Assembly: GCA_012735575.1 (NCBI GenBank)
Contig: JAAYGY010000057.1
Location: 1-42,330 of the forward strand
Origin: Clostridiales bacterium
GTDB taxonomy: Bacteria > Bacillota > Clostridia > Caldicoprobacterales > UBA3941
Length of the DNA stretch: 42,330 nucleotides
Direction of reading: 5' to 3'
Made by a program: the position numbers and the translations under genes. Numbering within the stretch: the first letter of the stretch is position 1; every line of letters begins with the position of its first letter. The notes under the pieces were generated by a model. The model made no database searches. It was not told where the DNA came from and worked only from the letters and a program-made list of their open reading frames with translations. Shown in pieces: positions 1 through 42,330 of the stretch.

Positions 1-701
1 TCTTCATCTTCTCCTGTTGTTTTCTTATCCTCAGCTATTTCTTCATCCTCGCCGGCTACATCTTCTACCTCTTCTGCTTTTTCATCTTCTTTAGCCACAG
101 CTTTATTAGCAGTCAAATCTGCACTTTCTTTGGTTGCTTTACTTTCCTCTTTGCCGTCTGACTTTTCTACTATTTCTTGTCCAGCATAAGCGATAAAATG
201 CTTGTCTGATACCTTTTCAATATATTCATAAATGGGTTCTATGACTGTCTTGCCTTCTGCATTTTTAATCCCATATTTACCATTATCATAGAACATATAG
301 AACTTCTCTTTTCCCTCTTCAGTCCTAGGAGGATCTATTTTATTTCCCTCTTTATCTATATAAGTCCATTTTCCTTCTTTATAAAGTTCAATATATTCAT
401 AGCCATAAACACTTGAACTGTAATACCACCTATCAAAATCATATTGATTTTTAAGTTTTAAGAATTTATCCTGTTTCGGGTCATACCTATAAAGTACCTT
501 TTTCCCTCCTTCTATTTTATATGCCATAGCTGAACCATCCAAGTAAATCTTGGCATCAACAAATTCGCCTGGTTCAGAGATAGGCACCAACACCTTTTGG
601 TTTTGTACCTTGGCTTCTGCTAGGACCTCAATAGGAATCAAACCCATGACCATAAGAAAGACAATGATTGAAGCAATAGTTTTTTTAGTTACTCTTTTCA
701 T
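1..701 (-). CDS. Secreted WG-repeat protein, C-terminus beyond window edge
   Basis: The reading frame is open to the left edge, so only the N-terminal 233 codons are visible. It starts MKRVTKKTIASIIVFLMV, a basic stretch plus hydrophobic core ending near VLAEA, which looks like a Sec signal peptide. Residues from about 110 contain WG/KWG-like repeats (GKWTYIDKEGN, then GKYGIKNAEGKTVIEPIYEY), the usual beta-hairpin units of exported Firmicute WG proteins. After about residue 185 it becomes a Glu/Lys/Asp-rich low-complexity linker that runs off the window. The start at 701 is supported by AAAGGAG at 709-715. WG proteins are usually surface or secreted and their role is mostly unknown. The family call is fairly sure; no function is assigned. 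Confidence 0.75.
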   Translation of the reverse strand, partial: MKRVTKKTIASIIVFLMVMGLIPIEVLAEAKVQNQKVLVPISEPGEFVDAKIYLDGSAMAYKIEGGKKVLYRYDPKQDKFLKLKNQYDFDRWYYSSSVYGYEYIELYKEGKWTYIDKEGNKIDPPRTEEGKEKFYMFYDNGKYGIKNAEGKTVIEPIYEYIEKVSDKHFIAYAGQEIVEKSDGKEESKATKESADLTANKAVAKEDEKAEEVEDVAGEDEEIAEDKKTTGEDE

Positions 702-849
702 ATGTACACTCCTTTACATATATAATATAAATATAGAGGCGATTCTAGACTATAAGCTACAATCTCCCCTATTTTTTATCATTGCAAAGGCCCATATATT
801 AAATTTAAGGTTCAACTAATATAAAATAATTATTAAGCAGATTTGATAT

Positions 850-2706
850 CTATGGGTGGTTTAGATGATTGAGATCAAGAATCCTGTTGTTAACAGCTAC
901 CCCCATACCTAACAACATCCAAAATATAGGAGCTACAGATACATTGCTGTCATAAAAAAAACTACAAATAATGTAATTAGTAATACCAGATAATATTGCT
1001 ATAAACAAAAAATATAATTTTTGGTTATCATCGGTAACTTTCGTATTATTTACTATTTTATAACAAGTCTTGTAATAATTCAACAGTATTATCAAATAAA
1101 TTACTAATGAAACTAGCCCGAAATTAAGTGCAACCTGTACAAACATATTATGGGGCTTGTCTATAACCATATTGGCTGAGCTATGATAGTTTATTTTTCC
1201 TGCAAAGTCATTCTGCGGTATATAAAAAACCCCTGTATCGGCACCATAGCCTTTTAAAATTGTGTTTTTTAGAAGGGGAAGGCTTATATCCCAAATATAG
1301 CCCCTGCCTGTAGCTAACCTTAAAAAGTGCTTGTTTAATCCCAGTCCTGGATCATTGTTTATTTTGTCCATTAAATATCCATTAGGTCCTAAAACATAAT
1401 ATTTACCATTTCTATTGGTAAAAAAGATAGTTGAGTTTCCTTTTAGCAGAACACCAAAATAATCATCATAATCCGTTATTACAAGGCCTGGAAATTCTTC
1501 TCCCTGGATTATATATTGATTCCCCTCTTTCCTAAGGGCAGCAGGCTGGTTATTTATATAAATGTCTATCCCCTCATCCTGGTTGTATAATATTTTTAGC
1601 TGCTGTTTATCTACACTCCTAATAACTACACCTGTCTTTTCCAAATTTATCTCATTTATAAATAAACCCTCTTTAATTTGATTGTCTTCCAGGGGTTGAT
1701 TCTTTGATGATATATTTAGCACACCCATTTTTTGAATGGAGAAGATAACAGCAAAAAGGGTTAAAGAAAAAATAAATATTCCCAATACCTTCTTGTATAT
1801 AAAATGTTTTCTATGTAATAAAAATTGAATTGCTAAGCCTATAAAATAAGCAATGATAGCTGTTTTAGCCCCTGATAAAAATAATGTCAGAATTGAAATA
1901 AAGCTAGCGCCAATATAGAAAAAGTATTGATAACTATTTTTATGACTACCTGGATTATACAAAGCTTTAAATAGAATAGGTAATAACAATACAAGAAACT
2001 GGCCCACATAATTAGGGTTAGCAAGGGTTGTGGAGATCCTGCCTAAATATGAAATCATTTTTAACTGACCTAACTGGTTCCATTGCTCTCTAGGCAGTAC
2101 AAGATATTGTATCAGCCTTGTCTCCAGAGGACTTTTCCAAAAATATTCTATTATTCCTATGGTACTAATTATTATTAGGATCTTTGGGATGGATTGCTCT
2201 ATGTAATTTATGTAAAAAAAGTCATGAAAGTAATTAATACTCATCAAAAATATAACAATATAGCATATCCAGGTTAGGGTTCCTTCATAGGAATTTGGTG
2301 CTCCCAGCAAAGATACATTCTTAAATTCTGAAAACACGTAGGATAGTAGAACAAAAATAAAAAAAGTCAATGATAAAGCCATATACTTTTTATTTTCAGA
2401 ATATTTCATCAGTCCTGTAGGGATTGGCGTGTCTGGAAATATCCTTTCTCCAATGAAAAACATAACCAGCAGAGATGTTATAAGGATAAAAAATATGTTT
2501 TTATAATACACTACCAAATCTACTATAAACCCATTGTTTAAGGGAAAATAAGGATACATTTCTGGAGAAGCACTTTTAATTTTAAGCCTAACAATAAGTG
2601 GCAATATTAATACTGCTGAGCTGAATAAAAGCCCTATTATTTTTTGATGTTTTAATATTTTAGTATGCTTTCTTGCTTTACCTGTTTTACTTTTTATCTT
2701 TTTCAT
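850..2706 (-). CDS. O-antigen ligase / Wzy-like polysaccharide polymerase family membrane protein
   Basis: This polytopic membrane protein of about 618 residues has roughly ten hydrophobic segments and one large extracytoplasmic loop in the C-terminal half. The loop leads into RLATGRGYIWDISLPLL and then KPHNMFVQVALNFGLVSLVIYL, the conserved pattern of the O-antigen ligase (Wzy_C) family: an Arg near a GR-x-W motif, then an H-N motif before the next helix. Members join or polymerise undecaprenyl-linked glycans at the outer face of the membrane. The loop is enlarged by about 130 residues of beta-rich sequence. I prefer the Met at 2706, which has AAAGGA upstream (spacing about 12), over one eight codons earlier (2730) with no ribosome-binding site. 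No glycosyltransferase genes adjoin it, so the substrate is unknown. Confidence 0.75.
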   Translation of the reverse strand: MKKIKSKTGKARKHTKILKHQKIIGLLFSSAVLILPLIVRLKIKSASPEMYPYFPLNNGFIVDLVVYYKNIFFILITSLLVMFFIGERIFPDTPIPTGLMKYSENKKYMALSLTFFIFVLLSYVFSEFKNVSLLGAPNSYEGTLTWICYIVIFLMSINYFHDFFYINYIEQSIPKILIIISTIGIIEYFWKSPLETRLIQYLVLPREQWNQLGQLKMISYLGRISTTLANPNYVGQFLVLLLPILFKALYNPGSHKNSYQYFFYIGASFISILTLFLSGAKTAIIAYFIGLAIQFLLHRKHFIYKKVLGIFIFSLTLFAVIFSIQKMGVLNISSKNQPLEDNQIKEGLFINEINLEKTGVVIRSVDKQQLKILYNQDEGIDIYINNQPAALRKEGNQYIIQGEEFPGLVITDYDDYFGVLLKGNSTIFFTNRNGKYYVLGPNGYLMDKINNDPGLGLNKHFLRLATGRGYIWDISLPLLKNTILKGYGADTGVFYIPQNDFAGKINYHSSANMVIDKPHNMFVQVALNFGLVSLVIYLIILLNYYKTCYKIVNNTKVTDDNQKLYFLFIAILSGITNYIICSFFYDSNVSVAPIFWMLLGMGVAVNNRILDLNHLNHP

Positions 2707-2851
2707 GTTATTTATTTTTCCTTTACCCATTGCTCATTTTGTTATTAATGCCGCATTTTGGTGAAATTGGAATAATGCTAACTTATATAATTTTACTAGC
2801 TATCTTCCAATAATGTCAAGAATATCCTGTATGCTGGATTAGTCTTTGTCC

Positions 2852-2896
2852 TTTACATTCTCTTTTATTCATGTATACTTGTATTCAAATATACAA
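2852..2896 (+). promoter_or_regulatory. Promoter with GntR-type palindromic operator
   Basis: TTTACA (2852-2857) and TATACT (2874-2879), 16 bp apart, form a good sigma-A promoter. It is immediately followed by the palindrome TTGTAT-6-ATACAA (2879-2896), which resembles operators of FadR-subfamily GntR regulators. The operator overlaps the expected transcription start of the damaged gntR gene, the usual layout for autorepression. The motif is visible; its use by GntR is inferred. Confidence 0.5.
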
Positions 2897-2926
2897 TAGA
2901 GATTGAGTAAATAGAGGTTAAGTAAT

Positions 2927-3398
2927 ATGTCCAACAAGAAAAAAGAAATCATGGAAAAATTAAAAAAAGCTATACTCTCATTGGAGTTGAAGCCTGGAAC
3001 TATTGTTAGCGAAACATCCCTTTCAGAAAGGTTTAATTTATCCAGAACCCCCATCAGGGATATTTTAAAACAGCTGTCCATGCAGGGATACATAGATATT
3101 TATCCTAAGAAGGGTAACATTGTTTCCTATATTGATTTAGAATCTGTAGAGCAGAGCTTTTTTGTGGAATCTAATCCAGCAGTTTAATGTACACTATATG
3201 CGCTATCGCAAGCTTCATGCCTTCAAAGAAGAAAAGTTAACAAAGCTGCAGCAGGAACATGAGAAAATTTTAGACTGTATTGTCCTTAGCCAAAAAGACA
3301 AAATAGAGGATTTAGTATATCACCACATTCGGGCTGATATAAATTCCCTCTATTTAAAGGAAAATTTTATGGATTATATTAAAAAACCTTTGGATTAA
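2927..3398 (+). pseudogene. GntR-family (FadR/FCD) regulator with internal deletion and frameshift
   Basis: The first 80 or so codons encode an intact winged-helix GntR DNA-binding domain (KLKKAILSLELKPGTIVSE, then LSERFNLSRTPIRDILKQL). The frame then hits a stop at 3185-3187. A second overlapping frame from about 3162 encodes the end of an FCD ligand-binding domain (WNLIQQFNVHYMRYRKL, then EHEKILDCI and HIRADINSLY). The two parts fit one gene of about 210-230 residues from which some 60-75 codons of the FCD core have been lost, with a frame change at the junction near 3160-3175. The N-terminal fragment has a ribosome-binding site (AGAGG) and a good promoter, so an isolated DNA-binding domain of 86 residues could still be made. 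The gene is probably dead. Confidence 0.75.
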
Positions 3399-3405
3399 AA
3401 TCAGA

Positions 3406-3810
3406 CTATAGTTTTAAATTTTCATCCTCATGATCCTTTATCTGATAAGCCAGCGCACTAACAGATATCTGTACCTCGTATATAAGAATTATAAGAGATA
3501 TCATAAGGGATATAAGGCTTATGGCAAAGCTTATTTGTCCTCCCACCTGCCGGTTTAAAAAAAGCATAAGCATGGAAAAGACACACAGAATGAAGCTAAG
3601 AACCCCCATTATCTGCATCCACCTTATAAGCTGTATTCTACGGCTTAAATTCTTCATCTGCTCCAATATCCTCTCCTCCGGCCTTTTTCTATATACAGAG
3701 TCCAGCTGTCTAAGAAGCTGCGCCAGAGTCAAAAATCTACTGGTATATGCTGAAATAAGCAAGGATATAGCAGTAAAGAGTAAAGCCGGTGTTGTAAGTT
3801 CCAGTTCCAT
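3406..3810 (-). CDS. DUF2721 family membrane protein
   Basis: This 134-residue protein begins MELELTTPALLFTAISLLIS and continues with AYTSRFLTLAQLLRQL, the N-terminal signature of DUF2721. It has three hydrophobic helices (about 8-25, 62-82 and 90-112) separated by a charged stretch with RILEQMKNLSRRI. The family is widespread in bacteria and has no established function. The start at 3810 follows GGGAGTTGATATAGT. It lies just downstream of the H-NOX receptor gene in the same direction, with a gap of 105 bases, so co-transcription is possible but not shown. No anomalies are seen. Confidence 0.8.
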   Translation of the reverse strand: MELELTTPALLFTAISLLISAYTSRFLTLAQLLRQLDSVYRKRPEERILEQMKNLSRRIQLIRWMQIMGVLSFILCVFSMLMLFLNRQVGGQISFAISLISLMISLIILIYEVQISVSALAYQIKDHEDENLKL

Positions 3811-3915
3811 ACTATATCAACTCCCTACTTTATCTGGTTTCCTATTTTATTTAGGTATGTAGTTGTTTATTTATCAATCTATCTTTGTTATATGGTTATT
3901 CATGTTATTAGTTAG

Positions 3916-5730
3916 CTATATCATATATTTCTTTATTTCCCCTCTGAACTCCAGGGTTAACTCTTCCAGTTGACTAATATAATTCATTAGCTCCTTTATC
4001 TCCTCCGAGTATTCAGTTACAGACGCACTCATCTCCTGAGCCGAAGCTGAGTTTTCCTGTGCAATAGCCGATAGGGAATGAATATTCTCAAACACGCTGG
4101 TCATTAGAGCAGTTTCTTTACAAAGGGCATCTACCAGGTTTGAGATCTCCTGTGCCACTGATGATACCTGCTTGGTTGAATCCATATTCTCCCCCAGAGC
4201 CTGTGCTAAAGTTGTACTGCTTTCCTCGAGTTGTTCAAACCTGTTGTTAAGTTCTTCAACTACTGAATTGATTTCTTCTGTAAATTTAACCAGGTTGTCA
4301 TTTATTTCTTTGACAGATCCTTTGGTTGTCTCTGCCAATGTTCTGATTTCATTGGCCACTACTGCAAATCCCCTTCCTGCCTCTCCGGCTCTGGCAGCCT
4401 CAATGGAAGCATTTAAGGCTAAAATATTTATCTTATTGGAAATAGATTCTACAGTCCCTACAATATCTAAACTGTCATTAGCCATTGCAACCAGTCCTGT
4501 TGCTCGCTGGTTTACTTTTTCAAAGCTATCTCTTACTTCTATCAGCATCTTGCCCACATTCTCTATATGTCCGTGGGATTGCATTATAATTTGCACTGAC
4601 CTGTCCAGATCCTGCTTACCCTTGGTCTCCTGGTCTGCAATTTCATTAATGTTGACTATATTGCTGTTTAGTTTCTCTATGGCGTTTTCTGTCTCCTCTG
4701 CTTGATGAGTAGCACCATAGGCCACTTCCTCCACCACTGCAGATATATTGTCAGAGAGGTTTGACATTTTATTGGCTATTTCAGAAAGTTCCCTGGTAAA
4801 ACGGTACATATCATCGGTACCGCCTTTTAACACCAAAAAGCCCTTCCTGACATTTTCCTTTATGATATTAAAAAGAGTGAAAAATCTCTCAAGCCTATCC
4901 CCTGTCTTTATATGGGTGGTCCCCGAAAAATCTAAATTACTCATCTGCTCTAGCTCAGCTCTAAAATCTTTCATAGGATATAATATACCCATGGATACTA
5001 TCATAGAAGTAAGGAAAATTATGCCTGAGTAGATAGCTCCCCCTGTCAAGCGGTTTTGTATGTCAGGTAGAATATAGGCAAGTGCAAATATCAATGCTGT
5101 ATAAAGGGAGATCTTTACGGGTATGTTTTTAATAAACCCCAGGGACAGGATCCTGCTTATAATATGATGCCGTGTCACATCTTCCTGTTTTTCAAATTTT
5201 AGTCTTGCCCTTAAAAACCCTTCGCCTGCTTCAGTTTGACCTCTCTCTAGTTCAGACCATTCCAGCTTCTCCTTAAACACCTTTGCACTACCTTCCAACA
5301 GGCCAATAAAATAGTCATAAAGCTCCCTTTTTGAAACATATCTCAATTCTATTTCTTCCGGTGACAGGTCTTTAACCAGCAGGCGTGGTGGTCTTGCCCC
5401 TTTTATTTTTTTGGTTATCTGGGTATGTACATCATCCATTAAGGTTATAAAGCCTTTTAGAGTCTTTCTTTCAAAATAGGAAGGAAACCATTTTTGAAAA
5501 GCAAAGATATTGTTACGCCCCAGATCCCTTAAAATGGTAGACACATCATGGCCCACCTCTTTAGCAACAGAGGCAAAAAAAGCCTTTATCTCTTCATCAT
5601 CTATATCCTCCAAGGGAGAGATAATTCTTTTTGGCTGCCAGCCAATAGCCTCTAGAGCCCTGTCTACCTTCTCTTCACCATAAATCCCTCTAAAGGTTCT
5701 AATCCATAACGACACAACTGTACCTTTCAT
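3916..5730 (-). CDS. H-NOX (heme gas-sensor) methyl-accepting chemotaxis protein, oxygen-binding type
   Basis: Residues 1-185 form an H-NOX (HNOB) heme domain. H102 (DDVHTQ) is the predicted proximal heme ligand, and Y131-x-S133-x-R135 (YVSKR) is the propionate-binding motif. P115 is present. The distal residues W9, N74 and Y140 of the oxygen-binding Thermoanaerobacter-type H-NOX all occur at the same positions. Two membrane helices follow (about 207-222 and 231-250) with almost no periplasmic loop. A methyl-accepting signalling domain fills the rest, with the hairpin core [20 protein letters not shown] near residues 440-460. The domain order matches the Tar4 receptor of Caldanaerobacter. It probably senses cytoplasmic O2 (or NO) and signals to CheA/CheW. 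The start has GGAGGAGCAC upstream. It lies 23 bases after a GGDEF-EAL gene on the same strand, so the two are probably one operon. Confidence 0.92.
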
Positions 5731-5753
5731 GTGCTCCTCCTTTATAAATCTTA

Positions 5754-7745
5754 TTATAAGATTTTCTCCCTATTCAACAGATTAAAAACTTCCTCACGAG
5801 GCACTGGTCCGCTAAAATAGTATCCTTGAACATTATAACATTTGAGCTTCTCCAAATATTCCACCTGATCCTTCGTTTCTACACCTTCTGCTATTACCGA
5901 TAGACCTAGCTTCTGTCCCAGCATTATAATCATGCTTGCCAGGGTTTGACCCTCAAAATTCTCACTAATTGAATGGATAAAACTTTTATCAATCTTTAGA
6001 GTGTTTATGGGCATTTCTATTAAGTAGTTTAAAGAAGAATAGCCTGACCCAAAATCATCTAAAGCTATTGATATACCCCTAGAGCTTAAAAGCTCTAACT
6101 TTTCTCTAACATCTTCATAGGATTCAATGAATACCGATTCTGTAACCTCCACTTCAAGATATCTAGGATCCAGTTGATGTCGTTTAAGAGTCTCTATAAC
6201 CTTGTACACAAAGTCATGCTGCATCAGTTGTATAATAGAAACATTTATTGAAATACTGATATGAGAAAAGCCACTCTTGTGAAGTTCTTTTAAAAAGCTG
6301 CATGCTTCGTTTAGCACCCAGTCGCCTATGGGGTTGATTAAATGAGTTTCCTCGGCAATCTCTATAAATTTTATGGGGGGGACATTTCCGAACCTTTCAT
6401 TATGCCATCTGAGCAGGGCTTCAAACTTGAAAATCTCCCCGGTGTCTATATTTAATTGAGGCTGATAGTGAAGTTGAAACTCATTTCTTTCCAAAGCGCC
6501 TCTAAGTTCATTCCCCAGTAGCATTCTCTCCTTGAATTCAGCTTCCATACTCTCGTGATAAAAGATGTATCTTCCCCTGTCCTTTGATTTTGCTTCAAAC
6601 ATTGCTATATCGGCACATTTAAACAGGGTATCGATATCCTTCCCATGCAAGGGATACAAGGCAATACCAATGCTTATATTAATATTTAATGTATAGTTAG
6701 AAAAAACAAAAGGCTGGCTAATAATTCTGATTAGCTGCCGGGTAAAGTTTTCAACCTCTTCTATATCTTCATATTCATGTATAAATATAACAAACTCATC
6801 CCCACTATTTCTATATGCGGATTTATTAGCATCTGACAGGCTGCTTAATCTTTGCCCAATAGCTATAATTAGCTGATCTCCTACCAGATAGCCTACTGTA
6901 TCATTTATGTGCTTAAAGTTGTCTATATCAAAGAATATTAATGCCTTTTTCTTGTCGGGGTATTTTAGTATGTGCTCTGTAACTGTGTCAATAAAGGATA
7001 TCCTGTTTGGCATTCCGGTTAAAAAGTCCCTGTAGGCCAGCCCCTTCAGCCTTTCCTGGGATATTTTAAGATCTGTAATATCACTATGAGAGCCTGCACT
7101 TCGTATGATTTCGCCCTTATGGTCAAAGATCAGTTTAGATTTAGATAATATCCAACGATATTTACCATCCTTAAACTTTAGCCTGTATTCACATTCATAA
7201 TAGGGATCTCTGTTTTGCTTATGCCAGGAAAGCTTTTGTCTTACCTTTCCAATGTCTTCGGGATGGATCAGGGCCATCCAGTCTCCAATTCTTTCAATGT
7301 CTTCTTCAGTATAGCCTGTAATCTCATACCATCTTTCGGAAAAGAACCTCTTCCCTTCTTTTTCATCCCAGATTCCGTCATTTGTTGCTTCGGAAATCAA
7401 TCGGTATCTTTCTTCACTCTCGGTAAGTTCCTTAATTTTTTCCTGTAATTCCTGATCTATTGCAATAAGCTCTTCATTTTTCTTAAGCAGAGCCTGATCT
7501 GCTGCCTGTATTCTTCTTAGAACTCGCATAATATAAACAAACAACAGAATACCCGTTATAATAACGTAAAGAGAGCCTTTAATTGTGGACATCTTTAATG
7601 CAAATGGATCCCTTATTAATATATCATGCATTATCTTGTCAGAAAATAGTATCCAGATCATTCCCACAACTGCATAGGCCAAGGATACCTGTAATGCCGC
7701 TTTCACAGGATTATAATTTTTAAATGGCTTTTTACTTCCCGCCAT
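5754..7745 (-). CDS. Membrane PAS-GGDEF-EAL cyclic-di-GMP enzyme
   Basis: This protein of 663 residues has two membrane helices (about 17-34 and 56-75), a coiled coil (82-112), a PAS domain (112-225, PAC-like end [10 protein letters not shown]), a GGDEF domain (236-395) and an EAL domain (405-660). The cyclase signature reads RNSGDEF, so the first Gly of GGDEF is Ser (residue 314). The EAL part looks complete: [37 protein letters not shown] and QGYYFSGP. The protein probably degrades c-di-GMP; cyclase activity is less certain. I start it at the Met at 7745, preceded by AGGGGAGGAATCT, rather than an in-frame Met 24 codons upstream without a site. The H-NOX receptor follows after 23 bases, suggesting that gas sensing and c-di-GMP are regulated together. 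Confidence 0.9.
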
Positions 7746-7796
7746 AGATTCCTCCCCTTTTAGGTGTTCCTTATATTTATAACATATTATATCTTG

Positions 7797-7826
7797 AATG
7801 TAACAACATTTTAACAATTATGTCAA
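7797..7826 (-). promoter_or_regulatory. Candidate sigma-A promoter for the GGDEF-EAL / H-NOX operon
   Basis: Read on the minus strand: TTGACA (7821-7826), 18 bases, TACATT (7797-7802). The -35 is perfect and the -10 weak. An alternative pair, TTACAT-16-TATAAA, lies just downstream, so the exact start is uncertain. Confidence 0.4.
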
Positions 7827-7853
7827 ATCCTATAGAATATCAGTGAAATTCAC

Positions 7854-7896
7854 AAAAAAAGGGTTGGAATAATTATGCAAATTATTCCAACCCTTT
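7854..7896 (-). terminator. Rho-independent terminator after the SPOR amidase gene
   Basis: A perfect 17-bp stem (7858-7874 with 7880-7896, loop of 5) is followed on the minus strand by seven T residues (7854-7860). It begins 6 bases after the amidase stop codon and ends that transcript before the GGDEF-EAL promoter. Confidence 0.9.
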
Positions 7897-7901
7897 ATTA
7901 A

Positions 7902-8606
7902 TCATTTTCTTTCTTCTCTTACAATATAGGGATCGTATCCTTTGGCCTTTAGTTCCTTAACTAATCTCTCAGCATTTTCCCTCTGGGCAAAAGCACCTAT
8001 CTGAACCCTGTATAAAATTTTGGGAGGATCCTCTGCCGGTACATAATTTACACCCAGATAATTACATACTCCCTTACCTATAGCCTCTGCAACCTTTTGC
8101 TGGTAATTTTCATCTAACATAAGCCTGGCTTCTTCCAGATTATCCATAAAACCACATTCACATAAAACAGCAGGCATAAGAGTTCTTCTAAGGACATAGA
8201 AGTTTTTATACTTTACGCCCCTATTTCTTAAGCCAGTAGCCTTTACCAGTTCCTTTTGCACCAGCTCTGCTAGTCTTTTTCCTTTACTTGACCCAGGATA
8301 ATGAAAGGTTTCTACTCCACCATGTGTCCCCCACTCTCCTTTGAAGGCGTTATAGTGTATTGATACAAACAAGTCTGCCTTTGCATTATTAGCCCTTTGT
8401 ACTCTAAGGGACAGCTCCGTGTCTTTCTCGGTATTACTTACAAATACCACATCCAAACCGCACCGTTTTAGCACCTTTCCCAATTTTTGCGCAGTAGGAT
8501 AGTTAAATTCCCACTCCCTGATAACTCTACCGTCAGGCATAGGTGGAGTTCTTTTTCCCGGCGTATTTAATCCGTGCCCATTGTCCACAGCTATCTTATA
8601 TGACAT
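7902..8606 (-). CDS. N-acetylmuramoyl-L-alanine amidase (Amidase_3) with SPOR domain, CwlC-like
   Basis: The 234-residue protein starts directly with the catalytic domain, MSYKIAVDNGHG. Predicted zinc and catalytic residues are H11, a Glu in REWEF (31-33), H84 (SIHYNAF) and E150 (LCECGFMDN). Residues 197-232 form a SPOR repeat (LYRVQIGAFAQRENAERL) that binds peptidoglycan lacking stem peptides. There is no signal peptide. The same order without a signal peptide is found in Bacillus CwlC, a mother-cell lysis enzyme released late in sporulation. The start at 8606 has GGGGGAGATGAT upstream; an in-frame Met eight codons earlier has no site. The gene is monocistronic, with its own terminator, and a sporulation-type promoter may lie upstream. 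The enzyme class is near certain; the sporulation role is inferred. Confidence 0.9.
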   Translation of the reverse strand: MSYKIAVDNGHGLNTPGKRTPPMPDGRVIREWEFNYPTAQKLGKVLKRCGLDVVFVSNTEKDTELSLRVQRANNAKADLFVSIHYNAFKGEWGTHGGVETFHYPGSSKGKRLAELVQKELVKATGLRNRGVKYKNFYVLRRTLMPAVLCECGFMDNLEEARLMLDENYQQKVAEAIGKGVCNYLGVNYVPAEDPPKILYRVQIGAFAQRENAERLVKELKAKGYDPYIVREERK

Positions 8607-8710
8607 ATCATCTCCCCCTTTAGCAGGCAAGCTACTACCAAATTACAAATCTATATATAGTTTAGATTCCTTTCATCTCTTTTCAGGATATATTTTTAAG
8701 ATATATATAG

Positions 8711-8740
8711 TATCATATGTTGTTAAATATAATTTTGTTC
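8711..8740 (-). promoter_or_regulatory. Candidate sigma-K (sporulation) promoter for the amidase gene
   Basis: On the minus strand GAACA (8736-8740) is followed after 16 bases by CATATGATA (8711-8719), which fits the sigma-K -10 consensus CATANNNTA with an AC-containing -35. No good sigma-A promoter is seen nearby. The region is AT-rich, so chance matches are possible. Confidence 0.4.
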
Positions 8741-8775
8741 GCAGCCATAGGGGGCGATATATTCAATTAAATAGC

Positions 8776-10328
8776 CTAAATAGCCTCTGCAAGTGATACA
8801 TTGTACAATGAATAAAAATATCCCTTATCCTCCATAAGTTCGTCAAAGGTTCCGTGCTCAATTAATCTTCCTCTATTCATCACAAGGATCTTATCGTATT
8901 TCTTCATAGTACTCTCATTAAAGCGATGAGTAACGATAATCCTTGTCATTCCCTCAATATCCAAAACCGCATTTTCAACATTTAAGGCAGTTTCGTTATC
9001 CAATCCGCTGGTAGCCTCATCCATAAGGAGTATTGGTGTATCCCGGATTAAACTTCTAGCAATAGATATCCGCTGTTTCTCTCCACCTGAAAGGTTCTTT
9101 CCCCCTTCTCCACAGGAATAATCCCTGCCCTTTTCCTTTATTAACTGTAAAAGACCGGCACGCTCTATGGCACTGCTTAGCTTAGCTTCATCAAAGGATC
9201 GAAACATGGTTATATTATTTTCAATGCTGCTATCAAAGAGAAATACATCCTGTTGAATAATAGAGATTTGATCATAAAGACTGTCTAGATTTATTTCTCT
9301 TAGGGGAACACCATCAATTAATATGTCTCCATCATATTCATTATAATAACCCAGGATAAGCTTTAAGATTGTTGACTTTCCGCTTCCGCTGCTTCCTACA
9401 ATAGCATAATTTTTACCTTTTTCAAAGACATAGCTAAAGTCAGCCAAAGCTAAATTATCATTTTCATAGCTAAAGCACACATCTTTAAATACTATGGTCT
9501 CTTTAAATTCAGCTATCTGTATCCCCGTATCTGCTTCAGTTTCTTTTTCCTCTACCTCTTTTTCAATACGATTAATCAATTCAACAGCAGCCCGCCTATT
9601 GCTTATTAAAGGGGCTAGTTCTACTACCGGGGTTAATATATAGTTGCCCAATTGTATGAGAGCTATAACCGTACCAATTGTCATATCCCCTCTGAAAGCC
9701 AGATAAAAACCAGCAGTAAATATGGTAGTAAAAACAATTATGGAAGAAATATTACTATTTTAACAAGTTTTTTCCCATATTTTAAGGAAAACAATGTACT
9801 TATTATACAGACTACAGTCACAGTTAACCCTACCATCCAGTTCATCATAATCATTACAACGGCTGCTGCAACAAAGGCCAGTACTACCCTGATCAAATCC
9901 AGGCTTCCTATTAGATAGTGATTTTCTATTGAATGAAGATCATTAGAGAAAGCAGAAATTAATCGGGAAGAAACACCTCCCCTGAACTCTGAAATAGATT
10001 TATTCAACATTTTCGAAAAAACGCAATCCTTATATTGAGATAGAGCTGTTCTAAGATACCGGTTTTTATAGTTTCGCATGTATACAGCAATTACGGCATA
10101 AGTCAACATATAACTCCCTGTAATGATAAGCCCTCTTCTCAGCAATTGGTTGCTTAATTTTTCTACGGATTCTATAAAGTATTTCAGCATAAATGCCATG
10201 GCTATGTTCATAGCTGCATATAAAAGGATGGTCAATAGGGTCATAAAAAAATTAAGCCTATTTCCTTTAAAAAACTGTTTTTTGCACTCTATATTACCTT
10301 TTTTCATGAAGTAAAGACTCTTTTTCAT
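8776..10328 (-). pseudogene. ABC exporter (fused 6-TM permease + ATPase) interrupted by a one-base frameshift
   Basis: The first part (10328 to about 9760) encodes the transmembrane half starting MKKSLYFMKKGNIECKKQFF, with membrane helices and the loop SEFRGGVSSRLISAFSNDLHSIEN. It runs off frame after YGKKLVK and stops at 9738. The second part (about 9757 to 8776) holds the last helix (IIVFTTIFTAGFYLAFRG) and a complete ATPase domain: Walker A GSSGSGKST, Q-loop IIQQDVFLFD, signature LSGGEKQR, Walker B ILLMDEATSGLD and H-loop VTHRF. One extra A in the run at 9758-9761 would restore an uninterrupted protein of about 518 residues. This is either a real mutation, slippage-dependent expression, or a sequencing error in a short homopolymer. 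The start at 10328 has GGGGGAAGG upstream, and a near-consensus promoter lies at 10470-10497. Such half-size exporters usually move peptides, lipids or drugs; no substrate gene adjoins. Confidence 0.85.
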
Positions 10329-10360
10329 TTTACCTTCCCCCGTATTTCCTCTATTGTGCT

Positions 10361-10430
10361 GGCACCTTGTTTTTTGATAAAACAAATTGAAAAAGCTAGT
10401 ACAAGAGGTTAAATTGTTCAAACAGGTGCC
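10361..10430 (-). other. Structured leader of the ABC exporter transcript
   Basis: GGCACCTTGTTT (10361-10372) is complementary to AAACAGGTGCC (10420-10430) apart from one bulged base. The stem would lie in the roughly 135-base untranslated leader between the promoter at 10470-10497 and the start codon. It matches no riboswitch class I recognise. Confidence 0.4.
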
Positions 10431-10469
10431 TTTGATATGAAAGTTTCTTTAACTGGCTCTTCTACAATT

Positions 10470-10497
10470 ATTATAATCATTGTATAAAATATGTCAA
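10470..10497 (-). promoter_or_regulatory. Near-consensus sigma-A promoter for the ABC exporter
   Basis: On the minus strand TTGACA (10492-10497), a 16-base spacer and TATAAT (10470-10475). Both hexamers are perfect. It points at the exporter gene and leaves a leader of about 135 bases. Confidence 0.7.
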
Positions 10498-10631
10498 TAT
10501 CTAAATTAAATAATTTAATATTATATTCCGTATAAATTAATATATTTAATGTCAGTATTAATATGTGCCGGAGTGGAAGGTTTCTGTTGCTTCAGGTATA
10601 TGTGTATGTGTGAATATAGTAACGGGCCTAT

Positions 10632-11114
10632 TTATCTATATTTGGCTTCATTGCCTGCTCTTTTTAAGATTTCATTAGGCGTTTCTTCTATAAAAGTCTT
10701 ATAGAGGCTTTCAACTGTAAAACCTATGTATCCTTTTTTATCCCTCATTTGCTCCCGCTTTTTAATGGTTTCTATATCAGGGTTTAAAACTATAACATAA
10801 GTAGGGCAGGGTTTTAAAAGATCTACAAAGTACGAAAGTTTTTGTTCCAGAAAATTATCCTGCACAACAACAGTAAAGCCATTGTTATAGTATTCTATAG
10901 CTACTTTTGCAGCTATTGAGTATCTCATATCCAACTGCCTTAGAGCCTCTTTACTTGGATTTTCACACATTTCCTGTCTTCCAGTTACAATCATCCTCCT
11001 AAAAATATCACCGCGAAGATGGACGCATTTATCTAATTTTCTTGCCAATGCTTCAGCAACAGTTGATTTTCCGGATGCCATTACGCCGGTAATTACATAT
11101 ATGGCTCTCTCCAC
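10632..11114 (-). CDS. P-loop kinase-like NTPase (AAA_33 / chloramphenicol phosphotransferase-like)
   Basis: The 160-residue protein starts with a P-loop, YVITGVMASGKSTVAEALA (residues 6-24), followed by HLRGDIFRRMI and a second strand VVVQDNFL. This is the pattern of small zeta-toxin or chloramphenicol-phosphotransferase-like kinases that phosphorylate small molecules. Substrate unknown. The start is GTG at 11114 with GGAGGATTATT upstream. Relatives I remember are about 175-190 residues, with a conserved stretch between an ETP motif and a final helix of the form EILKRA. Here EETP runs straight into NEILKRAGNEAKYR, which looks like a short in-frame deletion, perhaps between two TP sites. That deletion is from memory and unproven. 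It is followed, 304 bases on, by the exporter gene on the same strand. Confidence 0.7.
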   Translation of the reverse strand: MERAIYVITGVMASGKSTVAEALARKLDKCVHLRGDIFRRMIVTGRQEMCENPSKEALRQLDMRYSIAAKVAIEYYNNGFTVVVQDNFLEQKLSYFVDLLKPCPTYVIVLNPDIETIKKREQMRDKKGYIGFTVESLYKTFIEETPNEILKRAGNEAKYR

Positions 11115-11289
11115 AATAATCCTCCATACTTCTTTATAATTTTTAATAATTCTATTTTATACCATATTAGTATAAAAATCACCTGGATCTTTGAATTGAA
11201 AGTAATTTTTTCTTTTAACCCTTGCATTCTAAAGAGTTTTACTATAAAATAGTTTTTTTGGGCTTGCCTGTGTCTATGCTATAAATAGA

Positions 11290-11318
11290 TTGAAAAATTG
11301 GATAATTCAGGTTATTAT
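11290..11318 (+). promoter_or_regulatory. Candidate sigma-A promoter for the HD-GYP gene
   Basis: TTGAAA (11290-11295), 17 bases, TATTAT (11313-11318), about 60 bases before the start codon at 11379. Confidence 0.45.
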
Positions 11319-11378
11319 CTATAACTGATAAATAATAGATAAAACAAACTCTATTTTTATGGAAAGGAGGTAAATCAA

Positions 11379-12212
11379 ATGGCTGAGTATTACGCTACAG
11401 ATGATATTTACAGCGAAGATGGGATATTGCTAGTAAGTAAAGGCAAGAAAATAACTAATAAAGCCATTCAAAAGCTTCAACGATATGAAAATTTACAACT
11501 CAAAGATCTGATTGTACCAGCCAATAATAGACTTAATAAACAGAGTAAAAGGCTAAGTAAGTACACTGATCATACAATCGAATCATTTGAAACAAGGAAA
11601 AATATACGTCCCAGTTATAACCTGGAACGAGCCAGCGAAATACTAGGCTCAATAATCTTTGAATCTAAAACTAAACCTTGGTGGATTTACGTTAATTCCT
11701 TGGGCAACTACCTGGACAGGCTTTATACCCACTCTATCGATGTAGCCATAATTTCACTGATAATGGCTATAGAACTAGGCTACAGCAGCAAAGAGCTTTG
11801 GAATTTAGGAATAGGAGCTCTGTTACACGATGTAGGAAAACTGTTGATCCCAAAAACCATACTGGAAAAAGATGAACCTTTGACCGATATAGAGCAGGCT
11901 TTTATAAAACAGCATTGTGAATTAGGTGTAAGCTCCCTTGCAAGCTTTGAGTTTTCTGAACAATACACAGACATTGTCCTTCAGCATCACGAACGAATTG
12001 ATGGCAGCGGCTTTCCAAATGGATTAAAAGGTGACGAGATTTCACAGAATGCTAAAATTGTAATTGTTGCTGATGTCGTTGATTTAATCACTACATATCG
12101 CGCTCATAATAAACCAAAGAATATGAATACTGCAATAAGAAAATTAAAGATTGCAACAGATAAATATCCTCAAGATTTAGTTGACCTGTTGGAAAAAATC
12201 CTGGAACAATAA
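11379..12212 (+). CDS. HD-GYP domain protein, probable c-di-GMP phosphodiesterase
   Basis: The 277-residue protein has an N-terminal region (1-100) without a recognised sensor domain and an HD-GYP domain (about 105-265). The metal-binding residues are present: H118, H150-D151 (LLHDVGK), H179 and H203-H204. The signature reads HHERIDGSGFP with a GLKGDEI tail, so the Tyr of GYP is Phe. VIVADVVDLITTY near residue 230 matches the conserved helix that follows. HD-GYP enzymes hydrolyse c-di-GMP to pGpG or GMP. Phe in this motif occurs in the family, but its effect here is unknown. The domain is cut short at the C-terminus compared with longer members. The start has the strong site AAAGGAGG. It lies alone, convergent with the DUF2284 gene. 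Confidence 0.85.
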   Translation: MAEYYATDDIYSEDGILLVSKGKKITNKAIQKLQRYENLQLKDLIVPANNRLNKQSKRLSKYTDHTIESFETRKNIRPSYNLERASEILGSIIFESKTKPWWIYVNSLGNYLDRLYTHSIDVAIISLIMAIELGYSSKELWNLGIGALLHDVGKLLIPKTILEKDEPLTDIEQAFIKQHCELGVSSLASFEFSEQYTDIVLQHHERIDGSGFPNGLKGDEISQNAKIVIVADVVDLITTYRAHNKPKNMNTAIRKLKIATDKYPQDLVDLLEKILEQ

Positions 12213-12402
12213 AAATATCGAAAATAATTACCAACCTGAATTATCCGCGTTTTCCAAATCATGCCAATTAAGCTAGATTATACTGCCTCATCTAATTATT
12301 TTTTAATCCTACACGGCGATAAGTTCTAAATGCTAATATATCCAAATTGTCCCATAAATTCTGTAATCCAGTTTTGCAAATTGATCATCCTTACCATTTT
12401 TA

Positions 12403-12945
12403 TTATATATCTAACTTTTTAAAAAGTAATAAGCCAAAATATGTTACCGTATTCTCTCCATTAATATATTTTATATTTGCCAATCTAGCAAGGCTACTGA
12501 CCATTATACCAAAACCTTCAACAGACGGAAAGAGCTTATCAGGAAATCTACAAGGCTCATATGGATATGTACACTTGTTACATCTAATGCAACCTTCATT
12601 TGACAATAATAAAAAATCTGATAATTTGCCTTTCACCAAATCAGCAAGTCTGTCACAAACTTTTTTAAACTCTTTGTGTCCATACATCATACCTTCATAA
12701 TCAAAAGAATCTTCCAAATCATATTTTGCACTAAAAACCAAAGCCTTGTCATATTGCAGACATTTTTCCCTACACTCAACAACTGTGCCAACAGCAGGAG
12801 GGCAAGCCCATGTTTTGCTGTAGTTTCTACAAACATTACCTTGGCATAAACTACGTACTTCATCTGAAAAAACAATTTGTTTTGTTTCTATTATCCCATA
12901 TTGATAAATACCAATATTTTGCAACAAAGATTTCTCAAAGACCAT
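12403..12945 (-). CDS. DUF2284 cysteine-rich putative metal-binding protein
   Basis: The protein has 180 residues and about ten cysteines. It includes CRNYSKTWACPPAVGTVVEC in the N-terminal half and GCIRCNKCTYPYEPCRFP (about residues 118-136), a ferredoxin-like C-x2-C-x2-C plus later Cys that could hold an iron-sulfur cluster. This is the signature of DUF2284, annotated as predicted metal-binding; its biochemical role is not known. It keeps the C-terminal motif SVEGFGIMVSSLA found in the family. The start at 12945 follows GGGGGTAAT. It is monocistronic and convergent with the HD-GYP gene; no clear hairpin is seen between them. Confidence 0.8.
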   Translation of the reverse strand: MVFEKSLLQNIGIYQYGIIETKQIVFSDEVRSLCQGNVCRNYSKTWACPPAVGTVVECREKCLQYDKALVFSAKYDLEDSFDYEGMMYGHKEFKKVCDRLADLVKGKLSDFLLLSNEGCIRCNKCTYPYEPCRFPDKLFPSVEGFGIMVSSLARLANIKYINGENTVTYFGLLLFKKLDI

Positions 12946-13299
12946 ATTACCCCCACAAATTAATTATCTTATTTTTGCAACTACTTTTGCCATAGAAATA
13001 ATTTTATATTATATAAAACTATCAATCTATATCATTTATCTCTATTTTACACCATATACTCTGTAAAAACATCTATATTCTTAGAACATATCTAAAACAC
13101 ACTCCTCCCCAAAAGTGAAGCTTGGAAATTGGGCTTGTACATGCTGAAAGCGTAAAAACTAGTAATAATGAGATTACTAGTATACTCTTTTTCATAATGA
13201 ATTTCTCCAAATAATTGTTCTTACTTATACAGACATATGGATAATAGCATTGTAAAAAGACTTTGCATCAAAATCTACTGTATATCAAAATGCTAAAAT
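12946..13299. other. Gene-poor gap with one short inverted repeat
   Basis: I see no coding frame here on either strand. The one structure is ACTAGTAAT-6-ATTACTAGT at 13158-13181, followed on the plus strand by ATACTCTTTTTC, a weak terminator-like hairpin with no gene in front of it. It may be the relic of a lost gene or element. Confidence 0.4.
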
Positions 13300-13333
13300 A
13301 ATAATAGACAGCTAAATTTAGCTGTCTATTATT
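13300..13333 (-). terminator. Palindromic terminator after the GH38 gene
   Basis: A perfect 34-base palindrome (two 17-base arms, AATAATAGACAGCTAAA and its complement) begins 8 bases after the mannosidase stop codon. The T-run beyond it on the minus strand is short, so termination may be inefficient, but the position fits the end of the mannose-glycan operon. Confidence 0.7.
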
Positions 13334-13341
13334 AAGGTCCT

Positions 13342-16300
13342 TTATATACTTATTTTATAGGTCTTTATTTCAAAAGGCTTAATCTCTATGTCAAATCCAT
13401 GGTCGCTTAGGGTTACAGGCACTATCTCCTCTTCAATCAGATTGCATTCTGTTATGGAAGATGCTTTTATACCCAGACTTACATGAGCCTTGGTCAATGC
13501 CCTGTCGCACTCATACATACGAACAATGATTCCAGACCCATCTTCAGCCTCTTTTATAGTTTCTATAATGACGTTACTCTTATCTACAGAAATTAATGAG
13601 CTTTGACTTCCAGGAACTCCCCCTTTAAGGGCATAAGCCGGCTGGTTTAGCTTGTAAGCTTCTTGCACTGTTCCACCTTCTCGCCAGTTACCAGCATGGG
13701 GATACAGGGCATAGGTAATATAGTGTTCTTCATAATCCGTCACAGGATTGGGCTCAATACCAGATTTAATGAGAGTAATGGCCAGGTTTCCATCTTTTAC
13801 TGAATGGCCATATTTACAATCATTGAGTAGGCTTACCCCGTAATGTCCCTCTGACAGATCAACCCACTTATGTGCACAGCTTTCAAACCTTGCCACATCC
13901 CAGCTGGTGTTGGTATGAACCTTTCTGGTTACATGGCCAAACTGGATTTCAAAGGTGGCTTCATCGGTATGAATATTAAGTGGAAAATGTACCTTTAGTA
14001 GATGCTGATGTTCTTTCCAGTCAACATAGGTCTCAAAGTCAATCCTTCTGCTATCCCTGTAGAAATAAATCTTTTGCTTTATAAGGGAATTGCTAATCTT
14101 GCGATCAATTTCAAGGGTAGCACGAAGAGTTCCCACTTCAGTCCATTCCAGTCTTTCAACCTGGTCAGCATCCCAATATTTTTCAGTATAGAAAATGTCA
14201 ATATCCCAGTTATCATAGTACATGGGCTTATCTTCATACATACGGAACAGGTTAGCCTGCTCACCATCCTGAAGAATCTGCCTTTGATTTTCTTTATCAT
14301 ATATTTCAGTAAACATTCCATTTTGGCCCAGTTTAATCCTATAGAAAGGAGTTTCCAGGTTATAATCATCTTTCAGGATAAAAGATTCAGAAGATACGTC
14401 TATTTCTTCTGCTACCACTTCTTCTACAATTTCAAAGGTTTTACTTCCCTTTGAAGGAATTCCTTCTACATAGGCAATTGCTCCATCAGGTGTCTGCTGG
14501 ACGGGATATACATTACCCTTTTCATCTTTTAATCCAGCTGCCTTAAGTTCACCTAAATTAATAATATCATCCCGCTTAAAGCCCAGAGTATTATATACTG
14601 TAAGCCCCTTTCCACCATCTGTTAAAGCCTTAAGTCTTTCTTTAAGAAGAGATGTAGCTGTCTTTTTTACCTCAGCATACTCTTTCTTGGTTACCTCATA
14701 TACCTCATATATAGAAGTTCCCGGTAGTATATCGTGGAACTGATTTATAAGTATGGTTTTCCACAGCCTATCCAATTCTTCCTTGGGATAGGGTATGCCT
14801 TTTAGTCTCTGCGCCAGCACAGATAATAGCTCCAGATCCATTAAGAGAATCTCGTTCTTTCGATTAGAACGTTTATTCCTGCCCATTGAAGTATAGGTTC
14901 CTCGGTGATATTCGAAATAGAATTCCCCTTCCCATACCGGAAGTCTTCTGTTATCCTTAACCCGTTCTTCCAATTCCTCGAAATACTTTCGGGTAAATTC
15001 CTGCCTGACTTTGGGTATGCCTTTTATACCCTTTTCCATACGCCTGGATGTCTCCAACATTTCCCTGGTTGGGCCTCCGCCTCCATCACCATGGCCATAG
15101 GAAATCAAGATATCGTTATTTATCTTCTTATTCTGATAACGTTCCCAGCCACCCATTATAGCATCAGGATGTAAAATACCGTTATATGTGGTAAAGAAGT
15201 TTTTATTTGGATCTTGGCCTATTCCAACAGTGGTAATAAAGTGAGCCAGCACTTCGGTACCATCAATCCCTCTCCAACGCATTGTATCATAGGGAATTTT
15301 GTTAAACTGATTCCAAGCCAGCTTTGTGGTCATAAAATAATCAATTCCGCTTTTCTTCATAATCTGGGGCAGGGCACCGGAATAGCCAAACACGTCTGGC
15401 AGCCAAAGCACTCTATTATCTACTCCAAACTCTTCCTTAAAGAATCTTTTTCCATAAACAAACTGACGTACCAAAGACTCCCCGGAAGTAACATTACAGT
15501 CGGCTTCAACCCACATACCGCCTTCTGGCTCCCAGCGTCCCTCTTTTACCCTTTCCTTAATACGGCTATAAAGCTCTGGATATCTTTCCTTCAGGAAATA
15601 ATAAAGCTGAGGTTGGCTGGACATAAACTTGTAATTAGGATATTCATCCATTAGTTTTAAGACGGTGGCAAAACTTCTGCTTACCTTTTCTTTGGTCTGT
15701 TCTACTGTCCACCACCAGGCAACATCAATATGGGTATGACCGATACAGGTTGCAATAATATCACTGTAGCCTGCCATATCTTCATATAGGGTTTTATCGA
15801 TATAAGCCTTGGCTTCATTCAATGATTTATAGAAATCCTCTGAGTGAGGCCTTCTTAAATCCAGGTAGTTAATAGTGTTATTTAAAATCTCCTCTATTGC
15901 AAGCCGGTTCTGGTCTTCCTCGTCCATACGGGAAAATGCCTCTAGAGGTACCTTTAGGTCATAGTACAATTCTACAATTTTAGGATCTATCTCCTGAACT
16001 TCTGCAATAAGCTGAAATTCGCTATGTTCGGTTCCAGTATAAGCCTGAAGATCAAAACGATATGTATCTCCTGCTTTAGCAGATCTGGTTATTAGCACCT
16101 CTCTATGATTGGTATCAAGCCCTTGGGTAGCTACTCCATTTACAAAGAGAAGAAACTGAGGGTTTCTGGCATCCCATCCCTCAATTTGTGTTTTCACCTT
16201 TAACCACATGGGTTTATTATCCAAGCACTCCGGAACTGTGAAATCTATTCGGAACCAGTAATGTTGATCCGGTCCATACCAGTACATTAGTTTGCTATCG

Positions 16301-16455
16301 AAAGGCTTAAACTCCACCTCTGAAGCATCTGCATCCTCTGGGCATAAATAATTGCCTTCCTTGTATAAAAGGTTTTCTATGGGAATCTTTTGAACTGCTG
16401 CTAACTTTGCCAGCTGATCGCAAATTACTCCAACCCGTTTATCAATATATCTCAT
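13342..16455 (-). CDS. Alpha-mannosidase, glycoside hydrolase family 38
   Basis: The 1037-residue protein has the GH38 layout: an N-terminal beta-rich domain, the catalytic domain, then a long beta-sandwich C-terminus. Zinc-site residues appear in GHTHIDVAWWWTVEQTKEK (H240, H242 and D244). The nucleophile Asp is D319 in GGMWVEADCNVTSGES. LWLPDVFGYSGALPQIMKKS and GHGDGGGGPT are further family motifs. It removes alpha-linked mannose with retention of configuration. There is no signal peptide, so it acts in the cytoplasm on imported oligosaccharides. I start it at 16455 (GGAGGATAAT upstream) rather than five codons earlier. It is the last gene of the unit permease-permease-lipoprotein-GH130-GH38. 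Pairing with GH130 suggests substrates containing both alpha- and beta-mannosyl links, such as N-glycan cores; this is inference. Confidence 0.95.
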   Translation of the reverse strand: MRYIDKRVGVICDQLAKLAAVQKIPIENLLYKEGNYLCPEDADASEVEFKPFDSKLMYWYGPDQHYWFRIDFTVPECLDNKPMWLKVKTQIEGWDARNPQFLLFVNGVATQGLDTNHREVLITRSAKAGDTYRFDLQAYTGTEHSEFQLIAEVQEIDPKIVELYYDLKVPLEAFSRMDEEDQNRLAIEEILNNTINYLDLRRPHSEDFYKSLNEAKAYIDKTLYEDMAGYSDIIATCIGHTHIDVAWWWTVEQTKEKVSRSFATVLKLMDEYPNYKFMSSQPQLYYFLKERYPELYSRIKERVKEGRWEPEGGMWVEADCNVTSGESLVRQFVYGKRFFKEEFGVDNRVLWLPDVFGYSGALPQIMKKSGIDYFMTTKLAWNQFNKIPYDTMRWRGIDGTEVLAHFITTVGIGQDPNKNFFTTYNGILHPDAIMGGWERYQNKKINNDILISYGHGDGGGGPTREMLETSRRMEKGIKGIPKVRQEFTRKYFEELEERVKDNRRLPVWEGEFYFEYHRGTYTSMGRNKRSNRKNEILLMDLELLSVLAQRLKGIPYPKEELDRLWKTILINQFHDILPGTSIYEVYEVTKKEYAEVKKTATSLLKERLKALTDGGKGLTVYNTLGFKRDDIINLGELKAAGLKDEKGNVYPVQQTPDGAIAYVEGIPSKGSKTFEIVEEVVAEEIDVSSESFILKDDYNLETPFYRIKLGQNGMFTEIYDKENQRQILQDGEQANLFRMYEDKPMYYDNWDIDIFYTEKYWDADQVERLEWTEVGTLRATLEIDRKISNSLIKQKIYFYRDSRRIDFETYVDWKEHQHLLKVHFPLNIHTDEATFEIQFGHVTRKVHTNTSWDVARFESCAHKWVDLSEGHYGVSLLNDCKYGHSVKDGNLAITLIKSGIEPNPVTDYEEHYITYALYPHAGNWREGGTVQEAYKLNQPAYALKGGVPGSQSSLISVDKSNVIIETIKEAEDGSGIIVRMYECDRALTKAHVSLGIKASSITECNLIEEEIVPVTLSDHGFDIEIKPFEIKTYKISI

Positions 16456-16481
16456 ATTATCCTCCAGCAACTTAATTTTAT

Positions 16482-16512
16482 TGCCTTAGCAAATATAATA
16501 TTTGCTAAGGCA
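16482..16512 (-). other. Intercistronic stem-loop between GH130 and GH38
   Basis: A perfect 15-bp stem with a one-base centre (TGCCTTAGCAAATAT and its complement). No T-run follows on the minus strand, so it is more likely an mRNA stability or processing element than a strong terminator. It lies 27 bases before the GH38 start codon. Confidence 0.65.
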
Positions 16513-16572
16513 TATATAAAATATACTAACATGATATATATTAAACATTAAAATTTAGTATACAAGTAATTA

Positions 16573-17565
16573 TCATAGAGGATTCTCCTTCATATGGTTA
16601 ATCAGTTCATCTACAGTTGTAAACGCTAAACCTGTAACAGTATCTGCACAACCATAATATATGGCAATCCTTCCAGTATCGGCATCAGTTAAAGCTGCAC
16701 AGGGGAATACTACATTTGGTACATCACCCACGCACTCATATAGCTCGTAGGGTGCCAGGATATAGTCTTTTGAACGCATCTTGACCTTCCAGGGCTCATC
16801 CAGATCAAGCAGGGCACATCCCATACGGTATACAAATCCATTACAGGTGGTTATTACTCCATGATAGATAAGCAGCCAGCCTTCACTGGTTTCAATAGGT
16901 ATAGGACCAGCACCAATCTTTGTAGACTGCCATGCTGATTCATCCCCTTTTACAGTACCCATGACATAGCGATGACGTCCCCAGTACTCCATGTCAGGGC
17001 TTTGGCTGTAGAAAATATCCCCAAAAGGTGTATGCCCTGTATCACTGGGCCTGCTTAGCATGGCGTATTTACCCTTTATCTTTCTGGGAAAGAGCACGCC
17101 ATTTCTGTTATAGGGCAAGAAAGCATTTTCCAGCTGATAGAATTTCTTAAAGTCAAAGGTATAAGCTACACCAATGGTAGGGCCGTGATAGCCGTTACAC
17201 CATGTTATATAGTATCTGTCTTCAATAAAACATACACGGGGGTCATACCTGTATTCCCGCTTTAAAATCTCCTCATCTGCACCTTCAAACTGAATTGGCG
17301 TATCACTGATTTTCCAGTTGATACCATCATCACTAAAGCCTGCAAATATATCCATGCTGATGGATTTGCTGTCGCATCGAAAAACTCCTGCAAATTTTCC
17401 TTCAAAGGGTACTACTGCACTGTTGAAAATACTGTTGGATCTTTTTGTTTGATTCCTTTGTATTATAGGGTTTTGGCTGTAACGCCATACCGGATCCTTA
17501 CATCCTTCCGGCTTGTCCTGCCATGGTATATTAGGCAGGGATTGTCCAATAATTTTTGCTGTCAT
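16573..17565 (-). CDS. GH130 mannoside phosphorylase (UhgbMP/RaMP2-like)
   Basis: The 330-residue protein has the five-bladed propeller motifs of GH130. It begins with [16 protein letters not shown], then [20 protein letters not shown]108 in YRYDPRV corresponds to the general acid. [15 protein letters not shown] and KIGAGPIPI plus GWLLIYHGV carry the residues that usually bind phosphate and substrate. These enzymes cleave a terminal beta-mannosyl bond with inorganic phosphate, giving alpha-mannose-1-phosphate. The sequence looks closest to the group acting on Man-beta-1,4-GlcNAc or beta-1,4-mannooligosaccharides, but I cannot separate these from sequence alone. The start at 17565 has AAAGGAGGATAAA upstream; an in-frame Met 32 codons earlier falls inside the preceding stem-loop region. 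It has no signal peptide and is cytoplasmic. Confidence 0.9.
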
Positions 17566-17611
17566 TTTATCCTCCTTTAAGCTGTTTGCATGTATAATTT
17601 TATTTTTATGT

Positions 17612-17651
17612 ATAATATTATAGGGAATTCGAAAATTCCCTATAATATTAT
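17612..17651 (-). other. Strong stem-loop directly after the solute-binding protein gene
   Basis: An 18-bp perfect stem (17612-17629 with 17634-17651) with a four-base loop that reads TTCG on the transcribed strand. It starts 12 bases after the lipoprotein stop codon. No long T-run follows. In sugar importer operons such hairpins protect the binding-protein mRNA and lower expression of the genes behind it; that role is inferred. Confidence 0.7.
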
Positions 17652-17663
17652 GGCTATTCATTT

Positions 17664-19172
17664 TTATTTAAAAGCTGCATCAATCTGATTTTGTGCTTCT
17701 TCCATAATCTTGTTGAAACCAGCAGCCTCCAGCTCTTGTGTAATGGTTTCTACCAGGTCTTCAGGATTTCTTGCACCTGTTAGAAGCTCGCTTCTGTACT
17801 TATTCCATACAGCACGGCAGTTGGTCAGCTCATTCTGGATGTTAGTAGGATCTAAGTCAAAGCCTAGTAGTACAGAACCTACAGCTTTTTCATTCAGCTC
17901 CTTAACTTCAGCCCACTGATCAATCTCACCAGCAATAGGACTTACAGTAAAGAAGGTTCCCTGAGTATATCCAGCCATTGTCCAGTCGGTATTTAGCTTT
18001 TCTACCTCTCCGCCTTCTGTGTACTTGAAGTTATCTCCCTCAAGTCCATAGTAGAAGGCATCTCTGACATAAGAATCCAGGTTCACTAGCTGTAGGAACT
18101 CAATAGCCTTTTCAGGATTCTTAGCACCTGAATAAACAGCATTCAGGGAGCCGCGAACTGTACTGTTGGATAGAACTGGTCCAGCAAACTGAACAGCCTC
18201 AGCTTCTACACCCATGGATGGACCCCAGGTTGTTTTTGCCGCAGAAGGCCAACCCTGTGCTATAAATGTAGTTCTGTAGCTTGGGGCTTCACCAAGTGTA
18301 GGAGCATCCGCATTGATTATGCCTTCTTTATACCAGGTATGAAGGGTTTTAAGATTATTCATTACATCTTCCTGCTTAAGCACATTAACAACAGTACGGC
18401 TCTCATCGTCAACCCTTACTCCAATAGGTTCAAGTTCTGAACCCATAGCATCATACATGGTAAATATTGCACCAACACCATTTTGGTCAATTACGAAAGG
18501 TGATATTCCTTCGCCTTCCTTAATTGTTTTAAGAGGCTCTGTCAGACTTTCCAGCGTCTTGTGCTGTTGGATATCTATATTGTATTTATCTGCCATTTCC
18601 TTATCCCATACAATAAACTGAGTCATAGAAGAGTCCTTATAAGTAGGTACAGAGTAAATCTTTCCATCTACCTTTACAGCTTCCCAGTAGTCCTCAGGAA
18701 TATAACTGTATAGGTCTGCAGCTTTGCTTTGTACCAGTTCTGTAATATCTAAGTAAGCACCTAGCTGTACTTCACTAAGGTATCTTCCCATATCTGTAAA
18801 TAGGATATCAAAATACTCTCCAGAGTTAACGATAACGTTTCGTCTGTTATCCCAGTCACCCCAGGAAACAATCTCGGTATCAATATGGACACCTATCTTG
18901 TCCTCCAAATATGCATTGATGTTTTCTCTCCATGCATCATAGTTGGAAGGCATTCCACTACCTACTGCAACCCATTTCAAGGTGACAACTTCACCCTCAG
19001 ACACTGATTCTGAATCATTTGTGTCATTGGTGTCATTTGTCTGCTTGTCATTAGTATCAGCTACATTACCTTGATTATTAGTGCTGTCATTATTCTTAGC
19101 ACCACCGCCACATCCTGCCAGTAGCGCAGCTACCATTACTGCTACTAATAGGAATGCAAAAATCCTTTTCAT
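17664..19172 (-). CDS. Sugar ABC transporter solute-binding lipoprotein (mannose-glycan operon)
   Basis: The 502-residue protein begins [18 protein letters not shown] and has the lipobox LLAGC with Cys21, so it is a lipoprotein on the outer face of the membrane. A linker rich in Asn, Asp, Ser and Thr follows (about 25-55), then a binding domain of the extracellular solute-binding family 1 (LplA-like, e.g. [25 protein letters not shown]). It captures oligosaccharides for the two permeases encoded upstream. The start at 19172 is backed by AAGGAGGTTATCATCT; an in-frame start 17 codons earlier has none. No ATPase gene is present, as is typical for importers that share MsmX. The substrate is inferred from the downstream GH130 and GH38 genes: a mannose-containing oligosaccharide. 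Confidence 0.9.
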
Positions 19173-19212
19173 AGATGATAACCTCCTTATATCTTTTGTA
19201 TATTTTTTAATT

Positions 19213-19236
19213 TTTAAAAGCAATTATGCTTTTAAA
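19213..19236 (-). other. Small stem-loop between permease and lipoprotein genes
   Basis: TTTAAAAGCA-4-TGCTTTTAAA, a 10-bp stem in the 91-base gap between the second permease gene and the binding-protein gene. No terminator T-run. Possibly an RNA processing site. Confidence 0.45.
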
Positions 19237-19263
19237 CCTATATTCTAGATTAAGCTGCTAAAC

Positions 19264-20187
19264 TTAGCCCTTGACCGCACCTATGGTTAATCCAGTTACA
19301 AAATATCTCTGGAAAAATGGATAGGCACAGGCAATAGGCAAGACAATTATTACTGCTATGGCCATCCTAACTCCTTCGGCAGGCATCTGATTTACATATT
19401 GTTGCATAGAAAGTCCCGCAGAGGGGTTATTTGCCAGATACTCTATATTTTTCTGAATATTGTTTAACAGTGCCTGTAAGGATAAGAGGCTTTGTTCCCT
19501 TATATATAGAGAAGATTGGAACCAGTCATTCCAGTATCCAAAGGCCAGAAACAGGGCGATAGTGGCAAAGACCGGTTTGGAAATAGGAACAATAATTCTA
19601 AGATAAATACTAAGTTGACTAGCCCCTTCGATTTTAGCTGATTCAATAATGGACTCTGATATAGTAGTCTGGAAAAAAGTCTTACAGATAACTACATTAA
19701 ATGAGTTAACCGCCAAAGGAAGAATCAAAGCCCATATTGTATTGCTTAAGCCCAATATATTTGCATTTACTACATAGGACGCAACCATACCACCGTTAAA
19801 GATCATTGGGATAAATACAACCCAGGTAAAGAAGTTCTTTAACTTGTAATTGGATCTGGACAACACGTACCCCATGCTTGTAGTTAAGGCAACACCAAGA
19901 AGGGTACCCAGTGCCGTTACAATTACGGATATGCCAAAGGCATTTATAATTACATCCTTTTCATTCCATAGAAATTCATAAGCACTAAGGGACAAGGCAT
20001 CAGGGAAAAACTGATATCCATTTCTCGCTATAGACCCTTCGGAACTTATGGATATAATAAAAACAAATATAAAGGGTATAATACACATTAAAGATAGAAT
20101 AATAAAAGTTGTATTAAACAATAGGTTAGTAGAACTTTTTATACTGTTTAACCTATTAGTACCTGCATTTTCCTTCCCCTTATTCAT
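19264..20187 (-). CDS. Carbohydrate ABC transporter permease, LplC/MalG type
   Basis: This 307-residue protein has six membrane helices and the cytoplasmic EAA loop that docks the ATPase: IESAKIEGASQLSIYLRIIV near residues 187-206. The N-terminal PFIFVFIISISSEGSIARNGYQFFP and the C-terminal QRYFVTGLTIGAVKG are typical of the LplC/YtcP branch of MalG-like permeases. It pairs with the LplB-type permease encoded just before it, with 9 bases between the two genes. The start at 20187 follows AGGAGGTAAAA. It forms the translocation channel with its partner. It is part of the operon 21141-13342. Confidence 0.92.
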   Translation of the reverse strand: MNKGKENAGTNRLNSIKSSTNLLFNTTFIILSLMCIIPFIFVFIISISSEGSIARNGYQFFPDALSLSAYEFLWNEKDVIINAFGISVIVTALGTLLGVALTTSMGYVLSRSNYKLKNFFTWVVFIPMIFNGGMVASYVVNANILGLSNTIWALILPLAVNSFNVVICKTFFQTTISESIIESAKIEGASQLSIYLRIIVPISKPVFATIALFLAFGYWNDWFQSSLYIREQSLLSLQALLNNIQKNIEYLANNPSAGLSMQQYVNQMPAEGVRMAIAVIIVLPIACAYPFFQRYFVTGLTIGAVKG

Positions 20188-20196
20188 TTTTACCTC

Positions 20197-21141
20197 CTAA
20201 ATAATTGCATAGTCTTCGTCGATTTTCCTAACAATCCAGTTTGCCAGCAGAATGGTAATACAGCATGCTACGGATTGGAATACTGTGGCAGCCGATGTCA
20301 TGCCGATAGGGGTCGAAGACAACAACGCATTATATACATAAGTATCTATAGTTGAAACCGTATCATACAAAGATGCTGGAATACCTCTGGTTACTTGATA
20401 GAACAATCCAAAATCTGAGTAGAATATCTTGCCTACACTCAATATGAACATCATTATGATAATAGGTCTTAGGCTAGGCAGGGTTATATGTTTAACCTGT
20501 TGCCACTGGGTGGCCCCATCAACTACAGCAGCTTCGTATAAAGAAGGATCAATACCGGTTATACTAGCCAAATAAACCACCATATTATATCCTGTAGATT
20601 TCCACAAACTCATGAACACCAGTATATAAGGCCAATATTTTGATTCCATATACCACTGTACTCGCTCCTGGCCAAGGGTTTGCATCAAAGAATTTAGAAT
20701 ACCTTTGTCGTAACTTAAGAATGCATAGACAAAATAGCTGACAACAACCCACGATAAAAAGTGTGGGAAAAACATTGCCGTCTGGTAAACCTTGGATTTC
20801 CTTTTGCTATATATCATGCTGATCATTATAGCCAAGGTAACAGGAATTAAGATACCCAAAACAATGAATATCAAATTATACCCTATAGTGTTTCTCAGCA
20901 ATATATACAGACTTTTGGATTCGATTAAGTATTTAAAATTGGCAAATCCTACCCATTCACTATGGATAAGATTGTATAGAAAACTCTTACCAGGAAATAT
21001 TTGATATCTTTTAAAAGCAATAAATATACCAAACATTGGTAAAAAGCTGAATAATATATACCAAACAAAAGTGGGTACAGCTAATAAGGTGAGCTCTGTA
21101 TCATCTCTTGTCCACCTTCTTCGCTTTGTTTTTCTTACCAT
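20197..21141 (-). CDS. Sugar ABC transporter permease, LplB/MalF type
   Basis: The 314-residue protein has six membrane helices and the EAA loop YEAAVVDGATQWQQVKHITL. The N-terminus (RKTKRRRWTRDDTELTLLAV) is basic, then LLAVPTFVWYILFSFLPMFGI forms helix 1. This is the LplB/YtcQ-YteP branch usually found with LplC permeases and LplA lipoproteins. I start it at 21141 because GGGGGATAAT precedes that Met; a Met four codons earlier overlaps the site. It is the first gene of the operon, behind two promoters and two LacI-type operators. Here the permease genes precede the lipoprotein gene, the reverse of the second importer in this window. Confidence 0.92.
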   Translation of the reverse strand: MVRKTKRRRWTRDDTELTLLAVPTFVWYILFSFLPMFGIFIAFKRYQIFPGKSFLYNLIHSEWVGFANFKYLIESKSLYILLRNTIGYNLIFIVLGILIPVTLAIMISMIYSKRKSKVYQTAMFFPHFLSWVVVSYFVYAFLSYDKGILNSLMQTLGQERVQWYMESKYWPYILVFMSLWKSTGYNMVVYLASITGIDPSLYEAAVVDGATQWQQVKHITLPSLRPIIIMMFILSVGKIFYSDFGLFYQVTRGIPASLYDTVSTIDTYVYNALLSSTPIGMTSAATVFQSVACCITILLANWIVRKIDEDYAII

Positions 21142-21200
21142 ATTATCCCCCATTTTCTATTCTTCATTCTCCGAAAGAAACTTCGTTTTTTAACTTTTAT

Positions 21201-21229
21201 ATTTTAACACCAGCTTAAAACAAAATCAA
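21201..21229 (-). promoter_or_regulatory. Promoter P2 of the mannose-glycan operon
   Basis: On the minus strand TTGATT (21224-21229), 17 bases, TAAAAT (21201-21206). It lies nearest to the first permease gene and outside the paired operators, so it may be the constitutive promoter. Confidence 0.4.
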
Positions 21230-21350
21230 CTTATATTTACTTTATTTTTTACTTTTGTTAACTAATTGCCGCTATTTTGTTAAAAATAAAATCATTTAGC
21301 TATTATATAATAGTTTTGCCCCGTTTTCCCACAATTATTAATGCAGCTAT

Positions 21351-21379
21351 ATTTTAACATGTGTTATAAATATAGTCAA
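21351..21379 (-). promoter_or_regulatory. Promoter P1 of the mannose-glycan operon
   Basis: On the minus strand TTGACT (21374-21379), 17 bases, TAAAAT (21351-21356). The operator-like palindrome at 21354-21367 overlaps its -10, and another sits just upstream of its -35. This is the likely regulated promoter; the leader would be about 200 bases. Confidence 0.5.
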
Positions 21380-21398
21380 CATTTTTAACATTTGTTAA
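21354..21398. promoter_or_regulatory. Two LacI-type operator palindromes 31 bp apart
   Basis: TTAACA-TG-TGTTAt (21354-21367) and TTAACA-TT-TGTTAA (21385-21398) are near-identical 14-base palindromes whose centres are 31 bp apart, about three helical turns. They lie in the divergent region between a lacI-family gene and the sugar operon, so the LacI-family protein is the obvious binder. Half-sites (TTTGTTAA) recur at about 21255 and 21285. Confidence 0.6.
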
Positions 21399-21494
21399 TT
21401 TACATTGAAAGCAAAAATCATATATATTATAATTAAGCATAAATTTTTTGTGTATTGTATATTTGTCCAAAATGTAATTAGTCAAACAAATATT

Positions 21495-21524
21495 TTGACA
21501 TATATATTTAAAATAATTTATAAT
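21495..21524 (+). promoter_or_regulatory. Promoter of the lacI-family gene
   Basis: TTGACA (21495-21500), 18 bases, TATAAT (21519-21524): both hexamers perfect, about 35 bases before the start codon at 21562. Confidence 0.7.
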
Positions 21525-21561
21525 TTGAGTAGAACAATATAAAAGGGCGGGGCAGAACATA

Positions 21562-22596
21562 ATGGAAAAGGTTACTATGCAAGACATAGCCGACATGCTT
21601 AACATATCACGAGTTACCGTATGGAAAGTTCTTAACAACCAGCCCGGTGTATCAAAAAAACTTCGAGATAAGGTCTTGTTAGCAGCAATAGAAACCGGCT
21701 ATATAAAAAATGATGACAGATTTAAACAGTTAACTGAGGAAAATGGCATAGCAGATTCAAATAAAACCGTTTCTGTAGTCATCTCCAGAACAAACCCCAG
21801 TATATTCTGGCTTAACATTATCCACTCCCTTGCCAAGGAGCTGGATAAATGCGGCATCAATCTAATGTATAATTATATTCCCTCCAGTTATTACAAAGGA
21901 TATACTCTTCCCGATGTTTTAAGCAATGGAAAAGTTGAGGGGATGATAATTATGAATGTCTATGATACTCAACTGCTTTCCATGTTAAATGACCTGAGTA
22001 TCCCCAAGGTTTTCCTGGACGTTTCATCGGATTTTTCCATTGGTAAAATAACTGGAGATCTGATTGTTTTGGAAGGCAGAAAAACTGTTAAAACAATAAC
22101 CAGTGATATTATAAAAAAGGGCAGGACTGAAATCGGTTTTATTGGAGATATTCATTACGCCTTAACCAACAAGGAACGGTATGAGGGGTTTGTTGCTGCT
22201 ATGGAAGAGAATAATTTAGAAATACAGAAAAAATACTGCATGACTGGAAGAATTGGTATACACACATACTACGAGGAAATTTCCAGCTTTTTAGATTCCC
22301 TGGATAAACTACCTGAGGCTTTTGTGTGTGTTAGTGACTTTGTTGCAAACTTTTTGATGCAGTATTTGATAGAGCATGGGTATGAAGTTCCCAAAGATGT
22401 AGCCATAACAGGCTATGACGGTAGCACCGAATACTCTATGGTATCCGGCAAGCTGACTACAGTGAATGTGGATACCCTGCATTTGGGAAAACGCCTTGCA
22501 AAGCAGCTGCTATATAGAATGGAATATCCCAAATCTCCTATAGAAATAACTCATATCCGCTCAGATATCATTTGGGGTAAATCTACGGACTTTTAA
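21562..22596 (+). CDS. LacI-family transcriptional regulator of the mannose-glycan operon
   Basis: The 344-residue protein has an N-terminal LacI helix-turn-helix (residues 4-25: VTMQDIADMLNISRVTVWKV, then LNNQPGVS). A periplasmic-binding-protein-like effector domain follows (about 65-340), with EGMIIMNVYD, IGFIGDIHY, RYEGF and the dimer-side pattern DVAITGYDGS near residue 285. It is transcribed away from the permease operon, the standard arrangement for a local sugar repressor. The effector is probably an oligosaccharide or its breakdown product. The start is preceded by AAGGGCGGGG, an unusually G/C-rich ribosome-binding site for this window. A shared bidirectional terminator separates it from the GH3 gene. 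Confidence 0.9.
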   Translation: MEKVTMQDIADMLNISRVTVWKVLNNQPGVSKKLRDKVLLAAIETGYIKNDDRFKQLTEENGIADSNKTVSVVISRTNPSIFWLNIIHSLAKELDKCGINLMYNYIPSSYYKGYTLPDVLSNGKVEGMIIMNVYDTQLLSMLNDLSIPKVFLDVSSDFSIGKITGDLIVLEGRKTVKTITSDIIKKGRTEIGFIGDIHYALTNKERYEGFVAAMEENNLEIQKKYCMTGRIGIHTYYEEISSFLDSLDKLPEAFVCVSDFVANFLMQYLIEHGYEVPKDVAITGYDGSTEYSMVSGKLTTVNVDTLHLGKRLAKQLLYRMEYPKSPIEITHIRSDIIWGKSTDF

Positions 22597-22610
22597 TTAT
22601 AATTTACAAA

Positions 22611-22658
22611 AAACAATGCCATATACCAGGAGTTCATATACTGGTATATGGCATTTTT
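22611..22658. terminator. Bidirectional terminator between lacI-family and GH3 genes
   Basis: A 15-bp perfect stem (22615-22629 with 22641-22655), loop of 11. It has TTTTT on the plus side and TTGTTTTTTG on the minus side, so it can end both converging transcripts. Confidence 0.9.
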
Positions 22659-22660
22659 AA

Positions 22661-24970
22661 TTAATCAACATGGATCCTAAAGGTGGTTTCCAGTCCAGTC
22701 AGGGAGCTGCCACCAACATAAACTTTAATATTTCCCGGCTCTACACAGAAGACCATATCCCTGTTCCATATACCTAGTTCTTCTCTGCCTAATGTAAAGA
22801 CAAGCTCTTTCTTTTCTCCAGGATTTAGATCTATTTTCTTAAACCCTTTTAATTCCTTTACACGCCTTGTAACACTGGCTTCCAGATCTTTAATATAAAG
22901 CTGTACAACCTCCTGGCCAGCAATATTTCCTGTGTTTTTTACAGTAACCTTTACCCTTACTTTTTTTCCTTCTTCTATATCCTTAGCAGTTAAATCCTTA
23001 TCTAAAACTCCCAGATCACTATATTCAAACTCAGTATAACTTAGACCATGACCAAAATGGTATAAGGGACCTGCTTCCATATCCAGGTATGAAAGTTCCC
23101 TGCCCATATCCTTATGGTTATAGTACACTGGCAATTGTGCAGATGATCTGGGAATGGAAACAGGCAGTTTTCCCGAGGGATTATAATCCCCAAATAAAAC
23201 CTGGGCTATGGCCCTGCCCCCTTCCTTGCCTGGATACCATGCACATAGGATTGCCTTACAGTTTTCAGCTATCCATGGAATAGCATGAGGCCTGCCCTGA
23301 ATTAGTACTACCACAACTGGTGTTCCAGTCTTTTTTATCTCCTTTAGCAATTCTACCTGTACTCCTCCCAGCTCCAGATCGGCTACATCTACGCCTTCAC
23401 CACAGTCCATTTCTGAGGGATCTCCGCCCACAATGGCAGCACCATTAATGTCAAAAACAGTGGAAAAATCTCTGGCGCTAGATCCACCTAAGGCCACTAC
23501 GGCTATATCAGCGTTTTTTGCTGCATCTATGGCTTCTTTAAATCCAGCCTTTGACATATTGCGGATACCACAGCCCTTTGCATATATCACTTCTGTTTGA
23601 GGAGAAACTAAAGCTTTTATTCCCTGTAAAATTGTATGGCCTGTATTTTTCCTTTGAGGAGCAGTATAATCTCCTAGCTGATTATAAAGGTTATCTGCAT
23701 TGGGACCAATTACAGCAATCTTCTTTACATTTTTATCTATGGGCAAAATCTTATCCTCATTCTTTAAAAGGACAATGGATTCCCTGGCTAACTGTAAATT
23801 CTTTGTTTGAGCTCTTGGTGAGTATACTACCTGGCTGGCCAGGTTTTCATCGGTATATGGATTATCAAACAATCCTAGCATAAACTTGAGCTTTAATACT
23901 CGCCTAACTGCTCTGTCAATATACTCCTCTGAAACCTTACCCTTCTTTACTGCTTCTTCCAGAGTAGTAAAAGCATCATCCCACAAACTGAGATCAACGC
24001 CCGAGGTTAGGGCCAGAGCAGCTGCGCCCTCATGGCTTCCGGTTAACATTATGAGTCTGTCTATGGCTGTGCCGTCAGCCATAACTATCCCTTCAAATCC
24101 CCATTCCTCACGCAGTATGTCTGTAAGCAGTTTTTCATTGGCGTGGCATGGAATACCGTCGATTTCATTATAGGCGGCCATACAGCCTAAGGCACCTGCC
24201 ATGACTCCAGCCTTTGCTCCTGGTAAAAAAATCTCTCTAAGCTCTCTTTGACCAATAGACGCAGGAGCAGCATTGTGGCCACCTAAAGCAGCCCCCTGAG
24301 CACAAAAATGCTTCATTATGGCAATTACTTTATTATTGTTTTGCAGCTCTTCCCATGATTCCCCCTGCAGTCCTTTTACGGCTGCAACGGTCATCCGGAC
24401 AGCATGATAGGGGTCTTCCCCAAAACACTCCTCGCTACGACCCCATCTGGGATCTCGTAAAATATCCAATAGGGATATTAGAGCCAGATTGCCTCCACGG
24501 GCTCTAATCTCAGCGGCCACCTGAGCCATGGCCTCCCTATACATATCGGGATTCCAGGTGCTTCCAACTCCTAGATTTGTAGGTAACATAGTCCCATCAA
24601 GGGCCTGGTGTCCATGAGGGCATTCTTCTGAAATGAGAACCGGTATACCCAGCCTTGTATTTTCTATTACATAGCGCTGAATCATATTGGCTACCTGGGC
24701 TGACTTTTCTACCGGAATGCCCGTATCAAAGGTTACTCCCGACCATGGATCAGATCTAAAGAGACCGTATAAAGCCCCCATACCGTTGCCAAACTCTACC
24801 GCTCTTTTAAATTCATCTGTAAGCTCTATCCTGTCTCCTACCCTTTTATAGGCCTTCCACCCATACATCTTCTGGTTTAACTGACCTACCTTTTCTTCCA
24901 ATGTCATCTTTGAAAGCAGGTTGCCAACCCTTACATCTATATCCTGAGATTTATCCTTATACTTGTCCAT
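22661..24970 (-). CDS. Beta-glycosidase, glycoside hydrolase family 3 (with Fn3-like C-terminus)
   Basis: The 769-residue protein shows the GH3 order: TIM barrel, alpha/beta sandwich, then a fibronectin-III-like domain (about 660-765). Family motifs are LRDPRWGRSEECFGEDPY (171-188), MKHF (219-222) and EEWGFEGIVMADG, where D299 is the predicted nucleophile. The second domain carries KKIAVIGPNAD and the Fn3-like part GQEVVQLYIKD. There is no signal peptide, so it acts in the cytoplasm on short beta-glucosides or beta-xylosides; specificity cannot be read. The start has GAAAGGATATAGGGG upstream. A candidate extended -10 (TGGTATAAT, 25038-25043) with no clear -35 lies upstream, behind the terminator of the second importer. 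It may thus be expressed separately while serving that importer. Confidence 0.93.
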   Translation of the reverse strand: MDKYKDKSQDIDVRVGNLLSKMTLEEKVGQLNQKMYGWKAYKRVGDRIELTDEFKRAVEFGNGMGALYGLFRSDPWSGVTFDTGIPVEKSAQVANMIQRYVIENTRLGIPVLISEECPHGHQALDGTMLPTNLGVGSTWNPDMYREAMAQVAAEIRARGGNLALISLLDILRDPRWGRSEECFGEDPYHAVRMTVAAVKGLQGESWEELQNNNKVIAIMKHFCAQGAALGGHNAAPASIGQRELREIFLPGAKAGVMAGALGCMAAYNEIDGIPCHANEKLLTDILREEWGFEGIVMADGTAIDRLIMLTGSHEGAAALALTSGVDLSLWDDAFTTLEEAVKKGKVSEEYIDRAVRRVLKLKFMLGLFDNPYTDENLASQVVYSPRAQTKNLQLARESIVLLKNEDKILPIDKNVKKIAVIGPNADNLYNQLGDYTAPQRKNTGHTILQGIKALVSPQTEVIYAKGCGIRNMSKAGFKEAIDAAKNADIAVVALGGSSARDFSTVFDINGAAIVGGDPSEMDCGEGVDVADLELGGVQVELLKEIKKTGTPVVVVLIQGRPHAIPWIAENCKAILCAWYPGKEGGRAIAQVLFGDYNPSGKLPVSIPRSSAQLPVYYNHKDMGRELSYLDMEAGPLYHFGHGLSYTEFEYSDLGVLDKDLTAKDIEEGKKVRVKVTVKNTGNIAGQEVVQLYIKDLEASVTRRVKELKGFKKIDLNPGEKKELVFTLGREELGIWNRDMVFCVEPGNIKVYVGGSSLTGLETTFRIHVD

Positions 24971-25061
24971 CCCCTATATCCTTTCTATGGTTTTATAGAA
25001 AATGCATCTATTTATAATAGGCTTTTACAACACGCTTATTATACCACAACTCCATATAAAT

Positions 25062-25107
25062 AAAAAAACCACGGTCAATGGTCATTAATTTCCTTGACTA
25101 TGGTTTT
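25062..25107 (-). terminator. Terminator of the second importer operon (repeated element copy 1)
   Basis: A 12-position stem with one mismatch and one G-U pair (AACCACGGTCAA with TTGACTATGGTT), followed on the minus strand by TTTTTTTA, 51 bases after the last permease gene. A near copy of this whole element, including its loop, occurs at 41535-41584. Confidence 0.75.
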
Positions 25108-25157
25108 AAAGTTTTACTTAAAAAAATAGAAACAAAGGAGAGGGAACTCCCTCGCTT

Positions 25158-26051
25158 CTATTCTTTTAATGATCCAATCATAACCCCTTTTACAAAGTAT
25201 TTTTGTAGGAATGGATATAAGCATAGGATAGGTGCCGTGGAAACTATGATGGTACAATATTTAACCAGCATTTTATAAAAGTCAGTATCTACCAGCTGGC
25301 TGGCGTCCTGTACACGGGTCATTGCGTTTGCATCGTTGGATATAAGAATTTCCCGCAATATCAGCTGTAGTGGGAAGAGATCACGGTCCCTCAGGAAAAT
25401 CATAGCATTAAACCAGGAGTTCCACTGTCCTACTGCATAAAACAGGGTCATAACAGCCATGGTAGCACCTGAAACAGGAATTACAATTCTAAATAAAACT
25501 GTAAAATCGTTAGCTCCATCTATTTTAGCAGATTCAATTAGGCTTTCAGGTATGCTCTGGAATGATGTTCTCATAACAATAAGGTTCCACACACTGATGA
25601 GGCTGGGTAAAATAACAGCCCATCTTGTATTTATCAGCTTCAACTGCATAACTACAAGATAAAAAGGAATTAGTCCTCCGCTAAAGAACATGGTAAAGGT
25701 TATTAAAACCATTATCTGCTTTTTCCATAGCAAATCCTTTCGAGAAAGTGCATATGCACCAAAAGCTGTAAGTAATAGACTAAGACCAGTACCTACTACA
25801 ACATATATAATGGTATTAAAGTAGCCTGAGGCAATATTGGGATTTTCTAATACCAACTGATATCCTTTTAATGTAAAGCCAAGGGGATAAAATAGAATTC
25901 CTCTATGCTTGGCCAACAGCGAGGGTTTACTAAAAGAGGCAAAGAGAACATATATCATTGGGTATAAGCAAATAGTAGCCACTGCTACCAGTATAGCATG
26001 ATTGAATACATCAAATATTTTTTCGCCTGTACTTTTCCTTTTCAAACTCAT
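25158..26051 (-). CDS. Carbohydrate ABC transporter permease, LplC/MalG type (second importer)
   Basis: The 297-residue protein has six membrane helices. The EAA loop IESAKIDGANDFTVLFRIVI lies near residues 178-197, and it ends LQKYFVKGVMIGSLKE, a typical LplC/YtcP-type C-terminus. Its partner is the LplB-type permease encoded 15 bases upstream. The start at 26051 follows GGCGGTGATAAG. It is the last gene of the unit lipoprotein-LplB-LplC and is followed by a terminator. Like the first importer it has no ATPase gene nearby. Confidence 0.92.
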   Translation of the reverse strand: MSLKRKSTGEKIFDVFNHAILVAVATICLYPMIYVLFASFSKPSLLAKHRGILFYPLGFTLKGYQLVLENPNIASGYFNTIIYVVVGTGLSLLLTAFGAYALSRKDLLWKKQIMVLITFTMFFSGGLIPFYLVVMQLKLINTRWAVILPSLISVWNLIVMRTSFQSIPESLIESAKIDGANDFTVLFRIVIPVSGATMAVMTLFYAVGQWNSWFNAMIFLRDRDLFPLQLILREILISNDANAMTRVQDASQLVDTDFYKMLVKYCTIIVSTAPILCLYPFLQKYFVKGVMIGSLKE

Positions 26052-26066
26052 CTTATCACCGCCATT

Positions 26067-26975
26067 TTACCATAAACTCGTTTCGGAAACTCTTCTACTT
26101 ATGAAATTTGCAACAATAATCAGCACGAAGTTGATTACAGAGTTAAAAAGACCTACTGCGGTACTGTAGCTATAGTTTGATTCCTGAAGTCCTTTTCTGT
26201 ATACGAAACTGGATATTACGTCAGCAGTTTCATAGGTACTGGAGTTATATAACAAGATAATCTTTTCATATCCCACGCTCATCATACTGCCCAGACGAAG
26301 AATCAGCAGGATTATAATCGTAGGAGCAATACTGGGAAGAGTAATGTGAATAGTTTGTCTCCATCTTCCAGCACCGTCGATCATAGCGGCCTCGTACAGA
26401 TTAGGATTTATCGCAGACAAGGCTGCCAAATAAATAATACTTCCCCAGCCAACTCCCTGCCATATACCGGAACTTACATAAATTGTCCGGAATAACTCAG
26501 GTCTCATAAGCAAATTGGTAGGTTTAACCCCAAAATAGCTAAGAATAGTAGTAATAAGACCATCAGTAGCAGTAAAATCAATAATAATACCGCACACAAC
26601 TACTAAGGAAATAAAGTGGGGAAGATAGGAAATAGTTTGTATGGTTCGCTTAAAGACTCTGCTGTTAATTTCATTTATAAGCAAGGCTAATACTATGGGA
26701 GCAGGAAATCCCCATATCAGATCATATATGTTAATTAAAATAGTATTCCTGATTAAGCGTCCTACATAGTAGCTGCTAAAAAAGTCAGTAAAGTTTTTTA
26801 AACCTATCCAGTCACTTCCGAAGATACCTTTACCAGGTGAATAGTCTTTAAAGGCAATTATTACACCATACATGGGCCAATATGAAAATATGATAAAGAA
26901 AGCTATTACCGGAAGGACCATCAAATATATATACTTATTCTTTTTGAAATCACGACGAACAAGATCCCATTTCAT
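26067..26975 (-). CDS. Sugar ABC transporter permease, LplB/MalF type (second importer)
   Basis: The 302-residue protein has six membrane helices. The N-terminus MKWDLVRRDFKKNKYIYLMV is basic, followed by LPVIAFFIIFSYWPMYGVIIAFKDYSPGKGI, the LplB/YteP helix-1 and loop signature. The EAA loop is YEAAMIDGAGRWRQTIHITL (about residues 193-212). The start at 26975 follows GGGAGCGAAAAAT. It forms the channel with the 25158-26051 product. A strong stem-loop separates it from the lipoprotein gene upstream, so it is probably made at a lower level than that protein. Confidence 0.92.
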   Translation of the reverse strand: MKWDLVRRDFKKNKYIYLMVLPVIAFFIIFSYWPMYGVIIAFKDYSPGKGIFGSDWIGLKNFTDFFSSYYVGRLIRNTILINIYDLIWGFPAPIVLALLINEINSRVFKRTIQTISYLPHFISLVVVCGIIIDFTATDGLITTILSYFGVKPTNLLMRPELFRTIYVSSGIWQGVGWGSIIYLAALSAINPNLYEAAMIDGAGRWRQTIHITLPSIAPTIIILLILRLGSMMSVGYEKIILLYNSSTYETADVISSFVYRKGLQESNYSYSTAVGLFNSVINFVLIIVANFISRRVSETSLW

Positions 26976-27006
26976 ATTTTTCGCTCCCTAACATGACATA
27001 TTTTTT

Positions 27007-27047
27007 AAATCCAGGTGGTGGGCTATAATTACCACCAACCTGGATTT
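27007..27047 (-). other. Stem-loop after the second solute-binding protein gene
   Basis: AAATCCAGGT-GGTGG pairs with CCACC-AACCTGGATTT (about 15 bp with one bulge, loop of 10). It lies 17 bases after the lipoprotein stop codon and lacks a T-run. It holds the same position as the stem-loop at 17612-17651 in the other importer operon. Confidence 0.65.
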
Positions 27048-27063
27048 AAATAAGACAGACTCT

Positions 27064-28689
27064 TTATTTTCTGCTCATGTATCTATCCAAAGCAGCTTGT
27101 TGGATTGCGATGGCACGTTCAATATTCATACTCTTAATTTGCTCAACAAATTTATCAAAATTCTCCATGGGCTCTATTCCCATTATGAACTTAATACGAT
27201 TTTCTTGAATGTAGGTATTGATATCAGACATTATGGAGGAATATTCCTTATTCTCCTCTAATGTCATTGTTATCATAGGAATTACTTGAGCGCTTCCAGC
27301 CTCACCCCATACATCCATGGCTTCATAAATAGTATCTGTCATAACAAAAGCCTCATAGTCTCTTAAGTATGGTCCCATATGCAGTTTATATTTATGAGCC
27401 AGGGTGATATAGCTTAAGCCATCAGGATTATTGGTCATTAAATCGGTGAACTTAGGTTCTCCGTCAACCATTTCATAGCTTACGCCCTCAATACCCCAGT
27501 TAAACAGCATGGATCCTTCATCGCTGTAGTGGTAGTCAAACCATTTAACTGCTTCTTCAGGATTCTCACAAGCTGTAGTAATTACAGCAGTTGTACCTTT
27601 GTTAAAGTAGTTCTTTTGCCTGAACTCAACTGTTTCTCCCTCATTTAATGAAGGTGAAGGTACAGGTGCCAGTTTGAAATCAGGATTATTGGGCTTTGCT
27701 AAATTCTCGTAGTAGTCAAAGCTTTCATAAGCTCCAGCCCAGGCTGCTATATCTCCGTTTAGAATCATTGATTCTGTGTTATTACCATCACGTGAAGCAA
27801 AGTCCTGATCCAGAAGTCCTTCTTCATACCATTTTGCCATAAGGGTGATAAAATCTTTGTATCCTGGTTCAATTGGACCAAATTTTACCTGACCGTTATC
27901 GTTGTAAAATTCAGGACCGATTCCATAAGCACTTACAAACAAGCCGGAACTGGTAAACTGCCAGCTATCTATGTTATAGTGCAAAGGAACTTCTATGCCC
28001 TTATCCTTAAAGGCTTTTAAAACATTTTCCCAATCAGCGATGGTTTTTGGAATGTCTAAACCTAACTCATCAAGATAGTCTTTTCTAATCATTCCACCCA
28101 ACCATGGTGGCTCCTCTACATTTTGGATGCAATAGAAAGCTGCTATATTTCCATTATCAGTCATAGTTTCTGCAGCTATATCTTCATGAGATTCTCTTAG
28201 CTTTTGGTAATTTGGAGCATGTTCCATCAAATCGTTTAAGCTAATTATGACATTGTCTTCGATCGCTTTATCTAAACCGCCGGTATAGGAGAAGCTCTCA
28301 ATTATATCAGGCAGATCCTTAGAAGCAATCATTAGATTTAGCTGCTCTGTTTCCTGCCCGCTTGCAGGATGAAGAAATTCTATCTTTACTCCTGTTATTT
28401 CTTCAAGCTTTTTATAGATTTCATTTTCTCCATAATTCTCTAGAATCTTAACAGCTTGGCTGTGCATAGGAACCCAATAAGTAAAGGTTACATCTCCGGT
28501 TTTTGTTTCAGTAACATCATCAGAAGAATCATTTGCATCATTAGTATTGTTAGTAGTGTTATTTGAATCAGTGGTTTCGGTATTTGCATCATTTGATGTA
28601 TTACCGGTATTATTTTGTCCACAAGCCACTGTCAGGCTTATAAGCATAAGAATGCTTAAAAAAAGACACAGTATTTTTTTAGAAGACAT
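27064..28689 (-). CDS. Sugar ABC transporter solute-binding lipoprotein (second importer)
   Basis: The 541-residue protein begins MSSKKILCLFLSILMLIS and has the lipobox LTVAC with Cys23. A linker of Asn, Asp, Thr and Ser follows (about 25-65), then an extracellular solute-binding fold of the LplA/YtcQ type (TFTYWVPMHSQAV, then ENPEEAVKWFDYHYSDEGS). Members of this branch bind plant or microbial oligosaccharides such as rhamnogalacturonan fragments; the substrate here is unknown. The start follows AAGGAGGAAAAGT. It is the first gene of the importer unit and is preceded by its regulator. The adjacent GH3 gene hints at beta-linked glucosides or xylosides. Confidence 0.9.
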   Translation of the reverse strand: MSSKKILCLFLSILMLISLTVACGQNNTGNTSNDANTETTDSNNTTNNTNDANDSSDDVTETKTGDVTFTYWVPMHSQAVKILENYGENEIYKKLEEITGVKIEFLHPASGQETEQLNLMIASKDLPDIIESFSYTGGLDKAIEDNVIISLNDLMEHAPNYQKLRESHEDIAAETMTDNGNIAAFYCIQNVEEPPWLGGMIRKDYLDELGLDIPKTIADWENVLKAFKDKGIEVPLHYNIDSWQFTSSGLFVSAYGIGPEFYNDNGQVKFGPIEPGYKDFITLMAKWYEEGLLDQDFASRDGNNTESMILNGDIAAWAGAYESFDYYENLAKPNNPDFKLAPVPSPSLNEGETVEFRQKNYFNKGTTAVITTACENPEEAVKWFDYHYSDEGSMLFNWGIEGVSYEMVDGEPKFTDLMTNNPDGLSYITLAHKYKLHMGPYLRDYEAFVMTDTIYEAMDVWGEAGSAQVIPMITMTLEENKEYSSIMSDINTYIQENRIKFIMGIEPMENFDKFVEQIKSMNIERAIAIQQAALDRYMSRK

Positions 28690-28785
28690 ACTTTTCCTCC
28701 TTATTTAGCTAACTTAAAGTTAGTTGACAAGTTTGTTGAGTCAGTTGCGGTACCACTTTTAACCTTTAATCCAGCTGGCAAACCT

Positions 28786-28814
28786 ATTATAATCCAGCTG
28801 AAGGCAAAGGTAAA
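28786..28814 (-). promoter_or_regulatory. Promoter of the second importer, with repeated CAGCTGGATT motif
   Basis: On the minus strand TTTACC (28809-28814), 17 bases, TATAAT (28786-28791). The motif CAGCTGGATT occurs twice on the minus strand, 23 bases apart start to start, once across the -10 and once just downstream. This is the sort of direct repeat AraC-type regulators bind, but its position overlapping the -10 is unusual for an activator. Confidence 0.5.
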
Positions 28815-28952
28815 TGGTCAGCTTTTTCTCATTATCAGACTTTTCCTTGATCTAATTTTCTTGAGAAAAAAGGGGTATATAAAGGATATTATCAGTTTTT
28901 CAGCTATGAAATTAACCATTTTTGCCGATTAACTATTTTTTCTATGGCTTTT

Positions 28953-31271
28953 TTATAAATTCATATACTGTCCTGGGGTTATTTTTTCGTACTTTTTAAA
29001 GGAGCGGATAAAACTTATGCTGCTGTAGTAACCCACCTTGTGTGCAATCTCCTCTACGGTATAATTCCCTTCCCTCATTAGGGCTTTGGCTTTTTCTATG
29101 CGAACACTATGAATAAAATCCAGGAGATTAACGCCATGGTGTTTTTTAAAGTATTTAGAAATATAAGGCAATGAAACATCAAAATGCTGTGCTACCGATG
29201 AAACATTCAGATTCATGTCAGCATAATTTTCATGAATATATTTTATTATTGCAGCTTTCAAATCTTCTTTATCTTCAAGCTGCTTTTCTTTATCCGCATA
29301 AGAATGCATATCTTCTAAAATACTGTTTGCAACCTGCTGAAATTCCTTTACATCCTCGCAGGCCAACAGCCTTTCAAAAGGCTTGGTTTCTTCAATAAAT
29401 TTCTCTCCCAGAGTCGCACTTATTTCCCTTATGGCATTGATGAGTATATTGATTAATCCATACATTTGAAATTTCATTAATTTAACAGACTCTGAGGGTT
29501 TATAGAAATTATTTTTTATAATAGAGTTAAAGATATCTTTGGCCTCTTCGTAGTTCCCCGCTTTTATGCAATTAATAAATTTCTCTTCCTTCCTGGCAGT
29601 ATTACTTATATTGAAGGAATCCCCCTTTATACTGTCATACTTTATGACACGAGGAACCTCACCGATGGTGAACTTTTTGTATTCCATGGCTTCAATGGCC
29701 TCCTGGTATGCACTATTAATATTTTCTATATCCTCCACAATACTGCTTATAGAAACTGAAATAATTATCCCAAACTTATCTTTCATGAAGAGCTGGGCTG
29801 TATGGGCAACTTCACTTATCCAGTCTCCATCTAAGTCGGCACTATCTATGTTTACAAGACATACCAGCATGTCCTCTATTTCTATCATAAGTCCCTGGGA
29901 TTCTTTTGAGTTAATTAATTCTTCTACTATGTTTGTAATAATAAAACGAACCATCTCAATACTTTCATCTGCATTGAAATGCTCCTCATTCTTATTATAA
30001 AAAGCACTAAAGTCTTCTATGTAAAATAGAAGCACTGCAAATAGATGGCTTTTCAAGTTAATATTATAATTTTCAAAAGTAGACTGTATATAGTTGGGGT
30101 CGCTTATCTGCCCGGTTATTAGCCGGTTTATAAAATGCTTTTGTAATATCTTGTTTTGCTTTTCAAGGCGGTTTTGTAAAAACTGGTCCTTCTCTATCAT
30201 AGTATCGATAGTTTTTTCTATATCCCTATATGTTATATATTTATTATCAGGTGTATTTCCGGTGATTGTTCCAACTGTATTTACAATTTGACGAATAGGC
30301 TGATAATTTCTATTGGTAAACACCCACGAAAGGATACCCCCTGCTAAAAGGCAGCAAAAAATACTGCCTATCATAACATTTCTTATAAAACGGGCTTTTT
30401 CAAGATATACTTCGGTAGGCATCATTACTACATATTTCCAATCAGTTACTTTTGAGTGTATATGTGATACTAATACCTCTTGACCATCTACGGTCAGATG
30501 AAAGGAATCCTCCCTTTGATTTAGGACATCAAAATTTATTTCCTCAGGAAGAGAAGCATTATTATTAGATATAATTACTGAATTATTACTATCTATGATA
30601 TAAATATTACCTTTGTCAAGCCAATCCATTTCATCCAACCAGCTATATACAGCATCCATATCCAGCAATATCATAAGGGTAGCATCTGATTCAGTGTATT
30701 TTTCAAAGGGAAGGGAGCGGATATAAGCTATTAACTGTTTAAGCTGGCCTTTATTATTTATTGCCTCATATGGCATAAATTTGTTTTGCTGGGATCTGTT
30801 AAGCATATTAATCCAATCCTCATATACCACTCCTGATGATTCTACATATATGTTATAGTAATCTTTTACATGGCACATTCCATTGTTTGACAGAACAAAA
30901 TCATTGTATTTATAGTAAATAAACAAACTATCAATATCGTTATTAGCCAGTTTTAGAGTTTTCAGGTTTTTTATAAAATTTGCAATGTTCAGTCGCTGTA
31001 CTGAAGATAGGTTTTGTGCTGAATACCTGGATATAGACCTGCTTTTATCATTCCATGAAACTTCAATTGCTAGATTTTGAATATCAGAAAAAGTAGACTC
31101 CATCATTTCATTCAACTGCTGTAAGGAAGCGGCATGAGTTTTGTTTATTTCTTTTTCAATAACAGAAACAGAAAGCATATAAGATACTAATATCAAGACT
31201 ATAGGTATTATTAGAATCAATATATAGGATAAAAACCAAGAAAAATAAATATTACCTTTGTCTTTAAACAC
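28953..31271 (-). CDS. YesS-like membrane-anchored AraC-family regulator
   Basis: The 772-residue protein has a membrane helix at about 11-33, an extracellular sensor region (about 35-290, dCache-like) and a second helix at about 296-314. A long cytoplasmic region follows, and the C-terminus is an AraC DNA-binding domain (about 670-772) with its two helix-turn-helix units: LNVSSVAQHFDVSLPYISKY, then YTVEEIAHKVGYYSSISFIR and the end KKYEKITPGQYMNL. This matches Bacillus YesS/YtdP, one-piece sensors that activate neighbouring LplABC-type importers. No receiver domain is present, so no separate kinase is needed. The start is GTG at 31271 after GGAGGAAAAAAA. It lies directly upstream of the importer on the same strand, which it most likely controls. 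Confidence 0.88.
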   Translation of the reverse strand: MFKDKGNIYFSWFLSYILILIIPIVLILVSYMLSVSVIEKEINKTHAASLQQLNEMMESTFSDIQNLAIEVSWNDKSRSISRYSAQNLSSVQRLNIANFIKNLKTLKLANNDIDSLFIYYKYNDFVLSNNGMCHVKDYYNIYVESSGVVYEDWINMLNRSQQNKFMPYEAINNKGQLKQLIAYIRSLPFEKYTESDATLMILLDMDAVYSWLDEMDWLDKGNIYIIDSNNSVIISNNNASLPEEINFDVLNQREDSFHLTVDGQEVLVSHIHSKVTDWKYVVMMPTEVYLEKARFIRNVMIGSIFCCLLAGGILSWVFTNRNYQPIRQIVNTVGTITGNTPDNKYITYRDIEKTIDTMIEKDQFLQNRLEKQNKILQKHFINRLITGQISDPNYIQSTFENYNINLKSHLFAVLLFYIEDFSAFYNKNEEHFNADESIEMVRFIITNIVEELINSKESQGLMIEIEDMLVCLVNIDSADLDGDWISEVAHTAQLFMKDKFGIIISVSISSIVEDIENINSAYQEAIEAMEYKKFTIGEVPRVIKYDSIKGDSFNISNTARKEEKFINCIKAGNYEEAKDIFNSIIKNNFYKPSESVKLMKFQMYGLINILINAIREISATLGEKFIEETKPFERLLACEDVKEFQQVANSILEDMHSYADKEKQLEDKEDLKAAIIKYIHENYADMNLNVSSVAQHFDVSLPYISKYFKKHHGVNLLDFIHSVRIEKAKALMREGNYTVEEIAHKVGYYSSISFIRSFKKYEKITPGQYMNL

Positions 31272-31340
31272 TTTTTTTCCTCCAATAATGTCATAGTATA
31301 TTTCAAGCTCTTCTCTTGACTTTAAAACTATACCACAGGC

Positions 31341-31436
31341 TTATCTGATATTTTAGACTTTTTTGATTACTAATATTAAAAGTACAAAAATAGTCTAGAT
31401 AAAACTCCAGACTATTTCAGGCAAAATATCAGATAA
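31341..31436. repeat. Nested inverted repeats between the YesS-like and UroD-fold genes
   Basis: An outer 14-base perfect inverted repeat (TTATCTGATATTTT at 31341-31354 and its complement at 31423-31436) encloses the smaller terminator hairpin at 31388-31417. The two could form a nested structure in RNA or a cruciform in DNA. Confidence 0.5.
31384..31418 (-). terminator. Terminator after the UroD-fold gene
   Basis: AAATAGTCT (31388-31396) pairs with AGACTATTT (31409-31417), and TTTTTG follows on the minus strand. It lies about 55 bases past the stop codon at 31471 and ahead of the regulator gene. Confidence 0.65.
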
Positions 31437-31470
31437 ATTTATCCATATATTCCCTGCTTAATGTCTCTAT

Positions 31471-32556
31471 TTACTCGATGCCATACTCAACCAGCCGTCT
31501 CCTTATTTCAGCCTCCTGGGATATATGAGCAACAATGGTAGGATGATGAATACCCTTTCCTGTACCAATATGGGCAATTATCTTGTCCAGTCCGTCCAAA
31601 CCTTCCAATACCTGGGTCTTTCTTCCGGCTTTACTAATCTTTTCATAGACCTCCGGCCATTGGGACTGTGGAGGTTTTCCATCTCCCGGTATCCATTGGA
31701 TTCCATCCAATTCATCAATGTCTAAGATAGAATCCAGATGGGCCAGCTGCCCTGCGCCATCAAGATGATAGAAAGATCTATCTAATCTTTTGCAGGAAGC
31801 TTCCAATTCAGGCTTGCAAAATTCATCGAACATTTCAGGACCGATCATATAGCTAAAGTCACACTGGAGTATGTAGCTGGGCTTGTCGCTGTATATCTGG
31901 GACCAGTCAGAATAGCCAGGGTTTACAGGCTGTAATATATCATTTAATTCATTATAGAATCGGAACCAAAGCTGGTGCAGTTCCCAGGTTAGCCTTTTGA
32001 CCTGGTCCGGATAATCATAAAGGTCCAATAAGAGATTCTCTCCAGGACGGAATGTGGAAAGTATGTCAAGCACTCCTCCCAGATCCGTCATCCCCATGAG
32101 TACCTGACCCTGCCAGCGTTTCATTCCTTCATAATATATCTCTTTTATCCGGTTCAACCAAACATTATCAGAATCATATTCAAAATGCAGTTCAGTAATA
32201 GGCAATACCTCTTCTGGGTGAAACCAAACCCGGCCTGTAGAGTTATCCAATCTGGCTCCTAGAAAGGCTGCTACTACTCCCGGGCCAAAACAATCCATGT
32301 TAAAATAAGGAAAACTATCTCCTAAATACACATTTTGGGACAGTTCATAATCGATTCTGTCTATTATTTCACTAGCCGGAATCGACAGATCGGTGCATGT
32401 TTCCTGTGAAAGTAGTGGAACACTTGGTTTTGCTCTTCCTGATTCATTTCCTCTTAGGACCACGGATATAATGGGTCTATCCAGTCTACCTTCCCACCAA
32501 AGCCTATAGGTTTCCTTAACCTTATCCCACTGGTTTTGAGAAAATTCTATGCCCAT
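31471..32556 (-). CDS. UroD/corrinoid-methyltransferase-fold protein of unknown function
   Basis: The 361-residue protein resembles proteins annotated as uroporphyrinogen decarboxylase family or trimethylamine corrinoid protein 2-like. Visible family features are WWEGRLDRPIISV at the N-terminus, MGMTDLGGVLDILSTFRPGE (about residues 153-172), DFSYMIGPEMFDEFCKPEL (about 235-253) and FYHLDGAGQLAHLDSIL with DGIQWIPGDG. A TIM-barrel fold is expected. The H-x-C zinc motif of corrinoid methyltransferases is not present: at the equivalent place it reads HLDG. Enzymatic activity is therefore unknown, and haem synthesis is unlikely. The start follows GGGGGTAGGAAA. It lies next to a sugar-importer regulator, on the same strand, so a role in sugar or glycan metabolism is possible. 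Confidence 0.65.
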   Translation of the reverse strand: MGIEFSQNQWDKVKETYRLWWEGRLDRPIISVVLRGNESGRAKPSVPLLSQETCTDLSIPASEIIDRIDYELSQNVYLGDSFPYFNMDCFGPGVVAAFLGARLDNSTGRVWFHPEEVLPITELHFEYDSDNVWLNRIKEIYYEGMKRWQGQVLMGMTDLGGVLDILSTFRPGENLLLDLYDYPDQVKRLTWELHQLWFRFYNELNDILQPVNPGYSDWSQIYSDKPSYILQCDFSYMIGPEMFDEFCKPELEASCKRLDRSFYHLDGAGQLAHLDSILDIDELDGIQWIPGDGKPPQSQWPEVYEKISKAGRKTQVLEGLDGLDKIIAHIGTGKGIHHPTIVAHISQEAEIRRRLVEYGIE

Positions 32557-32744
32557 TTTCCTACCCCCATCATTTGTATATAAAATAATTTTGACCCAAA
32601 ATCAAATCTTTAAATACCAAACCTGATAATATCTATAACAACACCTTTAGTTCTCATCTTTGTACTTTTCACATAATACAATACTTATGGTTAAAAATCA
32701 ATTAATAGAATATAATCTCTCCACCATTGCAAACCAAAAAGGTA

Positions 32745-32987
32745 TTATTCCATACCTATTGATTCTAGCAAACTCCTTGCTTTTTCAAGATTAGTTTCCT
32801 CTACCATAATATCAGCACCAAATATTGATCCCCCTGCCATTATTCGCATATGCCCCCCTGAGCCGTAATCTTTAATAATATATGGTATCTTGTTGTCATC
32901 TAATATGGCCTTAATCATTCTTAAATCCATCTCATTGAAAACGCTTTTAAGCTTTATAATATTAATATCATTCTGGTTAGCAGGCAT
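32745..32987 (-). CDS. DUF2007 family small protein
   Basis: The 80-residue protein reads like the DUF2007 family, annotated as putative signal-transducing. It has a short beta-alpha-beta fold with NEMDLRMIKAILDDNKIPY near the N-terminus, a Gly-rich middle (DYGSGGHMRIMAGGS) and DIMVEETNLEKARSLLESI at the end. These proteins resemble the regulatory domain fold of PII-like or ACT proteins, but no function is established. The start follows GAGGAGGATAAAA. It is 147 bases downstream of the AIM24 gene on the same strand. Confidence 0.75.
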   Translation of the reverse strand: MPANQNDINIIKLKSVFNEMDLRMIKAILDDNKIPYIIKDYGSGGHMRIMAGGSIFGADIMVEETNLEKARSLLESIGME

Positions 32988-33134
32988 TTTTATCCTCCTC
33001 TACCATATTTCTCTTATTCCATCCTCTAACATTACTTTTCTTGCATGCTGATTTATTTCTGCTCCTGTATATTTCTCTTTCTTTCTCTGTAAATAAAGAT
33101 TTGAATTCTAATCTAAAAAACTAAACTCTTACTT

Positions 33135-33896
33135 TTATTCCACAACTGGTGCCATTAAAACCTTTCCTGTTCCGCGATATACATTCACCAGCCCTTCTCC
33201 TGAAGCAGCTGAGCCTAAAAGTGTTTTTCCCGACCTTTCTACTGTAAATTTTAAACTAGCAGACCAGGCTATAGCCATATTCCCATCAATCTTCAGCTCA
33301 TCATTAATCAATTCTATTTCAATTAATTCCTCTCTTGGTACATAAGATTCAAGTGCAACAACTCCTTTACCAAAAAGTCCCAGATTGAAAAGACCCTCAC
33401 CTCCTAATGCAGCAGAGGAAAGATTAGATCTCATAACGGTTTTGAGTTGTAGTTCTGATTCACAAGCCAAAAACAAACCATCTTCAATTACTATGCCACC
33501 ATTCCATTGGTCAACATCAATCAGCAAAATATGCTTATATGTCGGCTCTAATACAAGGATACCTGATCCTGTGTATTCAGGTTTTATGGCAGACTCATTT
33601 GTAACTGAGCCTCTAATGGATTTTTTTATAAAGTCCCCTACTCCTTTGAGTCCTGTAGTAGCTTTAACATCACCAACCGTCCACTGCATAGATCCTGCTT
33701 GAACTGTAATGTTAGAAAGGTTTACATTACAAACTAATTGTCTCCTTCTAACATTCATTTGAGAAGCATAATAGGCATTTTGAGCTGTGGAATGGTCTAC
33801 ACTTAAATCTCTCTTATATTCTACTACCTGAAAAGGTCCTAGCTCTTCCACAATTTTTACATTATCACTATCTTGAAAATTTCTTATTTTAAACAT
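33135..33896 (-). CDS. AIM24 family protein
   Basis: The 253-residue protein belongs to AIM24 (DUF124). It is a beta-rich protein with VQAGSMQWTVGDVKATTG, SGSGILVLEP-like TGSGILVLEPTYKHILLIDV, GEGLFNLGLFGKGVVALESY and GLVNVYRGTGKVLMAP. Bacterial members are cytoplasmic with unknown roles; the yeast namesake is mitochondrial. It starts at 33896, where AAAGGTGACAGGCAT precedes the Met; an in-frame start 23 codons upstream has no ribosome-binding site. A promoter is visible at 34035-34063. No anomalies are seen. Confidence 0.85.
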   Translation of the reverse strand: MFKIRNFQDSDNVKIVEELGPFQVVEYKRDLSVDHSTAQNAYYASQMNVRRRQLVCNVNLSNITVQAGSMQWTVGDVKATTGLKGVGDFIKKSIRGSVTNESAIKPEYTGSGILVLEPTYKHILLIDVDQWNGGIVIEDGLFLACESELQLKTVMRSNLSSAALGGEGLFNLGLFGKGVVALESYVPREELIEIELINDELKIDGNMAIAWSASLKFTVERSGKTLLGSAASGEGLVNVYRGTGKVLMAPVVE

Positions 33897-34361
33897 ATGC
33901 CTGTCACCTTTCTTTTCTATAAATATTTCATATTTTATAAGGACATTGTATGTACTTCCACTCATAATTTGAAGGCCTGTTTAAAGGCTCTACAATTACA
34001 GACATTTATACTTATATAACCATTATATACCATTATCATAGTATACTCTATACATATGTGCAAAATTCTTTTTTATGGAAGTAAATAAAATTCAATTATT
34101 TTCAGGTTCTATAATGAGTAAAAGACACCACTTTATTTTCTTTAGCATTGCCTTATTTAATTCTATAACGATTGAAACTATTAAATCTTTAACACTGCCT
34201 TTGATAATTGGTATTGACATACTTACCATCAATAAAATAACCATATTTAACCATATCAAAAGCCTAAAGAGTCCTATAGGCTAATGTAAATATAGTTCAA
34301 TATGGTTCTATATATAGTTTGTTTAAATGATATGTATAATAGTTTATATTCATAGTCTCCT
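33897..34361. other. Non-coding gap upstream of the AIM24 gene
   Basis: Apart from the promoter at 34035-34063 I see no supported gene. A minus-strand frame at about 34106-34261 could encode a hydrophobic peptide of around 50 residues (MVILLMVSMSIPIIKGSVK), but it has no convincing ribosome-binding site and I do not call it. The region is very AT-rich. Confidence 0.35.
34035..34063 (-). promoter_or_regulatory. Candidate promoter of the AIM24 gene
   Basis: On the minus strand TTGCAC (34058-34063), 17 bases, TATGAT (34035-34040), about 140 bases upstream of the AIM24 start codon. Confidence 0.45.
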
Positions 34362-35201
34362 TCAATTTTGGTTTGATTCTTTGTATTTGGCATCTTCTTT
34401 TTCATAATATTCTTTAAGCTCTAAAAATGCTTTTGTAAGTCTCTCTTCCAAACCTTCTTCATAAATATCACTATATAAGAAATCCTTTACCCAAATCTCT
34501 TCTCTGTTATCATTGGGTAAACCGTCATCCTTGCGAGGTTTTTCTAATGCAAAATCTATAGCATAAAAAGGCACATCTTCTTTATCAAAAATCTCTTTCA
34601 GTTCCATTAAAATTTCACTTGCCTTTTTTATGGTGACTTCTTCGCTTTCTATATAAATAGTGATATGCCCTGCTGTTTTTGCTAATTCTTTAACATCATA
34701 TTTCTTATCAAGTTCTAGATCCTCTAAAACCAGTCCATAAGCTGGCCTAATAGGCCCAATTTCTATATCCGTTTCTTTAATTTCTATAGAACCAAAATCA
34801 ATATGGCTATCATAAGGAAAATCAGGCGCATTAAGTACTTTGTCCACCATTGTACGATATTCCAAATCTATACGCTGCCAGGTATTCCAGCCACTTATAA
34901 CATGGCTTTCATATGAATCATAAAGAATTTTTCCTGTCATAGAGATATCTAAATTAAAGTGTGTATCAATACTAGTTTGCGATTTAATTAAAGCATAATA
35001 AGATCCGGTCTTAAAACTATAATTAACCCTTTCAACCTTCAAATCCAAATTGGGATAATTTTTTTGTATGTATTTTGATGCACTTTGTTTGGCAAGGGTC
35101 TTTGAAACAGGATTCCCAACCATGCCATTAGCAACAAAAAGCAATATACCAATTAATATAATTGCTGTTATTCCCGCCATAATTTTAATTGTCTTTTTCA
35201 T
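34362..35201 (-). CDS. YfjL-like membrane-anchored protein of the second ECF module
   Basis: The 279-residue protein has one N-terminal membrane anchor (about 6-25, IMAGITAIILIGILLFVANG). A YfjL-like extracytoplasmic domain follows: GNPVSKTLAKQSASKYIQ, then RVNYSFKTGSYYALIKSQ, DTHFNLDISM and ISGWNTWQRIDLEYR. B. subtilis YfjL and relatives have no known function. It overlaps the anti-sigma gene by 17 bases, and its ribosome-binding site AAGAGGTAGATT lies inside that gene, so translation is probably coupled. It is the third gene of sigma - anti-sigma - YfjL-like and may be a signal-input or target protein. No anomalies are seen. Confidence 0.7.
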   Translation of the reverse strand: MKKTIKIMAGITAIILIGILLFVANGMVGNPVSKTLAKQSASKYIQKNYPNLDLKVERVNYSFKTGSYYALIKSQTSIDTHFNLDISMTGKILYDSYESHVISGWNTWQRIDLEYRTMVDKVLNAPDFPYDSHIDFGSIEIKETDIEIGPIRPAYGLVLEDLELDKKYDVKELAKTAGHITIYIESEEVTIKKASEILMELKEIFDKEDVPFYAIDFALEKPRKDDGLPNDNREEIWVKDFLYSDIYEEGLEERLTKAFLELKEYYEKEDAKYKESNQN

Positions 35202-35739
35202 AATCTACCTCTTTTCTAAATGCAAATTTGAGTAAAAATGCAATGACGATACCAAACAAAACCAGCCCACTGTAGATACAGCTCAAAAATACAGGAGCAT
35301 ATAATAAATTAAAGACACTATCTATAGGGAAAGATCGATCAATAATATAATTAATTAAAGACCAGATATATGAAAGTATAAAAATAGCAATAGGAAAGTA
35401 GAAGGATTTTCTATTTAAAGCAAAATAAGCAATTCCCCCTACAAGTGGAAAAATGATAATGTTATAGAACATTCCTGGACCTTCCGAAAGGCCAATACCA
35501 ATTAAGGTACCAATAATAACGGTTGCCAGTGCTATCAAATATAGTTGCTTTTTAATTTTTTGAATCACTCGTTTATCATTCATTTCTGGAAGGGTATAAT
35601 TGCCACTTTCATATTCATTTTTGCAGCCTTGGCATTGACGGATGTGTTCAAATACCAGTTTTCTACTTTCTTGGCTTGCAACATTATCTTTTACCAATGG
35701 CATTAAGTCCAGACACACCTGGCAAGAAATTTTAGTCAT
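35185..35739 (-). CDS. Zinc-finger (zf-HC2) anti-sigma factor, module 2
   Basis: The 184-residue protein has an N-terminal anti-sigma zinc-binding domain (C6...H32-x3-C36-x2-C39: FEHIRQCQGCKNEY). About four hydrophobic segments fill the rest, so it is a membrane protein. Such proteins hold their ECF sigma factor inactive until an outside signal releases it. It overlaps the sigma gene by eight bases and the YfjL-like gene by 17, as in a tight operon. The start at 35739 follows GGAGGGTTTGAGCA. The signal it senses is unknown. Confidence 0.8.
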   Translation of the reverse strand: MTKISCQVCLDLMPLVKDNVASQESRKLVFEHIRQCQGCKNEYESGNYTLPEMNDKRVIQKIKKQLYLIALATVIIGTLIGIGLSEGPGMFYNIIIFPLVGGIAYFALNRKSFYFPIAIFILSYIWSLINYIIDRSFPIDSVFNLLYAPVFLSCIYSGLVLFGIVIAFLLKFAFRKEVDYEKDN

Positions 35740-36232
35740 TGCTCAAACCCTCCTTTTCTAATATTGCCCTGATTTTTCTCTTTGTACGAAAATCTATTAC
35801 CCTAGCCGAACTTTCTGATATATTATATTTCATAGCTATTTCATAAAAGGAATAACCTTGAATTCGCATAAGCACTATCCCTTTTTTTATATCACCTTCA
35901 TTCTCTAATAGCATCATAATTTTATTTACCATAGTTTTATTTATAAAAAACTTTTCAAGGTCTTCTCCTTGGCTCAAATATTCTCTAGCCAGATAATCGA
36001 AACTGGTAGTATATTTCTTTTTTCGCAAATACCCATACCATTTGTTTCGTGCAATAGAAAATAACCAGGTCTTAATGTCAGAGTTCCCTTTAAAATTATG
36101 TATGGATTTAATTGCAGCCAAAAATGTATCTGACACTAAATCTTCTGAAAGGGTGGGATCATGAGTGAGACTAACAAGATATATGTACACATCTTTCCTG
36201 TGTTTCTCATAGATGTCTTTTATACAAAACAT
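35732..36232 (-). CDS. ECF RNA polymerase sigma factor, module 2
   Basis: The 166-residue protein has the ECF layout. Region 2 (about 5-72) contains YIYLVSLTHDPTLSEDLVSD and TFLAAIKSIHNF, then IKTWLFSIARNKWYGYLRKK. Region 4 (about 110-160) includes MRIQGYSFYEIAMKYNISES and SARVIDFRTKRKIRAIL. The start follows GAAAGGGGGATTTT. A candidate ECF-type promoter with -35 TGTAAC and a 16-base spacer lies at 36256-36281, compatible with autoregulation. It forms a three-gene module with its anti-sigma factor and a YfjL-like protein. Confidence 0.88.
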   Translation of the reverse strand: MFCIKDIYEKHRKDVYIYLVSLTHDPTLSEDLVSDTFLAAIKSIHNFKGNSDIKTWLFSIARNKWYGYLRKKKYTTSFDYLAREYLSQGEDLEKFFINKTMVNKIMMLLENEGDIKKGIVLMRIQGYSFYEIAMKYNISESSARVIDFRTKRKIRAILEKEGLSND

Positions 36233-36255
36233 AAAATCCCCCTTTCATATTATTA

Positions 36256-36281
36256 GTATCCTATTCATAAGTTTTGTTACA
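36256..36281 (-). promoter_or_regulatory. Candidate autoregulated ECF promoter, module 2
   Basis: On the minus strand TGTAAC (36276-36281), 16 bases, ATAC (36256-36259), just upstream of the sigma gene. It shares the TGTAA -35 and spacing with the module 1 promoter at 38337-38362. Confidence 0.4.
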
Positions 36282-36400
36282 CTAATTCTTGAGCATTTTT
36301 GAAATCCCTATTAAGCTCAATATACCGGAAATTAACAGCGATATCAAATCTTATTACAAATCTTCTCATCTAAAGTAGTTAACAGCACCTTAACACCGCT

Positions 36401-36925
36401 TTATTTTCTACTTCGATGAATCTTATCTATTTTCTTTTGTTCATCTTGTAGTCTTGAATATGAGCCATGCACTAATCTTTTTTTCCCATCAGACACACCA
36501 ATAATATAATACTGGAAAACTTTGAGCCATTGTTGAAAGGTTATATAAGCAGGACAATCAGTCATGCTAAATCCAACATCCTTTGAAACTCGCTTTAGTT
36601 GTTTGTGGCTAAAAATCTATTTACATCTTTCTCTCATATTACCACTTCTTTTAAATATATAGGCAATAAAATCCCTATATAAATCAGCCTAGTCTTTATT
36701 TATAAGTGCCTTTTTTCGTTTGCCAATATGAAGTAATACACTATTGACACTAGGTACAGGACTAAAATCAGTTCTTTTTAGCTTATATATAATCTCCAAA
36801 TCAAAATATGGTTTAAGAAGTAAGGAACGCATACTTTCTTTATTATAGGGATTTCCAGCATACTTTCTTGCTGCCTCTTCTTGAATTATAAGATAGGCAT
36901 CTTCAAGCGGATTTGATGAGGGATC
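36401..36925 (-). pseudogene. Erm-type 23S rRNA adenine-N6-methyltransferase remnant
   Basis: One minus-strand frame from about 36925 to the stop at 36401 reads SSNPLEDAYLIIQEEAARKY, then AGNPYNKESMRSLLLKPYF and FSPVPSVNSVLLHIGKRKKA. It continues through IFSHKQLKRVSKDVGF and AYITFQQWLKVFQYYI to DKIHRSRK. This is the C-terminal 60% of an Erm/KsgA-type rRNA dimethyltransferase of the clostridial Erm kind. The N-terminal SAM-binding half is absent: homology begins two bases from the stop codon of the anti-sigma gene. Two in-frame TAG stops interrupt it (36689-36691 and 36617-36619), so it is dead. Intact relatives are about 280-290 residues; about 172 codons remain. The rearrangement that placed the sigma/anti-sigma genes against it probably removed the 5' half. 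Confidence 0.8.
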
Positions 36926-36926
36926 A

Positions 36927-37832
36927 TTATAGTTTCACTTTCTTTGTTTTCCTGTATGACCTATACAGCTTGATAGAAAGTAATAACAAGCAATAGATTG
37001 GAATCATTAGCAATAAAATTAAAAAGAAATCCCGATATGCTAAATATGAAGTAGTTATAAAGCCTTTAATGCAAAGATGGCTGAAAAAATAAGAGATAGG
37101 TAACAGGAAAATCCTTTCCATTGCATTTCTTATATTGTCTTTTTTTCTAAAGATGAACAAGAGAATCCCACATAAAATTGCCAGTACTCCAACTATAACC
37201 AAATAATATCCAAGGAATAATCTAGGTAAGGTTCTAATTCCACCTCCAGGATTTTGGTCTTTTCCATAAATTAAAATATCATCTTTCCCATCAGTAGAGT
37301 AATAATATATGGATGCAACTTTATCTCCACCAGGATTCAATATTATGCTTTGTATATTATTTTTAAGGAAATATTGGTTGAAAATTGTATTCCAAGTAGT
37401 TATATGATAAATATCTCCTGTGCCGTCTCCTATACTATATTTCTCAATATCATATCCAGCTACCTTATGGTTAAATGTAATTATTATTTTACCGTCCTCA
37501 TATTCAGTTAAAGACATATTATTATTAGAATAAGGTAAGTAGTCTGGAGATGTAAGATAGGCCATACCTATTATTACCACCACCAATACTAAAGCAACAG
37601 TTACAGTAACTATTTGAATTTGTTTTCTAAAAAGTTTTCTTTCTATTTTTTTAAAGGGTTCAACAATAGTATCTATTGGAATTTCTCCAGGATCTTGAAA
37701 AAACTCAAGCTGTTTTTTGCAATTTGAACAAGTCTTAAGGTGCTCTTCTACAAGTATTCGGGTATCATCACTTGCCAAGTCTTCTACATACAAAGGCAAC
37801 AGATCATTAATTACATCACATGAAAGTTTCAC
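36927..37832 (-). CDS. Zinc-finger (zf-HC2) anti-sigma factor, module 1
   Basis: The 301-residue protein has an N-terminal zinc-binding anti-sigma domain (C5...H31-x3-C35-x2-C38: EEHLKTCSNCKKQ). It then has a membrane helix (about 72-92), an extracytoplasmic domain of about 110 residues (about 93-205) and three more C-terminal membrane helices. Its start codon overlaps the sigma gene stop by four bases (ATGA). It binds and restrains the ECF sigma factor and may sense envelope stress through its outer domain. The stop codon abuts the erm remnant, so the downstream flank has been rearranged. The outer domain is unlike any I can name. Confidence 0.8.
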   Translation of the reverse strand: MKLSCDVINDLLPLYVEDLASDDTRILVEEHLKTCSNCKKQLEFFQDPGEIPIDTIVEPFKKIERKLFRKQIQIVTVTVALVLVVVIIGMAYLTSPDYLPYSNNNMSLTEYEDGKIIITFNHKVAGYDIEKYSIGDGTGDIYHITTWNTIFNQYFLKNNIQSIILNPGGDKVASIYYYSTDGKDDILIYGKDQNPGGGIRTLPRLFLGYYLVIVGVLAILCGILLFIFRKKDNIRNAMERIFLLPISYFFSHLCIKGFITTSYLAYRDFFLILLLMIPIYCLLLLSIKLYRSYRKTKKVKL

Positions 37833-38314
37833 TGATATTCCTCCATTTCTCTTTGAATTTTCTTTCTACTACGATGATAAGTGACACAGGCCCAGTTTTC
37901 TGTTTTCCCAAAAATATCTCCTATTTGCTTGAAAGACAGCTCTCCAAAGACGCGAAGTGAAAAGACTTCCTTATACGGCTCTTTTAATCTATGTAAAATT
38001 TTATGAATTTTTAAAGTATCTTCTTTTGAAACTATTAACTGTTCCAAATTTATTTCACTTTTACGCTCTGATATGGTATCTGTAAAGATGACTTTCTTAT
38101 TCTTCCGTAAAAATGAAAAATAGCTGTTTTTTGCAATTTGGCATAGCCATATGCGAATATCACAGTCTCCCCTAAAGGTATCAATTGATTTAATGGCTCT
38201 GATAAAAGTTTCGGAGGTAATATCTTCAGCTATATGCTCATCTCCTGATAAGCTTTTTATATAAAGATATACATCTTTAAAATACATTTTATACAGACTT
38301 TCCAGCTCGGTCAC
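37829..38314 (-). CDS. ECF RNA polymerase sigma factor, module 1
   Basis: The 161-residue protein has region 2 (YIKSLSGDEHIAEDITSETF, then IRIWLCQIAKNSYFSFLRKN) and region 4 (EVFSLRVFGELSFKQIGDIF, then TENWACVTYHRSRKKIQREM). It starts with GTG at 38314, behind a perfect site, AGGAGGTGAAAAA. A candidate autoregulated promoter lies at 38337-38362. It is paralogous to the second ECF sigma factor 1.6 kb away, though the two differ widely in sequence. Targets other than itself cannot be read. Confidence 0.88.
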   Translation of the reverse strand: MTELESLYKMYFKDVYLYIKSLSGDEHIAEDITSETFIRAIKSIDTFRGDCDIRIWLCQIAKNSYFSFLRKNKKVIFTDTISERKSEINLEQLIVSKEDTLKIHKILHRLKEPYKEVFSLRVFGELSFKQIGDIFGKTENWACVTYHRSRKKIQREMEEYQ

Positions 38315-38336
38315 TTTTTCACCTCCTCATATATAA

Positions 38337-38362
38337 GACGCATAGAACTTAATAATCTTACA
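38337..38362 (-). promoter_or_regulatory. Candidate autoregulated ECF promoter, module 1
   Basis: On the minus strand TGTAAG (38357-38362), 16 bases, CGTC (38337-38340). CGTC at -10 is the classic ECF motif. The -35 lies on the edge of the TTTATTT repeat half copy. Confidence 0.45.
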
Positions 38363-38426
38363 GTTTATTCTAAGAGGAACGAGTTTATTATCTTTGATGC
38401 AACTTTATTTTAACTTGACATAGTTA
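38355..38426. repeat. Half copy of the TTTATTT array repeat
   Basis: Three direct units spaced 20 bp apart (TTTATTC at 38364, TTTATTA at 38384, TTTATTT at 38404), followed by a degenerate centre near 38422 and no inverted arm. The stretch around unit two, GAGGAACGAGTTTATT, is identical to the copy at 41583 onwards. Confidence 0.65.
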
Positions 38427-38467
38427 CAGTTTTAAGGGGTTAGGATTAAGGGATAATCTAGGTTAAC

Positions 38468-39013
38468 TCAAACTGAAGCAAAAAATCTTTCCAGGTTCTC
38501 CGGAAGCTTATATGATTCTTTAAAAGTTTCTTCATTTGACAGAGTTTCTGTATCAGTATACACTTCACGTAGTATAGCATCAACAATCATTGCTTTTGGT
38601 GGAACATTATACTCTTTCCCTTTGTATATCCAGACTCGACAATCAACCTCATCATCACATAAATCTCCACAAGACTCACATAGAGATTCCTTAAATTCCA
38701 TTTGTATATCCCTTCCGTTTACCCGTATAGTAGGAGAAGTCAAAAATTCGTGTTGTATTGCCTTCTCCCTGCTATTAATATGGATTTTGTTTACAACTAT
38801 TTCTACGCCTGTTAATTCGAGTACCTTTGCCACATCCTCGGTAGCTTCTTCCAGACCTTCATCAGTTCCCTGGCACCGATTGCAGACATCTAGATCTAAA
38901 TATAGAAAGTCAATGATTATTTTATTACTCTCCTCAATTTGGTCTAGTTCTGCACTTCCGCAACATCCCGTATTGCATTAACAACCCACATTTTGTGGCT
39001 GACAACAATCCAT
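38468..39013 (-). pseudogene. DUF2703 cysteine-rich arsenic-operon protein with in-frame stop
   Basis: The frame starts at 39013 with an ideal site (AAGGAGTGATTGGTC) and reads MDCCQPQNVGC, then TAA at 38978-38980. It continues in the same frame as CNTGCCGSAELDQIEESN, IIIDFLYLDLDVCNRCQGTD and on to the end at 38468. The C-N-R-C motif, the SPTIRVNGRDIQ motif and CESCGDLCDDEVDCRVW are the DUF2703 core, a small thioredoxin-like family found in arsenic operons. Between the TAA and the CNRC motif there is no ATG, GTG or TTG. The first GTG is at 38833, inside the domain after CNRC. The gene is thus broken, or begins at an unusual codon (an ATT or ATA near 38910-38930 has a GAGGAG site). Confidence 0.75.
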
Positions 39014-39042
39014 GACCAATCACTCCTTCTTAAATCCATGAA

Positions 39043-39270
39043 TTATAAATGCTTTTTAATTTCCTCTACCGACGCAACTTTCCCGGATATCTTTACCTGT
39101 TCATCCACTACCAAAGCAGGGGTGGTCATTACTCCATAGCTGACAATGTCCTTAAAATCAGTTACCTTCTCTATTGTAGCTGCTATTCCTAATTCTTCTA
39201 CTGCTTTTCTAGCATTCACCTCTAATTTTTTGCAGTTCCTGCACCCTGAACCTAAAATTTTAATAATCAT
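39043..39270 (-). CDS. Small thioredoxin-like redox protein of the ars operon
   Basis: The 75-residue protein has the redox-active pair C10-x2-C13 in LGSGCRNCKKLE and a cis-Pro-like TTPALVVDEQVKISGKVAS, the pattern of the thioredoxin-family redox-active disulfide protein 2. These proteins often accompany arsP permeases in arsenic operons, where they may reduce or deliver substrate. It lies 17 bases after arsP on the same strand. The start follows AGAAGGAGGATTCGATT. Cytoplasmic. A role in arsenical transport is inferred. Confidence 0.8.
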   Translation of the reverse strand: MIIKILGSGCRNCKKLEVNARKAVEELGIAATIEKVTDFKDIVSYGVMTTPALVVDEQVKISGKVASVEEIKKHL

Positions 39271-39287
39271 AATCGAATCCTCCTTCT

Positions 39288-40304
39288 CTATATAAAGATA
39301 TATGAAAATGCATTAAATGCATATCCTATTATAATTATCCCTACTACCACAATACCTATAAATAGAGCCAATAGTTTTGGCTTTATTACCTTACTCAACA
39401 TTATTATGGAAGGAAGGGATAAGGTGGTTACTGCCATCATAAAAGATAATACGGTACCTATACCTACTCCTTTAGCAACTAGAGCCTCTGCTATGGGTAG
39501 AGTGCCAAAGATATCAGCATAGATTGGTAAGGCCACAACTGTTGCCAACAATACTGCAAAGGGATTATTCCCTCCTAATATTTTCTCTATAAAGGATTGA
39601 GGGATCCAATTGTGTATTGCTGCCCCTATGCCTACTCCAATCAAAATATATAGCCATACTTTATGAATAATATCCTTTACCTGATCCTTTGCAAAAGAAA
39701 TCCTCTCTTCACGAGTCATTTCATCGGCTTCACTATCTATATTCTGTGCTGACCAGACATAATCTTCAATATGTTTTTCCATACCTGACTTCTCAATAAT
39801 AGTTCCACCTATAACTGCAAGTATCAAACCTACAACTACATAGGCGATTGCTACCTTGGCTTCAAAGAAAGACATCAGTAATAGCAAAGAGGCTATATCT
39901 ACCATAGGTGAAGATATCAAGAAAGAGAAAATAATCCCCAGTGGAAGTCCTGCAGAGGTAAATCCAATAAAAATAGGAATACTTGAGCAACTACAAAACG
40001 GCGTTACTGTGCCTAGTAAAGCACCTAATATATTACCTTTAATGCCTTTAAACTGTCCAAGAATTTTCTTGGTTTTCTCTGGCGGAAAGTAACTTTGAAT
40101 ATATGAAATCACAAAAATAAGTACTGCCAAGAGTAAAAATATCTTTATGGTATCATAGATAAAAAAGTGTATGCTGCCGCCTAGTCTCTCCTCTATAGGT
40201 AAGCCAAATACTTTTTCGACTAGGATTTGTACTAAATCCCAAAGCCATTGCATTTTTAAAAATTGGTCATTTATGAAACCAAATATGGCATTTATCGCAT
40301 CCAT
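39288..40304 (-). CDS. arsP: ArsP-type permease (DUF318), organoarsenical/arsenite efflux
   Basis: The 338-residue protein has about eight membrane helices and the invariant motif TPFCSCSSIPIFIGF (C104 and C106). It also has SPMVDIASLLLL and a second GxG/LPIYADIFGTLPIAEAL pattern typical of ArsP and related permeases (DUF318). Characterised ArsP proteins export trivalent organoarsenicals; others of the family accompany arsenite genes. The start at 40304 follows AGAGGGTGTTTTT and lies inside the apparent acr3 leader frame. It is the third intact gene of the ars operon and is followed by the thioredoxin-like gene. Confidence 0.85.
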   Translation of the reverse strand: MDAINAIFGFINDQFLKMQWLWDLVQILVEKVFGLPIEERLGGSIHFFIYDTIKIFLLLAVLIFVISYIQSYFPPEKTKKILGQFKGIKGNILGALLGTVTPFCSCSSIPIFIGFTSAGLPLGIIFSFLISSPMVDIASLLLLMSFFEAKVAIAYVVVGLILAVIGGTIIEKSGMEKHIEDYVWSAQNIDSEADEMTREERISFAKDQVKDIIHKVWLYILIGVGIGAAIHNWIPQSFIEKILGGNNPFAVLLATVVALPIYADIFGTLPIAEALVAKGVGIGTVLSFMMAVTTLSLPSIIMLSKVIKPKLLALFIGIVVVGIIIIGYAFNAFSYIFI

Positions 40305-40395
40305 AAAAACACCCTCTAACCGTCTTATTATAAGGTAAGATATTTTTGAAAAAGCCTATACCTTCTTTGTTTACTTTGATATTATTGCTGTCCAT
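40267..40395 (-). pseudogene. Probable 5' remnant of an ACR3 arsenite exporter gene
   Basis: The frame starts at 40395 with AGGAG upstream and reads MDSNNIKVNKEGIGFFKNIL, then PYNKTVRGCFYGCDKCHIWF, and stops after 42 residues. GIGFF-K/E-x-L is the N-terminal motif of ACR3-family arsenite exporters, which sit between arsR/arsC and other genes in such operons. Everything after FFKNIL is unlike ACR3, so most of the gene would have been deleted and the frame now runs into arsP, overlapping its first 38 bases. It could instead be a leader peptide. The resemblance is short. Confidence 0.45.
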
Positions 40396-40404
40396 AATTA
40401 TATG

Positions 40405-40423
40405 TCTCCTAACAATTAGGAGA
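40405..40423 (-). promoter_or_regulatory. Stem-loop sequestering the leader-frame ribosome-binding site
   Basis: TCTCCTAA-3-TTAGGAGA: an 8-bp stem whose downstream arm on the minus strand contains the AGGAG (40406-40410) used by the frame starting at 40395. This would hide the site in folded RNA. Confidence 0.4.
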
Positions 40424-40447
40424 TATATTTATAGCAATTGAATGATT

Positions 40448-40467
40448 GTATTCGCATACACTCATAT
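40448..40467. promoter_or_regulatory. Second ArsR-operator-like site inside the ars operon
   Basis: GTATTCGCATACACTCATAT matches the candidate ArsR operator upstream of arsR (41375-41394) at 15 of 20 positions, in the same orientation. It lies between arsC and the acr3 remnant, where an internal regulated promoter could be, but no clear -10/-35 pair is seen. Confidence 0.4.
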
Positions 40468-40544
40468 TTGCCGTACATTCTTCTATTAAATAATTTAATT
40501 TTACTTATCGTTCCTGCTAACCTTTTTCCGTTTTTGCTTTGTTC

Positions 40545-40955
40545 CTATAGAACTATTTTATTGCTTCTAATTCGTTCTGCTAAATCTTTAACTTTCTCTT
40601 CAATCATTAAAGCAGTTTTTCTAAATTCCTCTTCATCCTTACCAGTGGGATCATCCAATCCCCAATCCTCTTCATGCTTGGAAGGCAAGTAGGGACAAGC
40701 AACGTTACAACCCATAGTCACAACTATATCAACCTCTGGTATATCTGCAATTAGTTTGGAGTGTTGGGTTTCATTCATGTCTACCCCGTATAAGTCTCTT
40801 ATTATTTTTACTGCATCCTGATTTATTTCGGGCTTTATTTCGGTACCTGCAGAATAGGAATCAAAAACATCTGAAGTAAATAGCTTGGCTAGTGCTTCTG
40901 CCATCTGGGATCTACAAGAATTGTGAACACAGATAAAGGCTACTTTAGGTTTCAT
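40545..40955 (-). CDS. arsC: Arsenate reductase, thioredoxin-coupled (LMW-phosphatase type)
   Basis: The 136-residue protein has the phosphatase-like loop C9-VHNSC-R15 (with C14) and a redox pair C83 and C87 in MGCNVACPYLP. The DDPTGKDEEEF motif supplies the catalytic Asp. This is the S. aureus/B. subtilis ArsC type, which reduces arsenate to arsenite using a three-cysteine relay and thioredoxin. The cysteine pair is three residues apart here rather than the six of S. aureus (82/89), as in many Clostridia. The start at 40955 has AAAGGAGGATAATT; an in-frame Met seven codons upstream lacks one. It lies 27 bases after arsR. Confidence 0.92.
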   Translation of the reverse strand: MKPKVAFICVHNSCRSQMAEALAKLFTSDVFDSYSAGTEIKPEINQDAVKIIRDLYGVDMNETQHSKLIADIPEVDIVVTMGCNVACPYLPSKHEEDWGLDDPTGKDEEEFRKTALMIEEKVKDLAERIRSNKIVL

Positions 40956-40982
40956 AATTATCCTCCTTTCATCCATAAATAA

Positions 40983-41354
40983 TTAACTATCAAAACATAG
41001 TTTCCCATCCTTCAAATCATCACAAGAAATCCCACTCTCCCGATATTGACTCAATCTGTTCAGATCTTCCCTACATCGTTCTACTTTAACTAATTCATTA
41101 TCCAATATTTCTTTAATGAAAGGATATTCTCTTAATGTATCTTCATCAATTCTATAATAAACATACTGTGCGCGTTTTTCAGACTCCAATATCCTGGCAT
41201 TTGCTAGTCTGTTAAGATGCCTAGAGGCATTGGATTGATTTATATCAAGTAGCGCTTCCAACTCACATACACATAACTCCCCCTGGTATAGTAAGTTTAG
41301 AATACGCAATCTTGTCTCATCGGACAATGCTTTTATCACTTGTATGAGTTCCAC
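40983..41354 (-). CDS. arsR: ArsR/SmtB-family arsenic-responsive repressor
   Basis: The 123-residue protein has a winged helix (about 10-80): ALSDETRLRILNLLYQ, then LLDINQSNASRHLNRLANAR. The arsenite-binding signature E27-L-C-V-C-E-L (C28 and C30) is the E. coli/R773 type of As(III) site. The C-terminal tail adds Cys residues (C94, C110, C119), which may help bind. The start is GTG at 41354, after GGAGGTGACAAG. A promoter (41393-41421) and a palindrome next to its -10 (41375-41394) suit autorepression released by arsenite. It is the first gene of the ars operon. Confidence 0.92.
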   Translation of the reverse strand: MELIQVIKALSDETRLRILNLLYQGELCVCELEALLDINQSNASRHLNRLANARILESEKRAQYVYYRIDEDTLREYPFIKEILDNELVKVERCREDLNRLSQYRESGISCDDLKDGKLCFDS

Positions 41355-41374
41355 CTTGTCACCTCCATATGACC

Positions 41375-41394
41375 ATATTCGATTATAATCATAT
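41375..41394. promoter_or_regulatory. ArsR operator
   Basis: The perfect core GATTATAATC (41381-41390) is flanked by ATATTC and ATAT, a partly symmetric 20-base site just downstream of the arsR -10 region. Binding is inferred from position. Confidence 0.5.
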
Positions 41395-41421
41395 ATTATG
41401 CTTCTAATTATTATCTGTCAA
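41393..41421 (-). promoter_or_regulatory. Promoter of the ars operon
   Basis: On the minus strand TTGACA (41416-41421), 17 bases, TAATAT (41393-41398), about 40 bases before the arsR start codon. Confidence 0.65.
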
Positions 41422-41534
41422 CTCCTAATGAAACTTTCTTCCCTAAATATGGTCCACTAATTTGTTAAATATGCATATTACAATATTGGTTCGTCCTTGC
41501 TCTGATCTTAAATCTATCTGACATCAACCTTAAC

Positions 41535-41584
41535 AAAAAAACCATGGTCAATGGGCACTTGAAATCCCTTGACTATGGTTTTTT
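41535..41584. terminator. Terminator-like hairpin, near copy of the one at 25062-25107
   Basis: AACCATGGTCAA pairs with TTGACTATGGTT (12 positions, one G-U), flanked by A7 on one side and T6 on the other. The loop (TGGGCACTTGAAATCCC) is related to that of the element at 25062. No gene ends here, so it looks like a displaced or mobile terminator. It abuts the array repeat. Confidence 0.6.
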
Positions 41585-41841
41585 GACATGACTTTATTTA
41601 CTTGAGGAACGAGTTTATTTTCTTTGATACGACTTTATTTGATTATCACAACTATTGTGCAAACAAAATAAACTCCCGCCAAAAATAAAATAAACATCTG
41701 TCACAAAAATGTCCACAAACAGCAGTAAATCAATGTTTGTTATTATCTGCTATTTCTTATCTATTTTTCCTTTTTTCTAATATTTCATCGCCTTTTTTAC
41801 CATTTAGTTACAGAAATGAGAGCCAAAAAGAAAATAAAGAT
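41583..41841. repeat. TTTATTT array repeat, copy 1
   Basis: Three direct units (TTTATTT at 41593, 41614 and 41634) face two inverted units (AAATAAA at 41666 and 41688) across the palindrome CACAACTATTGTG (41647-41659). A further inverted unit lies at 41832. Units are 20-22 bp apart, about two helical turns. Unit consensus is roughly TTTGA-4-ACTTTATTT. Confidence 0.7.
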
Positions 41842-41847
41842 CTATCA

Positions 41848-41909
41848 GGAATAAGGTAAAAGGATCAAGGGATTTGGAGGTATTATACCTTCCTTATTCC
41901 TTGATCCTT
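41848..41909. repeat. Fold-back structure between the two array copies
   Basis: AAGGATCAAGG (41860-41870) pairs with CCTTGATCCTT (41899-41909). GGAATAAGG (41848-41856) can instead pair with CCTTATTCC (41892-41900). An inner GGAGGTAT/ATACCTTCC also pairs. The arms overlap, so two folds compete. Confidence 0.5.
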
Positions 41910-42027
41910 ATCTCTTTAAAGGCTGTAGTGTCAGGGGGTTAAGGGGTTAGGGGTTCTAGTAATTCTTCCTGATTTTCTTCGTGAAATTTATCATTTTCCA
42001 CTTGTCCCTTATCCCTAAATTCCTTCA

Positions 42028-42290
42028 CCCTGATAAAACTTTATTTTCTCTGACATAACTTTATTTAATTTGATGAGGGTTTATTTGCTTTTGACAACTA
42101 TTGTGTAATCAAAATAAACTCATGCCAAAACGCAAATAAACTCGTTCCACAAAAGCCCCTGTAACCCCCTTCAAATCAACCTTTGTCATTTCTTAACTTT
42201 TCTAGCCTTTTTCCCCAATTCACTCTTTTTTTCTTATCCCATTCCCATTAAACTCCAAATATGGCAGCGATAAAAGTAAATAAAGTCGTT
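42028..42290. repeat. TTTATTT array repeat, copy 2
   Basis: Direct units at 42040, 42060 and 42080, centre ACAACTATTGT (42094-42104), inverted units at 42112, 42134 and 42278. Distances from the centre (-33, -13, +13, +35, +179) are identical to copy 1, whose centre is 446 bp upstream; the outermost direct unit differs by one base (-53 here, -54 in copy 1). Confidence 0.7.
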
Positions 42291-42330
42291 CCTTCGTTTG
42301 GGGGGAAATGGGAGTAGTATAAGAACAAAA

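Follow-up and report, generated by a model that had tools for sequence, protein, structure and literature searches.

Repeat units and element ends in the window

What kind of locus ends in two groups of evenly spaced short repeats? The 42,330-nt stretch of DNA analysed here (the window) is the entire contig C31 of its host assembly, and both groups lie close to the contig terminus at 42330. Measured from the centres of the groups, TTTATTT starts at -60, -39 and -19 in copy 1 and at -59, -39 and -19 in copy 2, and AAATAAA starts at +13, +35 and +179 in both, with the +35 unit of copy 1 overlapped by an additional match at +30 in the run AAATAAAATAAA. These are the positions at which the initial annotation had placed the units, and shuffle counts confirm the repeat: the two 7-mers occur 13 times in the 748 bp from 41583 to 42330, compared with a mean of 1.1 in 2000 dinucleotide shuffles (maximum 8), and six pairs coincide at the same shift between the copies, compared with 0.17 expected (maximum 2 in 2000 dinucleotide shuffles). 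None of the 2000 shuffles reached either observed count. The copies are 78% identical across 95 bp, and one also aligns with the reverse complement of the other (74%, E 6e-9). A third occurrence, at 38364-38420, is a half copy with the three direct units only.

The centres of the two copies, 41651-41655 and 42097-42101, are the same 5-mer, ACTAT, located between two transposon termini. Clean single ends of relatives (L019 and L026) have the terminus TGT followed by AAATAAASTCGTTCC units from position 11, from which it follows that each window copy consists of a right end, five bases and a left end. The idea of two symmetric multi-site copies thus holds for the kept spacing and fails for the symmetry: each copy is a junction of abutting ends (a right end finishing in ACA, then ACTAT, then a left end beginning with TGTG) rather than one symmetric site, and the mobile unit spans from one centre to the next. 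The parts of the window array are as follows.

38364-38420, + strand: what remains of the close-spaced right end belonging to an older element, with three direct units at 20-bp pitch and the terminus ...TTGACA at 38420.
38468-41354, - strand: arsenic-type gene cluster identified by Pfam (DUF2703, thioredoxin-like protein, ArsP-type permease, ArsC-like low-molecular-weight phosphatase, ArsR), between two right ends.
41580-41650, + strand: right end of the left-hand element, with units at 41593, 41614 and 41634, the terminus ...ATCACA and the same map as right ends of relatives.
41651-41655, no strand: ACTAT, 5-bp target duplication of junction 1, matching the ATAGT that precedes the recR-adjacent element end on contig C68 of this genome.
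41656-42096, + strand: complete, gene-less 441-bp mini element, TGTG...GACA, with left-end sites at 41666, 41688 and 41832 and right-end sites at 42040, 42060 and 42080.
42097-42101, no strand: ACTAT, 5-bp target duplication of junction 2, identical to junction 1 and to the recR flank.
42102-42330, + strand: left end of the next element, with sites at 42112, 42134 and 42278; the contig stops 229 bp into it.

In the 441-bp mini (41656-42096), where a search for open reading frames found none, putative TnsB sites start 11, 31 and 51 bp from the right terminus and 11, 33 and 177 bp from the left. The remnant end at 38364-38420, of which the reverse complement is TGTCAAGTTAAAATAAAGTTGCATCAAAGATAATAAACTCGTTCC, matches copy 1 at 92% over 37 bp, and the boundary near 38420 is decayed, with no clean 5-mer. 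The interiors and flanks of most minis in unrelated hosts, including the window at 41850-42020, have abundant degenerate AAGGGATAAGG and CCTTATCCCTT sequences, often as hairpins.

The arsenic-type cluster has a partial parallel in another genome (G006). There, recR and its Tn7-like ends are followed at 1.6-5 kb by relatives of arsR (67.5%) and of the DUF2703 gene (70%), arranged and oriented as in the window; G001-G003 and G005 lack the ArsP gene. The cluster is likely to be cargo of the array with a decayed left boundary. To the left of the half copy, 35185-38314 encodes two adjacent pairs of an ECF sigma factor and a zinc-finger anti-sigma factor, and 13342-31271 is an ordinary sugar-use cluster of GH38, GH130 and GH3 genes, solute-binding proteins, an ABC permease and LacI and AraC regulators.

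The address behind recR

A pair of units at 20-bp pitch was found in 18 of the 391 genomes of the class, and a reversed control pattern had no matches. In the window, G002, the genera of G007, Herbinix, C. prolinivorans and cel8, right-end sites begin at 11, (31) and 51 and left-end sites at about 11, 33 and 177; the left end of one element (G009) is shortened. Overall identity between the window type and the other mapped elements (in the genera of G007, Herbinix, C. prolinivorans and cel8) is 46-51%, so the combination of conserved spacing and diverged filler described in the initial annotation extends across genera; the refuting condition named there, loss of the spacing in other genomic copies, does not hold. 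The exact centre pattern of the window had no match in scans of genome and viral contigs, nor did the general end pattern in viral contigs; as far as seen, the elements are not phage-borne. Beyond the arrays (L126:7700-8300, L175:700-1600), unit pairs recur with a TTTTTCTGTTTCTAAAAAT...AGAAACAGAAAA hairpin between them, perhaps as a further, smaller class of element.

The relative in G002, 455 bp long and 75% identical to the window mini, is a single copy behind recR with ACTAT on the recR side, which led to the prediction that recR of the window genome would also adjoin such an end. This end was found on contig C68, where recR (31232-31828) is followed by 14 bases past the stop ending in ATAGT and then by TGCATAAACCAAATAAACTCC..., and the contig ends 209 bp past recR. 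Because the 5-mer at recR (ATAGT, or ACTAT on the other strand) is that of both window junctions, the window contig very probably breaks inside a tandem array built by serial insertion at recR, with the join between C31 and C68 falling in an assembly gap. The first element on C68 belongs to another subtype; the 164-189 bp of it that are visible match elements of G025, G027, C. prolinivorans and Herbinix at 87-90% identity. By the insertion rule set out below, this element would be the latest arrival, and the older type of the window would lie further out.

Ends of this kind are present in 34 of 50 distinct recR 3' flanks, with the right end towards recR. The distance from the end to the recR stop is 15 bp in 21 flanks, 14 bp in seven, 16 bp in three, 12 bp in two and 11 bp in one, although the intervening bases differ, a constancy that points to the conserved end of recR as the sequence read by the selector. 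Of 32 ends of the TGTCTACATC type, 26 are located at recR and none at the second site described below. The recR contigs of G000, G003, G012, G018, G023, G025 and G027 break within about 300 bp behind recR in draft assemblies; such arrays are therefore systematically lost from short-read genomes.

The second site is a GNAT acetyltransferase gene, behind which TGTAAACATC ends are located in 13 of 20 cases, with none at recR. The TnsD proteins of recR and GNAT elements fall into distinct clades; identity is 74-81% and 67-95% inside the clades and about 32% from one to the other. In L038, L036, L070, L069, L073 and L168, the TGTAAACATC group lies 25-35 bp behind the last aligned acetyltransferase codon. 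Minis at this site are about 375 bp long and occur in tandem (for example, L070 8012-8765). In both GNAT-type elements, tnsB is split near residue 245 (L069:12047-15784 in G361; L030:808-2277 and 8257-8994 in G007:C31), by a 1.4-kb gap in G361, for which an Rfam search gave no match, and into parts on opposite strands in G007:C31. A search of the GNAT-type element of G361, a genome in one contig, revealed no second terminal repeat.

These observations bear on two explanations that involve no active transposon. The units could be a host or plasmid protein-assembly site, such as iterons, a partition site or an operator upstream of arsR, being symmetric, intergenic and upstream of that gene; this is extremely improbable, because in many genera such units stand behind recR and GNAT genes, with TGT/ACA at their limits and 5-mers that vary from genome to genome, and because the arsR promoter region (41355-41450) lies outside them. 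Iterons and a partition site, which the initial annotation had offered as alternatives, are contradicted by the recR result. An array that has lost its mobility and been retained for a function in the host, such as terminators or a buffer behind recR, is unlikely but less remote: no tns genes were found in this genome, the interiors contain hairpins, and ends next to recR survive as remnants in several families of the order. Nonetheless, the interiors diverge freely, different types being about 50% identical, and G004, G008, G029 and other genomes have no array behind recR, so that there is no sign of selection on it.

Tn7-like relatives and long terminal repeats

The best explanation of the locus as a whole, and one held with high confidence, is that the end of the window lies inside a tandem array of derivatives of a Tn7-like transposon at recR. 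Ends of the same kind surround part of tnsB, tnsC and tnsD, with tnsA alongside, on contig C31 of G007, and a complete tnsA-tnsB-tnsC-tnsD operon on its contig C15; matching TnsB, TnsC and TnsD proteins are encoded by Herbinix hemicellulosilytica and Clostridium thermopalmarium. The leading guess of the initial annotation, that these are ends of Tn7/Tn5090/Mu-like transposons with several transposase sites, is thus borne out by relatives with the same ends. Pfam families PF08721, PF08722 and PF15978 (tnsA and TnsD-family genes) were identified in elements with these ends. The window ends themselves have the cis features of Tn7-like elements: arrays of sites near both termini, a 5-bp duplication (found at the window junctions and in G007, Herbinix and cel8) and insertion specific in site and orientation. 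The outermost site of Tn7-like elements is offset from the boundary by a median of 12 bp (PMC8649781), and the window sites begin at 11.

Ownership of the ends by another DDE family with multiple end repeats (IS21, Tn5053/Tn402, Tn552 or Mu-like) is very improbable. Such families share end repeats of about 20 bp and 5-bp duplications, and Benler 2021 names Tn5090, Tn5053 and Tn552 (PMC8649781), but the gene set of tnsA and a TnsD-family gene is of Tn7 type, and the address and orientation are fixed. IS21 and Tn5053, with IstAB or with TniABQR but not TnsA, were ruled out, since the presence of TnsA and TnsD makes the elements Tn7-like.

For the Tn7-like derivatives, the following mechanism is proposed. 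The unit of about 20 bp, with the consensus AAATAAASTCGTTCC read inward, would be a binding site of the TnsB transposase, with three putative sites at 20-bp pitch in the right end and, in the left end, a pair at 22-bp spacing plus another site 144 bp deeper inside. TnsABC steered by TnsD would insert about 10 bp behind the recR stop, always in one orientation, duplicating 5 bp. The newest insertion would land beside recR and push older ones outward; since each insertion would occur next to recR, neighbours would be separated by the same 5-mer, here ACTAT.

No tnsA, tnsB, tnsC or tnsD/tniQ genes are present in the window. Neither a TnsC or TnsD homologue in the window's own genome assembly nor a complete element with ends of the window type (TGTG/TGTC) was found. 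Because both are lacking, the tns gene set in the window and TnsC and TnsD in its genome, the window copies are classed as non-autonomous relatives rather than full members; the 441-bp element at 41656-42096 would be one such copy, and the copies in this genome may be inert relics. A 285-aa frame of rve type on contig C29, the sole such match in the genome, is of the wrong size for TnsB.

Complete elements in relatives suggest where gene-less minis may come from. On contig C15 of G007, repeats that begin at 11181 (the recR-proximal mini) and 54703 are identical at 452 of 452 positions, and the unit spans 43,974 bp from outer end to outer end with ATATT on both flanks. In Herbinix, a unit of about 58 kb with TTTGC on both flanks is delimited by repeats at 5994 and 63898, which are identical throughout 451 bp; TTTGC also marks a further junction on a second Herbinix contig. 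In Clostridium sp. cel8, a solo copy has ATAAT on both sides. Judging from sequence, complete recR elements are built as repeat, interior and repeat, each repeat being apparently a whole mini able to stand alone, a design observed only in the TGTCTACATC type and in two draft assemblies. The inner junctions are shared by several genera, with the repeat and TAG[AT]TAGGATTAAGG... on one side and ...CCTG[TC]ATCTA and the repeat on the other (L124-L126 of G007:C15; L139, L175 and L177 of Herbinix), and similar sequence flanks many single ends. The interior of the 44-kb recR element (G007:C15 24325-54614, L124-L126) encodes a type I restriction-modification set, a reverse transcriptase (DRT-like) and SMC-like ATPases. 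Defence-type genes are the usual cargo of Tn7-like elements.

The window mini resembles the 452-bp repeats of G007 and Herbinix in length and site map, with about 50% identity, and no complete parent of the window type was found. Since the complete 44-58 kb elements of relatives have such pieces as their long direct terminal repeats, minis look like, and are best read as, solo repeats of longer elements; like solo LTRs, they may have been left by recombination between two terminal repeats, or have moved in trans. Identical repeats within one target duplication can arise either by transposition of the whole unit or by recombination of a circle into a solo copy. A competing possibility, less than probable yet not slight, is that minis are MITE-like internal-deletion derivatives moved in trans, and that the repeats around full elements reflect chance insertion of minis on both sides. 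Internal-deletion MITEs are common among other bacterial DDE elements, the window type has no known repeat-flanked parent, and GNAT-type minis exist with no repeat-flanked complete element shown. Against chance insertion, the target duplication encloses the entire repeat-interior-repeat unit in G007 and Herbinix, the repeats are identical, and the recurrence of the inner junctions in several genera fits an inherited composite better than repeated chance insertion.

On balance, the solo-repeat reading is somewhat favoured in its wider form: a Tn7-like clade of Clostridia would have an LTR-like design, with identical direct terminal repeats of about 450 bp that are complete mini transposons in themselves, and would alternate between a full form, solo minis produced by recombination and possibly circles that re-enter at a resident mini, with the 3' end of recR as the address at which copies stack, and would be a bacterial counterpart of KolobokP. 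Tn7-like minis and long direct terminal repeats were absent from the literature searched, and as most subscription papers were outside the search, their novelty is provisional.

Comparison with known systems and significance

The elements share with Tn7 and TnsD-guided Tn7-like transposons the arrays of TnsB-type sites of about 20 bp, close-spaced at the right end and wide-spaced at the left, the TGT/ACA termini, the 5-bp duplication, the fixed orientation behind a conserved gene and, in full relatives, tnsABCD. They differ in having three right-end sites compared with four in Tn7, in stacking gene-less minis in tandem, in the 451-452 bp direct terminal repeats of the recR elements, and in using recR or a GNAT gene as the address in place of glmS, tRNA, comM, yhiN or parE. 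The Tn7-like addresses named in the literature searched are glmS, tRNA, parE, comM, yhiN, guaC, yciA, ffs and rsmJ; neither recR nor a GNAT gene was among them, a novelty that is provisional because most subscription papers were outside the search.

The nearest described design is that of KolobokP of animals (PMC9587614), in which a transposase interior is enclosed by long direct repeats that measure about 450 bp and carry inverted termini of their own, solo repeats exist and can move, and multimers occur. This likeness is convergence and not family membership, since the KolobokP transposase is an unrelated eukaryotic one with no TnsD-type address, whereas the bacterial multimers are separated by target duplications. 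Composite transposons of bacteria, consisting of two IS copies and cargo, are similar in that an interior is framed by two copies of a shorter mobile unit and the entire structure moves by its outer ends, but the flanking unit here encodes nothing and the transposase genes are interior. Tandem Tn7-like islands at one attachment site also arise by repeated insertion beside the same gene, which leaves elements adjacent, as mentioned in PMC8649781; the stacked units here are mostly minis of about 0.4 kb.

Two chromosomal addresses, recR and a GNAT gene, are thus added to those of TnsD-type selectors, which may be of use in understanding and choosing programmable insertion proteins. Minis that resemble solo LTRs are stacked in Tn7-like arrays, and because draft assemblies break or lose such arrays, the number of such islands is probably underestimated. 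A second life cycle, based on recombination, is suggested by the direct-repeat design, and the stacked, diverged copies are a natural record of elements getting past target immunity.
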